DNA from: Candidatus Manganitrophus noduliformans
GTDB taxonomy: Bacteria; Nitrospirota; Nitrospiria; SBBL01; Manganitrophaceae
Direction of reading: 5' to 3'
DNA length: 64,000 bases
Assembly: GCF_012184425.1 (NCBI RefSeq)
Contig: NZ_VTOW01000001.1
Coordinates: 1,488,001-1,552,000, forward strand
Below, piece by piece: positions 1 to 64,000 of this stretch. The number at the start of each line of letters is the position of its first letter. Position 1 is the first letter of the stretch. The notes below the pieces were generated by a model. That model saw only the letters and a program-made list of their open reading frames with translations. It had not been told where the DNA came from and did not search any database. A program made the position numbers and the translations under genes.

Positions 1-253
1 AAGTAAAGCCGTTGGTTCCCTTCTTCGCCTCGACCATCTTGCCGTCCGCGCCCGGCACCATGATCGTCGCATCTTTTGAGATATGGCCGGGCGCGGCGCT
101 CAGTGCCAGCTTGACCAACTGCTTTTGAGACATCTCCTTGATTCCCTTTTTCCCCTTCTTTCCTCCCCCCTTTTCCTTCTCCGCGGCATCAAGAGAAAGG
201 GTAAAACTGAAAGCGAGTGCGACGATACCGATTGCAATGAGAAGACGCTTCAT
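1..253 (-). CDS. Small exported protein, 3' end outside the window
   Basis: The gene runs off the left edge, so only its first 84 or so codons are visible. It begins with a clear signal peptide (MKRLLIAIGIVALAFS, then a cut near LDAA), followed by a Lys/Gly-rich stretch and a conserved-looking segment that contains LALSAAPGHISKDATI and VPGADGKMVEAKKG. Two ATGs are adjacent (256 and 253). I chose 253 because TAAGGAGG at 268-261 then has a normal 7-base spacing. From memory, similar short exported proteins ending in a Cys-containing tail occur in nitrite oxidisers and other environmental bacteria, but no function is known to me. Export is well supported; function is unknown. Confidence 0.7.
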   Translation of the reverse strand, partial: MKRLLIAIGIVALAFSFTLSLDAAEKEKGGGKKGKKGIKEMSQKQLVKLALSAAPGHISKDATIMVPGADGKMVEAKKGTNGFT

Positions 254-256
254 CAT

Positions 257-549
257 TTTCCCTCCTTAGCGGTTTGGTTGATAAGTGTTTATTTGATTTA
301 GGCGCCCCAACTCTCCAGGCCCCGGATCATTTCCGGAAGGTACTCGGCGACTTTATTTTCCTGTGGAACACGGCGGGATATTATCTGTTAACTTAAGTAA
401 TTGCAAGCAAAATTATATCCTAGGTAATAACGGCTGACGCATCGTATTCTTTTATGTTGGGCGGCCGATCGAATCGCTGAGATAGGGCTTGATTAGGCCT
501 CAGAGAGCCGGTATAATTTTTATTTTCGGATGGATAGGAGTTCTTCGCA
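257..549. other. Intergenic region between divergent genes, no gene seen
   Basis: This 293-base divergent gap separates the exported protein from def. It holds the ribosome binding site of the left gene (261-268) and an AT-rich stretch around 360-430 that probably carries promoters for both sides. I see no convincing ORF, tRNA or terminator in it. Confidence 0.5.
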
Positions 550-1077
550 ATGCCGGTTCTGGAAATTGTAAAATACCCGGCCCCGGTCCTGCTTCAGCGG
601 GCCGAAGAGGTCCGAGAGGTCGACGGCGCGCTTCAGAAGCAAATCGACGAGATGATCGAGACCCTCTATGCCGCACCCGGTCTCGGGCTGGCCGCCCCTC
701 AAGTAGGCGATTCCCGCCGTTTTTTTGTTTACGATCTTTCGGTTCAAGAGGAAGAGCCGGTTGCCCGCAAAGGACCGCTGGTTGTTCTCAACCCGGAGAT
801 TTTGGAGATGGAGGGGGAAGAGGTTTCCGATGAAGGGTGCCTTTCGATCCCGGGCTATCATGAAAAGGTAAAACGGGCCTATCGTGTTCTTCTCCGGGGG
901 CTTGATCGGGAGGGGAAAGAGATCCGTATTGAAGGAGAGGGGCTTCTCGCCCGGCTCTTTCAGCATGAGGTGGACCACATCAACGGCGTTCTGATGGTCG
1001 AGCGCTTCAGCAGCCTCAAAAAAGATATCTTCTTCCGCAAGTTCAAAAAAATGCTGAAGCAGGGAGAGTCCTTTTGA
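550..1077 (+). CDS. def: Peptide deformylase
   Basis: The 175-residue product removes the N-formyl group from nascent proteins in the cytoplasm. All three family motifs are visible: GLGLAAPQVG (residues 45-53, G-x-G-x-A-A-x-Q), EGCLS (95-99, with the metal-ligand Cys97) and QHEVDH (138-143, the HEXXH metal site with catalytic Glu140). Length is typical. GGATAGGAG lies upstream of the ATG. The stop codon is followed within two bases by the fmt start, so the two genes of the formyl-methionine cycle are translationally coupled, as in many bacteria. Confidence 0.97.
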   Translation: MPVLEIVKYPAPVLLQRAEEVREVDGALQKQIDEMIETLYAAPGLGLAAPQVGDSRRFFVYDLSVQEEEPVARKGPLVVLNPEILEMEGEEVSDEGCLSIPGYHEKVKRAYRVLLRGLDREGKEIRIEGEGLLARLFQHEVDHINGVLMVERFSSLKKDIFFRKFKKMLKQGESF

Positions 1078-1078
1078 T

Positions 1079-2038
1079 ATGCCCGCAACAAACCCGAAGC
1101 GGCTGCGCGCTGTTTTCATGGGGACTCCCGACTTCGCTCTTCCCACGTTCGAGGCGCTCGCCGCGTCTGAAGAGATCATTGCCGTCGTCACTCAGCCTGA
1201 TCGTCCGAAGGGACGCGGCGAGATCTTAACCCCTCCTCCGATTAAAATAGCTGCTCTCAAGCGGTCGATCCCGGTTTCACAACCGGAGCGGATTCGAAAA
1301 GATCCCGCTTTCATCCAACATCTCTCTCAACTCGCGCCCGATGTCATTATTGTCGTCGCCTTCGGCCAGATTCTTCCGGAGTCGGTGTTGAAGATCCCGC
1401 GATTCGGCTGCATCAATGTCCATGCTTCCCTCTTGCCGAAGTACCGCGGGGCGGCGCCGATTCAGTGGGCGATCATCCGGGGAGAGCGGGAGACCGGGGT
1501 GACGACGATGCAAATGGACCCCGGAATGGATACCGGACCGATGTTGCTTCGGCGTTCTGTCCCGATCGAGCCAAGCGATACGGCGGCGACCCTTTCTCCG
1601 CGCCTGGCGAAGATCGGCGCGTCGGTGTTGGTCGAAACCCTCTCTATTTTGAAGGAGGGGAAGCTCGCTCCGATCACGCAAGATCATTCGCAGGCGACTC
1701 TGGCGCCCCTTCTTAAAAAAGAAGACGGCCTCATCAGTTGGGAGGAGAGCGCCGAGGCGATCTCTCATCGGGCAAGAGGGGTCGATCCCTGGCCGGGGAC
1801 GACGACCTTCTATCAGGGAAAACGCTGGAAGATCACAGAACTTCATATCGGAAGCCGGGAGGGAGAATGGGGCCGGCCGGGTGAAATCATCCGTCTTTCC
1901 GAGAAAGGACTTGAAGTGGCCGCGGGGATGGGTTATATCTTAATCAATGAATTGCAGCCGGAAGGGGGTCGGAGGATGACCGCTTGGGAGTATGCGGCAG
2001 GTCACCCGATCCAAGAACGGACTGTTCTACACCGATAA
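1079..2038 (+). CDS. fmt: Methionyl-tRNA formyltransferase
   Basis: The 319-residue enzyme formylates Met-tRNA(fMet) with 10-formyl-tetrahydrofolate. The N-terminal hydrolase fold opens with AVFMGTPDFALPTF. The catalytic segment INVHASLLPKYRGAAPIQWA (about 112-131) and the nearby MDPGMDTGPML motif are intact, and a C-terminal tRNA-binding domain follows from about residue 205. The start ATG sits directly after the def stop. Length and motifs are those of a normal housekeeping copy. Confidence 0.97.
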   Translation: MPATNPKRLRAVFMGTPDFALPTFEALAASEEIIAVVTQPDRPKGRGEILTPPPIKIAALKRSIPVSQPERIRKDPAFIQHLSQLAPDVIIVVAFGQILPESVLKIPRFGCINVHASLLPKYRGAAPIQWAIIRGERETGVTTMQMDPGMDTGPMLLRRSVPIEPSDTAATLSPRLAKIGASVLVETLSILKEGKLAPITQDHSQATLAPLLKKEDGLISWEESAEAISHRARGVDPWPGTTTFYQGKRWKITELHIGSREGEWGRPGEIIRLSEKGLEVAAGMGYILINELQPEGGRRMTAWEYAAGHPIQERTVLHR

Positions 2039-2050
2039 GGAGGTGTCTAC

Positions 2051-2911
2051 GTGAACGCATTGAAAACAACCTTTTTCCTGACCCTATTAACGGTTCTGCT
2101 TGTGTTTGCGGGGAAAGCGTTGGGTGGAAATCAGGGGATGATCCTGGCGTTTGGTTTTGCTCTGGTGATGAATGGTATCAGCTATTGGTTTTCGGATAAA
2201 ATCGTTTTGAAAATGTATCGGGCTCAACCGGTCACCGAGGCCGACGCGCCGCAGCTCTACAACATTGTCGCCGACCTGGCGATGCGGGCGAAGATGCCGA
2301 TGCCTAAGGTCTACCTCATCGACAATCCGACCCCGAATGCTTTTGCGACCGGCCGTAATCCGGAGCATGCCGCGGTGGCGGTAACCACCGGGATCATGCG
2401 GATTCTGAACCGGGAAGAATTAACCGGTGTCTTGGCGCATGAGCTTTCTCACGTTCGGCATCGCGATATCCTCATTTCAACCGTCGCGGCGACGGTGGCC
2501 GGCGCCATCTCGATGTTGGCCAACATGGCGCAGTGGGCGATGATTTTCGGCGGTTTCGGCGGTCGGTCGGGTGACCGCGAAGGGGGGATGAGCGGATTGG
2601 GGGCGATCGTCATGATTATCCTGGCGCCGATCGCGGCGATGATGATCCAGATGGCGGTCTCCCGTTCCAGAGAGTTCGAAGCCGATGCCGGCGGGGCGAA
2701 GCTCTGCGGCAATCCGCTCTGGCTGGCCGAGGCGCTGCGGAAGCTGCATGTCGGTGTTCAGCGGGTACCGATGGATGCCAACCCGGCGACCGCGCATATG
2801 TTCATCGTCAGCCCCTTGCGAGGGGGCGGGATGATGTCGCTCTTCTCGACCCATCCTCCGATGGAGGAGCGGATTGCTCGGCTGGAAGCAATGGTCTACG
2901 GCCGAAGATAA
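2051..2911 (+). CDS. htpX: HtpX-type membrane zinc metalloprotease
   Basis: The 286-residue protein is an inner-membrane M48 protease that degrades misfolded membrane proteins. Two N-terminal membrane segments (about 7-20 and 28-46) are followed by the zinc site HELSH (130-134), two further hydrophobic segments (about 150-200) and SREFEADA, whose Glu supplies the third zinc ligand. The start is GTG, chosen because AAGGAGG lies eight bases upstream at 2038-2044 and overlaps the fmt end. It sits in the def-fmt run with a gap of only 12 bases, so cotranscription is likely. Confidence 0.93.
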
Positions 2912-2954
2912 GGGTAGTCTATCTCGAATCAAAGACTCATTCGTTCTAAGAAAA

Positions 2955-2985
2955 AGCCCCCGGCCGCCCGGCCGGGGGCTTTGTT
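2955..2985 (+). terminator. GC-rich hairpin plus T-rich tail; terminator or coding palindrome
   Basis: GCCCCCGGCC (2956-2965) and GGCCGGGGGC (2970-2979) form a perfect 10-bp stem with a 4-base loop, followed by TTTGTTT. It looks like a rho-independent terminator after htpX. However, the same bases read in the rsmB frame give residues that resemble the missing rsmB N-terminus, so it may be coding DNA instead. Confidence 0.5.
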
Positions 2986-4285
2986 TCTCTTGGCTGAATC
3001 GGAATTGCGCCAGGACGATCTGAGCGCCTTAATCGATCGTTATCTGACGGCTCATCCGATGGAGCGGCGTGATCGGGCGCTGCTGACCGAGCTGGTCTAC
3101 GGCATCCTCCGCCAGCGAGGCTATCTCGACTGGCAGATCGATCATTTCTCCAAAGTCAAAAAAATCCACCCGGCGATTCGGAACATCCTTCGACTCGGGC
3201 TTTACCAGCTTCTGTTTCTTAACAAGATTCCTCCTTCCGCAGCAGTGAACACTTCGGTAGAGCTGGCGAAGGAGGAAGAGGGGATCGCCGCCTCCCGGCT
3301 GGTCAACGGTTTACTTAGAAACATCCTCCGGCAGAAAGATCATCTCCCCGCTCCCGATCCGAAGGGAGATCCGGTCGTGTTCATTTCGGTCGCCACTTCT
3401 CACCCGGATTGGATGGTCCGCCGATGGCTCGCCCGTTGGGGCCGAGAAAAAACATTCCAGTTCTGCCAATCCAATAACGAAGTCCCAACGACCACGCTTC
3501 GAACCAATGTCTTAAAGATCAGAAGAGAAGAGCTGGTGAAGCGGCTGGAGGCGGAAGGGGCGACGGTCGCCCTCTCAACGCTTTCTCCCCACACACTTTT
3601 TGTTCGAGGTATTTCTGTCTCCTCCCTTCCTTCTTATCGGGAGGGGCTTTTTTATGTTCAGGACGAAGGGGCACAATTGATCTCCGATCTGGTCGATCCA
3701 AAACCGGGAGAGAGCCTCCTCGATTTTTGTGCCGCGCCGGGAGGAAAGACGACCCATCTGGCCGAGTTAGCGGGCGGGCGGGCACACGTGACGGCGACCG
3801 ATATCCATGCCGATCGGCTTCATCTCATTCGGGAGAATCTCAGCCGTCTGCAGACACCCGGTATTGAGATAGAAACGCTCGCTCAGGCAACAGCCACTGA
3901 ACGGCGTTATGACCGCATTCTAATTGATGCCCCTTGCTCGGCTCTTGGAATTCTGCGGCGGATTCCCGAAGGGAAGTGGCGGAAGAAGCCGTCGATCATC
4001 CCCGACTATGCCAAGGAGCAGCGGCAGATTCTGGAGCAGGCGTTGAAGCATCTCAAAGTCGGCGGCCGATTGATCTATGCGACCTGCTCCACCGAGCCGG
4101 AAGAGAATGAAGAGCAGACGGCGGCCTTTGAAGCGGCCCATCCGGAGCTAAAGAGAGAAGATCCCCGGGAGAGTCTTCCCGAGGGTGCCCGGAAGTATGT
4201 TGATGAGCGGAATCATTTTACAACGCGCTTCAATTCGGATAAAATGGACCAGTTTTTCGCCGTCCGTTGGATCCGCATCGCGTAG
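2981..4285 (+). CDS. rsmB: 16S rRNA m5C967 methyltransferase
   Basis: The product (434 residues from TTG at 2981) methylates C967 of 16S rRNA. The N-terminal NusB-like RNA-binding domain (RALLTELVYGILRQRG; NILRLGLYQLLFLN) is followed by the SAM-binding motif DFCAAPGGKT, then DAPCS and ATCS, which carry the two catalytic Cys residues. The N-terminus is uncertain. The open frame extends upstream to 2918 and encodes PAARPGALFLLAESEL there, which fits the first helix of the NusB-like domain, but that stretch has no ATG, GTG or TTG. TTG 2981 truncates this helix; a rare start such as ATC 2921 after AAGGG is possible. The gene is ten bases from rpe. Confidence 0.9.
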   Translation: MFLLAESELRQDDLSALIDRYLTAHPMERRDRALLTELVYGILRQRGYLDWQIDHFSKVKKIHPAIRNILRLGLYQLLFLNKIPPSAAVNTSVELAKEEEGIAASRLVNGLLRNILRQKDHLPAPDPKGDPVVFISVATSHPDWMVRRWLARWGREKTFQFCQSNNEVPTTTLRTNVLKIRREELVKRLEAEGATVALSTLSPHTLFVRGISVSSLPSYREGLFYVQDEGAQLISDLVDPKPGESLLDFCAAPGGKTTHLAELAGGRAHVTATDIHADRLHLIRENLSRLQTPGIEIETLAQATATERRYDRILIDAPCSALGILRRIPEGKWRKKPSIIPDYAKEQRQILEQALKHLKVGGRLIYATCSTEPEENEEQTAAFEAAHPELKREDPRESLPEGARKYVDERNHFTTRFNSDKMDQFFAVRWIRIA

Positions 4286-4294
4286 GAGAGAAAG

Positions 4295-4984
4295 ATGACA
4301 CCATCCGGTCGATCCGGTTCTGGAAACAAGGGAAGGAAGATCGCGCCGTCGATCTTGTCGGCCGACTTCTCCCGGCTGGGGGAAGAGATCAAGGCGGTTG
4401 ACGCGGCGGGGGCCGACTGGATCCATATCGATGTGATGGACGGCCGGTTCGTTCCGAATCTGACGGTCGGGCCGTTGATCGTCGAGGCGGCGAAGAAGGT
4501 CACGGCACTTCCGCTCGATGTTCATCTGATGATCGTCGAGCCGGATCATCTCATTCCCGAATTCATCAAAGAAGGAGCCACTTCGGTCACGGTCCATGTA
4601 GAAGCCTGTCCGCATCTTCACCGGACGATTCAGCTGATCAAACAACAAGGGGCGCGCGCGGGGGTTTCGTTGAATCCGGCGACCCCGATTTCGGCGATCG
4701 AAGAGATCATCGACGAGATCGATCTTCTCCTGTTGATGTCGGTGAATCCCGGCTTCGGAGGGCAGAAGTTTATCCCGAAGGTTCTCGATAAAATTCGGGC
4801 CGCCCGGAAGATGATCGATGCGCGAGGACTCGCGATCGATCTGGAAGTCGACGGCGGAATCAAGGCGACTAACGCGCGTCAGCTCGCCGAGGCGGGGGTC
4901 GATGTTTTCGTCGCCGGCTCTGCGATTTTTGAGAGCGAGGACTATCGAGCGACGATCCGTCAATTTCGCGAAGAGATTACATAA
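4295..4984 (+). CDS. rpe: Ribulose-phosphate 3-epimerase
   Basis: The 229-residue TIM-barrel enzyme interconverts ribulose 5-phosphate and xylulose 5-phosphate in the pentose-phosphate and Calvin cycles. KIAPSILSADF, the metal-binding WIHIDVMDGRFVPN, LDVHLMI, the MSVNPGFGGQ loop and DGGIKATN are all present in the expected order. Length is normal. AGGAGAGAAAG precedes the ATG. Its place directly after rsmB is a common bacterial arrangement. Confidence 0.96.
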   Translation: MTPSGRSGSGNKGRKIAPSILSADFSRLGEEIKAVDAAGADWIHIDVMDGRFVPNLTVGPLIVEAAKKVTALPLDVHLMIVEPDHLIPEFIKEGATSVTVHVEACPHLHRTIQLIKQQGARAGVSLNPATPISAIEEIIDEIDLLLLMSVNPGFGGQKFIPKVLDKIRAARKMIDARGLAIDLEVDGGIKATNARQLAEAGVDVFVAGSAIFESEDYRATIRQFREEIT

Positions 4985-4994
4985 AGGGTGATTT

Positions 4995-6566
4995 GTGGAA
5001 GAGAATGAAATTTTAAAGCTGGCGGAGAGCCTCCATCCCCTTGAGCGGAAGGTCCTGCCCATTTTTCAGGGGCAAGCGCGCCTGGATGAAGAAGAGATCC
5101 TCCGGAAGGAGCCGTCGCTGCAACCCTCCCAGCTGTCGATGGCGCTCGGATGGCTCCTTTCGAAAGAAGTGATCAAGGTGATTGAGGAGCAGCGGCAGGA
5201 GCTGGTTTCGTTGACCGAGGTCGGCCGATCGTATGCCGCGCAGAAAAACCCGGCGCTCCGAATGGCCGACGAGATCCGCTCGCGGGGCCAGGTTCCGATC
5301 CGGGAGCTTCAGCAGCGGACCGACATGGAGCCGGATGAGAAGAGCGGGGCGATCGGCGCCCTCAAGGAGACCGGCGCGGTCCGTGTGGTGCCCGGCGGAC
5401 TGTTGGAGATTGCCGATCCCTCCAAGCTTGCAGAGTTCGAGCAACTTCAGGCAGTGATTGGTCGACTCTCTCAGACCTCGGAAGAGTCGGAGATGACGGC
5501 CCTCTCTTCTGAAGACCAAGCGACGATTGCGGCCTATCATCGGAAGCGGGGGAAGTCGAAGGGGATTTTCCGGGTCAATGAGCGGATCACCCGGATTTAT
5601 GCGCCGACGGAGCGTTTTGGTCCGCTCTACGAGCGGAGTCAGTCGGTGGGGGGGGCCGAAGAGGTCGGTACCCTCACCCCCGAAATGCTGAAAGAGGGGA
5701 GTTGGAGGGGAAAAAAATTCAGAAAATATAATATCCAGCTTCCCCCTCCCCGAATCGTCGGCGGCCGGAAGCATCCCTATCGAAGCTTCCTCGATCAGGT
5801 GAAACAGAAGTTCATCTCAATGGGGTTCGAAGAGATGCGCGGCCCGCTGGTGGAGAGTGAGTTCTGGGACATGGACGCCCTCTACATGCCGCAGTTTCAT
5901 CCGGCGCGGGAGATTCACGACGTCTACTTCGTGGAAGGGATCGACGAACAAATTCCAGAGAAGGTGGTGGCGCGGGTGGCCGATGCGCATCGAAACGGCG
6001 GGGAGACCGGCTCGCGCGGCTGGCGTTATCCCTTCGATGTGCAGCGGACCCGGCGGTTGGTTCTCCGGAGCCAGGGAACGGCGGTTTCGGCCCGGACGCT
6101 CGGGGGGAAGCCGAAAATTCCCGGGAAGTACTTCTCGATTGCGCGTTGTTTCCGGTACGATCAGGTCGATGCGACCCACGCGCCCGACTTCTTTCAGGTG
6201 GAAGGGATCGTTCTGGGACAGGAGATTCATTTCCGCACCCTGCTGGGGCTTCTGACCCTCTTTGCAAAAGAGGTCGCGCGGGCGGAGGAGATCAAGTTTC
6301 TTCCGGCCTACTTCCCCTTCACGGAGCCGTCGGTCGAAATGCACGTCCGGCATCCGAAGCTCGGTTGGATGGAGTTGGGCGGCGCGGGGCTCTTCCGCCC
6401 GGAGGTAACGAACCCGCTGGGGGTCGACGTTCCGGTGATTGCCTGGGGACTGGGGTTGGATCGGATGGCGATGGTGGCGCTGGGGATCTCCGATATTCGG
6501 GATCTCTTCTCGCCCGACCTTGGATTGATCCGCGAAAAACGAACGGTACAGGAAGGACTGGGTTAG
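4995..6566 (+). CDS. pheS: Phenylalanyl-tRNA synthetase alpha subunit, archaeal/eukaryotic type
   Basis: The 523-residue subunit charges tRNA(Phe) as part of an alpha2-beta2 enzyme. It is much longer than the usual bacterial PheS (about 330-350). It starts with winged-helix-like DNA/tRNA-binding modules (about 1-190) typical of the archaeal/eukaryotic form. The catalytic core then begins with HPYRSFLDQVKQKFISMGF, followed by MPQFHPAREIHDVYFV, the motif-2-like ARCFRYDQVDATH and the motif-3-like GLGLDRMAM. The start is GTG at 4995, ten bases after rpe. The type implies ancient transfer or retention from an archaeal-like source, as known for spirochaetes. Confidence 0.93.
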   Translation: MEENEILKLAESLHPLERKVLPIFQGQARLDEEEILRKEPSLQPSQLSMALGWLLSKEVIKVIEEQRQELVSLTEVGRSYAAQKNPALRMADEIRSRGQVPIRELQQRTDMEPDEKSGAIGALKETGAVRVVPGGLLEIADPSKLAEFEQLQAVIGRLSQTSEESEMTALSSEDQATIAAYHRKRGKSKGIFRVNERITRIYAPTERFGPLYERSQSVGGAEEVGTLTPEMLKEGSWRGKKFRKYNIQLPPPRIVGGRKHPYRSFLDQVKQKFISMGFEEMRGPLVESEFWDMDALYMPQFHPAREIHDVYFVEGIDEQIPEKVVARVADAHRNGGETGSRGWRYPFDVQRTRRLVLRSQGTAVSARTLGGKPKIPGKYFSIARCFRYDQVDATHAPDFFQVEGIVLGQEIHFRTLLGLLTLFAKEVARAEEIKFLPAYFPFTEPSVEMHVRHPKLGWMELGGAGLFRPEVTNPLGVDVPVIAWGLGLDRMAMVALGISDIRDLFSPDLGLIREKRTVQEGLG

Positions 6567-6571
6567 ACGCG

Positions 6572-8290
6572 ATGCCGACGATTGAGATCAAAATCAGCGA
6601 TTTTGAATCGCTCCTGGGAAAAGGAAAGATCAGCGAGGCCGAACTTGAATCGCTCCTGGAGTATGTGAAGGGGGAGGTGAAGGATTTTCTTCCCAAGGAA
6701 GATACCGCCAAGATCGAATTAAACGACAGCAACCGTCCCGACCTTTGGTGCTCGGAGGGCATTGCGCGCCAGGTCCTCCTGATCGAATCGAAGCGGAAGA
6801 ACCATCCATTTTTTACCGATCGGAAGGGGACAGCGGATCGGAAGGTGACGGTGGCGAAGGAATTAAAGTCGATCCGCCCCTATTTGGCGGCCTGTGTGGC
6901 GAGGGGGATGCGGGTGACCGATCCGATCCTGGTTCAGCTCATCCAAACTCAGGAGAAGCTGGCGGAGATCTTCGGGCGAAAACGCCAGACGGTTTCGATC
7001 GGCCTTTACCGTCTTCCGAAAATTGTCTTCCCGGTCCGGTACGAAGTGGCCGATCCGGTGAAAACCCGCTTCACGCCGCTCGGCTTCGATCAACCGATGA
7101 GTCTTGCCGAAATCCTCGCACGCCATCCGAAAGGAGTGGCCTACGCCCACACATTGAAGGGGGCCGATCGTTATCCGATCTTGATCGATGCGAAAGAGCA
7201 GATCCTCTCCTTCCCGCCGATCATCAACAGCCGCGAGATCGGGGAGGTCCAGGTGGGGGATTCCGAGCTTTTTGTCGAAGTGACCGGGAGTGATCTGCGG
7301 ATGGTGTTGCTGGCGCTGAATATCTTTGCCGCCAACCTTTCCGACCGCGGGGCGACGATCGAGCCGGTCACCGTCCAATTCCCGGAGGAGACCGCGTTCG
7401 GAAGAGAGATCGTGATGCCGCTCGACTTCTCCGCTCCTTTGGAGGTGACCCTGGATGATTTCAACCAGGTGCTCGGGGAGAAGGTGACGCGGGAAGAGGT
7501 GACCTCTCTTCTCTCTCGTTACGGCTATACCCTTTCCGGCGAAGGGAAGCCGTTTCGGGTGACCGCCCCGCCCTATCGGGATGACATGATGCACCCGATC
7601 GATGTGATCGAAGATTTCGTGATCAGCCGCGGCATTGCCCATTTTGAGCCGGAGATGCCGTCGACCTTCACCGTCGGATCGCTTTCGCCGCTGGAGCGGC
7701 TCTCCGACCGACTTCGAGAGGAGATGGTCGGCTTGGGTCTTCAAGAGGTCTTCTCGAATGTCCTTGGTTCCCGCCAGGAGTTTGTGGAGCGGATGCGAGT
7801 CGAGCAGGTGGGGAAAGAGCGGCCGGAAGGGCGTCTGATCGAGATCAAAAATCCGATGACGGAGCGTTTTTCCATTTTGCGCCCTTGGCTTCTGCCGTCG
7901 TTGCTGCGGGTAGAGAACGCCAGCTCCAAGGCCTTTTATCCCCATCGGATTTTCGAGGTCGGCGAGGTGGCGCGGTTCACGGCGTCGGGAGAAGAGACGG
8001 AGACCCGCGTTCATCTCGCGGCGTTGATGGCGCATCCGACCGCCAACTTCTCCGAACTGCACGCCGTCCTGGAGGCCTTCTGTTACAACCTTTCGCTTCG
8101 CTATCGATTGGAGGCGATCTCTCACCCGACCTTCATCGAGGGGCGGGCCGGGGCGATTTTCGTCGGGGAGCGGGAGGCTGGAATTATCGGTGAGATCGAT
8201 CCTGAGGTCCTGACCCGGTGGCAGATCGGAATGCCGGCGGCGGCGTTTGAGATCGACATTGAATCTCTCGACCAAAATAAAAAGGGATGA
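6572..8290 (+). CDS. pheT: Phenylalanyl-tRNA synthetase beta subunit, archaeal/eukaryotic type
   Basis: The 572-residue partner of PheS is again the short archaeal type; bacterial PheT is about 800 residues with an EMAP-like N-terminal domain that is absent here. It shows the family start MPTIEIKISDFESLLG, the B3/B4 region around NRPDLWCSEGIARQ and ILIDAKEQILSFPPIINS (about 200-230), the B5 domain near APPYRDDMMHPIDVIEDFV, and the inactive synthetase fold at the C-terminus. The ATG at 6572 lies five bases after the pheS stop. The open frame continues upstream inside pheS, but no start there matches the family. Confidence 0.93.
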   Translation: MPTIEIKISDFESLLGKGKISEAELESLLEYVKGEVKDFLPKEDTAKIELNDSNRPDLWCSEGIARQVLLIESKRKNHPFFTDRKGTADRKVTVAKELKSIRPYLAACVARGMRVTDPILVQLIQTQEKLAEIFGRKRQTVSIGLYRLPKIVFPVRYEVADPVKTRFTPLGFDQPMSLAEILARHPKGVAYAHTLKGADRYPILIDAKEQILSFPPIINSREIGEVQVGDSELFVEVTGSDLRMVLLALNIFAANLSDRGATIEPVTVQFPEETAFGREIVMPLDFSAPLEVTLDDFNQVLGEKVTREEVTSLLSRYGYTLSGEGKPFRVTAPPYRDDMMHPIDVIEDFVISRGIAHFEPEMPSTFTVGSLSPLERLSDRLREEMVGLGLQEVFSNVLGSRQEFVERMRVEQVGKERPEGRLIEIKNPMTERFSILRPWLLPSLLRVENASSKAFYPHRIFEVGEVARFTASGEETETRVHLAALMAHPTANFSELHAVLEAFCYNLSLRYRLEAISHPTFIEGRAGAIFVGEREAGIIGEIDPEVLTRWQIGMPAAAFEIDIESLDQNKKG

Positions 8291-8322
8291 TGGACGATCG
8301 ATCCATCACCCCTTCCCTTAAA

Positions 8323-8344
8323 ATCTCTCTTGAGATCCTTTTTA
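8323..8344 (+). terminator. Weak hairpin between convergent pheT and rplT
   Basis: ATCTC-TCTT-GAGAT followed by CCTTTTT lies in the 51-base convergent gap. A second small palindrome, TGATGGA...TCCATCA, spans 8288-8308 and includes the pheT stop. Either could end pheT transcription, but the stems are short. Confidence 0.35.
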
Positions 8345-8701
8345 TCCTTTGATCTTTGCCTGGACGGTTGCGAGGATTCGGCTAAACCCGGTTGCATCGT
8401 GAACCGCCATTTCGGCGAGGATCTTTCGATTCAGCAAGATCCCTGCTTTCCTCAACCCCTCCATAAAGCGGCTGTAGGTCATCCCCTCGCTTCGCACGGC
8501 GGCGTTGATCCGGGCAATCCAAAGGGCTCTAAAGTCACGCTTCTTCGCTCGCCGGTCCCGGTAGGCATAGAGAAGTGATTTGTCGACGGCTTCCGTGGCG
8601 CTTCGGTAAAGCCGGCTTTTGCCGCCGTAATAACCTTTCGCCATCTTGAGGCGATCGTTCCGGCGCTGTCGGGTTTTGGGACCCCCTTTTGCTCTGGGCA
8701 T
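8342..8701 (-). CDS. rplT: 50S ribosomal protein L20
   Basis: The 119-residue basic protein bL20 binds 23S rRNA early in large-subunit assembly. The start MPRAKGG, the [13 protein letters not shown] segment, [14 protein letters not shown] and the C-terminal [10 protein letters not shown] region are characteristic. It is the last gene of the minus-strand thrS-infC-rpmI-rplT operon. In many bacteria pheS-pheT follow on the same strand. Here pheT arrives from the other side on the opposite strand. Confidence 0.97.
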
Positions 8702-8737
8702 TTTATAACTCCTTCTGTTCTGATTTTCTAAGTGAAA

Positions 8738-8941
8738 CTAATTTCCGTACGGGAGCAGTCGCGCGATCGCGGAGACCTCTCCGGGGTGAACGGGAGCATC
8801 CCCTCCCAGACCCCGCTTCCGCTTGGCCTCTTTATGGGTGAGCAGGTGTCGCTTTCCCGCCTGCTTCCGCATAATTTTGCCGGTCCCGGTGATCTTAAAA
8901 CGTTTCGCTGCGCCCCGATGTGTCTTCAATTTGGTTCTCAT
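8738..8941 (-). CDS. rpmI: 50S ribosomal protein L35
   Basis: The 67-residue basic protein bL35 begins MRTKLKTHRGAAKRFK and contains the HLLTHK and KRKRGL segments usual for the family. Its ATG overlaps the infC stop codon by the four bases ATGA, so it is probably translated by coupling to infC, as in enterobacteria where the infC-rpmI-rplT block is controlled by L20. Confidence 0.96.
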   Translation of the reverse strand: MRTKLKTHRGAAKRFKITGTGKIMRKQAGKRHLLTHKEAKRKRGLGGDAPVHPGEVSAIARLLPYGN

Positions 8942-9462
8942 TTACTCTCCTTTGTTAATTTGGGGATCAAGAGCATCACCATACTGTTCCCCTCCATCCT
9001 CGGGGGATTTTCAGGCGCCCCCACATCCTGGAGTTGCTGTAAGATCTGGGCCATGATCTCCCGTCCTTTTTGCTGATAAGCCATTTCCCTTCCCCGAAAC
9101 ATCAGTGTGGTCTTCACCTTGTTGCCCGAGGAGAGGAAGTCTCTGGCATGTTTTATTTTGAAGTCAAGATCATGCTCCCCCGTGAAGAGTCTGAATTTCA
9201 CCTCCTTGACGTGGGTTCCTTTTTGGTTGAGTTTTGCGGCATGCTCTTTTTTGCTCTGCTCATACTTGTACTTGCCGAAGTCCATGATCCGGCAGACAGG
9301 GGGCGCGGAGGTGGGAGCGACTTCAACCAAATCGAGTCCGTACTCCTCCGCCTTCTTGGTGGCGTCGCGCGACGACATGATTCCCAACTGCTCCCCTTCG
9401 GGGCCGATGACCCGAACTTCTCTTGCCCGGATTTCTAAATTGACCCTTAATTTTGCGACGAT
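8938..9462 (-). CDS. infC: Translation initiation factor IF-3 with AUC start codon
   Basis: IF-3 (174 residues as drawn) binds the 30S subunit and rejects non-canonical initiation codons. The body (MSSRDATKKAEEYGLDLVEV, CRIMDFGKYKYEQ, DLDFKIKHARDFL, FRGREMA) is full length only if the gene extends upstream of the first ATG at 9387. That extension encodes KLRVNLEIRAREVRVIGPEG, the IF-3 N-terminal domain. It begins at ATC (9462-9460), five bases after a perfect AAGGAGG (9474-9468), with no ATG, GTG or TTG that keeps the whole domain. Rare AUU/AUC/AUA starts are a known infC autoregulation device, so I accept AUC. The gene overlaps rpmI by four bases. Confidence 0.93.
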   Translation of the reverse strand: MVAKLRVNLEIRAREVRVIGPEGEQLGIMSSRDATKKAEEYGLDLVEVAPTSAPPVCRIMDFGKYKYEQSKKEHAAKLNQKGTHVKEVKFRLFTGEHDLDFKIKHARDFLSSGNKVKTTLMFRGREMAYQQKGREIMAQILQQLQDVGAPENPPRMEGNSMVMLLIPKLTKESK

Positions 9463-9493
9463 AGAAGCCTCCTTAGATTATTCGTTTGGTCGC

Positions 9494-9524
9494 CGTAAGG
9501 GGCGTATTGCAATACGCCCCTACG
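9494..9524. repeat. GTAGGGG-type palindromic repeat overlapping the thrS stop codon
   Basis: GGGGCGTATTG at 9499-9509 is followed immediately by its reverse complement, ending at 9520, inside the frame CGTA...TACG. The thrS stop (TAG, 9522-9520) lies in the right edge. Related palindromes with the same ends but different cores lie at 50421-50451 and 55162-55216. It may form a hairpin in the thrS-infC spacer of the mRNA. Confidence 0.85.
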
Positions 9525-11427
9525 TGGTTCGGGTTGTGATCTCTTCTAAAATTTTCTTCTCAAACGCGTCCAACGTCATGGTCGTGCTCTCTCCGGCGCG
9601 ATTTCGGACGGCGACGGTCTGATCGGCCGCCTCCCGATCCCCGACCACCAACATATAGGGAACCTTCATCAATTGGGCTTCGCGGATCTTCAATCCGATT
9701 TTCTCGTTCCGATCATCGACCTCGCATCGGACGCCCGCTTCACCGAGCCGTTGCTGGATCTGCCCCGCATAGTCCCGCTGCCGCTCGGTAATCGGAAGGA
9801 TCTTCGCCTGAACCGGCGAGAGCCAGGTCGGAAAGGCCCCTGCATAGTGTTCGATGAGGATGCCGAAGAAGCGTTCGATCGATCCCATCAGGGCCCGGTG
9901 GATCATGATCGGCTGGTGCTCTTTCCCATCTTCCCCGCGATAGGTGATGCCGAATCGTTCGGGGAGATTAAAATCAACCTGGATGGTGGTGCATTGCCAC
10001 GACCGCCCGAGGACATCTTTGATTTTCATGTCGATCTTGGGGCCGTAGAAAACTCCCTCTCCGGGGTCGATCTGATAGGCCAGGCCTTTCTGCTTCAACG
10101 CGCTTTCGAGCGCCGCGGTCGCTTGCTCCCACCGCTCAAGGCTTCCGACATATTTCTCGGGCCGGGTCGAGAGATAGACATCGTAGCTCTCAAAGCCAAA
10201 CGTCTTCAAAACGAAAGTGGTGAAGTCGAGGACCTTCAAGATCTCCGACTCGATCTGGTCGGGACGGCAGAAGAGGTGGGCGTCATCCTGCGTAAACCCG
10301 CGCACCCGGAGCAGTCCGTGCAAAACCCCCGAGCGCTCGTATCGGTAGACCGTTCCCAACTCGGCCCAGCGAAAAGGAAGGTCCCGGTAGCTTCGAAGGT
10401 GCGACTTGTAGATCATGATGTGAAACGGACAGTTCATCGGCTTGAGTTCGAAAGGCATCCCGTCGATGTCCATCGGCGCGTACATGTTCTCTTTGTAAAA
10501 CTGGAGATGGCCGCTCTGATTCCAGAGATCGAGCCGGGCGATATGGGGCGAATAAACCAACTCATAACCCGACTTGACGTGGGCCTCGCGCCAGAAATCT
10601 TCCAGCGTCTTTCGAATGATCGCCCCCTTCGGGTGCCAGAGGACTAATCCGGGGCCGATCTCGTCGGAGAAAGAGAAGAGGTCGAGCTCTTTGCCGAGCT
10701 TCCGATGGTCCCGTTTTTTGATTTCTTCCAGTTTCTTCAGATGGGCGTCGAGCGCGTCTTTTTTAGCAAATGACGTTCCGTAGATCCGCTGGAGCATCTT
10801 GTTCTTTTCGCTGCCGCGCCAGTAGGCGCCGGCGCTGGAGATCAGCTTAAACGCTTTTACCTTTCCGGTGGAGGGGAGATGCGGACCCATGCAGAGATCG
10901 ATGAAATCGCCCTGGCGGTAAGCCGAAATCGGCGGTTCGATCTCTTGGATCAATTCTACTTTATAGGACTCACCCCGCTCCTCAAAAAGCCGGACCGCCT
11001 CTTCTTTCGAGAGCTCCATGCGGGAAATCTGAAGATCGCGTCTGGTGATCTCCACCATCTTTGCTTCGATTTTCTCAAGATCTTCGGGGGTAAAGGGCCG
11101 CTCGAAATCAAAATCGTAATAAAAGCCGTCTTCGATAGGGGGGCCGATCGTCATCTTCGCCGTCGGGAAGAGTTCTTTCACCGCCTGCGCCATCAGATGG
11201 GCGGAGCTATGGCGGTAGACCTCTTTCCCCTCCGTCGAATCGAAGGTCAGAAAGTCGATTTCCGCATCTCCCTCGACTTTTGCAGAAAGGTCCCGCGGCT
11301 GCCCGTTCACGCGGACGGCGATCACCTCTTTGAGTTTGCCGAGGGATTTGACCAGATCAAAAAAGGTGGTTCCGAGAGGGACCTTTTTCTCGGTTTGGTT
11401 TTCTAAACGAAGTGTTGCTTCAGACAT
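9520..11427 (-). CDS. thrS: Threonyl-tRNA synthetase
   Basis: The 635-residue class II synthetase charges tRNA(Thr). Domains in order: TGS (about 1-62), the editing/SAD domain with HSSAHLMAQAV (HxxxH, about 74-84) and later the D-LCMGPHL motif, the catalytic core with KPMNCPFHIMIY (zinc-ligand Cys), RWAELGTVYRYE (motif 2) and HRALMGSIERFFGILIE (motif 3), and an anticodon-binding domain from about 540. Length is typical. It heads the thrS-infC-rpmI-rplT operon. The last codons run into a palindromic repeat that supplies the stop. Confidence 0.97.
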   Translation of the reverse strand: MSEATLRLENQTEKKVPLGTTFFDLVKSLGKLKEVIAVRVNGQPRDLSAKVEGDAEIDFLTFDSTEGKEVYRHSSAHLMAQAVKELFPTAKMTIGPPIEDGFYYDFDFERPFTPEDLEKIEAKMVEITRRDLQISRMELSKEEAVRLFEERGESYKVELIQEIEPPISAYRQGDFIDLCMGPHLPSTGKVKAFKLISSAGAYWRGSEKNKMLQRIYGTSFAKKDALDAHLKKLEEIKKRDHRKLGKELDLFSFSDEIGPGLVLWHPKGAIIRKTLEDFWREAHVKSGYELVYSPHIARLDLWNQSGHLQFYKENMYAPMDIDGMPFELKPMNCPFHIMIYKSHLRSYRDLPFRWAELGTVYRYERSGVLHGLLRVRGFTQDDAHLFCRPDQIESEILKVLDFTTFVLKTFGFESYDVYLSTRPEKYVGSLERWEQATAALESALKQKGLAYQIDPGEGVFYGPKIDMKIKDVLGRSWQCTTIQVDFNLPERFGITYRGEDGKEHQPIMIHRALMGSIERFFGILIEHYAGAFPTWLSPVQAKILPITERQRDYAGQIQQRLGEAGVRCEVDDRNEKIGLKIREAQLMKVPYMLVVGDREAADQTVAVRNRAGESTTMTLDAFEKKILEEITTRTT

Positions 11428-11453
11428 CGAGACACATCTCTAAAATAAAAAAC

Positions 11454-11493
11454 AAATAAAAGGCATCCGCATTGTTAAAGATGCCTTTTATTT
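11454..11493 (-). terminator. Strong hairpin between tRNA-Val and thrS
   Basis: AAATAAAAGGCATC (11454-11467) and GATGCCTTTTATTT (11480-11493) are perfect 14-base inverted arms around a 12-base loop. Read on the minus strand it ends in T-rich sequence (TTTGTTTTTTATTTT). It most simply terminates the tRNA-Val transcript. A role as attenuator in a thrS leader cannot be excluded. Confidence 0.8.
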
Positions 11494-11545
11494 GCAAAGG
11501 AATCGGTCTTTCGAATGGAGGCGGTGAAATCGAAAGGCCAGAAAG

Positions 11546-11620
11546 TGGTAGGCACGGGCGGTTTTGAACCGCCGACCTCTTGCGTGTCAAGCAAGCGCTC
11601 TCCCCCTGAGCTACGCGCCT
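11546..11620 (-). tRNA. tRNA-Val (anticodon GAC)
   Basis: The minus strand folds into a full cloverleaf. The 7-bp acceptor is AGGCGCG/CGTGCCT with one G-U pair; the D arm is GCTC...GAGC-like; the anticodon stem is CTTGC/GCAAG with loop TTGACAC (anticodon GAC); the T arm is GGCGG-TTCAAAA-CCGCC. The discriminator is A and CCA is encoded (11548-11546). Reads GUC and GUU valine codons. Confidence 0.95.
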
Positions 11621-11642
11621 ATCTGAGACAAAATTTTACCTA

Positions 11643-11671
11643 ATCCTATAGAAACGAGGTCAGATTGTCAA
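11643..11671 (-). promoter_or_regulatory. Sigma70-type promoter for tRNA-Val
   Basis: On the minus strand TTGACA (11671-11666) is separated by 17 bases from TAGGAT (11648-11643). The predicted start lies a little upstream of the tRNA 5' end at 11620. Confidence 0.7.
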
Positions 11672-11737
11672 GTGAAAAGGGGCAGTTGGGAGAGGTAACC
11701 CGCGTGAGACCAACCGAAAGCGAGGCCGATCCGTCGG

Positions 11738-12319
11738 TTATTTCTTCTTCGTTACTGTGATTTTGAGTTCCTTGATTTTTTTTCGAAGGGTATTCCGATT
11801 CATCCCCAGTAAAAGGGCCGCCTGGATCTGGTTTCCATTGGTCTCTTTAAGGGCGAGCGTAATCAGCGGCTTTTCAAATTCCTGGATGAGCAGGCTGTAG
11901 AGGTTTTTGACCTCACAGTTTTTGATTTTCCGGACGAAGTCGCCCAATTTCCTCTCCACGAGCTCGGCCAAATTGGGTTCGTGTCCGTTCGACTTTTCAA
12001 GGGGGTTCTCCCGTTGGTTGAGCGTTTTGGAGTGAAGATTGAGGGCCGTCTCACGAATCTGTTTCAGGGTTTTCATTAGGAGGGAAGGGGAAGCAATGAT
12101 GGCATAGAACTCTTTCCCTTCTCCTCTTAATTTTTCAAGTGTTTTGATCTCCCGGTCCCAATCTCCTTCCGTATCAATGATGATGAGGGGATGGCCGTTC
12201 CTGGCGTGGGATTTCAACGAAGTGGTGGAAGAGGTCACGGTGGTGTTCTTACTGACCTCTTTTTGAAAGAGCGCGAGAAGCGCTTCATCTTTGTGGACGA
12301 GGAGAATATCAGGGGCCAT
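11738..12319 (-). CDS. Fis-type DNA-binding protein with receiver-like N-terminus
   Basis: The 193-residue protein ends in a Fis/NtrC-type helix-turn-helix (ALKETNGNQIQAALLLGMNRNTLRKKIKEL, about 155-185), as in the C-terminal domain of sigma54 activators and Fis. The N-terminus (APDILLVHKDEALLALF) resembles the first strand and helix of a response-regulator receiver, and LIIIDTEGD could be the phospho-site strand, but a normal receiver Lys is not evident. There is no AAA+ domain between them. CGGAG precedes the ATG. It lies 76 bases after clpB on the same strand. The target genes are unknown. Confidence 0.7.
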   Translation of the reverse strand: MAPDILLVHKDEALLALFQKEVSKNTTVTSSTTSLKSHARNGHPLIIIDTEGDWDREIKTLEKLRGEGKEFYAIIASPSLLMKTLKQIRETALNLHSKTLNQRENPLEKSNGHEPNLAELVERKLGDFVRKIKNCEVKNLYSLLIQEFEKPLITLALKETNGNQIQAALLLGMNRNTLRKKIKELKITVTKKK

Positions 12320-12395
12320 GGGTGCTCCGCGTGGGGGATTGAGGGATGCCGGATTGAAACGATGCGAAAGTGACCTCCCTGTCTACCACAGCCCT

Positions 12396-15011
12396 TTATT
12401 TCTTGTCAACAGATTTATCATATTCCGAAACGGTACGAAATACAATTTTATCATCCGCGACGTCGACCTCGATATGATCCCCTTCTTTGAAGGCCCCTTC
12501 CAGGATTTTGACGGAGAGCGCATTGAGGATATCCCGCTGGATGACCCGCTTCAGCGGCCGTGCCCCAAAAACCGGATCGTATCCCTCCCGGGCCAGATAT
12601 TGTTTGGCCGATGGGGTGAGGGTGAGCGTAATCCTTTTTGAAGCGAGGCGCTCTTGCAATCGTTTCAATTGAATGTCGATGATCTTCTCCAGGTGTTCCC
12701 TCTGAAGCGGATGGAAAATAATGATGTCGTCGACCCGGTTGAGGAACTCCGGCTTGAACGCGGCTCTCAGGATGCGAAGGACCTCGTTTCTCATCTCCCG
12801 CTCATTTCCGGTCAGCTCCTGGATCTGCTGGCTTCCGATGTTCGAGGTCATAATCAGAATGGCGTTGGTGAAATCGACCGTCCGGCCTTTTCCATCGGTG
12901 AGTCGTCCATCGTCCAGAACCTGAAGCAGAATGCTGAAGACGTCGGGGTGGGCCTTCTCGATCTCATCGAAGAGAATGACGGCGTAAGGCCTTCGCCGGA
13001 CCGCTTCGGTCAATTGCCCTCCCTCATCGTATCCAACGTAACCCGGAGGGGCTCCGATCAAACGGGCGACGGCATGTTTCTCCATATACTCCGACATATC
13101 GATCCGGATCATCGCCTGTTCGTCATCGAAGAGAAATTCGGCCAGCGCGCGCGCCAGCTCGGTTTTACCGACCCCGGTCGGTCCCAAAAAGATGAAGGAG
13201 CCGAGCGGGCGGTTCGGGTCCGAAATCCCCGCCCTTGCACGTCGAATCGCATTCGAGACCGCGGCGATCGCCTCCTCTTGGTCGACCAGCCGTTCGTGAA
13301 GGCGCGCTTCCATATGGATGAGCTTCTCCACCTCGCCTTGAAGCAATCGGGAGACCGGAATGTTGGTCCACTTCGAGATAATTTCGGCGATGTCCTCCTC
13401 ATCGACCTCCTCTTTCAGCATTTTCGTTTCAGACTGTGTCTCCCGAAGACGACGATTCTCCTCCTCCAGTTGCTTTTCCAGGCTGATCAGCTTGCCGTAG
13501 CGAAGCTCCGCCGCTTTGCCGAGATCGCCCGTCCGTTCGGCCTGCTCCGCTTGTATTCGGGTCTGCTCGATTTCTTCTTTTAGGGAGCGGATTTTTTGGA
13601 TCGCCTCCTTCTCGGCTTTCCAGTGCGCCGAGAGCTGGTTTGCTTCCTCCTTCAGATCGGAGAGCTCTTTCTCGATTTTTTGGAGGCGTTCCTTCGAGGC
13701 CTGATCTTTTTCTTTTTTGACCGCTTCCATCTCGATTTCGAGTTGCCGGATCCTTCGATAAATCTCATCAAGCTCGGTCGGCATCGAATCGATCTCCATC
13801 CGCAGCCGTGACGCGGCCTCATCGATCAGGTCGATGGCCTTGTCGGGCAGGAAGCGATCGGTGAGGTACCGATGGGATAAAACGGCGGCGGCGACCAGCG
13901 CGGTATCTTTGATCCGTACGCCGTGATGGACTTCATACTTTTCCTTCAGGCCGCGCAGGATCGAGATCGTCTGCTCGACCGTCGGCTCTTGGACCAGAAT
14001 CGGCTGAAACCGTCGCTCCAGGGCGGGGTCTTTCTCGATGTGCTTGCGGTATTCATCGATCGTCGTCGCCCCGACGCACCGAAGCTCGCCGCGCGCCAAC
14101 GGCGGTTTCAGCATGTTGGAGGCATCCATCGCCCCCTCTGCGGCCCCGGCGCCGACGAGCGTGTGGAGCTCGTCGATGAAGAGGATGACCTCTCCCTGGG
14201 AGTCGACCACCTCTTTGATGACCGCCTTCAGGCGCTCTTCGAATTCCCCCCGGAATTTGGCGCCGGCAATGAGGGCCCCCATGTCGAGCGCATGGACCCG
14301 TTTGTTCTTGAGGCTTTCCGGGACATCCCCCGAGACGATCCGCTGAGCGAGCCCTTCGACGATGGCGGTTTTTCCGACACCGGGCTCTCCGATCAGGACC
14401 GGGTTATTTTTTGTCCTGCGCGAGAGGACCTGGATCACCCGGCGGATCTCTTCGTCCCGGCCGATCACCGGGTCGAGTTTCCCCCGGAGGGCCAGGTCGG
14501 TTAAATCTCGAGAATATTTCGCCAGCGCCTGATACTTTTCCTCCGGATTGGGGTCGGTGACCCGATGGGATCCGCGGACTTCCACCAAGGCGGCGAGAAC
14601 CTTGTCCCGCTGTACGCCGAACGAGGAGAGGATCGGGTAGACCGAACTCTTCGGATCGAGGAGGCCCAAAAAGAGATGTTCGGTGCTGATGTATTCGTCT
14701 TTCAGCTGTTCCGCCTCTTTCTCCGCCCGTTCCACCAGGGAGGCGAGGCTCTGCGTGATGTAGACCTGGCCGACCGATCCGGGACCGCGGACTTCGGGAA
14801 TGGCCTTCAGCCGGTCATTCAACTTGGCCCGGAGCGCCTCTAAGGGAGTACCCATTTTCTTCAACAGGGTCGGAACGATCCCCTCTTTCTGCTCGATGAG
14901 GGCGAGTATCAGGTGAACCTCGTCGATCTGCTGGTGATAAGACGATTCCGCCTTCTTTTGTGCCTCCTGAAACGCCTCCTGGGCCTTCGTCGTCAACCGG
15001 TCTAAGCGCAT
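12396..15011 (-). CDS. clpB: ATP-dependent disaggregase ClpB
   Basis: The 871-residue AAA+ chaperone works with DnaK to dissolve protein aggregates in the cytoplasm. Domains in order: paired Clp N repeats (about 1-145), AAA-1 with [13 protein letters not shown] and [13 protein letters not shown], the long coiled-coil middle domain (about 400-525) that distinguishes ClpB from ClpA and ClpC, AAA-2 with [16 protein letters not shown] and the pore loop GYVGYDEGG, and a D2-small domain. AAGGAGG sits seven bases upstream of the ATG. A sigma70-like promoter and an inverted repeat lie just upstream. Confidence 0.97.
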
Positions 15012-15045
15012 CGGAACCTCCTTGTAGAATCAACCGTTTAATTTC

Positions 15046-15091
15046 AATATAAGCTTCTCCCGGAGTCAATTCAAGGTCAACCTGAATTGAC
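15046..15091 (-). promoter_or_regulatory. clpB promoter overlapped by a 9-9-9 inverted repeat
   Basis: On the minus strand TTGAAT (15074-15069), a 17-base spacer and TATATT (15051-15046) form a good promoter for clpB. GTCAATTCA (15065-15073) and TGAATTGAC (15083-15091) are perfect inverted arms separated by 9 bases and cover the -35 element. The geometry equals that of the CIRCE heat-shock operator, although the sequence is different. It could also serve the divergent transglycosylase gene. Confidence 0.65.
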
Positions 15092-15146
15092 AGAAGGATC
15101 GCCGAATGGTACCCTTTTCAACACTACGGAGGTCAAGCTGAACGAG

Positions 15147-15824
15147 ATGAAGTTGCGGATTCTTCTACTGATTTTATTGCTGGTTCCCACCCAGGTTTTT
15201 TCCATGGAGGTCTTCCAGTACGTCGATGAGTCGGGCACCGTCCATTTTACGAATGTTCCGACCGATCCCCGATACCGAAGACTCCAAGGCGGCCAAAAGA
15301 AAAGATCTTATATCGGAAAAGATCAGCGGCAAAAAATCCTCGGTTTGATTGAAAAAGAGGCGAGGGAACAAGGGATGGAGCCGGCCCTGATCAAAGCGGT
15401 CGTTCGGGCGGAGTCCGATTTTAATGCCTCTGCGGTTTCATCGGCCGGCGCGCTCGGATTGATGCAATTGATGCCCGCGACCGCGGCCGATCTCCGTTTG
15501 AGCGATCCGTTCGATCCGGAGGAAAATATTCGGGGGGGAATCCGGTACCTTCGATATCTGCTCGGCACCTTCAACAACGATTTGGTCCTGTCGTTGGCCG
15601 CTTATCATGCCGGGATGGGGAATGTTTTGAAACACGGCCGCATCCCCCCGATTGAAGAGACACAGATTTATGTGGAACGGGTTCTGCGTTTCTACAAAGG
15701 TTATTTAGGAAAGAAAGCGCAAGGGCTGCCGGTCTTCAAAGGGACGCGACCCACCGGAGAGATCGTTTATACCAACCGTCCGGAGAAATACTCCAACCTT
15801 CCTCTGAAGCAATTCAGCGAATAA
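15147..15824 (+). CDS. Periplasmic lytic transglycosylase with DUF4124-like N-terminus
   Basis: The product (225 residues from ATG 15147) has a signal peptide (MKLRILLLILLLVPTQVFS). A short DUF4124-like domain follows (VFQYVDESGTVHFTNVP), then an SLT domain. The SLT signature is ALIKAVVRAESDFNASAVSSAGALGLMQLMP, broken here by its catalytic Glu in RAESDFN; AAYHAGMGNV and a C-terminal YV-ERVLRFY follow. It cleaves peptidoglycan glycan strands. The C-terminal TRPTGEIVYTNRPE repeats the DUF4124-like pattern. I chose 15147 because upstream in-frame codons do not form a signal peptide. It is divergent from clpB and ends 8 bases from nadB, convergently. Confidence 0.88.
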   Translation: MKLRILLLILLLVPTQVFSMEVFQYVDESGTVHFTNVPTDPRYRRLQGGQKKRSYIGKDQRQKILGLIEKEAREQGMEPALIKAVVRAESDFNASAVSSAGALGLMQLMPATAADLRLSDPFDPEENIRGGIRYLRYLLGTFNNDLVLSLAAYHAGMGNVLKHGRIPPIEETQIYVERVLRFYKGYLGKKAQGLPVFKGTRPTGEIVYTNRPEKYSNLPLKQFSE

Positions 15825-15832
15825 CCGATCGT

Positions 15833-17437
15833 TTAGATTTCCGAGAATCGCTTTCTCAACGAGGCGCGGGTCAGGTCGATATGGCCCCGTGAAGGCCCTT
15901 CCTTCGGGGAAGGGAAGTCTTCGCGATAGTGGGCGCCGATGCTCTCTTTTCTTCTCAAGGCCGCCTCCATCATGGCAGCGGAGGCGATCAGCATATTCCG
16001 GGTTTCCAATGTCAACCTGGAAAAAGCCGGTTTCCTTAAGACCCAATCCCATCTTTTCCATCTCTCGATCGCCTCCAGGAGAGAGGATTCGCTCCGAATG
16101 ATTCCGACGTGATTCCACATCGTTTCCCGAAGCTCCTTTTGGACCAGGAGGTATCGGTCGTCGGAAGCCGGTTTGAAGCGCTTCGGCGGGATCTCCGGCC
16201 CTTCCGCGGCGCAAGGGGTCTGGGCGACCGCCTGACCGACCCGCATGCCGAAGACCAATCCTTCCAAAAGAGAGTTGCTCGCCAGTCGATTGGCGCCATG
16301 AACGCCGGTGCAGGCCACTTCCCCCACCGCCCAGAGTCCGGGGAGGGACGTTTCTCCGGAAAGGCCGGTTTTAATTCCTCCCATCAGGTAGTGGGCGCTG
16401 GGAGCCACCGGGATCCGATCACGCGTGATATCGATGCCGTACTGGAGGCAGGTCGCATAGATCATCGGAAAGCGTTCTTTGACGAAGCTTGCCTTCAGAT
16501 GGGTCAGATCGAGGAAGACGTTTTGAATTTTCCCATGTTGCATTTCATCCCAGATGGCGCGGGTGACGACATCGCGCGGGGCCAGCTCTTTATCGGGATG
16601 ATACCGATCCATGAACGGCTTTCCGTCGGCGTCCCGGAGGACCGCCCCTTCTCCCCGCATCGCCTCGGAGATGAGAAAACAGGGGGCCGAGGGAAGGGAG
16701 AGGGCGGTGGGGTGGAATTGGAAGAATTCCATGTCTTCGAGGGAGACGCCGGCCCGAAGCGCCATCGCGAGGCCGTCTCCGGTGGCGACCGGAGGGTTCG
16801 TGGTGCGGCGGTAGACCTGGCCCGCTCCCCCGGTGGCCAGAATGACGGCGCGTGATTTGAAGAGCACCGGCCGCGCCGCCCGTTCATCCAGGACCCAGGC
16901 GCCGCCGCAGACCCGTTTTCGGCCTTTCGTCGTGATGAAGAGATCGAGGGTGAAGTGGCCGTTTCGGACGGAAATGTTCGGCCGCTTCTTGGCTTCCTCG
17001 ACGAGCGCCCGGACGATTTCATTTCCGGTGGCGTCTCCCTTCGCGCGCAGAATCCGGCTCTGCCGGTGCGCCCCCTCCCGGGCGAAGGCATATCGATCGC
17101 CCACTTTGTCGAACTCGGCCCCCCACGCAATAAGCTCGTGGATCCGTTGGGGCCCCTCTTCGACCAAGATCCGGACCGCTTCCGGGCGGCAGAGCCCCTT
17201 CCCGGCGTCGATCGTGTCCTCGATATGGGACTGGATCTCCTCCCCCTCTTCGCTGAGGGCGGCGGCGATCCCCCCCTGCGCGAAGGCGGAGTTCGATTCA
17301 TTCCCCCACCCTTTATTGAGAACGATCACCTCTCCATATCGGCTCGCTTCAATGGCCGCGCGAAGGCCCGCCACGCCGCTTCCGATGATTAAGAAATCGG
17401 TGGTGATCGGGGGGGGCGATTTAGAAGGTCCGGCCAC
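15833..17437 (-). CDS. nadB: L-aspartate oxidase
   Basis: The 534-residue flavoprotein oxidises L-aspartate to iminoaspartate, the first step of NAD synthesis. The FAD-binding start TDFLIIGSGVAGLRAAIEA, the NESNSAFAQGGIAAAL active-site region, ATGGAGQVYRRTTNP, GEGAVLRDADGKPFM and the flavin-proximal GLWAVGEVACTGVHGANRLASNSLLEGL block (split here: GLWAVGEVACTGVHG, ANRLASNSLL) are all typical. I start at GTG 17437 because AAGGAGG lies eight bases upstream; the frame stays open further but without family similarity. The GTG lies one base after the stop of the upstream lipoprotein gene. Confidence 0.95.
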   Translation of the reverse strand: MAGPSKSPPPITTDFLIIGSGVAGLRAAIEASRYGEVIVLNKGWGNESNSAFAQGGIAAALSEEGEEIQSHIEDTIDAGKGLCRPEAVRILVEEGPQRIHELIAWGAEFDKVGDRYAFAREGAHRQSRILRAKGDATGNEIVRALVEEAKKRPNISVRNGHFTLDLFITTKGRKRVCGGAWVLDERAARPVLFKSRAVILATGGAGQVYRRTTNPPVATGDGLAMALRAGVSLEDMEFFQFHPTALSLPSAPCFLISEAMRGEGAVLRDADGKPFMDRYHPDKELAPRDVVTRAIWDEMQHGKIQNVFLDLTHLKASFVKERFPMIYATCLQYGIDITRDRIPVAPSAHYLMGGIKTGLSGETSLPGLWAVGEVACTGVHGANRLASNSLLEGLVFGMRVGQAVAQTPCAAEGPEIPPKRFKPASDDRYLLVQKELRETMWNHVGIIRSESSLLEAIERWKRWDWVLRKPAFSRLTLETRNMLIASAAMMEAALRRKESIGAHYREDFPSPKEGPSRGHIDLTRASLRKRFSEI

Positions 17438-17438
17438 T

Positions 17439-17900
17439 TTAAATCCCTCCTTGGATAATCCCAAAGGGGGGATCGCCCCGGATTTCCAAAAGAAGCGGGG
17501 TTTCTCCGGTGGTCCAAACAAAAAGGGCGTGCCCTTTCTTCTCAAGGGGAGGGGCACCCGGTTCCCTCTTCCAGACCCCTCCCCAATGGACGGCGGTCGA
17601 GATCGATTCTTGGCGCACTTCAACGCGGTCAATCTTCATGTCGATCTTCATTTCGGAGAATGTCGCCAAGTCTCTGAGGAGCTGTTCCTTGAAGGAAGGA
17701 AGCGACTTGAAGGAAGGGTCGAGGCTCGAGAGGAACTTTTTTTCATCTTTTTTCTCATACGATTCTGTTATACTCACGACGGCTTGCCGGATCCGGTCGA
17801 CCTGCTCGGATACGGGAGAGGGCTGCGTCGGGGTGGTTGCGCACCCTGCAAGGAAGAAGAAAAGCAGGGAGAGGAAAAACCCGGCCCGGCGAACAAGCAG
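17439..17900 (-). CDS. Probable small lipoprotein with unclear start
   Basis: From 17777 downstream the frame gives 112 residues with no known domain (SITESYEKKDEKKFLSSLDP, then ALFVWTTGETPLLLEIRGDP). Read upstream in the same frame it encodes LLVRRAGFFLSLLFFFLAGC followed by ATTPTQPSP, an obvious lipoprotein signal peptide with lipobox LAGC at about 17852-17841. No ATG, GTG or TTG exists in frame before this signal peptide. CTG at 17900 is the nearest plausible codon and has no clear binding site. A rare start or a sequencing error near 17900-17960 are both possible. The stop is one base from the nadB start, so they are probably coupled. Confidence 0.55.
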   Translation of the reverse strand: MLVRRAGFFLSLLFFFLAGCATTPTQPSPVSEQVDRIRQAVVSITESYEKKDEKKFLSSLDPSFKSLPSFKEQLLRDLATFSEMKIDMKIDRVEVRQESISTAVHWGGVWKREPGAPPLEKKGHALFVWTTGETPLLLEIRGDPPFGIIQGGI

Positions 17901-18146
17901 AACGGGCGCGAACGTCGCATCGCGGCGGTCGCGCGCAGGGTGATCTTTGGTCCGAATGGGTTGGATTAGGGAACGCCGATACTTCTGAATGGTCTTCCTC
18001 CTCTCAATGTAATGAATTCGCTATATTGTTGATAATCGTCCGATTATAATGTGGGATGGAGAAGGGGGTCAAGTCATCTTTGTCGGTTGACTTTTTCGGC
18101 CATTCTTGTTACAAAAAAAATTTTCCTGCGTTTCTTGGTCATTTGA

Positions 18147-19550
18147 ATGGCATTGGTGTCGGAACTCCTGAAACGGAAATGGATCTTCATCGGTCTTGCT
18201 GTCGGTTTTGTAATGTTGATGATCCCGGTTCCGGAGGGCCTGACGCCGGTCGGAATGAAGGCGCTGGCCTTGGTGGTCGTCGCCTTCATCTTCTTCATGA
18301 CCGAGCCGGTGCCGCTCCCGGGGGTCGCCCTCTTTATTGCGGTCTCTCAGGTCCTCCTGGGGCTTGAAAAACCGACCGGCGTGGCTCAGTCGTTTATGAG
18401 CGACTCCGTTTTTTTTATCATGGGGTCGCTCATGATCGCCGCGGCGATCGTCAAGCAGAACCTCGATAAGCGGATCGCCCTGGCGATCGTCCGGTTGACA
18501 GGACCCCGGATCGAGCGGATTGTGCTCGGCTTGGTTTCCGTTTCCGCCGTTATTGCTTCTTTCATCGGAGAGCATACCGTGTCGGCCATGATGTTGCCGG
18601 TCGGGGTCGCCCTGATCAAGTTTACATCGGACGATCGGAAGAAAGTGAAGAATCTTTCGATTCTCCTGATGCTCTCCATCGCGTATGGGGCGATGATCGC
18701 CGCGATCGGGACCCCTTCCGGAGGGGCGCGCAACGCGATCATGCTCGCTTATTGGAAAGAGCTCTTCGGGTTGAATTTAACCTATTTTCAATGGGTGGTC
18801 GCCGCTTATCCGATCATCCTGCTGGAAATTCCGTTCGTGGCCTATGTCCTTTATCGCTCCTTTTCGCCGGAGGTGAAGGATCTCTCCCCGGCGATTTCGG
18901 CCCTTCGGGCCAAGGTAGAGGAAGAGGGGAAACTGACCCGGCAGGATTGGGTGACGATCGGCATCTTTTTGATCACCGTGGTGATGTGGATGACGATCTC
19001 GGATCAAATCGGCCTCGGCATTACCGCCCTGATCGGTGTTCTTCTTTTCATGGTGGCCGGGGTGGTGCGCTGGGAGGATCTGAATAACAACGTCAATTGG
19101 GGAACGATCCTAGTCTACGGCGGGGCGATCTCCCTCGGCATCATGATGAAGCAGTCCGGGGTGGCGGAGTGGATCGCGAAGTCGTTCCTGACCTGGGTGG
19201 AGCCGATCGGCATCCATCAGGGTGTCCCCCTGCTGGCGGCGATGAGTCTGATGACGGTGGTCCTCTCCTCCTTCATGAGCAGCGGGGCGACGGTGGGGAT
19301 GCTCGGCCCGATCACCCTCCAGATCGCGAGCCTTTCGGGGACCTCGATCGTCCAGGCCGGATTTGTCACGGTGATTTCGACGTCGTTCGTCTATTTGACC
19401 TCGGTCGCGTCGCCGGCATGCAACATCATCTACGGCGGCGGCTATCTGAATCGGACCGATTTCCTCAAGGCCGGATGGAAATTGGTTTTGGTCTCTTTCC
19501 TTCTCCTCCTGTTGATCAGCGCGGGATACTGGAGGATGCTTGGGATTTGA
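18147..19550 (+). CDS. DASS/SLC13-family sodium:anion symporter
   Basis: The 467-residue inner-membrane protein has about eleven to twelve hydrophobic segments. Family features include MTEPVPLPGVALFIA near residues 50-65, a first SNT-like hairpin around SFIGEHTVSAMMLPVGVAL (about 138-156), GTPSGGARNAIML, and the second-half counterpart SFMSSGATVGMLGPITL. These transporters import di- or tricarboxylates or sulfate with Na+; the substrate cannot be read from the sequence. It lies nine bases before a universal stress protein gene, suggesting an operon. Confidence 0.85.
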   Translation: MALVSELLKRKWIFIGLAVGFVMLMIPVPEGLTPVGMKALALVVVAFIFFMTEPVPLPGVALFIAVSQVLLGLEKPTGVAQSFMSDSVFFIMGSLMIAAAIVKQNLDKRIALAIVRLTGPRIERIVLGLVSVSAVIASFIGEHTVSAMMLPVGVALIKFTSDDRKKVKNLSILLMLSIAYGAMIAAIGTPSGGARNAIMLAYWKELFGLNLTYFQWVVAAYPIILLEIPFVAYVLYRSFSPEVKDLSPAISALRAKVEEEGKLTRQDWVTIGIFLITVVMWMTISDQIGLGITALIGVLLFMVAGVVRWEDLNNNVNWGTILVYGGAISLGIMMKQSGVAEWIAKSFLTWVEPIGIHQGVPLLAAMSLMTVVLSSFMSSGATVGMLGPITLQIASLSGTSIVQAGFVTVISTSFVYLTSVASPACNIIYGGGYLNRTDFLKAGWKLVLVSFLLLLLISAGYWRMLGI

Positions 19551-19559
19551 CGGTCGATC

Positions 19560-20492
19560 ATGAAATTTTTAATGTGCACCGACGGGGAAGAGTTGGCGGA
19601 AGCGGCGATCCGTTTCGGCGGAAGGCTGGCGAAGGGGATGAATGCCGACGTCAGCGTGCTGCACGTCCGAAGACCGATCTCCTCGTCGGAGCGGGTGCAG
19701 TTGACCGCCACACGTAAGAAGCTGTCGTCGTGGGACCTCGATATTCCCGGCGTCGATTATTTGACCCGGGCGCGGGAAATCTTGGATGAAGTCGGACTCA
19801 CCCAGGTTCCCTTGTCCAAAGAGAAGCACAGCCGGGCCTTTGAGGGAGGGGTCCAGGGGGCGACGGAGCTCTACCTGGTCGGGGCCGGCGGCGAAAACGT
19901 CCGGCTTCGTCTCCGGGAGGGCGATCCGGTCGAGCAGATTTTAGAAGAGGCCCAGGTCGGCGGTTACGACCTGATTATTCTCGGTTCCGGAGGGGGGCGC
20001 GGGATCGGCAGTTATTTCGTCGGAAGCACCGCGCTCCGCGTCGCCGATCTGGCCGCCTGCAGCGTTCTGATCGCGAAGAACATACGGCAGGATCATAACT
20101 TCCTTCTCTGCACCGACGGTTCCGATCTGGCCGAGAAGGCGGAGATTGCGGGGGCCGAGATGGCCCGGGTGTTGGGGGCGAAGGTGACGGTCCTCTCGGT
20201 GGCGGAGGATGAGAGCCGGCGCGAAGAGGCGCTGCAGAGCGCGCGCCGGGCCGAAATGATCTTGGCGCAGATGGGCATTGAAGCGAAATTGAAGGTCCGG
20301 GTCGGTCCTCCTTCGCAAGAGATCATCGCGGAGGCGAAAGACCATGATATCGTCGTCATGGGGGCGAGCGGCAGCTCCGCCGTGAGAAAGTTTTTTCTGG
20401 GGAGTGTTCCTCTGAAGGTGATGGAGTATGGCGCGTGTCCGGTCCTCATCGTCCGGGAAAAGCGAGGAAAAATTCCGCTACAGGCGGGTTGA
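19560..20492 (+). CDS. Tandem universal stress protein (two UspA domains)
   Basis: The 310-residue cytoplasmic protein has two UspA folds. The first (1-180) begins MKFLMCTDGEELAEAAIRF and carries GSGGGRGIGSYFVGSTALRV. The second (about 182-310) begins NFLLCTDGSDLAEKAEIA and carries GASGSSAVRKFFLGSVPLKV. Both match the G-x2-G-x9-G(S/T) ATP-binding pattern. The first domain has an insertion of about 30 residues (DEVGLTQVPLSKEKHSRAFE). It follows the DASS transporter closely and probably modulates it or shares its transcript; no direct evidence shows how. Confidence 0.88.
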   Translation: MKFLMCTDGEELAEAAIRFGGRLAKGMNADVSVLHVRRPISSSERVQLTATRKKLSSWDLDIPGVDYLTRAREILDEVGLTQVPLSKEKHSRAFEGGVQGATELYLVGAGGENVRLRLREGDPVEQILEEAQVGGYDLIILGSGGGRGIGSYFVGSTALRVADLAACSVLIAKNIRQDHNFLLCTDGSDLAEKAEIAGAEMARVLGAKVTVLSVAEDESRREEALQSARRAEMILAQMGIEAKLKVRVGPPSQEIIAEAKDHDIVVMGASGSSAVRKFFLGSVPLKVMEYGACPVLIVREKRGKIPLQAG

Positions 20493-20526
20493 TGAGATCC
20501 GCAATTTAATCAAATAAGGAGACTGT

Positions 20527-20616
20527 ATGTCGCGTGTTGTGAAAAAGAGAAGAAAGAAGATGCGAAAACACAAGTACCGGAAGCTGCGGAAGAGAACGAG
20601 GCATTCCAGGAGATAA
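20527..20616 (+). CDS. 29-residue basic AURKAIP1/COX24-like (bS22-type) protein
   Basis: A perfect AAGGAG five bases before ATG introduces a 29-codon gene whose product is almost entirely Arg/Lys (SRVVKKRRKKMRKHKYRK... ending TRHSRR). The pattern VVKKRRKKM-KHKYRKL is that of the tiny AURKAIP1/COX24-domain proteins, including mycobacterial bS22, which sit in the small ribosomal subunit. It lies between the Usp gene and the mrp promoter. Recognition rests on the motif and basic composition; ribosome binding in this organism is inferred. Confidence 0.85.
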   Translation: MSRVVKKRRKKMRKHKYRKLRKRTRHSRR

Positions 20617-20739
20617 ATCTTCGCCGACCCGGCGAACCTGTCGGATTGGCCAATGAGTGGGTCATCAGGGACGCTGAAGGTCGATGGCAAATCACGCTCC
20701 AGCTTTCCGGACCTCGATTTCGGATCGGATTCTCCCTCT

Positions 20740-20770
20740 TTGACAAACGCGTCTCCGCGTGTGTTATACT
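20740..20770 (+). promoter_or_regulatory. Extended -10 promoter for mrp
   Basis: TTGACA (20740-20745) and TATACT (20765-20770) are separated by 19 bases, and TGT immediately before TATACT gives an extended -10. The mrp start codon is 39 bases downstream. Confidence 0.6.
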
Positions 20771-20808
20771 GAGGAAAAATTTGGCCTTTTTTGGCTGCGG
20801 GAGGAAGT

Positions 20809-21882
20809 ATGGCAATTACCGAAGAGAGAGTGATGAAAGCGCTCAGTCATGTGATTGAGCCGGAGTTGTTCAAGGACATCGTTACCTTGAACATGGTCAA
20901 AGAGGTCCAAGTGAATGGAAACAATGTTTCCTTCACCGTCGTCCTGACGACCCCCGCCTGCCCGCTGAAGGATGAGATCACCCACCGCGCCGAGAAGGCG
21001 TTGCGGCAACACGTTCCGGAGGTCGGCAAGATCGACGTCAACTACACCGCCAACGTGACCGCCGGAAAAAGCCAGGTGAAAGAGAATTTCATCCCGGGGG
21101 TGAAGAATACGATCGCCGTCAGCAGCGGGAAAGGGGGGGTCGGCAAATCGACCGTCAGCGTCAATCTGGCGGTGGCCCTGGCGCAGACCGGCGCCCGGGT
21201 GGGGTTGATGGATGCCGACATCTACGGCCCGAACGTGCCGTTGATGATGGGGATCAAGTCTCCTCCGAAGCCGGAGGGGGAGAAGCTCCTCCCGGCGGAA
21301 AGCCATGGGGTCAAGCTGATCTCGATGGCCTTCTTCGTTCCGGAAGACACCCCGATGATCTGGCGGGGGCCGATGGTCCACGGCGCCATCATGCAGTTCC
21401 TCCGGGATGTGATTTGGGGGGATCTCGATTATCTCCTGGTCGATCTTCCGCCGGGGACCGGCGACGCGCAGCTCTCCATCGCGCAGCTGGTCCCGCTGAC
21501 CGGGGCCGTCATCGTGACGACCCCTCAGGAGGTCGCGCTGCTTGATTCCAAAAAGGGCTTGGCGATGTTCCAGAAGGTTCATGTGCCGGTTCTCGGCATC
21601 GTCGAGAACATGAGCTTCTTCGAATGTCCGCATTGCCATGAGAAGACCGAGATCTTCAGCCGCGGCGGCGGGAAAGCGGCGGCGGAGAAGCTGGGGGTGT
21701 CCTTCTTAGGAGAGGTTCCGATCGATCCGGCCATTCGAGAAGGGGGAGACACCGGCATGCCGATCGTGGTGGCCGATCCGAAGTCCCCTCAGGCCCAGAC
21801 GTTCATGAATATTGCAAAGACACTGGCGGGGCTGATCTCGGTGCGGAATTCGAATGAGATTAAGCTGACGATTATTCAGTAG
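20809..21882 (+). CDS. mrp: Mrp/ApbC Fe-S cluster carrier ATPase
   Basis: The 357-residue protein combines an N-terminal MIP18/DUF59 domain (about 1-90, with LTTPACPLKDEI) and a deviant Walker P-loop ATPase (AVSSGKGGVGKSTVSVNLA, about 104-122; DADIYGPNVP; DYLLVDLPPGTGD). The ECPHCHEKTEIF segment supplies the CxxC pair that bridges a 4Fe-4S cluster in the dimer. It delivers clusters to apo-enzymes in the cytoplasm. GGGAGGAAGT precedes the chosen ATG; an upstream in-frame start at 20791 lacks a binding site. Confidence 0.93.
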   Translation: MAITEERVMKALSHVIEPELFKDIVTLNMVKEVQVNGNNVSFTVVLTTPACPLKDEITHRAEKALRQHVPEVGKIDVNYTANVTAGKSQVKENFIPGVKNTIAVSSGKGGVGKSTVSVNLAVALAQTGARVGLMDADIYGPNVPLMMGIKSPPKPEGEKLLPAESHGVKLISMAFFVPEDTPMIWRGPMVHGAIMQFLRDVIWGDLDYLLVDLPPGTGDAQLSIAQLVPLTGAVIVTTPQEVALLDSKKGLAMFQKVHVPVLGIVENMSFFECPHCHEKTEIFSRGGGKAAAEKLGVSFLGEVPIDPAIREGGDTGMPIVVADPKSPQAQTFMNIAKTLAGLISVRNSNEIKLTIIQ

Positions 21883-21907
21883 AGAAATTTTTCCTTTAAA
21901 AACGAAG

Positions 21908-21940
21908 GCGAGAGGAATTTTCTTCCTCTCGCTTTTTTTT
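21908..21940 (+). terminator. Rho-independent terminator of mrp
   Basis: GCGAGAGGAA (21908-21917) pairs with TTCCTCTCGC (21923-21932) across a 5-base loop, followed by eight T. Confidence 0.92.
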
Positions 21941-22007
21941 GGATGTTCGCATATTCCCCTCCAAGGTCCCTCCCGAATTTATTTGTCCGCCCTTCCTCAA
22001 TTTTTTC

Positions 22008-22115
22008 ATGCCGGACTCGTTTTTCCCGCCGCCCTTCACGGAACGCGAAAAGAGAAAAAAGAATGTCAAAGAAATGTCGGCCATGCTCTGGCGGGAAGTG
22101 ATGCTTGGCCAATAA
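22008..22115 (+). CDS. Possible 35-residue small protein
   Basis: An ATG-started frame encodes 35 residues (MPDSFFPPPFTEREKRKKN... ending WREVMLGQ) and stops 21 bases before a strong terminator hairpin. There is no good ribosome binding site and I do not recognise the sequence. It may be chance, or the tail of a decayed gene at the border of the accessory island. Confidence 0.25.
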   Translation: MPDSFFPPPFTEREKRKKNVKEMSAMLWREVMLGQ

Positions 22116-22136
22116 TCTGATCGATCACAGTTTCGT

Positions 22137-22166
22137 AAGGGCAGGCCGGCGGGCCTGCCCTTTTTT
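22137..22166 (+). terminator. Rho-independent terminator at the island edge
   Basis: AAGGGCAGGCC (22137-22147), loop GGCG, and GGCCTGCCCTT form an 11-bp stem followed by TTTTATTTTTATT. It marks the last core-type sequence before the AT-rich island. Confidence 0.85.
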
Positions 22167-22291
22167 ATTTTTATTGCTGTGTGTTGTTTCCTCGTTTCAG
22201 CCCCCACCTAAGCACCCAACCTTCCTTGACACCTTTTGGCTACGCCGATATCCTTGAATGGGATTTCTGAGTTGAACCGGGTTGTCCCACG

Positions 22292-22410
22292 GTGAGCAGT
22301 GCAGTGGGGAAGTTTGTAGAGATTGGGAAAGGAGGAGAGATTATCAGCCGGTATCAGCGCATTCAGCAACGGCTCCAAAGATGAGTCAAGAGCAGACTGG
22401 ATCCCTTTGG
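22292..22410 (+). pseudogene. 3' remnant of a RAYT transposase (family A) and its right end
   Basis: From GTG 22292 the frame reads VSSAVGKFVEIGKGG then EIISRYQRIQQRLQR and stops at 22384, which is the C-terminal end of a REP-associated tyrosine transposase; nothing of the catalytic part precedes it. Immediately after the stop, GTCAAGAGCAGACT...ATCCC (22385-22405) is the inverse of the left end seen at 28960 (GGGGTCAAGTCTGCTC). The same tail recurs at 24508 and 26220. Confidence 0.75.
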
Positions 22411-22452
22411 ATGGATATTTTTGTGCGGTAGAGAGTAATCAAGGAATTTTTC

Positions 22453-23388
22453 ATGGAATGGCATGAATTATTGATATTTTTGGCGGCTCTTTGGGGAGTT
22501 GGCTGGGTTTTATCTTTAAAAAAAGGTAAACACCCTAGTCAGGAAACTCTTTTTGACCATCAGGGTTGGAGTATTTGGACCGGAATCTGGGTTTTAACTG
22601 GCTTATTAATAGCGTTGTTTCTCGTGTCAGCATTGGGGCTGCTATTGAGGCAATCCACTGTGATCTTCGTCTCTATTCTTTTAGAGTTTTTTATCTTTAG
22701 CAGTATTTTCCTTTTCCCTCAGATAGGTATTTATCAACCTTACAGGGCTTTTGGACTAACTTTAAACCATCTCGGTCCTCGTCTTGTTTTCGGTATGAGG
22801 TGGATCGTTGGATATCTTTTAATTGGACAGGGACTATTTTTACTTTTACTTTTTCTTGAATCACATGGACAACAAGATTTACTGCTGAATCAGGCTACCG
22901 AAGAGAGTTTCGTAGAATTTCTATTTTTCAAAAATGAGTGGGGCATATGGTCATTATGGCTGCCCATCTTTTTTATTGTAATTTTTAGGCCAGTCTTTGA
23001 AGAAATTCTTTTCCGAGGGCTGCTCTATGGTCCAATGAGACAGAAAGTCGGCCCCTTTGTGGCTAGTTTCCTTACCTCATTTTTATTCGCGCTAATACAC
23101 GGTGCAGACTATATACGTCTCTTTGTGTTGGGAATGATCCTTGTTTATTTATATGAGCACGCAAAATCACTGATTCCGAGTATTTTATTTCATGTTGCCA
23201 TGAATCTTATTGATGTTATTTTTTATTTCAAAGGCGATGTTCCAACATCTATTTCTGAACTTAGGATGGAAATAGGTCAAATCTTTTTTGCCTTAGTAAT
23301 ATTTTTCATCATTATTGAAATTGCATATCGTCGGATGAAAAAAAATGGATGCTTTGAAAGATCTTTTAATGAGTATGCGTATAAATAA
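22453..23388 (+). CDS. CPBP-family intramembrane metalloprotease
   Basis: The 311-residue integral membrane protein has about eight hydrophobic segments. It has the three CPBP (CAAX protease/bacteriocin-processing) motifs: FEEILFRGLLYGPM (EExxxR, about 187-200), FALIHG (about 213-218, catalytic His) and FHVAMNLID (about 255-263, His/Asn). Homologues process membrane peptides and several confer self-immunity to bacteriocins. It is the first gene of the island, AT-rich compared with mrp, and has AAGGA upstream of the ATG. It stands alone between RAYT remnants, so its substrate is unknown. Confidence 0.85.
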   Translation: MEWHELLIFLAALWGVGWVLSLKKGKHPSQETLFDHQGWSIWTGIWVLTGLLIALFLVSALGLLLRQSTVIFVSILLEFFIFSSIFLFPQIGIYQPYRAFGLTLNHLGPRLVFGMRWIVGYLLIGQGLFLLLLFLESHGQQDLLLNQATEESFVEFLFFKNEWGIWSLWLPIFFIVIFRPVFEEILFRGLLYGPMRQKVGPFVASFLTSFLFALIHGADYIRLFVLGMILVYLYEHAKSLIPSILFHVAMNLIDVIFYFKGDVPTSISELRMEIGQIFFALVIFFIIIEIAYRRMKKNGCFERSFNEYAYK

Positions 23389-23408
23389 TCACATGAATCA
23401 ATAGTCGC

Positions 23409-23665
23409 GGGGGCGTATCTTTACTTTTGACTTTTTGCCTTACTGAATTAAGCGAGGGGAAATGGCGCGGTCATTGAGGATCAATTATCCGGACGCCCTC
23501 TACCATGTGATTTGCAGGGGCAACGAGCAGAAATCGAATTCCTTGTCTGTTTTATGGTTACAGTCGAGTCAGTGGCGCCCGAGCGGATTTGCAGACGCAA
23601 CCGAAGATCGAAGAAGCGGCAAAACGGATGGAACAATTGCTTGAAAGTAAAAAGTAAAGATGCGA
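23409..23665 (+). mobile_element. Non-autonomous RAYT element (family B), internally deleted copy 1
   Basis: The left end GCGTATCTTTACTTTTGAC (about 23413-23431) is inverted at the right end as GTAAAAAGTAAAGATGCG (about 23646-23663). Inside, MARSLRINYPDALYHV (from 23462) is a RAYT N-terminus and, shifted in frame, QTQPKIEEAAKRMEQLLESK is a RAYT C-terminus. The whole catalytic middle is missing. Copy 2 at 25089 has the same internal junction, so the deleted form itself spread. Confidence 0.75.
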
Positions 23666-23712
23666 GCACGTGCGGATGCAGTCAGTTTGTTAATTTTATG
23701 AGGTACGCTGAA

Positions 23713-24024
23713 ATGGTAATAAAACAATATAAGGTTTTCCTCGCGGGACGGAATTATCTCATGAGGTTTGATGATGAAGTCGAAAAAGTAGGTTTTTTTA
23801 CAACTAGATGGATCGACTCATTCAGTCTCGAAGATGCTAAAAGGCAAGCCATTGAATTAATTAAGAGTGAGCTACAAGACCTTGTATTGAATAAGCATTC
23901 TGATCCCCCAAAGATAATTGTTGAAAGCGTTTCTGTTGTTGATCCTTCCGAGCGTAATCCTTCCCAGGGAGGAGGGTTCACCTGGTATGGAGAAGACGAG
24001 CAAGATGAACGAGGTAATGCCTAA
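23713..24024 (+). CDS. Small cassette protein of unknown function
   Basis: The product (103 residues from ATG 23713) is soluble and begins MVIKQYKVFLAGRNYLMRFD, then has a helix DAKRQAIELIKSELQDLVL and ends in an acidic tail (WYGEDEQDERGNA). I do not recognise it. The start was placed at 23713 because the upstream frame belongs to the decayed RAYT element. Base composition is AT-rich like the other island genes. It is a single gene between a family-B element and a family-A end fragment; a role as an orphan immunity or accessory protein is only a guess. Confidence 0.6.
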   Translation: MVIKQYKVFLAGRNYLMRFDDEVEKVGFFTTRWIDSFSLEDAKRQAIELIKSELQDLVLNKHSDPPKIIVESVSVVDPSERNPSQGGGFTWYGEDEQDERGNA

Positions 24025-24047
24025 TCCACAAAGTGAAGGGATTTGTC

Positions 24048-24062
24048 GAAGGGGTCAAGTCT
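24048..24062 (+). repeat. Family-A left-end fragment
   Basis: GAAGGGGTCAAGTCT matches the outermost bases of the family-A RAYT left end at 28957 and 29020. It lies between two unrelated cassette genes. Confidence 0.5.
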
Positions 24063-24075
24063 TTTAAGGAGTGGT

Positions 24076-24381
24076 ATGGCAAGGAATAAAAAAAGCAAAA
24101 GGGAAATTCGACTTATAACTGATTATTCAGTTCAGAACTATCGATGTGGTCTTAAAGGGGGAGATCAGGTTCGGTTGAGGAAAGACATCCGGGTAAGAGA
24201 TCATAGGGGACATTTTACGGGTAATCGTTATCTTTCTGGGGAGGTCTGGACTGTACTGCCAGGTTCAATAGAAGAGCCTAACATTGTTTGGTTTCGCCAG
24301 GCTAATGGGGAGCGCCACACTTGGGATGATGATCCAGCGCTCTTCGAGACATTTGAGCTAATTAAAACACGGGGAAAGTAA
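24076..24381 (+). CDS. Small basic cassette protein of unknown function
   Basis: AAGGAG four bases upstream supports ATG 24076, giving 101 residues. The protein starts MARNKKSKREIRLITDYS and contains KGGDQVRLRKDIRVRDHRG and GEVWTVLPGSIEEPNIVWFR, which suggests a small beta-barrel (SH3-like) fold, then ends ALFETFELIKTRGK. No family is recognised with confidence. It is a one-gene cassette that ends 14 bases before the signal-peptide/YD fragment. Size and lack of partners would suit an immunity or adaptor protein, which is unproven. Confidence 0.6.
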   Translation: MARNKKSKREIRLITDYSVQNYRCGLKGGDQVRLRKDIRVRDHRGHFTGNRYLSGEVWTVLPGSIEEPNIVWFRQANGERHTWDDDPALFETFELIKTRGK

Positions 24382-24395
24382 GTTCAAAAATCATT

Positions 24396-24572
24396 ATGCC
24401 TAAAGTGCTAATCACTTTCCTAATCGTACTTCTTGCGGCTTCCCTCGCCCACGCTGAGCAGCGCTACTTCTACGACAGCTTGGGACAGCTGGCGGCGGAG
24501 AGGAGGCGAGATTGTCAGCCGGTATCGGCGCATTCAGCAACGGCTCCAAAGATGAACCAAGAGCAGACTTGA
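24396..24572 (+). CDS. Truncated secreted YD-repeat (Rhs-like) start fused to a RAYT tail, copy 1
   Basis: The 58-codon frame starts with a signal peptide (MPKVLITFLIVLLAASLAHA) followed by EQRYFYDSLGQL, the first unit of a YD/RHS repeat. It then runs out of frame into the family-A RAYT C-terminal sequence and stops. The RAYT tail itself (EIVSRYRRIQQRLQR, 24508-24555) is in another frame and is followed by the element end AAGAGCAGACTTGACCCC. A near-identical fusion lies at 26116, so this is a repeated composite remnant rather than a functional gene, though it could still be expressed and secreted. Confidence 0.6.
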   Translation: MPKVLITFLIVLLAASLAHAEQRYFYDSLGQLAAERRRDCQPVSAHSATAPKMNQEQT

Positions 24573-24582
24573 CCCCCTAGAC
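24508..24582 (+). mobile_element. Family-A RAYT 3' tail and right end
   Basis: The frame EIVSRYRRIQQRLQR and stop (24508-24555) is followed by GAGCAGACTTGACCCC, the inverse of the family-A left end. It has the same arrangement as 22292-22410 and 26220-26295. Confidence 0.7.
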
Positions 24583-24716
24583 GGGTATTTGCATCATTTT
24601 CCTGATATGAACCTGGATCTACCGTTTCTCCAATGTGGACGAAAATGCTAACCTCGTCTCGCTCTGACATTGGAAGAATCTAAAAGATACTTCATGCTGA
24701 TTAGTAGGAGCTACTG

Positions 24717-25079
24717 ATGGAAACCGAGAAAGAAAAAGAATTCAACAGGATAGTCAAAGAATGGGAGGAAACCATTCTGGCTCCTTGGCACGAGGAGCTT
24801 TCTCAGAAGTTGAGTAAACTGGAGCATAGCGCACTTTACTCATCTATTCCACACTGTTTTAGAAACTTTTATGAAATATACTATGAAATTTTGCCAGCAT
24901 TGCTTCAAACTCCGACGGATGACTATGAAAAAATACATGATCGTATTTATGATATTGGAGGAGTTAGCGGAGCACTACAAGAGATTAAAATGCACATCGT
25001 AGATGCAGAGGAAGCTTTTAATACCCTGCTCAAGTTGCTAGCTGAAAAAGGAGAAAGGGGAGAGTCGGCTAAAACTTAA
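24717..25079 (+). CDS. Small helical cassette protein of unknown function
   Basis: TAGGAG precedes the ATG. The 120-residue product is charged and predicted largely helical: METEKEKEFNRIVKEWEETI, YSSIPHCFRNFYEIYYEILP, and an amphipathic HIVDAEEAFNTLLKLLAEKG near the end. There is no signal peptide or membrane segment. I do not recognise a family. It sits alone between a family-A tail and a family-B element and ends ten bases before the latter. Orphan immunity protein is one possibility, without direct evidence. Confidence 0.6.
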   Translation: METEKEKEFNRIVKEWEETILAPWHEELSQKLSKLEHSALYSSIPHCFRNFYEIYYEILPALLQTPTDDYEKIHDRIYDIGGVSGALQEIKMHIVDAEEAFNTLLKLLAEKGERGESAKT

Positions 25080-25088
25080 TCGTGTGAT

Positions 25089-25348
25089 CGGACGTATCTT
25101 TACTTTTGACTTTTTGAATTGAGGGAGCATGGCGCGGTCATTGAGGATTAATTATTCGAATCCCCTCTACCATGTGACTTTCAGGGGCAACGAGCAGAAA
25201 TCGAATTCCTTGTCTGTTTTATGGTTACAGTCGAGTCAGTCGCGCCCGAGCGGATTTGAAGCGGTGGATGCAGACGCAACCGAAGATCGAAGAAGCGGCA
25301 AAACGGGTGGAGCAATTGCTTGAAAGTAAAAAGTAAAGATGCGACCCC
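25089..25348 (+). mobile_element. Non-autonomous RAYT element (family B), internally deleted copy 2
   Basis: It has the same inverted ends as copy 1 (left GACGTATCTTTACTTTTGAC; right GTAAAAAGTAAAGATGCG) and the same internal structure: MARSLRINYSNPLYHV from 25129, then the shared junction GGGGCAACGAGCAGAAATCG, then the RAYT C-terminal QTQPKIEEAAKRVEQLLESK. This copy keeps 12 bases before the C-terminal part that copy 1 lacks. Confidence 0.75.
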
Positions 25349-25364
25349 ATGCGAATTCAACCCC

Positions 25365-26063
25365 ATGCGAATTTGGGTGATTGTTTTTATCTCTATTTTT
25401 GGGTTTTATCTGATGATTGGAACCTCCTCGGCAAAGACTCTTTCAAAGGAAGAGGTTGAAGCGACTTGGGAGGAGCTACTTCGAAAAGAGGAATACAGAA
25501 TAATAGAGTATCTCAACAGAAAATATTTGAAGCCAACGACCGATATGCTTAGCAATGACAAAACAATCTTTGTTCGCGAAGGGAGAGAGGGCTTCCTTTG
25601 GGGATTCTTTGGTCTATCTGAGGGAGGGGGATGGGATATCGAAGGGCGCTTAGAAGCGGAGGTTAGTATTGAAAAAGGTATATTACAACTTTATTCTAAA
25701 AAAACTATAAAAAGATCTCCTGGCTTTATGTTCCCTCCTATTGGGGCTATAGAGCCTACGTATGACCGAGAAAAATACCCAATCTGGGAATTCCGTCTCA
25801 TTTTACGGAACCTTGATAATCGCCAACAGATTCAAACGCTCAAATCAATCCCTGTACCAGCAACTGAAGTGCTTCAGCATCTGAGCTACAAGTTTAATCC
25901 GGATGATCCTTCCTGTCCTCTAGGACAGCGTTGTCCACGTGGTGAGCTTCACTATGATGCCAGTCGAAATGTTGTTGTCGAGATTCTAGGCATTCGTGAC
26001 CCATTCAATGTTGAAGTTCCCTTGCCTGAGTCTTCTGCACCGATGCAAGAGGAAAAGCAGTGA
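25365..26063 (+). CDS. Exported cassette protein of unknown function
   Basis: From ATG 25365 the 232-residue product has a signal peptide (MRIWVIVFISIFGFYLMIG, cut near TSSA). The mature part has KTIFVREGREGFLWGFFGLS, GRLEAEVSIEKGILQLYS and PIWEFRLILRNLDNRQQI, which look like beta strands. It has a single Cys pair in DPSCPLGQRCPRGEL. No family recognised. The frame upstream of 25365 is element B sequence, so this start is preferred. It is followed after about 50 bases by the second YD fragment. Confidence 0.6.
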   Translation: MRIWVIVFISIFGFYLMIGTSSAKTLSKEEVEATWEELLRKEEYRIIEYLNRKYLKPTTDMLSNDKTIFVREGREGFLWGFFGLSEGGGWDIEGRLEAEVSIEKGILQLYSKKTIKRSPGFMFPPIGAIEPTYDREKYPIWEFRLILRNLDNRQQIQTLKSIPVPATEVLQHLSYKFNPDDPSCPLGQRCPRGELHYDASRNVVVEILGIRDPFNVEVPLPESSAPMQEEKQ

Positions 26064-26115
26064 CCGTCGAGAAATGGGTCTGTGTAGCCATAGAAAGTAA
26101 TATTCGGAACCCGTT

Positions 26116-26286
26116 ATGCTAAAAGCACCAATAACCTTTCTAGCCGTATTTCTTATTTCTTCCCTCGCCCACGCCGAGCAGCGCTACTTCTACGACAGCT
26201 TGGGACAGGCGGAGAGGAAGAGAGATTGTCAGCCGGTATCGGCGCATTCAGCAAAGGCTCCAAAGATGAGCCAAGAGCAGACTTGA
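26116..26286 (+). CDS. Truncated secreted YD-repeat (Rhs-like) start fused to a RAYT tail, copy 2
   Basis: This 56-residue frame repeats copy 1 at 24396: signal peptide MLKAPITFLAVFLISSLAHA, then EQRYFYDSLGQ, then the out-of-frame RAYT tail. The signal-peptide codons have diverged more than the YD part, and the flanks upstream of ATG are unrelated. The RAYT tail frame EIVSRYRRIQQRLQR ends at 26267 and is followed by AAGAGCAGACTTGACCCC. Confidence 0.6.
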   Translation: MLKAPITFLAVFLISSLAHAEQRYFYDSLGQAERKRDCQPVSAHSAKAPKMSQEQT

Positions 26287-26295
26287 CCCCTTTGA
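26220..26295 (+). mobile_element. Family-A RAYT 3' tail and right end
   Basis: It encodes EIVSRYRRIQQRLQR plus stop (26220-26267), then the right end GAGCAGACTTGACCCC. This is the third copy of the tail in 4 kb. Confidence 0.7.
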
Positions 26296-26321
26296 CTAAA
26301 TTAATATGGAGGAGAGCCACA

Positions 26322-27155
26322 TTGAGTAGTTTTTCAAAGGGTTTTGTTTTGGATTTGAAGAGGTATCCTACGTGGTCACTTATTTATCACAGACCTTTGC
26401 CTCTACGTGATGTTATAGATATGTTGAAAGAACATTTAGATGGAAAGTTCATCGTAATCCACAAAGGCGAATTCTATGGGGGTCAGGATCACAGCAATAA
26501 CCTCCGACAGGTATTCGAAAAAAAAGGTATTTCTTTTAAAACATTGCGACAAGGCAGTGTGGTTTTAAGCTTTCAAGAATTTCAGCGAATGGAGAAGCGC
26601 CTTAGAAGAGAGATATCAGGTGGAGACTTAGAGTGGTTTGACTGTGATTTTGAGCCGACAGCTGAAATTAAAACGAGACTTAATATTCACAACCTCAGGT
26701 TTTCATATGAAAAGGAACCAGTAGTGCCCTCAGGGTTGGGTGCAAGTGTTAGCTATCATTCGCATGACGATGAGTTTACGGGGATGTATGTGCGCAACAG
26801 AAGATTAGGGGCAGCTATCATTGAGAGACTCATTACCCGCGTGGCGAAAAAGGAGTTAAAACGACTGGCCAAGAAGATGAAGCCCTCTTATTCTCCGGTT
26901 CTTGCTACCATGACACAAAAAACACTGAGTTCCTTAAGATCAATGATTATGAAAGAAGGTATTACCTGCTTACGGCACGATATCCAACTGAAAGATGATG
27001 AGTTGATTATGACTTGCTGGCAAGGTTTTCCAGAACGAGCGGGTATTTACAACAGATCATTCGATATATGCTATTCGTTCAAAAAAGAAGAATGGCATAC
27101 GACTAGAGCCAAGTCGATCCGTTTCCCATATAGCAATGCGAAACTATTCCCATAG
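26322..27155 (+). CDS. Cassette protein of unknown function
   Basis: The product (277 residues from TTG 26322, preceded by GGAGGAG) is soluble. Segments include GKFIVIHKGEFYGGQDHSNN, SFQEFQRMEKRLRREISGG, a His/Asp-rich YHSHDDEFTGMYVRNRRLG and RVAKKELKRLAKKMKPSYSP. No catalytic motif that I can name is evident. The gene is AT-rich and stands between a family-A right end and a family-A left end, the only cassette in the island flanked by family-A ends on both sides in that order. Function unknown. Confidence 0.6.
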   Translation: MSSFSKGFVLDLKRYPTWSLIYHRPLPLRDVIDMLKEHLDGKFIVIHKGEFYGGQDHSNNLRQVFEKKGISFKTLRQGSVVLSFQEFQRMEKRLRREISGGDLEWFDCDFEPTAEIKTRLNIHNLRFSYEKEPVVPSGLGASVSYHSHDDEFTGMYVRNRRLGAAIIERLITRVAKKELKRLAKKMKPSYSPVLATMTQKTLSSLRSMIMKEGITCLRHDIQLKDDELIMTCWQGFPERAGIYNRSFDICYSFKKEEWHTTRAKSIRFPYSNAKLFP

Positions 27156-27183
27156 TTCTGTTGAAATAGTTCTGAAACAATAG

Positions 27184-27213
27184 AAGAGGGTCAAGTCTGT
27201 TCACGGCTCAACT
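27184..27213 (+). repeat. Family-A left-end fragment
   Basis: GAGGGTCAAGTCTGTTCACGGCTCAAC matches the family-A left end with two or three changes. It lies between cassette genes, with no transposase behind it. Confidence 0.6.
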
Positions 27214-27226
27214 ATATATAGGTCAA

Positions 27227-27769
27227 ATGAATCATCTTCGAATGCAATACTACCTATTTATTATTCTTATCTGTGTCTGGAGTCTGGTAGGTTGTTCAGT
27301 GAGCCCGAAACCAAGTCCAGAAGAATTAAAAACAGCAATTGAATTAGAAATTGCACCCACAATGCCGAAGTTTCTTGCTAGCGATCGACTCTTTCACATC
27401 AAGATTCTTTTTAAGAATCTCTCGCCGTATACCGTGTGGCTCAATAGAGGATACAATTACTCTCCCTCTCTTTCTGATCTGAATGTGGATGCTGTTTCCC
27501 CAAGTGGGAAGTCAATTCCTCAACCGATTCGTTTCGAACCGCGGAGACCTGACTTAAATAAACAAGACTTTGTAAAAGTCCAAGGCGGCCAAACATTCGA
27601 GGCGTTTGAAGATGTCCGGTGGCTCTACCTATCTACAAAGGAAACTGGAACATATAAGATCACAGCTACTTATAAGAACAATCATACTGGTAAAGAGTTT
27701 GGTGTAGATGCCTGGATAGGGGAGGTGAAATCTAATACAGCTACATTTGAAGTGGTTTCAGATCATTAA
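27227..27769 (+). CDS. Putative lipoprotein with Ig-like fold
   Basis: The 180-residue product has a type II signal peptide (YYLFIILICVWSLVGC, lipobox LVGC with Cys at residue 23). The mature part reads like a single immunoglobulin-type beta-sandwich: FHIKILFKNLSPYTVWLN, then VKVQGGQTFEAFEDVRWLYL and TYKITATYKN. ATG at 27242 is an alternative start. Lipid-anchored, probably periplasmic. Family not recognised. It is a single-gene cassette between family-A and family-B end fragments. Confidence 0.65.
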   Translation: MNHLRMQYYLFIILICVWSLVGCSVSPKPSPEELKTAIELEIAPTMPKFLASDRLFHIKILFKNLSPYTVWLNRGYNYSPSLSDLNVDAVSPSGKSIPQPIRFEPRRPDLNKQDFVKVQGGQTFEAFEDVRWLYLSTKETGTYKITATYKNNHTGKEFGVDAWIGEVKSNTATFEVVSDH

Positions 27770-27808
27770 AGGGAAGGAGTGCAGAAGTAGAAGGGAAAGT
27801 GCAGATAA

Positions 27809-27851
27809 GGGGGGTCGTATCTTTACTTTTGATTTTTTGAATTGAGGGAGC
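27809..27851 (+). repeat. Family-B left-end fragment
   Basis: GGTCGTATCTTTACTTTTGA and the following TTTTTTGAATTGAGGGAGC match the left ends of the two family-B elements. The transposase start has been lost. Confidence 0.65.
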
Positions 27852-27946
27852 TGTGGATTCCAGGAACTTCAGGACATTGGCATCGTACTCGAATCCCTGG
27901 CCCAAGAGGACCTTTGTGGTAAATGGTCCCGGAGAGAGAAGAATTT

Positions 27947-28384
27947 ATGGATGTTAGTAAAGAAAACAAAGAAATTGTTTTAAACGCAATACACGATTGG
28001 TTATCAAGTTTACCCCTAGGTGTCGTCGATGTTAAGGAAGAGCATGGAGAATACGAATCCGTAGTGAAGATTAAGCCTTTTAAGAGCAAGGCAAGCCCTC
28101 TGGAATTTAGGATTGGAAACTATGGGACATTTGACGTGGCTATGGGAATGGGAATGCAGTTTAATGAGATTCCAATATCTGTTGATAAAGTAATCGACAT
28201 ATGTAAGTCAGTCGCAAGTGGACGAATTAAAGAACAAGTATGGATATCAAAAAATAAATGTGTCCGGTCAAATGGGGAATTAGAGCTTTCGTCTGGTCGG
28301 TGGTCGGATCGTGGGTCTAATTCTTGGAGAGGGATTCTGGGAATAGGGAAGAAACAATTCATTGAGTATGAGCCATATATTTAG
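27947..28384 (+). CDS. Small cassette protein of unknown function
   Basis: From ATG 27947 (purine-rich GGAGAGAGAAG upstream) the product has 145 residues. It starts MDVSKENKEIVLNAIHDWLS and continues with beta-like VKEEHGEYESVVKIKPF and EFRIGNYGTFDVAMGMGMQ, then a helix VDKVIDICKSVASGRIKEQV. Size, single domain and acidic beta-alpha pattern are like many polymorphic-toxin immunity proteins, but I cannot assign a family. An alternative in-frame start is at 27923. Confidence 0.6.
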   Translation: MDVSKENKEIVLNAIHDWLSSLPLGVVDVKEEHGEYESVVKIKPFKSKASPLEFRIGNYGTFDVAMGMGMQFNEIPISVDKVIDICKSVASGRIKEQVWISKNKCVRSNGELELSSGRWSDRGSNSWRGILGIGKKQFIEYEPYI

Positions 28385-28461
28385 CCCTTTAGTGAAGCCG
28401 AGTTGGGTCAGCTTGTCCCCTTTTTTCAGATACGTCATGATCATTTGCCGTAATCTTATTT

Positions 28462-28887
28462 ATGAAAATTTATAAATTATCAAAAATAATTTTGGTTTTT
28501 AATTTTTCCGTTTTAGGTTTGGCAACGCTTTTCTGGATATTTGTTGCCATTTCTGAACTGACTAGATCTTCATCAGGTCTAACGGAGAGGGGATTTACGG
28601 TTTTTGGTCTGCTTGCGTTATTGTGGGTATGGTGGGGATATTTAAAGATACCCTATGAAATTAAAATTTATGATCATAATTCTATAGAATTCCGAAGTTT
28701 CCTTAAGCGAACGGTTATTTCTCCACATGAGATTAAAAGCATCAAAGGAGTTTATTTGAGCTATGGTTTTATAAGGCTTCGCTATTCTAGAGGGGCAATA
28801 CAGTTGATTAATAAGATGGATGGTTTCTACGATTTTATTTCTACTATTAAATCGATTAATCCCACAGTTGAGTGCAAAAATTGTTAG
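28462..28887 (+). CDS. Small membrane protein with a PH-like C-terminal domain
   Basis: The 141-residue protein has two membrane segments (about 9-30 and 46-62) followed by a cytoplasmic beta-rich part (YEIKIYDHNSIEFRSFLKRT, then VISPHEIKSIKGVYLSYGFI, RYSRGAIQLI) that resembles bacterial PH domains. It ends VECKNC. The gene is very AT-rich with ATG directly after CTTATTT and no strong binding site. Function unknown; single-gene cassette. Confidence 0.65.
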   Translation: MKIYKLSKIILVFNFSVLGLATLFWIFVAISELTRSSSGLTERGFTVFGLLALLWVWWGYLKIPYEIKIYDHNSIEFRSFLKRTVISPHEIKSIKGVYLSYGFIRLRYSRGAIQLINKMDGFYDFISTIKSINPTVECKNC

Positions 28888-28956
28888 TGTCTCATTCGGG
28901 GATGATAGAAACCCCCTCGCCTTTAGGCGAAGAGAAGATGAGAGTATGAGAGAGAA

Positions 28957-29050
28957 GGGGGTCAAGTCTGCTCATGGCTCAACTTTAGCCATCACGAAGG
29001 TGAAGAGAGGATATCAAGAAGGGGTCAAGTCTGCCCTTGGCTCAACTTTT
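28957..29050 (+). repeat. Tandem family-A left ends
   Basis: Two direct copies of about 60-65 bases begin GGGGTCAAGTCTGCTCATGG (28960) and GGGGTCAAGTCTGCCCTTGG (29021), each followed by CTCAACTTT...ATCA-GAAG-GAAGAGAGGAT. They precede the RAYT start at 29088. The duplicated end is the inverse of the right ends at 22385, 24560 and 26270. Confidence 0.7.
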
Positions 29051-29087
29051 AGTCATCATGAAGTCGAAGAGAGGATAAAACGATTCG

Positions 29088-29345
29088 TATGTCCCGACCC
29101 CTGCCCATAGAGTTCCCCGGCGCCTACTACCACCTGATGAACCGAGGCTAAAGCGTGTCTTCAGGCCGTGATGCGCGTGTATGGGAAGAGCGAAGCAGAG
29201 ATAAAGCGGAGTCGGCGGGGCGAGCGGAATGAGGCGCGGGCAATTGCAATCTACTGTGCCGGAGACTGGCAGGGATGAGGCAGGGGGAAATTGCAGCAGC
29301 CTTTGGAGTGTCGGGTTATTCAGCGGTGAGCAGTGCCTGATGGAA
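29088..29345 (+). pseudogene. Decayed RAYT transposase (family A)
   Basis: ATG at 29088 begins MSRPLPIEFPGAYYHLMNR and stops after 20 codons. Further on, in shifted frames, MRVYGKSEAEIKRSRRGERN, ARAIAIY, CRRLAGMRQGEIAAAFGV and YSAVSSA match the C-terminal helix-turn-helix part of RAYT proteins, with a frameshift between AIY and CRR. The catalytic His-x-His and Tyr region is gone. RAYTs are single-strand transposases related to IS200/IS605. This is the most complete family-A copy here and is clearly dead. Confidence 0.75.
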
Positions 29346-29387
29346 AGACCGTTCCAGGAGGGTATTAAATGGCACAGGGGTTTCTAG

Positions 29388-29777
29388 ATGGATAAGCCAA
29401 TGTCTCCAATTTTCGTTGTTGAAGATCTTGATATTGGAATTTTTAAGTCGGTGGAGGATACCGAATTACAACTTGAGCCGATTGACGTTAAGAAAGGAAG
29501 TTACAAAGCATATGATGCCAAAGGGAGGCTTCTTAAACTAGAAACAGATCGGAAACGAGTGAAAATTAGTTTGGCTGAGATTCAACCCAGCCATGCGGGT
29601 GATTTTGAAGTTGCTATTAGAGAATTCTTAAAGGCAATGGATGAAACGAAAGCCTATGACCGAGAGAGTGACTTACCCTCTCTTGTCGAAGCCTGCCAAA
29701 AGTATATTCACACAGTCAAAAGACCAAAGGATCTCCCTGCTGAAGCTTGGGGCAGGTTTATCAACCATCTTCGTTAG
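29388..29777 (+). CDS. Small acidic cassette protein, immunity-like
   Basis: The 129-residue product starts MDKPMSPIFVVEDLDIGIFK and has LEPIDVKKGSYKAYDAKGRL, LKLETDRKRVKISLAEI and a helical C-terminus (LVEACQKYIHTVKRPKDLP). The layout 'LEPIDV...Y.AYDA.GRLL.LETD' is one I associate with small proteins encoded beside Rhs or other polymorphic toxins, from memory only. No toxin gene lies upstream in this window. It is the last cassette of the island and is followed by a family-A fragment near 29805. Confidence 0.6.
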   Translation: MDKPMSPIFVVEDLDIGIFKSVEDTELQLEPIDVKKGSYKAYDAKGRLLKLETDRKRVKISLAEIQPSHAGDFEVAIREFLKAMDETKAYDRESDLPSLVEACQKYIHTVKRPKDLPAEAWGRFINHLR

Positions 29778-29829
29778 TCGGGGTCATTAGTATAGAGAAG
29801 GGGTCAAGTTGAGCGACCCCCTTTTTTAC

Positions 29830-29862
29830 AAAAAGCGGGAGGTTTCCTCCCGCTTTTTGTTT
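29830..29862. terminator. Bidirectional terminator closing the island
   Basis: AAAAAGCGGGAGG (29830-29842) and CCTCCCGCTTTTT (29846-29858) are perfect 13-base arms around TTT, with T or A runs on both sides. It ends the island on the plus strand and the TPR operon on the minus strand. GGGGTCAAGTTGAGC just before it (29806) is a last family-A scrap. Confidence 0.9.
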
Positions 29863-31035
29863 TTAAGGAGCGGCGGCCGGTTGTTCCGAGGGCGAGGAAG
29901 CGGCGGCCCGTTTTGCAGCGATTTTCCGTTGCAGCTCGGCAAGGTGGCGAAGATCGGCCAGCTGCTTCTTCACCTCCGGAAAGTGAGGCCGGCGCTCCAG
30001 CACCTTCTCGAAATTGACGATCGCCTCAGGCACCTTTCCCATATCGTTATAGACGTATCCCAGGTGGTAATAAGCTTCCCAGTCTTCGGGACGGAGCGGA
30101 ATGGAGGCTTCTAGGACTTCCGCTGCGCGGGGCCTCTGTCCGTTAAAGCTGAGGGCCCATCCGAGCAACTGATAAGCTTCGTAAGTCGGACGATTTTCCA
30201 CAATCGGATTAAGAATGGCGATTCCATCCGCATAGTGGCCGCTGACGTTCAAGGCGCCTGCGACGCTTAATGCATAGGCATCATCGGCTGGATAAATTTT
30301 AATGTATTCCTGCGCGGCAGCGCTCGCCTCCTTCCAGCGTTCATGATCGAGATAGAAATTGATCAGTTTCCTCCAGGCTGCCGTCGCCGTAGGAGAAAGC
30401 GCGAGGGCTTCACGGCTGTATTTTTCTTCGTTCCGCTCAATTTTTACGATCCACGGGATACGCAAAAAACCGCGGCGGCTCTGCACGACAACGGACTCTC
30501 CTCCCCATAATTTTTTTGCTTCGTCCCACCTGAGTAAAAGACGGGTGACCGATTCGGAATTGCTAGCCGATTTCAGGTTTGCCCATCGAAGCGGAATCGG
30601 GATATCGAGTTGGATCTCTCCTAAAGTAATGGTTTCAATCTCCGCGACCTGATCGATCCGTGGTGATGTATCGAGCTTCGCGTTCAGGTAAAGGAGGAGG
30701 CTGTAATAGATGAAGACCCGAAGCATCAAGGCGGTTCCCTGTTCGATTACGCGAAGGGTGGAATAAAACGGAGAATGGGTATGGCTGTTGGAGAAGAGAT
30801 GTTTTAAGAAAAAAAAGAGGCTGAGGAGACCGATGGCGGTCCCGATCCAGGGGATGAGAAGAAAGAGAAGACGGCTCGGGACACGATAGGACATCTGGAC
30901 GATGAGGGCCCAATAGCAAACGAAAACCAAAAGGGCATGCTTCAAGGTCACCCGGTTCCAAAGTCGTCCCCAGAATCTCCACCAAACCTTCCCCCAGATC
31001 TTTCCCCAAATCGCGCGGAGCCACAATAGAATCAT
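29863..31035 (-). CDS. Membrane-anchored TPR protein
   Basis: The 390-residue protein has an N-terminal aromatic, basic stretch and three or four hydrophobic segments (about 33-53, 58-80 and 100-120). A central domain of unknown type follows (QLDIPIPLRWANLKS, WDEAKKLWGGESVVVQSRRG), then about four to five TPR units from about residue 205 (e.g. EAYQLLGWALSFNGQRPRAA, EAYYHLGYVYNDMGKVPEAI). It ends in an Ala/Pro-rich tail. Its start overlaps the stop of the other TPR gene by ATGA, so they form a translationally coupled pair and probably one membrane complex. Confidence 0.75.
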   Translation of the reverse strand: MILLWLRAIWGKIWGKVWWRFWGRLWNRVTLKHALLVFVCYWALIVQMSYRVPSRLLFLLIPWIGTAIGLLSLFFFLKHLFSNSHTHSPFYSTLRVIEQGTALMLRVFIYYSLLLYLNAKLDTSPRIDQVAEIETITLGEIQLDIPIPLRWANLKSASNSESVTRLLLRWDEAKKLWGGESVVVQSRRGFLRIPWIVKIERNEEKYSREALALSPTATAAWRKLINFYLDHERWKEASAAAQEYIKIYPADDAYALSVAGALNVSGHYADGIAILNPIVENRPTYEAYQLLGWALSFNGQRPRAAEVLEASIPLRPEDWEAYYHLGYVYNDMGKVPEAIVNFEKVLERRPHFPEVKKQLADLRHLAELQRKIAAKRAAASSPSEQPAAAP

Positions 31036-32531
31036 TCCGTCGACCTCCCGGCGGGAAGATTGGCCATGGCGTATGAGAGAAGATGTTCCGCCAAGGCGTT
31101 GCGCGGATCTTCGGAAAGAACGGCATTGAGGCAGGAGACGGCCTCTGCGAAGTTCGACATCCGATGATAAAGGGTGCAGAGATTCGTCAGCATTTTGGAG
31201 CGGTCATATCCGAGCTGGAACGCCGTTTCGTAAGCTACAATCGCCTCCGGATACCGCTGTTCCTTCTGATATAAGGTGGCCAGACCGATATAAGCTTTCG
31301 GCCGTCGGGGGTCGATCGACAATGCGGTTTGATAGGCCTCGGTGGCCTCTTCGGTTCTCCCCAATTCGTTCAAAGTAAATCCAATCGCCTCGTAGAAGCG
31401 GGGGTTGTCCGGCTCCAGTTGCTGTCCTCGTCGAAAGTATTCCAGCGCTTGTTCCCGGTTTCCGATCATTCCGGAGAGATATCCCGCCCGATCGAGCAGG
31501 GTGACATTGTCCGGTTGTCCTCTGAGGAAGTGCTCGGCGAGTAGGAGGGCTTGATGGTAGTCACCGATCTTTTCCGTGAGAAAGGAACTCAACGCATCGG
31601 CGTAAAATTCATCTTTAGGCGCTTTGAGGTACGCTTCGCGTGTCATCCGGTATTCGTTGGCGAGATCGCCTCGGTCGGAGTAGACCTGGGCTGCGCGTCG
31701 GTGTGCTTCGGCATTGTAGGGGTTGGTCTCGATCGCTTTGAGGAAGGAGGCGAGCGCCTCTTCGTTTTTTCTGTTCTTGAATGCAATCACCCCCAGTGTC
31801 AGGTAGGCATCGTCGGGACGGTCCCCCACATCAATCGCCCACTTTGCATAGGAGATCGCCTTTCTTTCATTCGACGAATCATAAATGCGCAAGTAGCGAT
31901 AAAGATGCGCGATGAGACCGAGGGGGCGCTCCCATCTCGGAAGCTCGGTCAACTCTCCAGTCGTCTTCAATGCCCAAAGAAACGAGGTAATGCGATCTTC
32001 GGTGTTCGGGGTTCGCAAGGCACGGTTGAGGAGGTCGATCGCCTCCGGATAGGCGCCTCCCTTCGCTCGAGCGACGGCGGAGAGGAGAAGGGCGTCGAAT
32101 TGGTCGCTCTCCCTGCGAAGGAGCTGATCGAAATGTCGGAGCGCTCCGTCGAGGGCGCCTCGTTCGAGGGCGATCTCACCCAGATTTAAAAGCGGGTGGA
32201 TATTCGACGGATCTTTTTCCAGCGCGTCACGGGAGAGCGATTCGGCCGTTTCGAGATCACCGCGCATGAGCGCATCCCAGGCCGGGTCGGACGTCTCTTC
32301 TTCCGCATAAATTTCTCGAAGGAGGGATCGATATGTTTCCGCGGCCGCACGATAATGGCCGATCTCGTAGAGAACCAACCCTTTTGTTCCTGAGAGAGAG
32401 GAATGAAAAAAACGCCCGTCCATCTGTGAGAAATGGCCGTAGATCATGCTCCAAATCACAACGAAGCAGAGGGCTGTAATGACCTGCGATTGAACGCTCA
32501 TGTTTTTCGGAAAGAAAGGAATTTTCCCCAT
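31032..32531 (-). CDS. TPR-repeat protein with N-terminal membrane anchor
   Basis: From ATG 32531 the product has 499 residues. One hydrophobic segment (VITALCFVVIWSMIYGHF) near the N-terminus anchors it, and the rest is ten or more TPR units, for example HPLLNLGEIALERGALDGAL, DAYLTLGVIAFKNRKNEEAL, RFYEAIGFTLNELGRTEEAT and KAYIGLATLYQKEQRYPEAI. It probably scaffolds an envelope complex. Upstream in-frame codons extend to 32579 and an ATG at 32498 is another option; none has a strong binding site. Coupled with the downstream TPR gene. Confidence 0.75.
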   Translation of the reverse strand: MGKIPFFPKNMSVQSQVITALCFVVIWSMIYGHFSQMDGRFFHSSLSGTKGLVLYEIGHYRAAAETYRSLLREIYAEEETSDPAWDALMRGDLETAESLSRDALEKDPSNIHPLLNLGEIALERGALDGALRHFDQLLRRESDQFDALLLSAVARAKGGAYPEAIDLLNRALRTPNTEDRITSFLWALKTTGELTELPRWERPLGLIAHLYRYLRIYDSSNERKAISYAKWAIDVGDRPDDAYLTLGVIAFKNRKNEEALASFLKAIETNPYNAEAHRRAAQVYSDRGDLANEYRMTREAYLKAPKDEFYADALSSFLTEKIGDYHQALLLAEHFLRGQPDNVTLLDRAGYLSGMIGNREQALEYFRRGQQLEPDNPRFYEAIGFTLNELGRTEEATEAYQTALSIDPRRPKAYIGLATLYQKEQRYPEAIVAYETAFQLGYDRSKMLTNLCTLYHRMSNFAEAVSCLNAVLSEDPRNALAEHLLSYAMANLPAGRSTE

Positions 32532-32696
32532 GACCGAAAAGGTATCAGGAAAGTCCGTTCTGTCAAATCCGGAGGGCATCCTATTTCCAGGTGATTCATT
32601 GAGGACAATCTTGCCGGATGCTCCTCCCGGGTCCCGTGGGCTCCATCACCGCACCCTCCGGGCGGAAGGGGGGAATCCAGGTGCTGCATTTAAGTC

Positions 32697-32726
32697 TTGA
32701 CATGCGATAGAGCGACGTAACATAGT
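32697..32726 (+). promoter_or_regulatory. Possible promoter for the OsmC gene
   Basis: TTGACA (32697-32702) with CATAGT (32721-32726) at an 18-base spacing lies 124 bases before the OsmC start. The -35 is perfect and the -10 matches 4 of 6. The 318-base gap between 32531 and 32850 holds nothing else I can identify. Confidence 0.4.
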
Positions 32727-32849
32727 ATTCCTGTTGTTCGAATCGCCGGAATTCTTCGAACAGATCATCCCGATGATCCATTTCTACCAACCCGTAAGGC
32801 GGGATTTTTCGAAACGCACCACAAACCCACATTAAAGGAGGAACTGATT

Positions 32850-33275
32850 ATGGCGGTACGCACTTCTGAAGCATCCTGGGAAGGAAATTTGAAAGAAGGA
32901 AAGGGAAAAATGAAGGTCGGCGCCGGCGCTTACGAGGGGCCGTTCTCTTTTGCCTCGCGCTTCGAGTCGGGGGGCGGGACCAACCCGGAGGAGCTGATCG
33001 CCGCGGCCCACGCCGGCTGCTTCTCCATGGCGCTCTCCGCCGGTTTGGGCAAGAACGGCTTTAACCCGACGCGGGTGAAGACCGTCGCCAAGGCCCATCT
33101 GGAAAAGGTCGGCGAGGGATTCAAGATCACCCGGATGGAATTGAATTCCGAGGCGGAGGTTCCCGGAATCGACAAGGCGAAGTTCGATGAAATCGCCGAG
33201 GCGACCAAAAAGGGCTGCCCGGTCTCCCAGGCGCTCGCCGGGACCGAAATCACCTTGAACGCGAAACTTCTCTAA
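32850..33275 (+). CDS. osmC: OsmC-family peroxide-reducing protein
   Basis: The 141-residue protein is of the OsmC type: AVRTSEASWEGNLKEGKGKM at the start, then TNPEELIAAAHAGCFSMALS with the first redox Cys, and KKGCPVSQAL with the second. The pair reduces organic hydroperoxides. AAAGGAGGAACTGATT precedes the ATG. It is monocistronic, with its own terminator. Motif spacing favours OsmC over Ohr. Confidence 0.92.
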   Translation: MAVRTSEASWEGNLKEGKGKMKVGAGAYEGPFSFASRFESGGGTNPEELIAAAHAGCFSMALSAGLGKNGFNPTRVKTVAKAHLEKVGEGFKITRMELNSEAEVPGIDKAKFDEIAEATKKGCPVSQALAGTEITLNAKLL

Positions 33276-33288
33276 TTTTGTTTTGATC

Positions 33289-33322
33289 GGCGGGCGCCCG
33301 TCCGGGCGCCCGCCCCTTTTTC
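33289..33322 (+). terminator. Rho-independent terminator of osmC
   Basis: GGCGGGCGCCC (33289-33299), loop GTCC and GGGCGCCCGCC (33304-33314) form a perfect 11-bp stem followed by CCCTTTTT. It lies just before the convergent patatin gene end. Confidence 0.9.
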
Positions 33323-33325
33323 CCC

Positions 33326-35152
33326 CTAGTTTTTCCTGATCCCCGGCCCCTGACCCCCGGCCCCTGCTTTCGAAGAAAGCCCCAGCCGTTCCAGCGTTCC
33401 CTGTTTGAGAAAGAGCCGATCGAAAATAAAAAGGTGAATCGCGATCGGAATGGAGGCGAGCGCCGGAATGAGCGCTCTCACCACGAAGCGAACGATAAAG
33501 CTCGCCGGACCTCGAAGAAATCGGAAGACATGAAACACCCGGCTCACGATCGGGATGAATCCGATGGCCAAAATGGCGCCCGAGAGAAGGAGGCCTCCAA
33601 TGGTCACCTGCCGGGCGAGCTGCGCCAGAATGGTCGGCCCCAACACCTTCCAGAGCCAGAAGAGAAGGCCGACCAGAGCAATCCCCGTGACGGCGGCGGC
33701 CGGTTTGCTCAGCCTGAATATTTTCAGCACCCGCTCCCCTCCGACCTTGATCTGTTGGAGAAAGGCCGGCGTCGGCTTGGCCATCAGCGGCGCGATCTCT
33801 AAGAAACGGCAGAGGGGAGGAGCGATCGGGGCCGGCCCGGAGAGAAGCTCCTTAAAGGCCTTGCATTTCGGAATCTCCTGCTCGCTCATCTTATAACCGT
33901 CGTACATCAGCGCGTAAGCCTCCACGTCGCTGAACGAGTCGAGGTCGGTCCGGATTCGGGAGAGAAGATCCTGCACCTCGCAGGCGACGCCGAAGCTTTC
34001 CGAGGAGAGCTCGGGCTGCCGCTCTTTTTTGTCGGCCTCGGCCGGTTTCCCGTCGGGGCCGATCCATGACACCGCCCGCCCCGAGAGTCCCCTCAAGAGG
34101 TGCATGAAGGCGACCGGCGCATCTTTGTGCTGGATCAGGCGGAAGAGCTCTTCCTCCCGGACCCGGTCCATCAAGATGCTGTTCGCCCGGCCGAGCACCC
34201 CGGGGATCGACGTCGTCGGCTGGTCCTCATCGCGCATCTGTCCCGAGGAGTCGCTCACGACGAACCGGGTGCAACCCATATCGAGCAGCCCCCCGACCCC
34301 TTGATTGTCGTGCACCCCGCCGTCGACGAGCTGAACCCGAATGTCGTCCGGGTAGAGGCCGCTGACGGCGAGGGGTGGAAAGAGTCCCGGAACGCAGGCC
34401 GAGGCGGCGACCGCCAGGCCAAGCTCGATGTTTTGCTGCTTTTCGGTGATCGCGTCGTAGGAGGGGGGGCGGCGCAGCCGGAGGTTCTTGTCGATCTCCC
34501 GGGCGATGATCCCTTCCCGCGGCGGCTCTCCCATCCGGATCGCCTCGAACCGCCAGTTGTGGCCGGTGTTCAGCGAGGTCGCATTGAGAAGGAGAATCGG
34601 CACCTTCGCCCGGCGGCCGCCGTTGTCGTCCAGGGGGTTGAAGTCGGGCTTCCCCTCCTTCGGCTGAATTTTTAACTCCCGCATCTCGATTGGCCGGGTG
34701 CGGTTCGGATCGAATACGGGGCGGTAGAAGTGCTCGTCATAGAGCTCGCCGATCCGGTCGCTCCGGGAGTAGTTCGCAAGGGCCATCCGGAGCGTCTTGA
34801 AGGGGTTGAGAAAGGTCCGCATCCGGAGATTTTTCTGAACGCCGCGCAGGAAGTCCTGCTCGATCCGTTCGATGATGGCGGCATAGTCCTGGTCGGTCAC
34901 CTCTTCGTCGGATTTCGCTTCAAGGAGCCGCTTCACGTGAAGGTAGTAGAGGGCCCCGACGATCGAGCCGCCCGATACGGTCGAGATCACCTCCACATGC
35001 CGGAGCAGGCCGAGCCGCGCCATCTGTGCGAGCACCCCGATGTGAAAGAAGGAGGCGCGAAAGCCCCCTCCCGATAAGGCGAGTCCCAGCCGATCCTGCC
35101 TCTGCGTGCTCTCCCCCTTCGGGGTATCTTTCTCTTCTTTCTTTTCCATCAC
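33326..35152 (-). CDS. Patatin-like phospholipase with C-terminal membrane segments
   Basis: The 608-residue protein begins with the patatin oxyanion and nucleophile blocks: LALSGGGFRASFFHIGVL and STVSGGSIVGALYYL (catalytic Ser in SGGS, about residue 62). The Asp of the dyad lies in VQLVDGGVHDNQGVGGLL (about 283). Between them is a family-typical insertion. The C-terminal quarter has three or four hydrophobic helices (about 475-600), suggesting inner-membrane attachment. It ends in a Gly-rich tail. It is likely a lipid acyl hydrolase with unknown substrate. It is divergent from the DUF5916 gene, and GGAGGTGCGGTG precedes the start. Confidence 0.85.
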   Translation of the reverse strand: MMEKKEEKDTPKGESTQRQDRLGLALSGGGFRASFFHIGVLAQMARLGLLRHVEVISTVSGGSIVGALYYLHVKRLLEAKSDEEVTDQDYAAIIERIEQDFLRGVQKNLRMRTFLNPFKTLRMALANYSRSDRIGELYDEHFYRPVFDPNRTRPIEMRELKIQPKEGKPDFNPLDDNGGRRAKVPILLLNATSLNTGHNWRFEAIRMGEPPREGIIAREIDKNLRLRRPPSYDAITEKQQNIELGLAVAASACVPGLFPPLAVSGLYPDDIRVQLVDGGVHDNQGVGGLLDMGCTRFVVSDSSGQMRDEDQPTTSIPGVLGRANSILMDRVREEELFRLIQHKDAPVAFMHLLRGLSGRAVSWIGPDGKPAEADKKERQPELSSESFGVACEVQDLLSRIRTDLDSFSDVEAYALMYDGYKMSEQEIPKCKAFKELLSGPAPIAPPLCRFLEIAPLMAKPTPAFLQQIKVGGERVLKIFRLSKPAAAVTGIALVGLLFWLWKVLGPTILAQLARQVTIGGLLLSGAILAIGFIPIVSRVFHVFRFLRGPASFIVRFVVRALIPALASIPIAIHLFIFDRLFLKQGTLERLGLSSKAGAGGQGPGIRKN

Positions 35153-35264
35153 CGCACCTCCCTCCGCTCCCGATCTTCTTAAGGAGAATCCATTTCCCGC
35201 ACCGATGATGTATCACAAATCGCTCCATTTGCTCCAGATCTTTTTTTACAAAAGAGGATTTGGT

Positions 35265-35293
35265 TTGACAACGATCCTTCCTCCGCATATCTT
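35265..35293 (+). promoter_or_regulatory. Promoter of the DUF5916 gene
   Basis: TTGACA (35265-35270), a 17-base spacer and TATCTT (35288-35293) match a sigma70 promoter. The predicted transcript start near 35300 favours the start codon at 35335 over an upstream one at 35302. Confidence 0.7.
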
Positions 35294-35334
35294 TTAAAAG
35301 CGTGATTGATTTCGATCGGCCGGTTTGGAGCTGC

Positions 35335-37482
35335 ATGCCGCAAAGACCACATCGATTTTATCGGCTCTTCTTCCTGATCCTGGCGCTCCTGATCGCAAGG
35401 GCCGCCGCGGGACAGGAGCTTCCCAAAATCGCTTTGACCGCCATCCCATTGAGGGAAGAGACGATCACGGTCGACGGCGCGCTCGACGAGCCGGTCTGGC
35501 GGTCGGCGGAGGAGGCGACCGGGTTCATCGCATCGGAGCCGGTCGACGGTCTTCCGGCCACTGCAGAGTCGTTCGTCCGGGTCGCCTACGATCAGAACAA
35601 CCTCTACATCGGGGCCGACCTCCACGATCCCGATCCTCTCCTGGTCTATGCCGATGAGCGGCGGCGCGACGCCCTCTTCGACCGGAGCGACGCCTTCTCC
35701 GTCCTGATCGATCCCTATCACGACCACCAGACCGCGTTTCTCTTCGAGACGAATCCTCTCTCGGCCCTCTCGGACGCCCTCGTCAGCCAGCAGGGGGAGC
35801 GGATCGATCGGGATTGGGACGGCCTCTGGGAGGCGGCGGCGCGGCGGACCGAGACCGGCTGGTCGGTCGAATTCCGGATTCCCTTCTCGACGATCCGCTT
35901 CGAATCGGGCGCCTCCCAGATCTGGGGGCTTCAATTCCGACGGCGCGTTCCCCATCTGAAAGAAACCTCCTTCTGGAGCCGGGTGAGCCGCGAGCATCCC
36001 GACTTCGAAATCGCCCTCGCGGGACACCTCACCGGGATTGAGGCGTTTCATCAGGAGCGCCGCCTCTGGATCAAGCCGTACGGGCGGGGATCGTACGAGA
36101 TCAACCGGACCGAGTTAAACGACGATCGGCACATCGACACCGACGCCGGCGGCGATTTCCGCTATAAGTTTCGGACCAACCTCACCCTCGATTTGACCTA
36201 CCGGACCGACTTCGCCGAAACGGAGGCCGACCTCTTCCAGACCAACCTCACCCGTTTCCCTCTCTTCTTTCCGGAGAAGCGGGAGTTTTTCTTGGAAGGG
36301 AAAAACTTCTACGACTTCGGCCTCTCGGGCCGCGTCCAGCCGTTCTTCAGCCGGCGGATCGGGTTAGCGCGGGGTCAAATCGTCCCGATCCTCGGCGGCG
36401 GGAAGCTGACCGGGAAGGTCGGGCCGTATGGGATCGGGTCGCTTTATATGCAAACGGAGGCCGACGAGGCGGTCGGTCTTCCGGCCGAGCGGTTCGGCGT
36501 GGTCCGGTTCTCGCGCGATCTCGGCGTGCGATCGAACGTCGGGCTGATTGCGACCGACCGGGCCGAGCGAACCCACTCGGGGAGCCAAACGCTCGGCTTC
36601 GATACGACCCTCGCTCCGAACGAACGGCTGAGCCTCGACGGCTTCTGGGCCCGCTCCGGCGGGGCCGATCGAGAGGCGCCGGGCCAGGTGCACTACCAGA
36701 ATTTCATCTGGCGCGATCCCTTCTGGCGGATCAATGTCAGCCACCTCCGCGTCGATGAGGCGTTTGATCCGGCGCTCGGGTTCGTCCAGCAGACCGACCT
36801 CGACGAGAGCTTCGGTTACGTCGATATCCGCCCGCGCCCCGCCTCCGGCCCGATCCGTGAGATCGGCCTGAAGACGGAGATGACCTATCAGATGGAGACC
36901 GACGGCGACTTCCTCTACAAGAGCAACTACAATCGGGTGCAGGCCGACTTCTGGTCGGGCGATTTCCTCCTGATCAGCGTCGATCCGCAGCGGGAGCGGC
37001 TGCCGGAAGATTTCGAGATCCGCCCCGGCATCGTCATCCCGGCGGGGACCTATCACTACACCCACACCAATATTTACTTCAACACAGACGTGCGCCGGCC
37101 CGTCTCCGGAATTGTCAGCCTGCTCTGGGGCGGGTTTTACGATGGAAGCCGGACCTCCCTTCTCCTCGACCTGACCGCCGCCCCCGGCGCCGGGTTGAAG
37201 CTCGGGGCCGGATGGCAGATCAACTGGGTCGATCTGCCCCAGGGGGAGTTCACCACCCAGATCATCAACGGCGATTTTTCCTGGTCTCTGACGAACTGGA
37301 TGCTGCTTCAAGGGCTGGTCCAGTGGGACAGGGAGGCGCGTCTGCTCGCCGCGAACGTCCGCTTCTCCTGGGAATACCGGGAGGGGAGCCGGCTTTATCT
37401 GATCGTCAATCCCTCGCACCAGGGGGATGAGAATGCGTTGCTGGTGCTGACGAAGCTCACCTGGCTCTGGCAGCCGCTTTAA
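35335..37482 (+). CDS. DUF5916/CBM9-like outer-membrane beta-barrel protein
   Basis: The product (715 residues from ATG 35335, GGAG four bases upstream) has a signal peptide (FYRLFFLILALLIARAAAG). An N-terminal carbohydrate-binding-like CBM9/DOMON domain (about 35-215) follows, with ITVDGALDEPVWRSAEEATG, YDQNNLYIGADLHDPDP and GWSVEFRIPFSTIRF. The rest (about 240-715) is DUF5916: LTLDLTYRTDFAETEADLFQ and FPLFFPEKREFFLEGKNFYD, then alternating strands expected for an outer-membrane barrel ending in W-L-W-Q-P-L. Role unknown; probably surface uptake or adhesion. Monocistronic. Confidence 0.85.
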   Translation: MPQRPHRFYRLFFLILALLIARAAAGQELPKIALTAIPLREETITVDGALDEPVWRSAEEATGFIASEPVDGLPATAESFVRVAYDQNNLYIGADLHDPDPLLVYADERRRDALFDRSDAFSVLIDPYHDHQTAFLFETNPLSALSDALVSQQGERIDRDWDGLWEAAARRTETGWSVEFRIPFSTIRFESGASQIWGLQFRRRVPHLKETSFWSRVSREHPDFEIALAGHLTGIEAFHQERRLWIKPYGRGSYEINRTELNDDRHIDTDAGGDFRYKFRTNLTLDLTYRTDFAETEADLFQTNLTRFPLFFPEKREFFLEGKNFYDFGLSGRVQPFFSRRIGLARGQIVPILGGGKLTGKVGPYGIGSLYMQTEADEAVGLPAERFGVVRFSRDLGVRSNVGLIATDRAERTHSGSQTLGFDTTLAPNERLSLDGFWARSGGADREAPGQVHYQNFIWRDPFWRINVSHLRVDEAFDPALGFVQQTDLDESFGYVDIRPRPASGPIREIGLKTEMTYQMETDGDFLYKSNYNRVQADFWSGDFLLISVDPQRERLPEDFEIRPGIVIPAGTYHYTHTNIYFNTDVRRPVSGIVSLLWGGFYDGSRTSLLLDLTAAPGAGLKLGAGWQINWVDLPQGEFTTQIINGDFSWSLTNWMLLQGLVQWDREARLLAANVRFSWEYREGSRLYLIVNPSHQGDENALLVLTKLTWLWQPL

Positions 37483-37568
37483 CATAAACAGAAGTTATTC
37501 TCCGATTGCATTGGAATGTAGTGACAGGTTAATCTCTCCTCTATCCGAATTCTTTAGGAGGATCGAAG

Positions 37569-38462
37569 ATGACGACATCTGCATTTCAAATCGGTTTCGT
37601 CGGCGTGGGCCGGATGGGGGCCAATATGGCGCGCCGGTTGAAGGACAAAGGATACCGGCTGACCGCCGTCTACGACATCGATCGGGCGAGGTCGGCCTCC
37701 CTGGCGAAGGAGCTGGGGTGTTCACCGGCTTCGACCCCGGCGGAGGTGGCGAAGGGGTCGAATACGGTCATGACCGTTGTGACCGACGATGCGGCGATGC
37801 GCGTCCTTTTTTCGGAGTCGGACCCGGCCGGCCTTCTTCCATTCGGCGACGGCCGCCTTTTCATCAATTGCGCCACCCTCTCCCCGGAGGTCCATGTTGA
37901 GATCGAAGAGCGCGCCAAAAAGCAGGGGGCGCAGACGCTGGAGGCCTGCATGGCGAGCAGCATTCCCCAGGCGCGGGAGGGGACCCTTTATCTGATGTGC
38001 GGGGGGGAGCGGGCGGTTTTCGATCGGGCGAAGCCGCTGCTCGAAGATCTCGGCCGGTCGATCCGCTACATCGGGAAGGCGGGAGAGGCGGCCAAGGTCA
38101 AAGCGCTGGTCAACATGGTGATGAACATCAACACCGCCGCCCTGGCCGAGGGGTTGGGGCTCGGCGCGGCGCTGGGGCTCGATCTGACCCTGCTGCGGGA
38201 GGTCTTCTCGCAGACCGGCGCCGCCTCCCGGGTGTTGGAGACCGACGGCACCGACATGCAGAACCGGGAACATGACTGTTATTTTTCCGCCGCGCACGCG
38301 GCGAAAGATTCGGGGATCGCGCTGACGCTTGCGGAAGCGCAAGGCATCGACCTCCCGCTGGCCAAGGCGACCTATGCGCAGTACCGCCGCCTCATCGACA
38401 TTGGAAAAGGGGAGTTGGACAAATCGGCGGTGGCGGAGCTGACCTTTCCGGGGCGAGGTTGA
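37569..38462 (+). CDS. 3-hydroxyisobutyrate dehydrogenase family NAD(P)-dependent oxidoreductase
   Basis: The 297-residue enzyme has an N-terminal Rossmann motif GFVGVGRMGANMARRLKDKG, the substrate-binding block FINCATLSPEVHVEIE-like (strand preceding LEACMASSIPQAREGTLYLM), and the catalytic Lys in GEAAKVKALVNMVMNINTAA (about 175-190). TAGGAGG lies seven bases before the ATG. Relatives reduce or oxidise beta-hydroxy acids or succinic semialdehyde. The N at the usual KxxxN position is present. The precise substrate is unknown. It is monocistronic, downstream of the DUF5916 gene. Confidence 0.88.
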   Translation: MTTSAFQIGFVGVGRMGANMARRLKDKGYRLTAVYDIDRARSASLAKELGCSPASTPAEVAKGSNTVMTVVTDDAAMRVLFSESDPAGLLPFGDGRLFINCATLSPEVHVEIEERAKKQGAQTLEACMASSIPQAREGTLYLMCGGERAVFDRAKPLLEDLGRSIRYIGKAGEAAKVKALVNMVMNINTAALAEGLGLGAALGLDLTLLREVFSQTGAASRVLETDGTDMQNREHDCYFSAAHAAKDSGIALTLAEAQGIDLPLAKATYAQYRRLIDIGKGELDKSAVAELTFPGRG

Positions 38463-38770
38463 TCTTGTCCCGGCAAACAGAATCTTTCGGTTTCCTCCTC
38501 CGCTTTTAGCTGGATCTTTTCTTTAATAATAATTGCCCCCAATTATGTATGTTTCCGTACGAACGATTGTTGTTACTAGTGATATTTATTCATTTTAAAG
38601 CAAAAACAATAGCTTGTATGAATAATTCTAAAAAAATATGGCATACTTGAGACTGGCGTGTGATTCAGTTGACTCTTTCAGTCGAGAGGGATACGGCGAT
38701 CCGGAAGGGTGGAAGAGCGATCAAGCATTTATGCGTGATGAGTTATGTAAGACAGTAGAAGACCCCCTAC
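38463..38770. other. 308-base intergenic region, AT-rich
   Basis: It is AT-rich in its middle (38515-38645) and has no ORF or tRNA. TTGACT at about 38669 could be a -35 element for the sensor gene, but no good -10 follows. Nothing else is seen. Confidence 0.4.
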
Positions 38771-41527
38771 ATGAGATTTACCGCCGCATTAAATATATTA
38801 TCTAAAGAGTCATTCGACGATCTCGCCCGTCTGGCCGCGCATTTCTGCGAGATGCCGGTTGCGCTGATCCACTTCATCAAGGACAAGCGACATGCCGTCA
38901 AATCGGTGGTCGGTTTGGAATCACAAGTCGAATTGTCCGATCTGCCCTTTTTCTCGCACGCCGTTTTACAGCGGGACGTTTTTGTCGTACCGGACGCGTT
39001 GGATGATGAGCGATTTTCCCATCATCCGCTCGTGACCTCCGGTCCTCGGATTCGTTTCTATGCCGGGGCGCCGCTGATCAGCGCCGAGAGCGAAGTGGTC
39101 GGAACGCTCTCCGTGATGAACCCCTCTCCGAAAGTGCTCACTCCGTACCAAATCGAGTCGCTTCGAATGCTTGCGCAGCAGGTTGTTCGGCGCGTTGATC
39201 TGTGGGGCGATCTTGTCGAATTGAAACGGAGCGTTCACGAGCACAGAATTTTAGAGGAGCATCTCGCTGCGGAACATGCCGTCGCGCACGTTCTCGCTCA
39301 CGCCGAAACGCTCTCCGCCGCGCTTCCAGACGTCCTTCGCGTCATTTGTGAAAGCCTCGGATGGAAGATGGGGATATTCTGGCAGGTGAACGATCAGGTG
39401 AATGTGCTCACGTGCGCTGAGATCTGGCGGACTCCTTCGACATCTATTTCCGAATCTGAAAGGATGAATCGGGAAAGTATCTTATGGCCCGGCGAAGGGC
39501 TTCCGGGTCGCGTCTGGACCCGCGGGGAGGTCGATTGGGTCTGTGATATGGCGGATGAGGAGCTTTTCGAACGCGCTTCCATTTCGGTAAAAGAGGGGCT
39601 GCATGGGGCGTTCGCGTTTCCCATCCGGGGCGATCACCAGGTGCTTGGGGTGATGGAGTTCTTCAGCCGCAACAGGGAGGAGCCCGATGACAGTCTGCTT
39701 GAAATGATGACAAAGGTGGGGAGGCAGATCGGCCAATTCATTGAGCGAAAGCGAGCGGAAGAGAGCGTGATCCGATCGGCGGCGATTGTCGAATCGTCCG
39801 ACGATGTCATCATCGGGCAGACGTTGGATGGAATCATCACCAGTTGGAATAGCGGCGCTCAAAAACTCTTTGGTTGTCCCGCCGAGGAGATGCTCGGCAA
39901 ACCGATCTGGATTCTCTTTCCGCGCGATCGCCTCGGCGCGTTTTCGGACGTTCTCGAGAAAATGAAGCGAGGGGAACGAGTCGATCGGTATGAAACCGTC
40001 CATGTCAGAGCAAACGGCGAGCGCGTCGATCTTTCGGTGACGCTTTCTCCGATTCGGCAGAGCACGGGAAAACTCATCGGCGCCTCTTCCGTCATGCGGG
40101 TGATCAACGATCGAAAATCGGCGGAAGAGCCGTTCGCGGAGAGCGAAGCACGGTTTAGGAGGGTGGCGGAGTCGAGCATTCTGGGATTCATCTTCTGGGA
40201 TGCGGATGGAAACATCACCGATGCCAACGATACTTTCCTCAAAATGGTAGGCTACACGCGGGAAGATCTCCTCTCGGGGGGGTTGCGGTGGCGCGACATG
40301 ACGCCGGAGGAGTATCGTCCCCTCGATGACAAAGCGCTTCAAGATCTGATCACTACGGGCGTTTGCACCCCTTACGAGAAGGAGTACATCCGAAAGGACG
40401 GCAGCCGCCTTTCGATTCTCATCGGGGAGGCTTTTTTCGAGTCTTCCAAAGACCGAGGCCTCTATGTTGTTCTCGATATCACCGATCGAAAAAAAATGGA
40501 AAAGATGCTTCGTGAAAACGAAGCGCGCCGGGAAGCGATTTTGGAGTCTTCTCTCGACTGCATTATTACCATCGATCATGAGGGGAAGATCCTGGAGTTC
40601 AACCCGGCCGCCGAGAACACATTCGGTTATCGCCGTTTCGACGTGATCGGGAAAAAACTGGCGGAGCTGATCATTCCCCCCTCTCTTCGGGAGCGACATC
40701 AGGCCGGACTGGCGCACTATCTTGTCAGCGGGGAAAGCAAGGTTTTGTATCGCCGGATCGAGATGACGGCGATGCGGGCGGACGGGAGCGAGTTCCCTGT
40801 AGAGGTCAAAGTGACCCGTACGTTTGCGGACGGGCCTCCGGTTTTTACCGGCTATCTTCGGGATATCAGCGAGCGCAAATGGACGGAGCAAGAGAGACAC
40901 CGCCTCTCATTTCAAGAGCGGATGGCACGGGCGGAGGCGGAAGAGGCCCGTCAGCACATGGGCTTCCTGGCGGAGGCCAGCACGCTTCTTGCCTCCTCGC
41001 TTGACCATGAGACCCTTCTCTGCAGTCTGGCGCGCCTTGCGGTTCCCTATCTGGCCGACGGCTGCGTAGTGGATCTCCTGGAGGAAGACCAAACCGTGCG
41101 CCGTTTGGCGGTCGCCGCCGCCGACCCCGCCGAAGAGGCGCTTGGAAGGGGGCTGTTCCGCCGCTACCCTTCCGATCTAAACGAGAATCATCCCCTGCAG
41201 CGCGTTCTACAGACCGGGAAACCGATTTTTCTGCCGGAGATTACCGATGAGATGCGGGTCTCCATCGCACGAGATGAAGATCATCTCAGAATGGCCCGGT
41301 CTCTCGGTTTGAAATCGGCGATCATCGTGCCGCTTCTCGCCGGGGAGCGCATCCTCGGCGCAATCTCTTTTTTGCTGACCGATTCAAACCGGCGCTACCG
41401 TCCGACGGATCTGGCGCTCGCCGAGGACTTGGCCCGGTGGGTCGGCGTGGCGGTGAGCAATTCCCGGCCCGGTCGGGCGGCACGGGACCGGAACGAAGCG
41501 CCCCGAGGAGGGGAAGATCAACCTTAA
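38771..41527 (+). CDS. GAF/PAS multi-sensor protein without a kinase domain
   Basis: The 918-residue protein contains sensor modules in a row: an N-terminal GAF (about 15-150, FDDLARLAAHFCEMPVALI), a second GAF (about 170-320, LGWKMGIFWQVN), three PAS/PAC units (about 325-445 SSDDVIIGQTLDGIITSWNS; 455-575 FIFWDADGNITDANDTFLKM; 585-705 SLDCIITIDHEGKILEFNP) and a final GAF (about 735-895). It ends GVAVSNSRPGRAARDRNEAP... where such proteins usually enter a HisKA domain. No H-box or ATPase motif follows in any frame to 41660. It is either a truncated histidine kinase or a scaffold acting through another protein. Confidence 0.8.
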   Translation: MRFTAALNILSKESFDDLARLAAHFCEMPVALIHFIKDKRHAVKSVVGLESQVELSDLPFFSHAVLQRDVFVVPDALDDERFSHHPLVTSGPRIRFYAGAPLISAESEVVGTLSVMNPSPKVLTPYQIESLRMLAQQVVRRVDLWGDLVELKRSVHEHRILEEHLAAEHAVAHVLAHAETLSAALPDVLRVICESLGWKMGIFWQVNDQVNVLTCAEIWRTPSTSISESERMNRESILWPGEGLPGRVWTRGEVDWVCDMADEELFERASISVKEGLHGAFAFPIRGDHQVLGVMEFFSRNREEPDDSLLEMMTKVGRQIGQFIERKRAEESVIRSAAIVESSDDVIIGQTLDGIITSWNSGAQKLFGCPAEEMLGKPIWILFPRDRLGAFSDVLEKMKRGERVDRYETVHVRANGERVDLSVTLSPIRQSTGKLIGASSVMRVINDRKSAEEPFAESEARFRRVAESSILGFIFWDADGNITDANDTFLKMVGYTREDLLSGGLRWRDMTPEEYRPLDDKALQDLITTGVCTPYEKEYIRKDGSRLSILIGEAFFESSKDRGLYVVLDITDRKKMEKMLRENEARREAILESSLDCIITIDHEGKILEFNPAAENTFGYRRFDVIGKKLAELIIPPSLRERHQAGLAHYLVSGESKVLYRRIEMTAMRADGSEFPVEVKVTRTFADGPPVFTGYLRDISERKWTEQERHRLSFQERMARAEAEEARQHMGFLAEASTLLASSLDHETLLCSLARLAVPYLADGCVVDLLEEDQTVRRLAVAAADPAEEALGRGLFRRYPSDLNENHPLQRVLQTGKPIFLPEITDEMRVSIARDEDHLRMARSLGLKSAIIVPLLAGERILGAISFLLTDSNRRYRPTDLALAEDLARWVGVAVSNSRPGRAARDRNEAPRGGEDQP

Positions 41528-41699
41528 CGCCGGCCCGAAGCGATACTCCGCTTCGCAAACCGCATTGTTCTCGACTGTCGGCTCATCTATCCGTGCCGGC
41601 CGACTTCGGTCCTTTGCCTGCTTTTCGACAAACCTCGCAAATCAGCCCATATCTAATTTGAAATAGAAAATTCCTAGACGGCAAAACCGAAATTATTTG

Positions 41700-41729
41700 T
41701 TGACACCTGCTCCGGCAGAAAGTTACACT
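41700..41729 (+). promoter_or_regulatory. Possible promoter in the 41528-41899 gap
   Basis: TTGACA (41700-41705) with TACACT (41724-41729) at an 18-base spacing lies about 170 bases before the repeat lipoprotein start. A small CGAAGCG/CGCTTCG hairpin at 41536-41555 follows the sensor gene without a T run. The rest of this 372-base gap shows nothing. Confidence 0.45.
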
Positions 41730-41899
41730 CTGAAATCTGTTTCTAACCGACTCGAAATTCCGCGAACTGATGCAAATAAGACCGTGATTTTCTTTTGGAT
41801 CGTTATGTTTCCCTTTTTTCTTTTGCCCCGAACGTTGCTCCATGCCCGGCTGGCTGTTCCTCTCGGACCGGTCCCATCATTCCGATGTCTTCAACGCAA

Positions 41900-44800
41900 A
41901 TGAATAGCTTTTACCTGCTCGGACGCTTCGCGCTGCTTCTCATCCTTTTTGTCATCGGCGGGTGCGGCGGAGGCGACTCGAAGGGACCCGCCGCACCCGT
42001 CGAATCGGACCCTGCCTTCTCCATGCCGCTCCCGAAGGGGATGTGGGCCCCTCTGCCCGACTCCGATCTGGTGATGACCGCCCGCGCGGTGGTCGACCCG
42101 GGGACGGCCGGAGAACGAACGGTCGATCTGACGGTCGATCTCTCGACGAACCGGGTCGCGGGCGCGATCGAGGGGGTTCCCGCCGGACGGCGCACCGTCG
42201 AGATCCGGTATTTCATCAACCAGCTTCAGGTCGCGGCCGTCACGCTGAGTATCGATGTCGTCCCCGGACAGAACAACCCGGCCGAAATCGCCCCGGCGGC
42301 GATCCGGTATGTCGAGGCGGTCTCGGACACCCTTTTCGTCGCCGACGCCGCCGACCCGTCGATCCAGATTTTCGATCGCTATTCTAATCTGAAGGGCGGG
42401 GTCGTTCAGCTCGTTCCGACCCGCGCGCTTCGGGGGGAGAACACCGGAATCGTCGGGCCGTCTTCCGGAAGTCTCTTTGTCGATTCGATCGGCGGCCGCC
42501 TTTACTTCGCCGACGCGGCGGACAATTCGGTGAGCGTCTGGAACAATGCCGCAACGGTGAATGGGGATACCCCGCCCGATCTCGTCCTAAAGGGACAGGC
42601 AACCCGGCTGCTCCACCCAACCGGGATCGCGGTCGATCCTTTTCGCAACCGCCTCTATGTCGTCAACAACAATGGTGAAATCCTTATCTGGAATCTCTCT
42701 TCACTCGAAGGGGAAATCCCACCCATGGCCGTCCTCACGGGGAGTTTGGTTGCAGGCGACCATCCCGTTTTTCTCGATGTGAAGAGAGATACCCTTTATG
42801 TGGCCAACGGCCGAGAGATCAGTGTCTTCGAGAAACTAAGCGGGCTGACCGGAGACATTCAAAATGTGACGCCGGTCCCGACGATCCGGATTGCAGGGGA
42901 GGGCCTTTCTCAGCCAGGGCTTGTCCTCGATTATAGTCAAAATCTTCTCTTCATCTCCTCTCGCGATCCGAATGGGACGATCTATCGGGTCGCGGAAGCC
43001 TCCACTGCTTCCGAAGAGGTTGTGCCTGCCGCGACGCTGGCCGGGCCCGAGACCGGTCTTGACCAAACCGCGGCGGTCACCCTGGCCGGCAATGTGTTCA
43101 TGGCCCTCAATGTGGCGGGAACAGAGATCCGGGTGTGGCATCAAGCCGATCAGAAGGATGGCGACCGCTCACCGACGCAGATTTTAGAGCTGGACCCGAA
43201 TGCTTTACCCGAGGCCCTCTTTTACGTGGCGACGCAGAATGGGGAGCGGGATCAGGCGGAAGAGACGTTACAGGTTGAGAAGCTGGGGAACGGCCATGAA
43301 ACCATAACGAGCGACCTCCCCGGAATCAACTGCGGCACAACTTGCTCGGCTCCTTTTGCGGTCGGAGATACTATTACGCTGACGGCGGTTATGGATGACG
43401 ACTCTACCTTTGCAGGTTGGGGAGGCGACTGCGTCGTTGTTGACAATGTTGCCGGTGGGATGAATGCCTGTGTTGCCACGATGGACGCTGCCAAAACGGT
43501 GACGGCCACCTTTACCCTGAATGCGTATGCACTCACGGTGAGCAAGCCGGGGACCGGAAGTGGAACGGTAAGCGGACCGGGAATTAACTGCGGTCCTGAT
43601 TGCGGCGAGTCTTACGAAGCCCATACCACCGTCACTCTGACCGCCGTGGCTGACTCAGATTCGATCTTTACCGGTTGGAGCGGCGCCTGTTCGGGAGACG
43701 ATGCGGCCTGTAATTTCAGCATAGAGGGGGCAAGTTCAGTCGTTGCCACCTTTACTCTCAAGCCGATTCTCACCGTGACCAAGCAGGGGACCGGCGGTGG
43801 AACCGTGAGGAGCACTGTTCCGAATAATACTGATATCAGCTGCGGGAGTAACTGCACGCAGACGTATGATAATGTCACCACAGAGGTCACACTGACCGCC
43901 ACGGCCAACTCCACCTCTTTCTTCGCCGGTTGGAGCGGGGCCTGCAGCAACGCAACAGGAAGCTGTGTTGTCACTATGGATGTTGCCAAAACGGTAACGG
44001 CTACATTTACCAGAAGACCGGTTCTTACCGTGACGAAATCTGGGACAGGAGCCGGCACCGTAACAAGCAGCCCAAATGGGATTAATTGCGGGACTGATTG
44101 CACGCACTCTTACACGAATTTAACCACACAGGTGACCCTCACGGCTGCCGCCGCGGAAGATTCGATCTTTTCCGGATGGTCGGGGGGAAGCTGCGCAGGT
44201 ACCGGTAACTGTGTGGTGAGGATGGATGCTGCAAAGACGGTAACGGCTGCTTTCACCCTTAAGCCGGTTCTCACCGTATCCAAAGGTGGGACGGGAACGG
44301 GTACTGTTACGAGCACCACTCCCAGCGGCGACATTAGCTGTGGAACCGACTGCACGCAGTCTTATAACAACTTTTCCACCCAAGTTACACTCACTGCTAC
44401 TGCCGCCGCAAACTCAATTTTTACCGGGTGGAATCAGGAATGTTCCGGCACAGGCAATTGTGTGGTGACAATGGACGCTGCTAAGTCGGTGACGGCCACC
44501 TTTATCCTGAAGCCGGTTCTCACTGTGACTAAACAGGGGAGCGGAGGGGGGGCGGTTAGCGCACCGGGTATTAGCTGTGGGACCGACTGCACAGAGACAT
44601 ACAGCAACTTGACGACTCAGGTAACCCTCACGGCGACCCCAGACGACAGCTCGATCTTTGCAGGTTGGTCTGGAGCCTGCACGGCGACAACTGGGAATTG
44701 TGTCGTCACCATGGATGCGGCCAAGTCGGTCACCGCTACGTTTACATTGCAGACCTTTACCCTTTCCGTCATGAAGTCGGGAACGGGGACCGGCGCCGTC

Positions 44801-45268
44801 GTCAGCAGTCCTGCAGGGATTGATTGCGGGACAGATTGTTCCCAGGATTACACCATCCATACCGTTGTGACCCTGACCGCAACACCGGACGCAGATGCCG
44901 TCTTTGCTGGCTGGGCCGGAGCTTGCACAAATCTTACCGGGGATTGTGTGGTAACGATGGATGCCATCCAGTCGGTGGAGGCGAAGTTTACAAGAACATT
45001 CACTCTCACAGTGATGGTCGATCCGGCAGGGACCGGCACGGGAGGGGTGACCAGCAATCCGGCCGGGATTGATTGTACCGCTTCAGGTCAAGCCGCCTGC
45101 TCGGCAGTCTATACGTTCGGCACCGTCGTCACACTTACGGCGACAGAAGGTCTCCTATCCCATTTCGCGGGTTGGACCGCCGGGGCCTGCACGGGAACTG
45201 ATCCAACCTGTGTTCTGGAGATGATTTCCGATCAGTCGGCCCAGGCGCGCTTCGACCTGCTGCCATAG
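41900..45268 (+). CDS. Large lipoprotein with beta-propeller-like region and eight InlB-type repeats
   Basis: From ATG 41900 the product is 1122 residues. A lipobox signal (FALLLILFVIGGC, then GGGDSKG) anchors it to the membrane. Residues about 115-450 contain NHL-like blade patterns (DTLFVADAADPSIQIFDRYS, GRLYFADAADNSVSVWNNA, NRLYVVNNNGEILIWNLSS). From about 455 to the end come eight repeats of about 75-85 residues with the core LTVTKxGTGxGTV...INCGTDC...VTLTATA..SIFAGWSGAC...CVVTMDAAKTVTATF. Each repeat carries four Cys likely to form two disulfides. It is probably displayed on the cell surface. An ATG at 41885 is an alternative start. Confidence 0.85.
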   Translation: MNSFYLLGRFALLLILFVIGGCGGGDSKGPAAPVESDPAFSMPLPKGMWAPLPDSDLVMTARAVVDPGTAGERTVDLTVDLSTNRVAGAIEGVPAGRRTVEIRYFINQLQVAAVTLSIDVVPGQNNPAEIAPAAIRYVEAVSDTLFVADAADPSIQIFDRYSNLKGGVVQLVPTRALRGENTGIVGPSSGSLFVDSIGGRLYFADAADNSVSVWNNAATVNGDTPPDLVLKGQATRLLHPTGIAVDPFRNRLYVVNNNGEILIWNLSSLEGEIPPMAVLTGSLVAGDHPVFLDVKRDTLYVANGREISVFEKLSGLTGDIQNVTPVPTIRIAGEGLSQPGLVLDYSQNLLFISSRDPNGTIYRVAEASTASEEVVPAATLAGPETGLDQTAAVTLAGNVFMALNVAGTEIRVWHQADQKDGDRSPTQILELDPNALPEALFYVATQNGERDQAEETLQVEKLGNGHETITSDLPGINCGTTCSAPFAVGDTITLTAVMDDDSTFAGWGGDCVVVDNVAGGMNACVATMDAAKTVTATFTLNAYALTVSKPGTGSGTVSGPGINCGPDCGESYEAHTTVTLTAVADSDSIFTGWSGACSGDDAACNFSIEGASSVVATFTLKPILTVTKQGTGGGTVRSTVPNNTDISCGSNCTQTYDNVTTEVTLTATANSTSFFAGWSGACSNATGSCVVTMDVAKTVTATFTRRPVLTVTKSGTGAGTVTSSPNGINCGTDCTHSYTNLTTQVTLTAAAAEDSIFSGWSGGSCAGTGNCVVRMDAAKTVTAAFTLKPVLTVSKGGTGTGTVTSTTPSGDISCGTDCTQSYNNFSTQVTLTATAAANSIFTGWNQECSGTGNCVVTMDAAKSVTATFILKPVLTVTKQGSGGGAVSAPGISCGTDCTETYSNLTTQVTLTATPDDSSIFAGWSGACTATTGNCVVTMDAAKSVTATFTLQTFTLSVMKSGTGTGAVVSSPAGIDCGTDCSQDYTIHTVVTLTATPDADAVFAGWAGACTNLTGDCVVTMDAIQSVEAKFTRTFTLTVMVDPAGTGTGGVTSNPAGIDCTASGQAACSAVYTFGTVVTLTATEGLLSHFAGWTAGACTGTDPTCVLEMISDQSAQARFDLLP
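43259..45265 (+). repeat. Eight tandem coding repeats (divergent InlB B-repeat type)
   Basis: Eight in-frame units of roughly 230-260 bases encode the GTG-GTV / CGTDC / GWSGAC / MDAAKTVTATF pattern. Units 3-6 are most alike. Units 1 and 8 are most divergent, which suggests expansion from the middle of the array. Confidence 0.85.
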
Positions 45269-45317
45269 ACGCACCTTTCGGCCTCGTTTGTTTGTCCTAC
45301 GTCTATCGTGTAAGCCG

Positions 45318-45346
45318 TAGACCTCCCGCCCTCGATCAGTTATAAT
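45318..45346 (+). promoter_or_regulatory. Promoter very close to the ABC permease start
   Basis: TAGACC (45318-45323), 17 bases and a perfect TATAAT (45341-45346) precede ATG 45354 by only seven bases. Transcription would begin at or within a base or two of the start codon, implying a leaderless mRNA if this promoter is used. Confidence 0.5.
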
Positions 45347-45353
45347 TGCCCCG

Positions 45354-46142
45354 ATGCGAAAGTACTGGACGGTTTTTTGGGTCAATTGGCAGAACGCCCT
45401 GCAATATCGGGGGCCGACGTTTATCTCCGTCCTCGGAAACATCCTTCGGATCGGTGTCCTCCTTTATCTCTGGAACGCCATCTACCAAAGCGAAGGCCGC
45501 CTCGGCGACTACTCCCTCCCGGACCTGATTACCTATTACCTGCTGCAGTTGATCATCGGCAGCGCGGTCCTCTCCTACGCCAGCTGGGAGATCGTCGACC
45601 AGATTCGGGAGGGGACCTTCTCCAGCTTCCTCATCCGGCCGGTCAACTACCTGCACTATTGGTTCACCCTCAACCTCTCCTGGAAGGTCTTCGAGGGGCT
45701 GATGGTGGCGGTGGGGGTCGGTCTGCTCTCGTTTATCCTCATCGATTACATCTCGATCCCGTCGCGGCCATCGACCTACCTCTTCTTTTTTCTTTCATTG
45801 CTGCTCGGGATGGTCCTGGCGTTCGAGTTCGACTTTGCGATCGCCCTCCTCGCGTTTTGGCTGGTGCAGGCGAACGCGTTCAAATATATGCTGCAATACG
45901 TCGTCTTCTTTTTCGCCGGAGCGCTGCTGCCGCTCGATCTTTTTCCGAAGGCGATCGAAGCGATCGCCAACGTTCTGCCGTTTCGGTATCTCGCCTTCTT
46001 TCCCAGCCAGATCTTTCTGGAAAAGGAGGCCCATCCGGTCGCGGGGCTGATCGGGGCGCTGGCCTGGTCGGTCGGCCTCTACCTCTTTCTGCGGTTTGTT
46101 TTGAATCGGGGGATCAAACGATATGAAGCGGTCGGCCACTGA
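45354..46142 (+). CDS. ABC-2 type exporter permease subunit 1
   Basis: The 262-residue protein has six hydrophobic segments and the ABC-2 family layout (MRKYWTVFWVNWQNALQYRG, then GSAVLSYASWEIVDQIREGTFSSFLIRPVNYLHYWF, split here after the amphipathic VDQIREGTFS). It belongs to the permease family usually found as a pair with one NatA-like ATPase in drug or antibiotic-type exporters (DUF990/ABC-2). It overlaps the next permease gene by 20 bases, so the two are coupled. Substrate unknown. Confidence 0.85.
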   Translation: MRKYWTVFWVNWQNALQYRGPTFISVLGNILRIGVLLYLWNAIYQSEGRLGDYSLPDLITYYLLQLIIGSAVLSYASWEIVDQIREGTFSSFLIRPVNYLHYWFTLNLSWKVFEGLMVAVGVGLLSFILIDYISIPSRPSTYLFFFLSLLLGMVLAFEFDFAIALLAFWLVQANAFKYMLQYVVFFFAGALLPLDLFPKAIEAIANVLPFRYLAFFPSQIFLEKEAHPVAGLIGALAWSVGLYLFLRFVLNRGIKRYEAVGH

Positions 46143-46971
46143 AGTGAAAACGCAACCGTCAAAACGGGGTCTAATCCGTTCGCTTCGCCGCTACCTTTTT
46201 CTCTATCGGTCGTTTCTGGTCCACAACCTGAAGAACGAGATGATCTACCGGGCGAATTTCGTCTTGGCAGTCATCATGGATCTCTTCTTCATGGGGGTGA
46301 ACGTCGTCTTCTTCGCGATCCTCTACGCGAACGTGGAGACGATCGGGGGATGGACCTTTCACCAGACGCTGGTCCTCGTCGGGAGCGTCGGGGTGGTCCG
46401 CGAGATCGCCTACCTGACCTTTCGGCAGGGGTTTCTGGAACTGGGGGATTATGTCCGGACCGGACGGTTCGATGCGATGCTGACTTCTCCCATGGCGGCG
46501 AACGCCCATCTCGCCTTCCGGCATGTTTCGCTGACCGAGAGCCTGGGAGAGGGGCTGATGGGGTTTGCGCTCGTGGCGTATGGCTTCGCCCATCTTGAGA
46601 ACGCGGCCTGGAGCAGCATTCCGCTCTATCTGTTGATGATCGCCGTCTCGCTTCTGCTCTACTACGCCTTCTCCCTGATGATCAACAGCGCCGTCTTCTG
46701 GCTGGTGAAGTCGCAGGAGCTGAATACGATTGTCTATTACTTCATGGACACGGCCCGTTACCCGCGGGAGATTTATCGCGGCTTGGGGAAGGCGTTTTTC
46801 ACCTTCATCGTTCCGAGCAGCCTGATCGCGACGGTCCCCGCCTCGGTCCTCACCGGCCGGGCAGACGCCGCGCTGATCGGGCTGACGATCGGCGTGACGG
46901 TCATCTCGTTGTCGCTGGCGCTCGTCGTTTGGAACTGGAGCCTGCACCACTACAGCTCGGCCAGCAGTTAA
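46123..46971 (+). CDS. ABC-2 type exporter permease subunit 2
   Basis: The 282-residue partner permease also has six hydrophobic segments: a cytoplasmic start, then MIYRANFVLAVIMDLFFMGV, REIAYLTFRQGFLELGDYVR and TGRFDAMLTSPMAANAHLAF, which are typical of the DUF990/ABC-2 pair. It starts 20 bases inside subunit 1. In the usual operon the ATPase would follow directly. Here a GIY-YIG gene between inverted repeats separates them by about 400 bases. Confidence 0.85.
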   Translation: MKRSATEVKTQPSKRGLIRSLRRYLFLYRSFLVHNLKNEMIYRANFVLAVIMDLFFMGVNVVFFAILYANVETIGGWTFHQTLVLVGSVGVVREIAYLTFRQGFLELGDYVRTGRFDAMLTSPMAANAHLAFRHVSLTESLGEGLMGFALVAYGFAHLENAAWSSIPLYLLMIAVSLLLYYAFSLMINSAVFWLVKSQELNTIVYYFMDTARYPREIYRGLGKAFFTFIVPSSLIATVPASVLTGRADAALIGLTIGVTVISLSLALVVWNWSLHHYSSASS

Positions 46972-46986
46972 GACCTTTGATTCGTC

Positions 46987-47010
46987 ATTCCCGCGAAAGC
47001 GGGAATCCAG
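46987..47010. repeat. Left 24-bp inverted repeat beside the GIY-YIG gene
   Basis: ATTCCCGCGAAAGCGGGAAT followed by CCAG is itself palindromic and is the exact reverse complement of 47326-47349. It resembles the widespread ATTCCCGCG-type REP sequences. Confidence 0.9.
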
Positions 47011-47019
47011 AGGTTTGAG

Positions 47020-47310
47020 ATGTTTAAACAGCCGGCGGTCTATATCCTTGCCAGCAAGCGAAACGGGACTCTTTACGTTGGAGTCACAAGCAACCTTGCT
47101 AAGCGCGTTTGGGAGCATAAAAACGCTTTGGTCGAGGGGTTCACGAACAGATATCGTGTTCATCATCTGGTTTATTACGAGTTGCATGAAGAGATGGAAT
47201 TAGCGATCAGCAGAGAAAAGCAGATAAAGAAATGGAAGAGAGCCTGGAAGTTGGAGATGATTGAGAAACAGAATTCTGATTGGAGAGATTTGTCAGAAGA
47301 GGTTTCGTAA
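47020..47310 (+). CDS. Small GIY-YIG family nuclease
   Basis: The 96-residue protein has the GIY-YIG domain of the UPF0213/YhbQ-like type: VYILASKRNGTLYVGVTSNL (the two half motifs VYI and YVG, residues 6-24), the catalytic Arg in KRVWEHKN, and REKQIKKWKRAWKLEMIE (Glu metal ligand). The gene lies between perfect 24-bp inverted repeats and interrupts an ABC exporter operon. GAGGTTTGAG upstream may act as the binding site. Cutting at the flanking repeats and movement together with them are inferred, not shown. Confidence 0.92.
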   Translation: MFKQPAVYILASKRNGTLYVGVTSNLAKRVWEHKNALVEGFTNRYRVHHLVYYELHEEMELAISREKQIKKWKRAWKLEMIEKQNSDWRDLSEEVS

Positions 47311-47325
47311 TGCGAAGACAAATGA

Positions 47326-47349
47326 CTGGATTCCCGCTTTCGCGGGAAT
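47326..47349. repeat. Right 24-bp inverted repeat beside the GIY-YIG gene
   Basis: CTGG followed by ATTCCCGCTTTCGCGGGAAT is the exact reverse complement of 46987-47010. It lies 15 bases after the GIY-YIG stop and 19 bases before the ATPase start. Confidence 0.9.
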
Positions 47350-47368
47350 AACGACGGAAGGATCTAGA

Positions 47369-48361
47369 GTGCCGATCATCGAAGTCAAAAACCTGGCCAA
47401 GACATTCAAGACGCACCGCAAGGAGCCGGGCCTGCTCGCGTCGATCAAAGGGCTCTTCTGGCGCGAGGCGTTTTATAATGAGGCGGTCAAGTCGGTCTCC
47501 TTCTCCCTGGAAGAAGGGGAGCTGGTCGGTTTTCTCGGGCCGAACGGCGCGGGAAAGACGACCCTCCTGAAAATGCTCTCCGGAATTCTCTACCCGACCT
47601 CCGGCGAGGCGCGGGTGATGGGGTTTGTCCCGTGGGAGCGGCAGCGGGCCTATCAACAGCAGTTCGCCATCGTCATGGGGCAGAAGAATCAGCTCTGGTG
47701 GGACCTGCCGCCGGCGGAGTCGTTTGCGCTCAACCGGGATATTTACGAGGTCGATCCGAAGGCCTTCCAGAAAACGCTCGACGAGATGGTGTCGCTGCTC
47801 GATCTGAAAGATCTTCTGAATGTGCCGGTCCGGCAGCTCTCGTTGGGGCAGCGGATGAAATGCGAGCTGGTCGCGGCGCTGCTTCATCAGCCGCGGGTTC
47901 TCTTTCTCGACGAGCCGACGATCGGGCTTGATGTGATCTCTCAGGAGAAGATTCGAAGCTTCATACAAGAATACAATCGGCTCAAAAAGACGACGGTTCT
48001 CCTGACCAGCCACTACATGCGCGACGTGGAACAGCTTTGCCGGCGGGTTTTGGTGATCAACCACGGCCGGATCGTCTATGACGGGTTGCTCAATGACCTC
48101 TCCCAGCGTTACATCGACCACAAGGTGGTCAAGATCCGGTTCGCCTCTCCCCAAGCGGCCGCCGTCCTCTCGGGGGAGGAAGGGGTGGTGGAGCTCGATG
48201 AGCACCACGCCGTCTTGAAGGTCAAGAAGAAGGAGATCGCCCAGACGACCCACCGTCTCCTCGGACAACTTCCGATCGACGACCTCTCGGTGGAAGAGGT
48301 CGAAGTGGAGGAGGTGATCCGGCGGATCTTCGACGAGCAGCCTTCGAAGGAGGGTGAATAA
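47369..48361 (+). CDS. ABC exporter ATP-binding subunit
   Basis: The 330-residue ATPase powers the ABC-2 permease pair. Visible motifs are Walker A GPNGAGKTTLLKML (about 59-72), the Q-loop near VMGQKNQLWWDL, the signature LSLGQRMKCELVAAL, Walker B VLFLDEPTIGLD and the H-loop TSHYM. The C-terminal 80 residues are a family-typical extension. I start at GTG 47369 because AAGGATCTAGA precedes it; the frame upstream runs through the GIY-YIG repeat. Normally it would be adjacent to the permeases. Confidence 0.9.
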   Translation: MPIIEVKNLAKTFKTHRKEPGLLASIKGLFWREAFYNEAVKSVSFSLEEGELVGFLGPNGAGKTTLLKMLSGILYPTSGEARVMGFVPWERQRAYQQQFAIVMGQKNQLWWDLPPAESFALNRDIYEVDPKAFQKTLDEMVSLLDLKDLLNVPVRQLSLGQRMKCELVAALLHQPRVLFLDEPTIGLDVISQEKIRSFIQEYNRLKKTTVLLTSHYMRDVEQLCRRVLVINHGRIVYDGLLNDLSQRYIDHKVVKIRFASPQAAAVLSGEEGVVELDEHHAVLKVKKKEIAQTTHRLLGQLPIDDLSVEEVEVEEVIRRIFDEQPSKEGE

Positions 48362-48419
48362 AGAAGCGCTTGAACCTTTCCTGCATGATGAGTAAAATGG
48401 GCCAGACACGACCCCCTTC

Positions 48420-50381
48420 ATGGATGCCATGAACCCCTCCGATCAAAAACCGCTGCAAGGATTCGATGAAACGACCGCCCTTCGGATGATTCTGGAGGGG
48501 ACCGCCACCGAAACGGGCGAGCGCTTCTTCTCTTCCCTCGTCGAAAATCTCGCCAAAGCGCTCCAGACGCACGGCGCCTGGGTCACCGAGTACCTTCCGG
48601 AATCGCGCCGCCTTCGCGCCCTCGCCTTCCGGCTGGGGAATCAATGGATCGAGCATTACGAACACAAAATCGACGGAACCCCCTGCCAGGCGGTGGTGGA
48701 AGGGGCGCGGCTGCTTCATCTTCCCGAGAACGTGCTGGCGCTCTACCCGGATGATCCCGACGTCCAAAGAATCGAAGCGGTCAGCTACATGGGGGCGCCG
48801 CTCTTCGATGTGAGCGGAGAAGTTCTCGGACACCTGGCGGTGATGGATAAGCGGCCGATGCCGGCGGAGCCGCGGGCGATGGCGCTCTTTCAAATCTTCG
48901 CCGCCCGCGCGGCGGCCGAGCTCCGGCGGCTTCGCGCCGAATCGGAGGTGCGCGAGCGGGAGGAGAAGCTCGGCCGGCTTTTCGACAGCGCGATGGACGC
49001 GTTCATCGAGCTTGATGAAGCGCTCCGTGTGACGCGCCTGAACCCCGCCGCCGAGAAGGTCTTCGGTTCTCCCGCAAGCCGGGTGGTCGGGCGGGGGTTC
49101 TTCCGGTTTCTGGCGAAAGGGGAGGAGGAAACGCTCCGAAGCCTGATCGGGCAGCTCGATGCCCGTCCGGAGGGACACCAATACCTCTGGATTCCGGGGG
49201 GCCTCAAGGCGGTCCGGGCCGACGGGGAGGGATTCCAGGCCGAGGCGACACTGTCGCGGTATGAGGTCCGGCGGCGGACCTTCCACACGCTGATTCTCCG
49301 GAATGTCAACGAGCGGTTGGAGGCGGAGCGGAAAATTATCTCGCTCACCGGCGAAGCCGAATATCTCCGGGAAGAGATCAAGTCGCTCCACAACTTCGAT
49401 GAAATCGTCGGCCGCAGCGCGCCGGTCGTCCGGGTTCTCCGGGAGGTCGAACAGGTCGCCGAGACCGACGCCACCGTCCTGATCCTTGGAGAGACCGGAA
49501 CGGGGAAGGAGCTGATCGCCCGGGCGATTCATGCCGCGAGCCGTCGAAACGACAAACCGTTGATCGGGGTCAACTGTGCCGCCCTTCCCGCCGCCCTCAT
49601 CGAGAGCGAGCTCTTCGGCCATGAGAAGGGAGCCTTCACCGGGGCGTTGAAGCGGCGCGACGGCCGGTTTGCTTTGGCCGACGGCGGGACGATTTTCCTC
49701 GACGAGATCGGCGAGCTTCCGCTCGATCTTCAGGCGAAGCTGCTCCGGGTGCTCCAGGAAGGAGAGTTCGAGGCGGTGGGAAGCGCGCAGACCCGAAAGG
49801 TGAATGTGCGGGTCATCGCCGCGACGAACCGCGATCTTCAGAGAGCGGCGAAGGAAGGCCGCTTCCGGGAGGATCTTTATTACCGGCTGAATGTTTTTCC
49901 GATTCAGCTGCCGCCGCTGCGGGAACGGGGAGAGGATATCGTCCTTCTTGCCTCCGCCTTTGCGAAGCGGTTCGCGCAACGGTTGGGACGGAGGATCGAG
50001 CCGCTTTCGGAGGAGTGCCTCCGGAAGTTAAAGGCCTACCCTTGGCCGGGCAACGTCCGGGAGCTGGCGAATGTCATCGAGCGCGCCGTCATCACGGCGC
50101 AGGAGGGCCGGCTCAGTCTCGACCGGGCCCTTCCGGAGGTGGCGCAAGCGCCGCCGCGGACTGAAATTGCCTCGATCCAAGACCGCCTGGCGGAGATCCG
50201 GACCATTCAGGAGTTGGAGGATTTGGAACGAAAGAACTTGATCCTCGCCCTGGAGGCGACCGGATGGCGGGTCTCCGGCGACAACGGCGCGGCAAAACTC
50301 CTTGGAATGAACCCCTCGACCCTCAGCTCCCGGATCAAAGCGCTCGGGATTACCCGCCCCCGGCACGCAGAAAAGCCGTGA
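48420..50381 (+). CDS. Sigma54-dependent transcriptional activator (GAF-PAS-AAA+-Fis)
   Basis: The 653-residue regulator has a GAF-like N-terminal sensor domain (about 25-180), a PAS domain (about 185-310, [20 protein letters not shown]), and the sigma54 AAA+ module (about 325-565) with [15 protein letters not shown], the sigma54-contact loop [23 protein letters not shown] and the arginine-finger region [15 protein letters not shown] Fis helix-turn-helix ends it ([20 protein letters not shown]). It needs a -24/-12 promoter elsewhere as target. ATG 48429 is an alternative start. It is 58 bases after the ABC ATPase and might control that exporter. Confidence 0.92.
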
Positions 50382-50420
50382 GTTCATTTCTCAGGGAACG
50401 TACAGAAGCATCGGGTCCCT

Positions 50421-50451
50421 CGTATAGGGTTCAACATGTTGAACCCCTACG
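50421..50451. repeat. GTAGGGG-type palindromic repeat with a different core
   Basis: GGGTTCAACATGTTGAACCC (50428-50447) is a perfect palindrome with ends CGTATA on the left and CCTACG on the right. It shares these ends, but not the core, with 9494-9524 and 55162-55216. Confidence 0.75.
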
Positions 50452-50558
50452 CTACGTCCCCTCCTGCACCGGTCTCCTTCGACCGGCGGTTGACAAATCG
50501 GTCGATCTTCAATACTTTATACGGAGATCAACATTCAGGATATGAAAAGGAGAAATTG

Positions 50559-51146
50559 ATGTCTGAAGAATCCCCCTCGGCAACAAGCTGGCCGAGCGTG
50601 CCGGGGGTTGCCTCTCAAACCCCCGTCACCGCCGAAGAGCTGAACGCGTTCGCGGTTGGCAAAGGATATACCGATGAAGCGAAGGAGAACTATTACCTCT
50701 CCCATTGGACGCACATTCTCGACGGCGCCTCCCGTTTCTCCAGCTTCAACTGGGCGGCCGCCCTCTTCGGCCTCTCTTGGTGCTTCTGGCGAAAGCTCTA
50801 CTTAGTAGGGGCAGCCGTTCTCGCCGCGTACCTCCTCGTCTCTTTTTTCCTCGCACATCTCTTCCGGGCCATCAATCCGGCGCAGGACCCTCGCGCCGTG
50901 TTGCTGGTCACAGACGTCGCCTGGGCGGGGCTGCTGGTTGTCCAGATTGCGTTGGGGGTGGCCGCCAACAGGCTTTACTTGCGCCGCGCCCTCGCAACGA
51001 TCAATAAGCTGCGCGAGACGGTCCCTGACCGCTCCGCCTATTTAGAGCGCCTCCGAAAAAAAGGGGGGACCAGCTTTCTTGCCTTTTTGGTCGGTGTGAT
51101 GATTCTGGCTGCCGCCTATTCCCGGAACCCATTCGCCATCCCCTAG
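50559..51146 (+). CDS. DUF2628-like membrane protein
   Basis: AAAAGGAGAAATTG supports ATG 50559, giving 195 residues. After a soluble N-terminus (about 1-60) comes the DUF2628-like pattern FSSFNWAAALFGLSWCFWRKLY and three or four membrane helices (about 63-82, 85-105, 120-145, 175-193). A cytoplasmic loop has LYLRRALATINKLRE. Such proteins are of unknown role. No operon partner is evident. Confidence 0.75.
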   Translation: MSEESPSATSWPSVPGVASQTPVTAEELNAFAVGKGYTDEAKENYYLSHWTHILDGASRFSSFNWAAALFGLSWCFWRKLYLVGAAVLAAYLLVSFFLAHLFRAINPAQDPRAVLLVTDVAWAGLLVVQIALGVAANRLYLRRALATINKLRETVPDRSAYLERLRKKGGTSFLAFLVGVMILAAAYSRNPFAIP

Positions 51147-51444
51147 ACGACGCGTTGCGACTCATCGGCAAGCGCCTCCTCTTCACCCATTTCACCCATC
51201 GTGGAAGAATCGCCAAGAAGGAATCGCCAAATTTCACGATGCCGCTTGTGAAATCTCGTAAATCGCGAAATCTCGTAAATCGTCCTGTCTTGGCAAATCC
51301 GATAGAACTCCTTTCATTTCAATCAAATAAAAAGACCGACCTCCCGGCATGGCCTCTGCAAAAGCGTTCTGCGAGGTTGATTGGAGCGGATCTCCAATCG
51401 GAAATCGATCAGATCAACGAACATCTCACAGAGGAGGGGTTGTC
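51147..51444. other. 298-base intergenic region with short repeats
   Basis: It contains a 15-base direct repeat AAATCTCGTAAATCG (51251-51265 and 51268-51282) and the inverted pair ATTTCAC (51234-51240)/GTGAAAT (51248-51254), which could be an operator or hairpin. No gene is apparent. Confidence 0.45.
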
Positions 51445-52218
51445 ATGAAAAGGATCATTGCATTCGGTTATGGCGTGGCGGCGTATGCGGTTTTCTTTGT
51501 CACGTTTCTTTATGCGGCGGGGTTCGTCGGGAATCTCTTTGTTCCGAAGTCGATCGACTCGGCGCCGACGCGTCCGATCGGTCAAGCGCTTCTGATCAAT
51601 CTCTTATTGCTCGGGCTTTTCGCCTTTCAGCACAGCGTCATGGCCCGGCCGGCCTTCAAGGCGTGGTGGACCCGGATTGTTCCGAAGCCGGTCGAGCGGA
51701 GCACCTATGTTCTCTTCTCCAGCCTGGCGCTGATTTTGATGTTCTGGCAGTGGGAGCCGATGGGGGGGGTGATCTGGAATGTCGAAGATCCCGCCGGCCG
51801 CGCGATCCTTCACGGACTTTTTGCCTTCGGATGGCTGCTGGTTCTGGTGACGACATTTCTCATCAATCACTTCGATCTCTTTGGCCTGAGACAGGTTACG
51901 CTCTATCTATTGGGCCGCGAATATACGCCGCTCCAATTTAAGACGCCGGGTCCGTATAAGCATGTCCGCCACCCGCTCTACGTCGGTTGGCTCTTCGCCT
52001 TCTGGGCCGCTCCGACGATGACTGTCGCGCACCTCGTCTTCGCCCTCGCGACCACGGCCTATATCCTGATCGCCATTCAGCTGGAAGAGCGCGATCTGGT
52101 TGCGGCGCACGGGGAGTACGCCGGCTACCGGCGGCGGGTGCCGATGCTGATCCCCCGGTTCATGAAGAAATCGGCGCCGATAGCGGCGGCGTCCCCCTCC
52201 GAAGAAAGAGCGGCGTGA
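51445..52218 (+). CDS. mddA: Methanethiol S-methyltransferase-like membrane enzyme
   Basis: The 257-residue protein has five to six membrane helices and the isoprenylcysteine-methyltransferase-type C-terminal SAM site GPYKHVRHPLYVGWLFAFWA with QLEERDLVAAHGEYAGYRRR. The N-terminal half (LFAFQHSVMARPAFKAWWTR and FWQWEPMGGVIWNVEDP) is the pattern of MddA, which methylates methanethiol to dimethyl sulfide; this is more specific than the general NnrU/ICMT fold. GAGGAGGGGTTGTC precedes the ATG. Dimethyl sulfide production is inferred from family resemblance. Confidence 0.75.
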   Translation: MKRIIAFGYGVAAYAVFFVTFLYAAGFVGNLFVPKSIDSAPTRPIGQALLINLLLLGLFAFQHSVMARPAFKAWWTRIVPKPVERSTYVLFSSLALILMFWQWEPMGGVIWNVEDPAGRAILHGLFAFGWLLVLVTTFLINHFDLFGLRQVTLYLLGREYTPLQFKTPGPYKHVRHPLYVGWLFAFWAAPTMTVAHLVFALATTAYILIAIQLEERDLVAAHGEYAGYRRRVPMLIPRFMKKSAPIAAASPSEERAA

Positions 52219-52247
52219 GTTGCATCCGATAGAACAGGAGAGAATCA

Positions 52248-52375
52248 TGAAGATGATTTCAGAAAAAGTTCGAAACAGGGGGGAGGCCCGGGGATTCCTG
52301 GGCCTCTCCGATTCAACCTTGGCGCAGGTTCGTTACTGGGCCGGGAGGGGGGTAGGAAGCGCAGGGCGGATACGT
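52248..52375 (+). other. Short ORF start with good ribosome binding site, likely a remnant
   Basis: CAGGAGAGAATC introduces ATG 52248 (MKMISEKVRNRGEARGFLGL...), but the frame then runs into the antisense strand of the histidine kinase 3' end up to 52789. A GGAGGCCC/GGGCCTCTCC-like hairpin lies inside (about 52281-52311). It probably represents the 5' end of a lost gene downstream of the methyltransferase. Confidence 0.3.
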
Positions 52376-55126
52376 TTATCCTTTCTGTGGGTCTTTGTCG
52401 TCCTCTTTCCAGCGATAAGGCAAAAAGAGGGTAAAGGTTGCTCCCTTGTCCAATTCACTTTCGACGCCGATCCGGCCGTTCAACAGGCCGGTCAATTCTT
52501 TCACGATCGCCAATCCGAGCCCCGTCCCCCCGAATTTTCGCGTGGAGGTCGCGTCGGCCTGATGAAAGGCGTCGAAGATCCTGGCGAGCTCGTCCGGCGG
52601 AATGCCGATGCCGGTATCCTGGACGGCGATTTCGATCCCTTCCTCCTCCGGCTTCTCCGTCGCCAGAAGGATGATCTCTCCCTTCTCGGTGAATTTAATC
52701 GCATTCGAGATCAGGTTGACGAAGATCTGCTTCAGCTTATTCGGATCGGATTCGATCTCTGGAAGCGGCGTCATCCGATATACGACTGAAAGCGACTTTT
52801 CGTCGATCAGCGGCTGCATCCCGGAGACGATCTCCTCCAGCAGGGGGACCAAGTCGATCTTCTCTAGATCGACCGGCATCTTTCCCGATTCGATTTTCGA
52901 CAGATCGAGAAGATTGTTGATGAGATTAAGAAGCTCCTTCCCGTTTTTAAGGACCCCCTCCACCGGCTGTTTTTGATCATCGATGAGCGCGCCGAACGTT
53001 TCGTCCCGCAGAAGGCTCGAATAACCGATGATGGCGTTCAGCGGGGTTCGGAGTTCATGCGAGACGTTCGACACAAACTCCGACTTGACGCGGCTGGCTT
53101 CCCGCGCCTCGGCTTCGGCGCGTTTCCGGTCGTCGATGTCGGTGCAGGTGCCGAACCATCGGATGATCCGGCCGCTCGCGTCCTTTAATGGAAGCCCCCG
53201 GGAGAGATACCATCGGTATCCGCCGAACGGGCTTTGAAGGCGGAACTCGACTTCATGGGGGGTTCCGGTCAGAATGGCCGCTCTCCATCGATCCCGTGTC
53301 CTCTGCCGGTCGTCGGGATGGATCGCTTTAAGCCCGCCCGACCCGAGCGTCTCTTCCGCCGTCAAGCCGGTCGCCTCGTACCATCTCTGATTGCACCAAT
53401 CGACCCGCCCTTCCGGCGTGGAGGTCCAGACCAGTTGTGGCATCACCTCGGCCAGGAGCCGGTATTGCCGCTCGCTCTCTTCCGCTTTCTTTTGCTCCTG
53501 CTCCGCCGTTTCGATCAGCCGCGCCTTATCGATGGCGATCGCCGCATGGGAGGCGATGCTGAGAAGGAGACGTTCGTGTCTCTCCGTAAAGCGGCCGGGG
53601 GCGCTGTGCCCGAAGAAGAGGCCGCCGAGGACGGTCCCGGAACGGGAGAGGACCGGAACGGCGAGATAACTTTTGACCGGCAGATGCCCTTCCGGCATGC
53701 CGGCGTAAGGGGCATTCTTCCCGTAGCGGGGGTCTTTCGTGACATCGTCGAGCCGAACCACCCCTTCGCCGCGAAAGGTCGGGCCGAAGACGGCGGTGTT
53801 TCGCGGCATCGGAAATTTGGCGAAGGCCTCTCGCGGGACGCCGGAGAGGGTGTAGAGCGTGTATGTCTCCCCCTTTACGTCGATGAGGTTGTAGAAGAAG
53901 GCGCCGAACGCCGCCCCGCTGAGCTTGGTTCCGGCGTCGGTGACGATCTGAACCAGTTTTTGCAGATCCGTCTCCGCCGACAGACTGATCGCCACCCGGT
54001 TCAGCGTTTCCAATTCGGCTGCGTTCCGATCGGCCGCCGCGCGCGCCTTCACCTGAGAGCGGGTGATGCCGAAGAGGGTGAAGCTGACGATCGATCCGAC
54101 GATGAAAATAGGGAGGGCCACCCCTCTGTTTGAGCCGAGGTCGAACGCAGGACGCGTCGTAAAGAGCAGCGTCCAGGTCTGTCCCCACACATTCAGGCGG
54201 GTGGTCGTACTGTAGCGGGGGCGGCGTTCGTCCGGATCGGCTTCGCGGGAGCGGTAGAGGCGGTTTTCCGGGCGCGGCTCCGGACCGTCGAAGACCTCGA
54301 AGTCGACCCGCGGGCGGGTCTCCCCGCCGAAAATGCCGACCAGCAGATCCCCGGCGCGAAACGGGCTGTAAACAAAACCGTTCAGCGCCGCTCTCCGTTG
54401 ATTGATCGTCTCCGGGGCGGCTCCCGGCTCATAGATCGGAAGATAGATCAAAAAGCCGGCCTGTTTTTCGGAATCGATTTCCTGAACCAGGGTCACTTTT
54501 CCGGAGGTGGCGGCGAGGCCGGTGTCGCGGGCGCGCTCCATCGCGGCCCGGCGGACCGGTTCCGTGAACATGTCATAACCGAGCGCCGCCCGGTTTCGGC
54601 GATCTTGCGGCTCCAGGTAGAGAATGGTGTGGTATTCGTCGCGGGGGCTCTCCGGCCAGATTTTGAAGCTTGGGATCTCTTGTCTGATTTCGGCGACCGT
54701 TTTTTCGACCTGATCGGGCGGGACCCTTTTTGTGAAGCCGATCCCCTGGATGCCGGGATAGTGGCTCTGTAATTCGAGCCGGGAGATGTAGCTGTGAAAC
54801 GTTTCCCGGTCGGTCCGGCCGGTGGCGGTGAAAAGCGCCGCCGTCCCGCGAAGCGAGGAGATGTAGGTGTCGATCCGGACGGCGATGGCATTTTGGGAGC
54901 GTTGAACGATATTCTGGAAGCGCTCCCGGTCTTTGGTCTCCGCGAGCGAGAAGACATACCATGTCGCCAGGCCGGTCAAGGCGAGCGAAATAAAGAGGAC
55001 GCACCCGGGAAGGAACGCGCGATCAGAGGGGAGCTCTTTTGATTTTAGATCGCCATAAAGTTGATTTTTTAAGTTCACTTTATATAAGGGGTTTAAGTTC
55101 TTAATCGACAACGGACCCCCCATCAT
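52376..55126 (-). CDS. CHASE-GAF-PAS sensor histidine kinase
   Basis: From ATG 55126 the product has 916 residues. Membrane helices (about 38-58 and 325-345) bracket a periplasmic CHASE domain (about 85-275, containing GIGFTKRVPPDQVEKTVAEI). GAF (about 375-545), PAS (about 565-690, MPQLVWTSTPEGRVDWCNQR), HisKA with SHELRTPLNAIIGYSSLLRD (His about 705) and HATPase with NLISNAIKFTEKG, DTGIGIPPDELARIFDAFHQ and GGTGLGLAIV follow. No receiver domain and no adjacent response regulator. The frame upstream of 55126 runs through the palindromic repeat and is not used. ATG 55123 is equally possible. Confidence 0.9.
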   Translation of the reverse strand: MMGGPLSIKNLNPLYKVNLKNQLYGDLKSKELPSDRAFLPGCVLFISLALTGLATWYVFSLAETKDRERFQNIVQRSQNAIAVRIDTYISSLRGTAALFTATGRTDRETFHSYISRLELQSHYPGIQGIGFTKRVPPDQVEKTVAEIRQEIPSFKIWPESPRDEYHTILYLEPQDRRNRAALGYDMFTEPVRRAAMERARDTGLAATSGKVTLVQEIDSEKQAGFLIYLPIYEPGAAPETINQRRAALNGFVYSPFRAGDLLVGIFGGETRPRVDFEVFDGPEPRPENRLYRSREADPDERRPRYSTTTRLNVWGQTWTLLFTTRPAFDLGSNRGVALPIFIVGSIVSFTLFGITRSQVKARAAADRNAAELETLNRVAISLSAETDLQKLVQIVTDAGTKLSGAAFGAFFYNLIDVKGETYTLYTLSGVPREAFAKFPMPRNTAVFGPTFRGEGVVRLDDVTKDPRYGKNAPYAGMPEGHLPVKSYLAVPVLSRSGTVLGGLFFGHSAPGRFTERHERLLLSIASHAAIAIDKARLIETAEQEQKKAEESERQYRLLAEVMPQLVWTSTPEGRVDWCNQRWYEATGLTAEETLGSGGLKAIHPDDRQRTRDRWRAAILTGTPHEVEFRLQSPFGGYRWYLSRGLPLKDASGRIIRWFGTCTDIDDRKRAEAEAREASRVKSEFVSNVSHELRTPLNAIIGYSSLLRDETFGALIDDQKQPVEGVLKNGKELLNLINNLLDLSKIESGKMPVDLEKIDLVPLLEEIVSGMQPLIDEKSLSVVYRMTPLPEIESDPNKLKQIFVNLISNAIKFTEKGEIILLATEKPEEEGIEIAVQDTGIGIPPDELARIFDAFHQADATSTRKFGGTGLGLAIVKELTGLLNGRIGVESELDKGATFTLFLPYRWKEDDKDPQKG

Positions 55127-55161
55127 AATACGTGTGCGAAAGAGAAGTAAAGCCAGACGCT

Positions 55162-55216
55162 GTAGGGGCGAGGCGGTGCCTCGCCCTACGGCCGGGCGAC
55201 GCATGCGTCGCCCCTA
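55162..55216. repeat. Two GTAGGGG-type palindromes in tandem
   Basis: Hairpin one is GTAGGGGCGAGGC (55162-55174) with TGCCTCGCCCTAC (55177-55189). Hairpin two is GGGCGACGCATGCGTCGCCC (55194-55213) ending CCTACG. The paired arrangement resembles a BIME. It lies between divergent genes, 35 bases upstream of the kinase start. Confidence 0.8.
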
Positions 55217-55314
55217 CGTTAAACCGGTCTTCCTTATGGATGATCGGTGGAAAGGAGTGTTATACTGGGCCTCTATCGAGCGGCGGGTGGTTCGATCAAA
55301 CGGGAGAAAGGTGC

Positions 55315-56922
55315 GTGGATGGCTTCAGTCATGCGACGTTAACGGCGATGCTCGCCCTGGTGGGGACGGTGATCATCATCGCCGCGCTTCTCTCCGGGCT
55401 CATTGAGCGAAGCGGCCTTCCCCAGGTGGCCGCCTTTCTCGGCTTGGGGGCGGTGTTGGGGCCGGGCGGGTTGAATTTGTTCGACGTAAGATTAGGGTCC
55501 CCCCTTCTTCAGATCGTGGCGACCCTCAGCCTGGTTCTCGTTCTTTTTACCGATGCGGTCTCGCTGAACCTCAAAGAGGTCCGGCGCCATCTGAATTTGG
55601 TCCTGCTGGTGCTCGGTCCGGGGACGTTGCTCTCCGCCTTCCTCGTTGCCTATGCCGCCTGGCGGTTGCTCGATCTTCCCTTCGCTGCCGCCGCGATTCT
55701 GGGGGCCGCCCTGGCGTCGACTGATCCGGTGCTTCTGCGGGGGGTGCTCAAAGGGGAGTTTCTTCCCGCTCCGGTCCGCCAGGCGCTTCGCCTGGAGAGC
55801 GGGCTCAACGATGCGGTGCTCTTGCCGGTGGTGTTGATCGGCATGGTCTTTCTCGGCGATCGTTCTTTGGGCGCGTCCGATTGGGCGAGTTTCGGCCTCT
55901 CGCTTTTCTTGCTCGGTCCCGTCGCCGGGATGGCGGTCGGTTTTCTGGCGGTCAGCGCGTTGGTGATGATGCGGAACCGGTTCGGCGTCCGGCGCGACTA
56001 CGAATCGATCTATTCGTTGGGGGTGGTTTTTGCGGCTTACGCCGGGGCCGAAGCGGTCCATGGAAGCGGATTTCTTGCGGCCTTCGCCGCCGGAATGACG
56101 ATCGCGGCCCTGGACGTCGAGCTCTGCGACTGCTTTCTGGAATACGGGGAGACGACCGCCGAGATGACCCTCCTCTTTACCTTCATCCTCTTTGGAACCT
56201 CGCTGATTTGGAGCGGCTTTACCGTTCTTGATGGGCGAATCCTCGTCTTTGCCGCCCTGACGATTCTGATCCGGCCGGTCGCTTTCCTCTCCTCGCTCGC
56301 CGGCTTCCGATTGGCTTGGAAAGATCGCCTTACGATCGCCTGGTTCGGGCCGCGGGGGTTAAGCTCGCTTCTTCTTGTTCTGCTTCCGGTGTTTGCCGGT
56401 CTTCCAGGAAGCGATCGACTCTTTTCCATCACCTGCGCGGTGGTGCTGCTGTCGATCGTCCTGCACGGCGGCTCGTTGATGTGGCTTGGGAAGGGGGCGC
56501 GCCCGTCGCGTGCGCCTCAAGCGGCGATCGAACCGATGGCCCCCGCGCCCCCTCCTTCCGCGGGATTGGAAGAGCAACCTGGTCGGGATCTGATCTCGAT
56601 CGAGGAGATGCGGCAGATTCAGGAGGCCGGAGGGCCGGTGGTCATCCTCGATGCCCGGACGGAACGATCCTATCAAGGGAACAATGAAAATGCGGCGGGG
56701 ACGATCCGTTTTCTACCCGAACAAGCGGTGGGGCCGCAGGCCAAAGCGCTCGGTCTCCCGCGGGAAGCGTTGCTGATTCCGTTCTGCGCCTGCCCCAACG
56801 ATCAAACCAGCATTCGTGTGGCGCAGGAGCTTCGGCAGGCGGGATGGCCCCGCGCCCGCGCCCTCGAAGGGGGATGGGAGGCCTGGAAGAAAAGCGGGCT
56901 TCCGACGGTGGAACGCAAGTGA
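55315..56922 (+). CDS. CPA1-type Na+/H+ antiporter fused to a C-terminal rhodanese domain
   Basis: From GTG 55315 (GGGAGAAAGG upstream) the product has 535 residues. Residues 1-395 form twelve or so membrane helices of the CPA family: SGLPQVAAFLGLGAVLGPGG, ALASTDPVLLRGVLKGEFLP and LRLESGLNDAVLLPVV (the ND pair of electroneutral antiporters) are clear. After an Ala/Pro-rich linker (about 395-425), a rhodanese fold (about 430-535) has VVILDARTERSYQGN, the active Cys in IPFCACPNDQTS, and GWEAWKKSGLP. The antiporter moves Na+ or K+ against protons. The rhodanese part may sense sulfur or redox state, which is inference. Confidence 0.88.
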   Translation: MDGFSHATLTAMLALVGTVIIIAALLSGLIERSGLPQVAAFLGLGAVLGPGGLNLFDVRLGSPLLQIVATLSLVLVLFTDAVSLNLKEVRRHLNLVLLVLGPGTLLSAFLVAYAAWRLLDLPFAAAAILGAALASTDPVLLRGVLKGEFLPAPVRQALRLESGLNDAVLLPVVLIGMVFLGDRSLGASDWASFGLSLFLLGPVAGMAVGFLAVSALVMMRNRFGVRRDYESIYSLGVVFAAYAGAEAVHGSGFLAAFAAGMTIAALDVELCDCFLEYGETTAEMTLLFTFILFGTSLIWSGFTVLDGRILVFAALTILIRPVAFLSSLAGFRLAWKDRLTIAWFGPRGLSSLLLVLLPVFAGLPGSDRLFSITCAVVLLSIVLHGGSLMWLGKGARPSRAPQAAIEPMAPAPPPSAGLEEQPGRDLISIEEMRQIQEAGGPVVILDARTERSYQGNNENAAGTIRFLPEQAVGPQAKALGLPREALLIPFCACPNDQTSIRVAQELRQAGWPRARALEGGWEAWKKSGLPTVERK

Positions 56923-56951
56923 AGGGATCTCCCCAATCGCGAGAGATCCCT
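56923..56951. terminator. Hairpin between convergent antiporter and peroxidase genes
   Basis: AGGGATCTC (56923-56931) and GAGATCCCT (56943-56951) are 9-base inverted arms around an 11-base loop. A T run is lacking, so its efficiency is uncertain. Confidence 0.4.
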
Positions 56952-56960
56952 CCATCCGAA

Positions 56961-58457
56961 CTACAATGCCCTCATGAAGGCCGCCAGCTCTTTTTTCTCT
57001 TCCTGATTCAATTTCAGCTCCAAGACCAGGTTGAAAAATTCCACGGTATCTTCCAGCGTCGGCAGCCTTCCGTCGTGCAGGTAGGGGGGAGAGTCTTTGA
57101 TCCCCCGAAGCGCGAACGATTTGATCGGACCGTCGGCCTCCGCCCCGAATCGCTCCAATTGAAGATCGTGCATGTTGTGATTTGTGTAGGCGGGGGGCGA
57201 ATGGCACTCGACGCAGCGGGCCTTTCCGAAGAAGAGGGCCTCTCCTCGGATCTCTTGAGGGGACGCTTTTCGCTTGTCGAGCCGTCCGGAGGAATCGAGC
57301 TTCGGCGCCGGCGGGAAGTCGATCATGCTCTGCATCTGCCCCATGTGAGCGACCAGCAGCCGATCGATTAAATTGAGCCCTTTTTTCATCCCCCGAATCG
57401 GGTCGCCGTTGAAATAAGCGGTCCGCTGCTCGAATTCGGTAAAGTCTTCGACCGACCGGATGCTCCGCTTCGACCCGTGGATCTGCTGCGCGAACATCCC
57501 GCGAAGGCTCGGTGTTTCGATTCGAAGCCGGTCTTTTTAAGGGCGGGTGTCGGGGTTGAGATGGAACTGGCCGGTCGTGTGGAAGTTCACATGGCAATCG
57601 AGGCAGGTAATCCCCAGACTCGGCTTGTCCGATTTTCGGTCGTGCGTCGCGTTGAACTCCTCTTGCGCGAATTGCGTCGCCAGCATCCGAAGGCCATCGA
57701 ACTGCGCCGCCGTGACCAGCCCTCGAAAGAGCCGGTCGATGTTCTCAATACTCAGGACCTCTCCCTGTGAGACGTCGCCGAGCTCCGGATGGGTGGTGAG
57801 AAAAATCGGGGGAGGAAATTCGGGGAGGAAACATTCGGGAAGATCGAAGTCGACATCAAAGCGCTCCAGGCGGGGGAATTCCTCGATCTGGATTTGGGGG
57901 AAGACCATTCCTCCCACCTCGTGTTTCACATGGGGGAGACGGCGGAAGCCGGCCGGGAAAAGATTTTTCTCCTTGATCTCTTCAGGGGTCATCTGTCCGA
58001 GCGTCTCCCAGGTGACCCCCTCTTTCAACCGGACGGCCGGGCCGATCGGCTGCGGCTTTCCTTTCGTCATCACGATCCCGGAGACGGTTTTACAGTCGGT
58101 TTGATAGCGATCGTTCAGAAGCTTCTTCTGCCGCGCCATCACCTTCGGTTTGTCGGCGATATCCTTTTCCTTTACATTGCGGAAGTTTTCCTGCGGGTCT
58201 TGACCCGGCGGGGCGCCGAACACGTCATAATAAAAGTCGACCCCGTCGAACCCCTTTTTCTTGGTCTCTTCAATGGCGGGGGTCGTTTTTCCGGCGGGCT
58301 TTTTCTCCTTGGGGGCTTTGTCTTCCATCTTCTCGACCGGCTTCTCTTTCGGCCCCCGGTCTTGGGCTTCGCTCCGAAGAATCGGCGAAGCCCACCCTAA
58401 AGCCATAACAACTGTAATAGACAGGATAAGCCAGAATGTCGCTCTCTTTTTTTTCAT
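56961..58457 (-). pseudogene. Dihaem cytochrome c peroxidase-like gene with an in-frame stop
   Basis: The first part (58457-57537, 306 residues) has a signal or anchor segment (FWLILSITVVMALGWASPIL), a Lys/Pro-rich linker, and the first haem site CLDCH near its end. It stops at TAA 57539-57537 after NPDTRP. The next codon continues in the same frame with KDRLRIETPSLRGMF and the second part (to 56961) carries the second haem site CVECH, with GMKKGLNLIDRLLVAHMGQM before it. Together they give the usual length and order of MauG/cytochrome c peroxidase-like periplasmic proteins. A CAA-to-TAA change is the simplest cause; sequencing error or true inactivation cannot be told apart here. Confidence 0.85.
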
Positions 58458-58708
58458 CGTGGACCTTTCTCATGCACGGTTTACCCAATAAGAGTGGGAG
58501 TCATTTCGTTTATAGGTGATTGGGAGGTTTCTCAAGGCAGACTTCGAACGTTCGCGAGGTTACGTTGATGCTGCCTGATCGACCGATCGAAGAGGGCGCG
58601 AAAGAATGCCGGACCTCTTCGAGATGATTATCGCATCGAACAGGGAGGGCGGTCTGTGGGGGGAATCACACTCGGAAGGGGTGAGTGGATGACTGGATTA
58701 GACTGTTT

Positions 58709-59641
58709 TTACTTAAGGCGGTCCCGGCCGTGTGGAGAGGTCAGATCGAGCGCCGGCCCCACCGGGACGATCCGTGTCGGATTAATGTCGTCGTGCGTCA
58801 CGTAATAATGACGCTTGATGTGATCGAAGTTCACCGTTTCGGCAATCCCGTCATGCTGATAGAGCTCCCGCAAGTATCCCCAGAGGTGGGGGTAGTCGAC
58901 GATCCGGCGAATATTGCACTTGAAGTGCCCATGGTAGACGGCGTCGAAGCGGATCAGCGTCGGAAAGAGCCGCCAGTCGGCCTCGGTGATCTGTTGTCCC
59001 ACCAGATAACGCTGCTTTGAGAGGCGCGCTTCGATCCGGTCGAGGGCGTCGAAGAGGTTGCGGACGGCCTGCTCATACGACGCCTGGGTGGTTGCGAAGC
59101 CGGCCCGGTAGACGCCGTCGTTGATGTTCGGATAGATGAAGTTGTTGATTTCATCGATCTCGGCGCGAAGCGGCGCCGGGTAGAAGTCGGTCTTCACGTC
59201 GGTCAAGGCGTTCAATTCGCTGTTCAACATCCGCATAATATCGTCGTCGGAGTTGCTGACGATCCGACCGGTTTTCTTGTCCCAAAGGACCGGGACGGTG
59301 ACCCGGTCGTTGAACGTCGGGTCGGTCTTCTTATAAGCTTCGCTCAGGTAGCGAAAGCCGTTGATCGGATCTTCCGAATAACCGGGGCCGTTGCGGAAAG
59401 CCCACCCCTTTTCGTCGCGGATCGGATCGACCACCGTCATCCCGACGACGTTTTCCAGCCGCTTCAGCTTGCGGAGGATTACCGTCCGGTGCGCCCAGGG
59501 GCAGGCGAGGGAGACATAGAGATGATAGCGGCCCGGCTCCGCCGGATAACCGGAGGAACCGTCGGCGGTCACCCACCCCCGAAATCGATCTTCCTGCCGG
59601 ACGAACTCTCCTTCTTTGCTTTGCTCTTTTGGAAAAGGCAT
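58709..59641 (-). CDS. Xi-class glutathione transferase (glutathionyl-hydroquinone reductase-like)
   Basis: The 310-residue enzyme has the family start (FVRQEDRFRGWVTADGSSG), the catalytic Cys in YVSLACPWAHRTVILRKLK (about residue 47), VPVLWDKKTGRIVSNSDDDI (glutathione contacts) and the C-terminal helical domain with DALDRIEARLSKQRYLVG and EADWRLFPTLIRFD. It reduces glutathionyl-quinones in the cytoplasm; activity with another thiol is possible because glutathione synthesis is not visible here. GGAGGAATCGG precedes the ATG. Monocistronic. Confidence 0.92.
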   Translation of the reverse strand: MPFPKEQSKEGEFVRQEDRFRGWVTADGSSGYPAEPGRYHLYVSLACPWAHRTVILRKLKRLENVVGMTVVDPIRDEKGWAFRNGPGYSEDPINGFRYLSEAYKKTDPTFNDRVTVPVLWDKKTGRIVSNSDDDIMRMLNSELNALTDVKTDFYPAPLRAEIDEINNFIYPNINDGVYRAGFATTQASYEQAVRNLFDALDRIEARLSKQRYLVGQQITEADWRLFPTLIRFDAVYHGHFKCNIRRIVDYPHLWGYLRELYQHDGIAETVNFDHIKRHYYVTHDDINPTRIVPVGPALDLTSPHGRDRLK

Positions 59642-59812
59642 CCGATTCCTCCTTCTGTTTGATTCAGCTTATGGTAAAGTTGTTTTCAGATCTCCGCGAA
59701 GAACGGTCAGATTAGGTATAACCAGATTCTTGAGCCAAGTCAAACGGCCTTCCGGTTTCTTGACGCGTCCTTCGGGCGCGATATACTACATCGAGGTGTG
59801 GAGGAAGATGAA

Positions 59813-60199
59813 ATGAGCGACGTGCTCAAGAGTTTTCAGCGGGTTCGTCATCAAGGATTGGCGGAGAAATTTTATGAGGCTTTGCTCCAGGCGGATCCCC
59901 GGATCAAGATGATGTTTAAAAATACGAATTTCGAGCGGCAGCGGGAGCTCTTCGTCCATGGCGTTCTGATGCTGATCGAGTACGCCAACGGAAAGACGCT
60001 GGGAGAGATGGCGATTAAACGTCTCGGCGAGCTTCACAGTCGGAGAAAGATGAGTGTGCCCCCCGATCTCTATCCGATCTGGGTCAACTGCCTCGTCGAG
60101 ACGCTGGCCAAGCTCGATCCCGAATTCTCTCCCGCGCTCGACCGGCAATGGCGCGAGACCCTGCAAAAAGGGCTCGATGTCATGACCCGGATGTATTAA
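59813..60199 (+). CDS. Globin-family haem protein
   Basis: The product (128 residues from ATG 59813, GGAGG eight bases upstream) has the globin helix pattern: FYEALLQADPRIKMMFKNTN (B-C-D region), ELFVHGVLMLIEYANGKTLG (E helix) and RLGELHSRRKMSVPPDLYPI with the probable proximal His (about residue 83), then WVNCLVETLAKLDPEFSPAL and a C-terminal Trp. Single domain, no reductase part. Such proteins bind O2 or NO or act as sensors. A GTG at 59798 is a less likely start. Confidence 0.82.
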   Translation: MSDVLKSFQRVRHQGLAEKFYEALLQADPRIKMMFKNTNFERQRELFVHGVLMLIEYANGKTLGEMAIKRLGELHSRRKMSVPPDLYPIWVNCLVETLAKLDPEFSPALDRQWRETLQKGLDVMTRMY

Positions 60200-60576
60200 C
60201 GGATCGGTCTGCGCGCCTCACGGGGCTCAAGAGCGGATATCCCCTTTTCCGCTTCCGGCGACCGGACGGCACATCTTCCATCGTCTCTATTAAAGATTCA
60301 TCTACACATTCATCCTCTCGTCCACATTCCTATCTAATCCCATCGCAGTGTTTCTTCTATACCCCATTCAGGTTAATTGATCCCCTCTGAGACATATTGT
60401 TACACTTTGTAATGCAATCCCGAATGGAGAGAAAGAGGCCGCCGTTTCGATGCGGGCGGCCGCTCCGCAGGTTGGCGTCGAATCCATTTAATATGAATGC
60501 GGAATTCGGAAGCAAGCAAGGCGTCGATAAGATAAAGATGGTTCCCGATTATGAAGAAGGGTCAAGGAGGTAGATA
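60200..60576. other. 377-base intergenic region, no gene seen
   Basis: The first half is pyrimidine-rich (60265-60350) and the second half leads to the next gene with AAGGAGG at 60563-60569. GGCGGCC-type short palindromes at 60451-60475 are present. No ORF, tRNA or clear promoter. Confidence 0.4.
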
Positions 60577-61254
60577 ATGAGATTGAAAGCAGTCGGAATG
60601 AGCGTTATCGCAGGGATGTTGTTGGTTTCCTCTCTTCACGCGGACGAAGGGGTCGGCCAGGGTGGAAGCGGCCAGCAGGGGATGGAGCAGCAGCAGAGCG
60701 GCCAGCCGGGGGGTGACCAAGGAGCCGGCGGAGCCCAAGGGGGAATCCAAAGCCCGGACCAACAGCAGCAGGGTTCCGACCTCAGCGGGACCAGCCAGCA
60801 GGGCGGCGCGATGCAGGGAGGGATGCAAGACCAGGCCTCGGTGAAGCAGGTCCAGGAAAAATTGAGCCAGCAAGGGTATGAAGTGGGCCCGGTCGACGGC
60901 ATCTTCGGACCGAAGACGCAGCAGGCACTGCGTAAATTCCAGGAAGACAAAGGGGTTCAACCGACCGGTCAAATCGACCAGCAGACAATGGCCGCTCTGG
61001 GTATCCAAGAGGAAGGGGGCGCTCAGCCGGGCGATATGGGCGCCGGTCAGCCGCCGGATGCCGGGGTCCCGGAAAGCCAGCCGGGCGACATGGGCGCAGG
61101 ACAACCTCAGCCTGATACCGGTATAGAGGGAAGCGATCAGCCGGGATCGGATCTGGGCGGCGGCGCTTCTCCCGATGCCGGAACGCAATCGCCGGATGCC
61201 GGGGCGCAGGGGTCCGAAGAGCAAGGCTCCGACGCGGGCGCCCTTCAGCAGTAG
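60577..61254 (+). CDS. Secreted Gln/Gly-rich protein with a peptidoglycan-binding domain
   Basis: The 225-residue product has a signal peptide (MRLKAVGMSVIAGMLLVSSLHA), a Gln/Gly-rich low-complexity segment (about 25-85), one PG_binding_1 domain (about 88-145, VKQVQEKLSQQGYEVGPVDG, then FGPKTQQALRKFQEDKGV), and a C-terminal Gly/Asp/Pro-rich tail with PGDMGAGQP and PDAG repeats. It probably binds cell-wall glycan in the periplasm. AAGGAGG precedes the ATG. A terminator follows, so it is monocistronic. Confidence 0.85.
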   Translation: MRLKAVGMSVIAGMLLVSSLHADEGVGQGGSGQQGMEQQQSGQPGGDQGAGGAQGGIQSPDQQQQGSDLSGTSQQGGAMQGGMQDQASVKQVQEKLSQQGYEVGPVDGIFGPKTQQALRKFQEDKGVQPTGQIDQQTMAALGIQEEGGAQPGDMGAGQPPDAGVPESQPGDMGAGQPQPDTGIEGSDQPGSDLGGGASPDAGTQSPDAGAQGSEEQGSDAGALQQ

Positions 61255-61307
61255 CGATCCGAGATCAGTTGGATGCAGAAGAGGGAAACCCGCTTTTGTG
61301 TCCTAAA

Positions 61308-61350
61308 AAGAAGAGAAGGCTGAACTCACACTCGGCCTTCTCTTCTTACA
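61308..61350 (+). terminator. Terminator after the peptidoglycan-binding gene
   Basis: AAGAAGAGAAGGC (61308-61320) and GCCTTCTCTTCTT (61335-61347) are perfect 13-base arms. The tail is T-rich within the arm, without a separate U tract. Confidence 0.75.
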
Positions 61351-61408
61351 TCCGGTTGATTTTCAGTTCACCGGTTCGCGAACGATCCAATCTCTAAATA
61401 GAGGCGAG

Positions 61409-62284
61409 ATGCCGAATAGCGATGAAATTCACCTTCCTTCTTTCGAAACGGTCCGCCCCGATTTTGCGCAGGGCTCCGTCTTTTTCGTCGGCACCGCGAC
61501 GGTGTTGCTCCGTTATGCCGGCTTCACCATCCTGACCGACCCGAATTTTTTGCACGCCGGGGAGCATGTCTATCTCGGCTATGGATTGACCTCGGAGCGA
61601 TTGACCCAACCCGCCCTCGATATTGAAGCGCTGCCGCCGGTCGACTTCTGCATTCTCTCTCACTATCACGGCGATCACTTCGACCGGATCGCCGAGGAGA
61701 AGCTGAGCAAAGCGCTGACGATTGTCACCACGAAAGAAGCCGCCCGCGCGCTCAGTGGTAAAGGCTTTACGGCGCCGAGGGCGCTCGACACCTGGAAGTC
61801 GGTGACGCTGGAGAAGGACGGCGCGCGGGTGAAGATTACCTCGATGCCGGGGCGGCACGGCCCGCCGGTCGTCGCAAGGCTTCTGCCCGAGGTGATGGGA
61901 AGCCTCCTCGAGTTTCAGCCGCGAGAGGGAGGAACCGCTCTGCGGCTCTATATCACCGGAGACACCCTTGTCTTTGACGGCTTGAAGGAAATCCCCAAGA
62001 AGTTCCCCGAGATCGATCTGGCCCTTTTCCATCTGGGGGGGACGCGGATCATGGGAATGCTTCTGACGATGGACGCTGCGCAGGGGGTCGAAGCGGTCCG
62101 GATCATTCAGCCGCGCCGGGTGATTCCGATCCACTACAACGATTACACCGTTTTCAAGTCGCCGCTGGAGGATTTTAAAAAGGCCGCGGCCGATGCCGGA
62201 TTTGAGGACCGGGTGATTTATTTGGAACACGGCCATCTTTACAATTTTGAAGTGTCCGAGAACCGGATTCGACGGGCCGCTTAG
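61409..62284 (+). CDS. MBL-fold metal-dependent hydrolase
   Basis: The 291-residue cytoplasmic protein has the metallo-beta-lactamase fold: VFFVGTATVLLRYAGFTILT DPN at the start, the zinc motif SHYHGDHFD (HxHxDH, about 88-96), GRHG (about 149), TGDTL (about 181, bridging Asp) and IPIHYND (about 234, last His). This arrangement is that of UlaG/NAPE-PLD-like hydrolases. Substrate unknown. It lies between two secreted low-complexity proteins with no sign of cotranscription. Confidence 0.87.
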   Translation: MPNSDEIHLPSFETVRPDFAQGSVFFVGTATVLLRYAGFTILTDPNFLHAGEHVYLGYGLTSERLTQPALDIEALPPVDFCILSHYHGDHFDRIAEEKLSKALTIVTTKEAARALSGKGFTAPRALDTWKSVTLEKDGARVKITSMPGRHGPPVVARLLPEVMGSLLEFQPREGGTALRLYITGDTLVFDGLKEIPKKFPEIDLALFHLGGTRIMGMLLTMDAAQGVEAVRIIQPRRVIPIHYNDYTVFKSPLEDFKKAAADAGFEDRVIYLEHGHLYNFEVSENRIRRAA

Positions 62285-62445
62285 CCGCCGGCCCGCGTCG
62301 GTCCGCATCGGTTGATCCGTCGGACGACGCGTCTGATCTGTTGATGAAAGTGTTTCCCAGAAAATATCGCGAGGGAGGGGGTTGTTTATCATGCGCAATG
62401 CACACGTTCAACCGAGAAATCGAGTTGTGATCAGGAGGTAGTAGA

Positions 62446-62961
62446 ATGAAGAAAGTTCAACTGTTCGGAACGGCGTTTTTTATCACGGCCCTGGTGATGT
62501 TTGGAGGGATATCGGCTTTCGGACAAACGGCCGAAGGGGGGGGAGGAGGCTCGACCCCTCCGGGAGAGACGAGCCCGGAAATGGGAGATCAAGGGGGAGG
62601 GGGAGGAACGACCGATTGTCCTCCGGGCGCATCAGACCAACAGCAGCCCCAGGGTGATCTCGGTGCCGGCGGAGGCGGCTCCGGCTCGGGTGGTGGAGAT
62701 TTGGGCGCGGGCGGAGGCGGTTCGGGTTCCGGTAGCGGAGACTTAGGCGACGGTGGAAGCGGCTCCGGCTCCGACCAGGGCGCCGGCGGTCTTGGAACAG
62801 AACCCTGCCCGCCGGGATCGACCGATCAAGGGGATCAAGGCGCCGGGACACCTCCCGGCGGAGAATCGGGCGGAGATACCGGGACCGGCGGGCCGCACGG
62901 CGGCAGCCCCGAGGGTGGATTGGGAGATTCCGGCACCGGCGGCTCCGGCGGCGCAATGTAG
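62446..62961 (+). CDS. Secreted glycine-rich low-complexity protein
   Basis: The 171-residue product has a signal peptide (MKKVQLFGTAFFITALVMFGGISAFG). The rest is a Gly/Ser/Asp/Pro-rich sequence with DLGAGGGGSGSG repeats and two spaced Cys (DCPPGASD and PCPPGSTD). There is no globular domain. ATCAGGAGG lies seven bases upstream of the ATG. Likely an exported structural or matrix protein; function unknown. Composition resembles the tail of the peptidoglycan-binding protein at 60577. Confidence 0.75.
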   Translation: MKKVQLFGTAFFITALVMFGGISAFGQTAEGGGGGSTPPGETSPEMGDQGGGGGTTDCPPGASDQQQPQGDLGAGGGGSGSGGGDLGAGGGGSGSGSGDLGDGGSGSGSDQGAGGLGTEPCPPGSTDQGDQGAGTPPGGESGGDTGTGGPHGGSPEGGLGDSGTGGSGGAM

Positions 62962-62998
62962 GCCGGAGAATCACGCCATTGATTCATGTTGACGTCAT

Positions 62999-63036
62999 GG
63001 CCGCGGCCGGGACCAACCCGGCCGCGGCCTCTTTTT
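62999..63036. terminator. Strong hairpin between convergent genes
   Basis: GGCCGCGGCCGGG (62999-63011) pairs with CCCGGCCGCGGCC (63017-63029) around ACCAA and is followed by TCTTTTT. It serves the glycine-rich gene on the plus strand. Confidence 0.9.
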
Positions 63037-63067
63037 GAGATTGGGAAGCAAAGGGGGCGCGGAGAAC

Positions 63068-64000
63068 TCACCGCAACGGGATCTTCGCAATCGCGCTGTC
63101 TCCCTCCGCGTTCACCCCGTTGCACGAGAGGACGGCGGAGAGCTGATCGGTCTGCGGATCGGTCACGAAGAGGGCATGCCCCGGATTCGCGCAGCCTTCC
63201 GGGGCCGGTCGCGTGGCGGAGGAGAGTATCCGGCCGGTTCGGCCGACTCGGGTCAAGGTCCAGCTGTTGTTGACGAAATCGGTCGAGAGAATCTCCCGAT
63301 CTCCCCCCGCCGCCCGCACGTCGATGCCGACGGCGTGGGTCGCCTCCGGAATCGCGTCGATGATCCGAGGCGCGGTGATCCCATCCCAAACGAGGATTGT
63401 GACCCGGCCGCCGAAATGGCTCACCGCGCAGATCGGAATCACGCAGCGGATCTTTCGCGTGTCGTTCTCCAGCGTCCCGACGAAAGTTCCCCCTCCGAGT
63501 TCGGCCGGATTCCCCCACCAAAGCTGCCCCGGTCCGGACGGCTCTCCCCGCGCCACCAGCGCCAGCGTTCGGGCGCCGCCGCCGGTGAAGAAGGCGCTTT
63601 TGGCGGTTCCCGTCGGCGGGCCGCCGGTCGCGAACCAGGCCCGCTCCAATTTTCGCTCGAAGATAAGGGAGCCCGACCCGCCGGGTTGATGCTCCTGATG
63701 GACCCGGTCGGCTTCGACGAACCAGAGCAGATGCCGCGTCCCCGACGGGGTCTCGACCGGCGTCTCCGAGACCAGCCCGGCGTCGTGATACGGGCCGTCG
63801 TCGCTGCTCTCCGGCGGCCCGAAGTCGTTGATCTCCGGAATCCGGCAGGAGAGGAACCGGCGCTCTCGATATCCGAAGAGGCATCCCCTCCCGTCACGCA
63901 GGTGAGCCACCCCCCCGAGCAGCGGCCCCAGGCCGTCCGGCGCCAGCGTCTTGGTGAGGACCACCCGGTTCGTGGTGAGGTCGAGGATGCTCATGCCGGG
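63068..64000 (-). CDS. Partial beta-propeller-like protein, 5' end outside the window
   Basis: The frame is open to the right edge, with ATG 63994 the first Met inside it, so the true start may lie beyond. About 310 residues are visible: blade-like MSILDLTTNRVVLTKTLA, GQLWWGNPAELGGGTFVGTL, HALFVTDPQTDQLSAVLSC and an end at IAKIPLR. Cys residues are frequent, suggesting export. The repeats resemble YVTN or NHL-type propellers, but no family is certain. Confidence 0.55.
   Translation of the reverse strand, partial: PGMSILDLTTNRVVLTKTLAPDGLGPLLGGVAHLRDGRGCLFGYRERRFLSCRIPEINDFGPPESSDDGPYHDAGLVSETPVETPSGTRHLLWFVEADRVHQEHQPGGSGSLIFERKLERAWFATGGPPTGTAKSAFFTGGGARTLALVARGEPSGPGQLWWGNPAELGGGTFVGTLENDTRKIRCVIPICAVSHFGGRVTILVWDGITAPRIIDAIPEATHAVGIDVRAAGGDREILSTDFVNNSWTLTRVGRTGRILSSATRPAPEGCANPGHALFVTDPQTDQLSAVLSCNGVNAEGDSAIAKIPLR

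Follow-up and report, generated by a model that had tools for sequence, protein, structure and literature searches.

The question raised by this locus is why, in a Candidatus Manganitrophus (Nitrospirota) genome, a row of seemingly unrelated single genes should alternate with pieces of transposable elements. The window analysed is a 64-kb stretch of a 5.17-Mb genome (G000), within which the 7.7 kb between mrp and the TPR operon hold ten AT-rich genes (w1–w10), all on the + strand, at positions 22453–29777 (Table 1). Read from the DNA together with a repeat table and an open reading frame table, the order is A tail, w1, B, w2, A end, w3, YD+A tail, w4, B, w5, YD+A tail, w6, A end, w7, B end, w8, w9, A ends with a broken RAYT, w10 and A scrap, A and B being two RAYT families. 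The original prediction, made from the sequence of this stretch, had given exactly this order, and its description of AT-rich same-strand genes alternating with RAYT-A and RAYT-B fragments is confirmed, with ten genes in place of "nine or so". The GC content of the array genes is 0.398 compared with 0.580 in the flanks. All ten open frames are intact and none of the ten element blocks overlaps a gene, the genes covering 5256 of 7663 bp and the gene-to-gene gaps of 51–500 nt being occupied by element fragments. A 25-nt pattern for the A end (at most three mismatches) was detected five times in the window and the B end three times, in each case entirely within the array and with 0.00 expected by chance. 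Every element lies in the orientation of the genes, both here and in a second array found in the congener G003; this uniformity may be due to duplication, to selection for expression or to an insertion preference.

Table 1. Features of the array and its left flank (positions in the window)
Feature	Position	Strand	Remark
mrp	20815..21882	+	left flank; upstream of the Rhs locus or array in G000, G003 and G005
RAYT-A 3' part and right end	22272..22411	+	homologous copy at the same place in G003
w1, CPBP/Rce1-like membrane protein	22453..23388	+	Pfam PF02517
B element, RAYT-B start joined to RAYT-B end, inverted ends	23409..23668	+	
w2, 107-aa soluble protein	23701..24024	+	
RAYT-A left end, truncated	24040..24062	+	
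w3, 101-aa protein	24076..24381	+	
YD leader (5' end of YD/IPT gene) fused to RAYT-A right end	24383..24578	+	
w4, 120-aa protein	24717..25079	+	no homolog found
Second B element	25088..25350	+	91% identical to first B element, same internal break
w5, exported protein	25365..26063	+	
YD leader fused to RAYT-A right end	26103..26292	+	
w6, 277-aa protein	26322..27155	+	
RAYT-A left end	27182..27216	+	~10 nt 5' of w7
w7, lipoprotein-like protein	27227..27769	+	
RAYT-B left end	27811..27851	+	
w8, 144-aa protein	27950..28384	+	start uncertain, ORF opens at 27923; no homolog found
w9, 141-aa membrane protein	28462..28887	+	no homolog found
Two tandem RAYT-A left ends	28953..29340	+	second runs into RAYT-A gene with internal deletion and stops
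w10, 129-aa protein	29388..29777	+	
RAYT-A left-end scrap	29795..29812	+	

Judged from its sequence, A is a RAYT with inverted ends. The N-terminal 36 aa of A resemble those of many full-length Y1 transposases of the RAYT type from the class, with up to 78% identity, and an intact 321-aa relative was found in a groundwater Nitrospirae genome (L141) with both ends present, namely an A-type left end about 60 nt 5' of the start codon and an inverted right end 3' of the stop. B is classed as a RAYT on its RAYT-type start (MARSLRINY) and inverted ends only. In NCBIfam searches the A and B pieces were too short to match. No intact A- or B-type RAYT was detected in the six genus genomes searched, and in G000 only an IS200-type TnpA and one remnant were found in place of an intact matching RAYT. 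The third repeated piece, YD, had also been counted among the transposase fragments; it corresponds instead to the start of an IPT/TIG-domain gene (hereafter the YD/IPT gene), covering its signal peptide and first YD motif; in intact Rhs loci of relatives this gene comes after the immunity-type gene. The internal break is identical in all copies of the YD/A-tail junction and likewise in both complete B elements, which argues that these units have been duplicated and that part of the repetition is not independent insertion.

To place the array in its genomic context, the same locus was compared in congeners. A full-length Rhs/YD-repeat polymorphic toxin lies at the mrp–osmC locus of G002 and G005, with Rhs cores (PF05593) detected between mrp/mprF and osmC at E-values of 4e-107 and 1e-102, respectively. 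In G005, the Rhs gene (2166 aa) comes directly after mrp. A 76-aa membrane gene starts 2 nt beyond it, and a RAYT-A end, a membrane gene with an in-frame fusion to a RAYT N-terminus, the YD/IPT gene and an exported gene then lead up to osmC. In G002, the Rhs gene (2207 aa) is followed 19 nt later by a homolog of w7 (69% aa identity) and then by the YD/IPT gene, the exported gene and osmC. Alignment of the two Rhs proteins showed that they are alike up to DPxGL with unrelated tips beyond it; the tip of G002 has the motif HExxH and weakly matches Tox-MPTase2 (E 0.1). At the locus of G004 neither an Rhs gene nor an array is present. In the window itself, no match to an Rhs core or tip was found in 22000–30000, the YD leader being the only such remnant, and a search of the array spacers for toxin scraps gave nothing significant.

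Homologs of the array genes were sought in two class-wide searches and in plasmid searches, and for seven of the ten gene families they were found at Rhs genes elsewhere: those of w1, w2, w3, w6, w7 and w10 lie immediately downstream of an Rhs gene or overlap it, and those of w5 lie in Rhs loci. In G060 (L113), a 2401-aa Rhs gene and a w6 homolog overlap at the stop of the former, and a w10 homolog on a Methylomonas plasmid has a 1-nt overlap with the stop of a gene for an RHS-core protein. Two w3 homologs lie close to Rhs genes, one overlapping the stop of its neighbour in G065 (L109) and one 467 nt downstream of its neighbour in G173 (L116); six of the eight w3 homologs are not beside a recognised Rhs gene. 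In G086 (L147), a w2 homolog sits between an Rhs ORF, which it follows directly, and a second Rhs piece; outside the genus, most w2 homologs have no recognised Rhs gene next to them. In G015 (L108), a w1-like CPBP gene overlaps the end of an Rhs tip gene and is followed by a YD/IPT gene, the match being distant (27% identity) and within a large family; a search of the genome contigs gave no further w1 relatives in G000. By the Rhs gene of the same G015 locus there are also two w5 homologs (53–57% identity), upstream of the Rhs piece, and two further w5 homologs lie beside short Rhs-like genes (L111, L112). As genomes of the genus contain one to about five Rhs loci, this adjacency should lie far above that expected for random genes, an argument made from the locus counts. 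With homologs of seven of the ten at Rhs toxin loci, the genes are not a random set.

For w4, w8 and w9 no homologs were found in the class-wide searches, in which the concatenated queries scored few candidates per genome, so that their absence is weak evidence. Among the array genes the CPBP family alone was significant in Pfam and NCBIfam, and a search of solved structures with w7 and w5 profiles returned no match. A structure model of w7 was of low confidence (pLDDT 53), yielded nothing and was not used. The spacer before w4 (24579–24716) can be read as ending in CGRKC, which loosely resembles the GRK ends of Rhs tips and is without support.

Immunity genes usually sit directly after a polymorphic toxin. 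With seven of ten genes having homologs at Rhs loci, orphan immunity genes explain the array better than a random set does, and the array is very probably made up of heterogeneous orphan-immunity (polyimmunity) genes as the remnant of an Rhs (YD-repeat) polymorphic-toxin locus. The low GC of the genes relative to the flanks, a property of displaced rhs tips as well (Jackson et al., 2009; PMC2935791), agrees with this reading. A decaying genomic island, in which unrelated genes with no common function were acquired horizontally and RAYTs inserted incidentally, would account for AT-rich genes that mostly lack a family assignment and for the many broken elements. However, the ten open frames are intact, w7 and its relatives are under purifying selection (dN/dS of 0.11–0.20 in the family), seven families recur at Rhs genes and congeners carry an Rhs locus at the very same site, which makes such an island highly improbable.

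Another reading is that the array genes are displaced toxin tips instead of immunity genes, as enterobacterial rhs genes accumulate displaced tips downstream (Jackson et al., 2009; PMC2935791). This is the least probable of the explanations considered. Every array gene has its own start, the homologs are separate genes placed after complete Rhs tips (gaps of 19, 2, −38 and −23 nt) and no Rhs core is left before the array genes. Several of the products are, moreover, membrane proteins or lipoproteins, as immunity proteins often are.

An indication of how an orphan-immunity array may have arisen comes from G003, where about twelve genes occupy the corresponding site and are again bounded by the A, B and YD ends. 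Just one of the ten window genes, w7, is common to both arrays (63% aa identity). With the same ends at the same locus and nearly all genes different, the contents turn over like cassettes. The G003 array contains homologs of genes found downstream of the toxins of both G002 and G005; both of the G005 toxin-downstream genes are represented, in the same order and with an A end between them. Directly 5' of the w7 homolog, G003 also retains 146 nt of the 3' end of a G002-type toxin tip, frameshifted (79.5% identity, E 1e-27). This scrap indicates that at least this unit of G003 was once a toxin-immunity pair, the toxin of which has since been lost.

From these loci a sequence of events can be proposed. 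In the intact loci of the genus, an Rhs core with an exchangeable toxin tip is followed by the immunity-type gene, the YD/IPT gene, the exported gene and osmC. Each exchange would have brought in a new tip with its immunity gene and shifted the old pair downstream. Toxin parts would later have been lost and the immunity genes kept, presumably because they are still useful against kin carrying the old toxin. At the window locus the whole Rhs core would also have been lost. Two RAYT families would have entered the locus, decayed and been copied along with the units, and the RAYT ends and YD leader now at the joints may have offered homology for recombination or may mark sites of toxin deletion. 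We infer that the array genes neutralise toxins, as well as the succession of steps and whatever part the RAYT ends may have played. The RAYT debris would then represent scars, and perhaps homology arms.

A more active part for the RAYTs had been put forward in the original prediction, namely repeated gene capture or recombination through their ends. In a cassette system of this kind, single genes would be captured and moved by the RAYT ends and would build up into an array with no integrase involved. Such a system would fit the strict alternation of genes and ends with no gene interrupted, the common orientation of all elements in both arrays, the different contents and shared ends of G000 and G003, and the outer edge of the A left end, which is sharp and preceded by unrelated DNA. 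The comparison with relatives did not reveal a shared gene order with elements at unrelated points, the outcome named in advance as counting against the cassette idea. However, the same families occur as tip/immunity pairs at the Rhs loci of G002, G015, G060 and G065 without RAYT ends, no intact A or B RAYT was found in the six genomes searched, the shared YD/A-tail and B junctions indicate duplication, and the first breakpoint between G000 and G003 lies about 30 bp beyond the A end. A search for further copies of the ends next to orphan genes in the rest of the genome had been proposed as a check; the A, B and YD sequences are nearly confined to the array locus in G000, with few and short matches to the A and B ends outside it, and the end sequences are nearly confined to this locus in G003 and G005 as well. 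A RAYT-mediated cassette system is therefore considered very unlikely, and the original reading is only partly supported: the turnover of contents stands, and RAYT ends as its engine are not supported.

Between a cassette system and inert debris lies the suggestion that RAYTs were active builders, in that insertion at the boundary, or recombination between ends, cut toxins away precisely to the start codon of the immunity gene and left a RAYT leader behind. An A left end occupies the place of the toxin immediately before w7 in the window, and in G003 one stands in place of the Rhs gene before the homolog of a G005 downstream gene. RAYT insertion and deletion at the toxin/immunity boundary fits these positions; recombination between copies or plain deletion would produce the same picture. 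The active role is regarded as unlikely, if less so than the cassette system. If true, RAYT ends would serve as a permanent means of converting toxin-immunity loci into arrays of immunity genes alone.

The orphan-immunity array was also compared with known systems. Polyimmunity loci consist of unrelated same-strand immunity genes with no toxin genes between them, and their content varies even between close relatives (Zhang et al., 2012; PMC3482391). The window array shares these features: several of its unrelated, same-strand genes have homologs located after toxin genes, none of the genes between them encodes a toxin, and the content differs between G000 and G003. It differs in having RAYT fragments and YD leaders between its genes, with gaps of 51–500 nt that are larger than usual, short gaps being typical in the source and not required. 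It is also without a XerC/D-type recombinase and comes from Nitrospirota, a phylum outside those in which the survey saw extended loci (some proteobacteria, bacteroidetes, firmicutes and actinobacteria only). In Rhs tip displacement, a core carries an exchangeable tip with older modules in an AT-rich downstream region, and homologous recombination has been proposed as the mechanism (Jackson et al., 2009; PMC2935791). The core with a variable tip exchanged after DPxGL is found intact in the congeners, and the AT-rich downstream region with older modules is likewise similar; here, however, immunity genes are kept and toxin parts almost wholly removed, and neither G000 nor G003 has an Rhs core at the locus. 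In Vibrio cholerae T6SS clusters, orphan immunity gene arrays have arisen as effector-immunity pairs were added one after another, old effectors being lost and their immunity genes retained (Kirchberger et al., 2017; PMC5361080). The retention of immunity genes after toxin loss is similar, whereas the present locus has no T6SS cluster, no active effector at the head of the array and junctions that carry transposon ends.

With RAYT elements the locus shares the inverted ends of A and its intact relative in L141, but in the window there are only fragments, concentrated between immunity-type genes. REP families, unlike these fragments, are typically scattered over a genome. Integron cassettes are similar in being single same-strand genes between short repeats with contents that turn over. 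They were dropped as an explanation. No tyrosine integrase was recognised among the ORFs of 20000–32500, and the repeated sequences consist of transposon ends and a gene leader in place of attC sites.

Rhs tip displacement, polyimmunity loci and immunity arrays formed by displacement are already established. A search of the literature available found no paper joining RAYTs with Rhs and immunity, and a polyimmunity array punctuated by RAYT ends, and one in Nitrospirota, appears to be undescribed. The build-up of orphan immunity genes with vanishing toxins has so far mostly been inferred from its end products. In this genus, intact Rhs loci can be compared with an intermediate that keeps a toxin scrap and with two divergent arrays at a single chromosomal site, the joints having recognisable ends, so that a few more genomes would allow the succession of steps to be tested. 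The array would extend polyimmunity arrays to Candidatus Manganitrophus (Nitrospirota), and it supplies candidate immunity families that lack a family assignment.

The second array at this locus, in the congener G003, contains two tandem membrane genes, r7 and r8, which are paralogs (41% identity) and each have an end of the RAYT-A transposase family standing 5'. Each gene with its A end is one copy of a unit duplicated within this array. In another family of the class, homologs of r7/r8 lie beside a homolog of the array gene w10, so that members of two different arrays, that of the window (w10) and that of G003 (r7/r8), are joined at one site. A tyrosine recombinase gene is located about 2 kb from these homologs, and no recognised Rhs gene was detected at the site.

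Positions of the features described
Feature	Location	Strand
r7 and r8	L030:7000-7700	
w10 and r7/r8 homologs	L120 (G039:C1) 8180-9522	
Facing RAYT-A ends	G000:C2:699095-699193 (L037:5096-5194)	
B-like element	G000:C1:1583825-1583988 (L035:5826-5989)	
RAYT-A/membrane protein fusion	L030:6250-6582 and L031:7538-7882	minus (L031)

Elsewhere in the M. noduliformans genome (G000), a REPIN-like pair of RAYT-A ends was found face to face with about 50 nt between them. The remnant of a broken Y1 transposase lies at a distance of roughly 1 kb from the pair. A B-like element was also present directly upstream of a restriction endonuclease-like gene, with NADH dehydrogenase genes nearby.

A small membrane protein was found to carry the first ~34 residues of RAYT-A as an in-frame fusion in two species. 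The fusion is intact in each species, with 79% amino acid identity and a dN/dS of about 0.30 between the two. The RAYT N-terminus looks as if it has been co-opted in this membrane protein.
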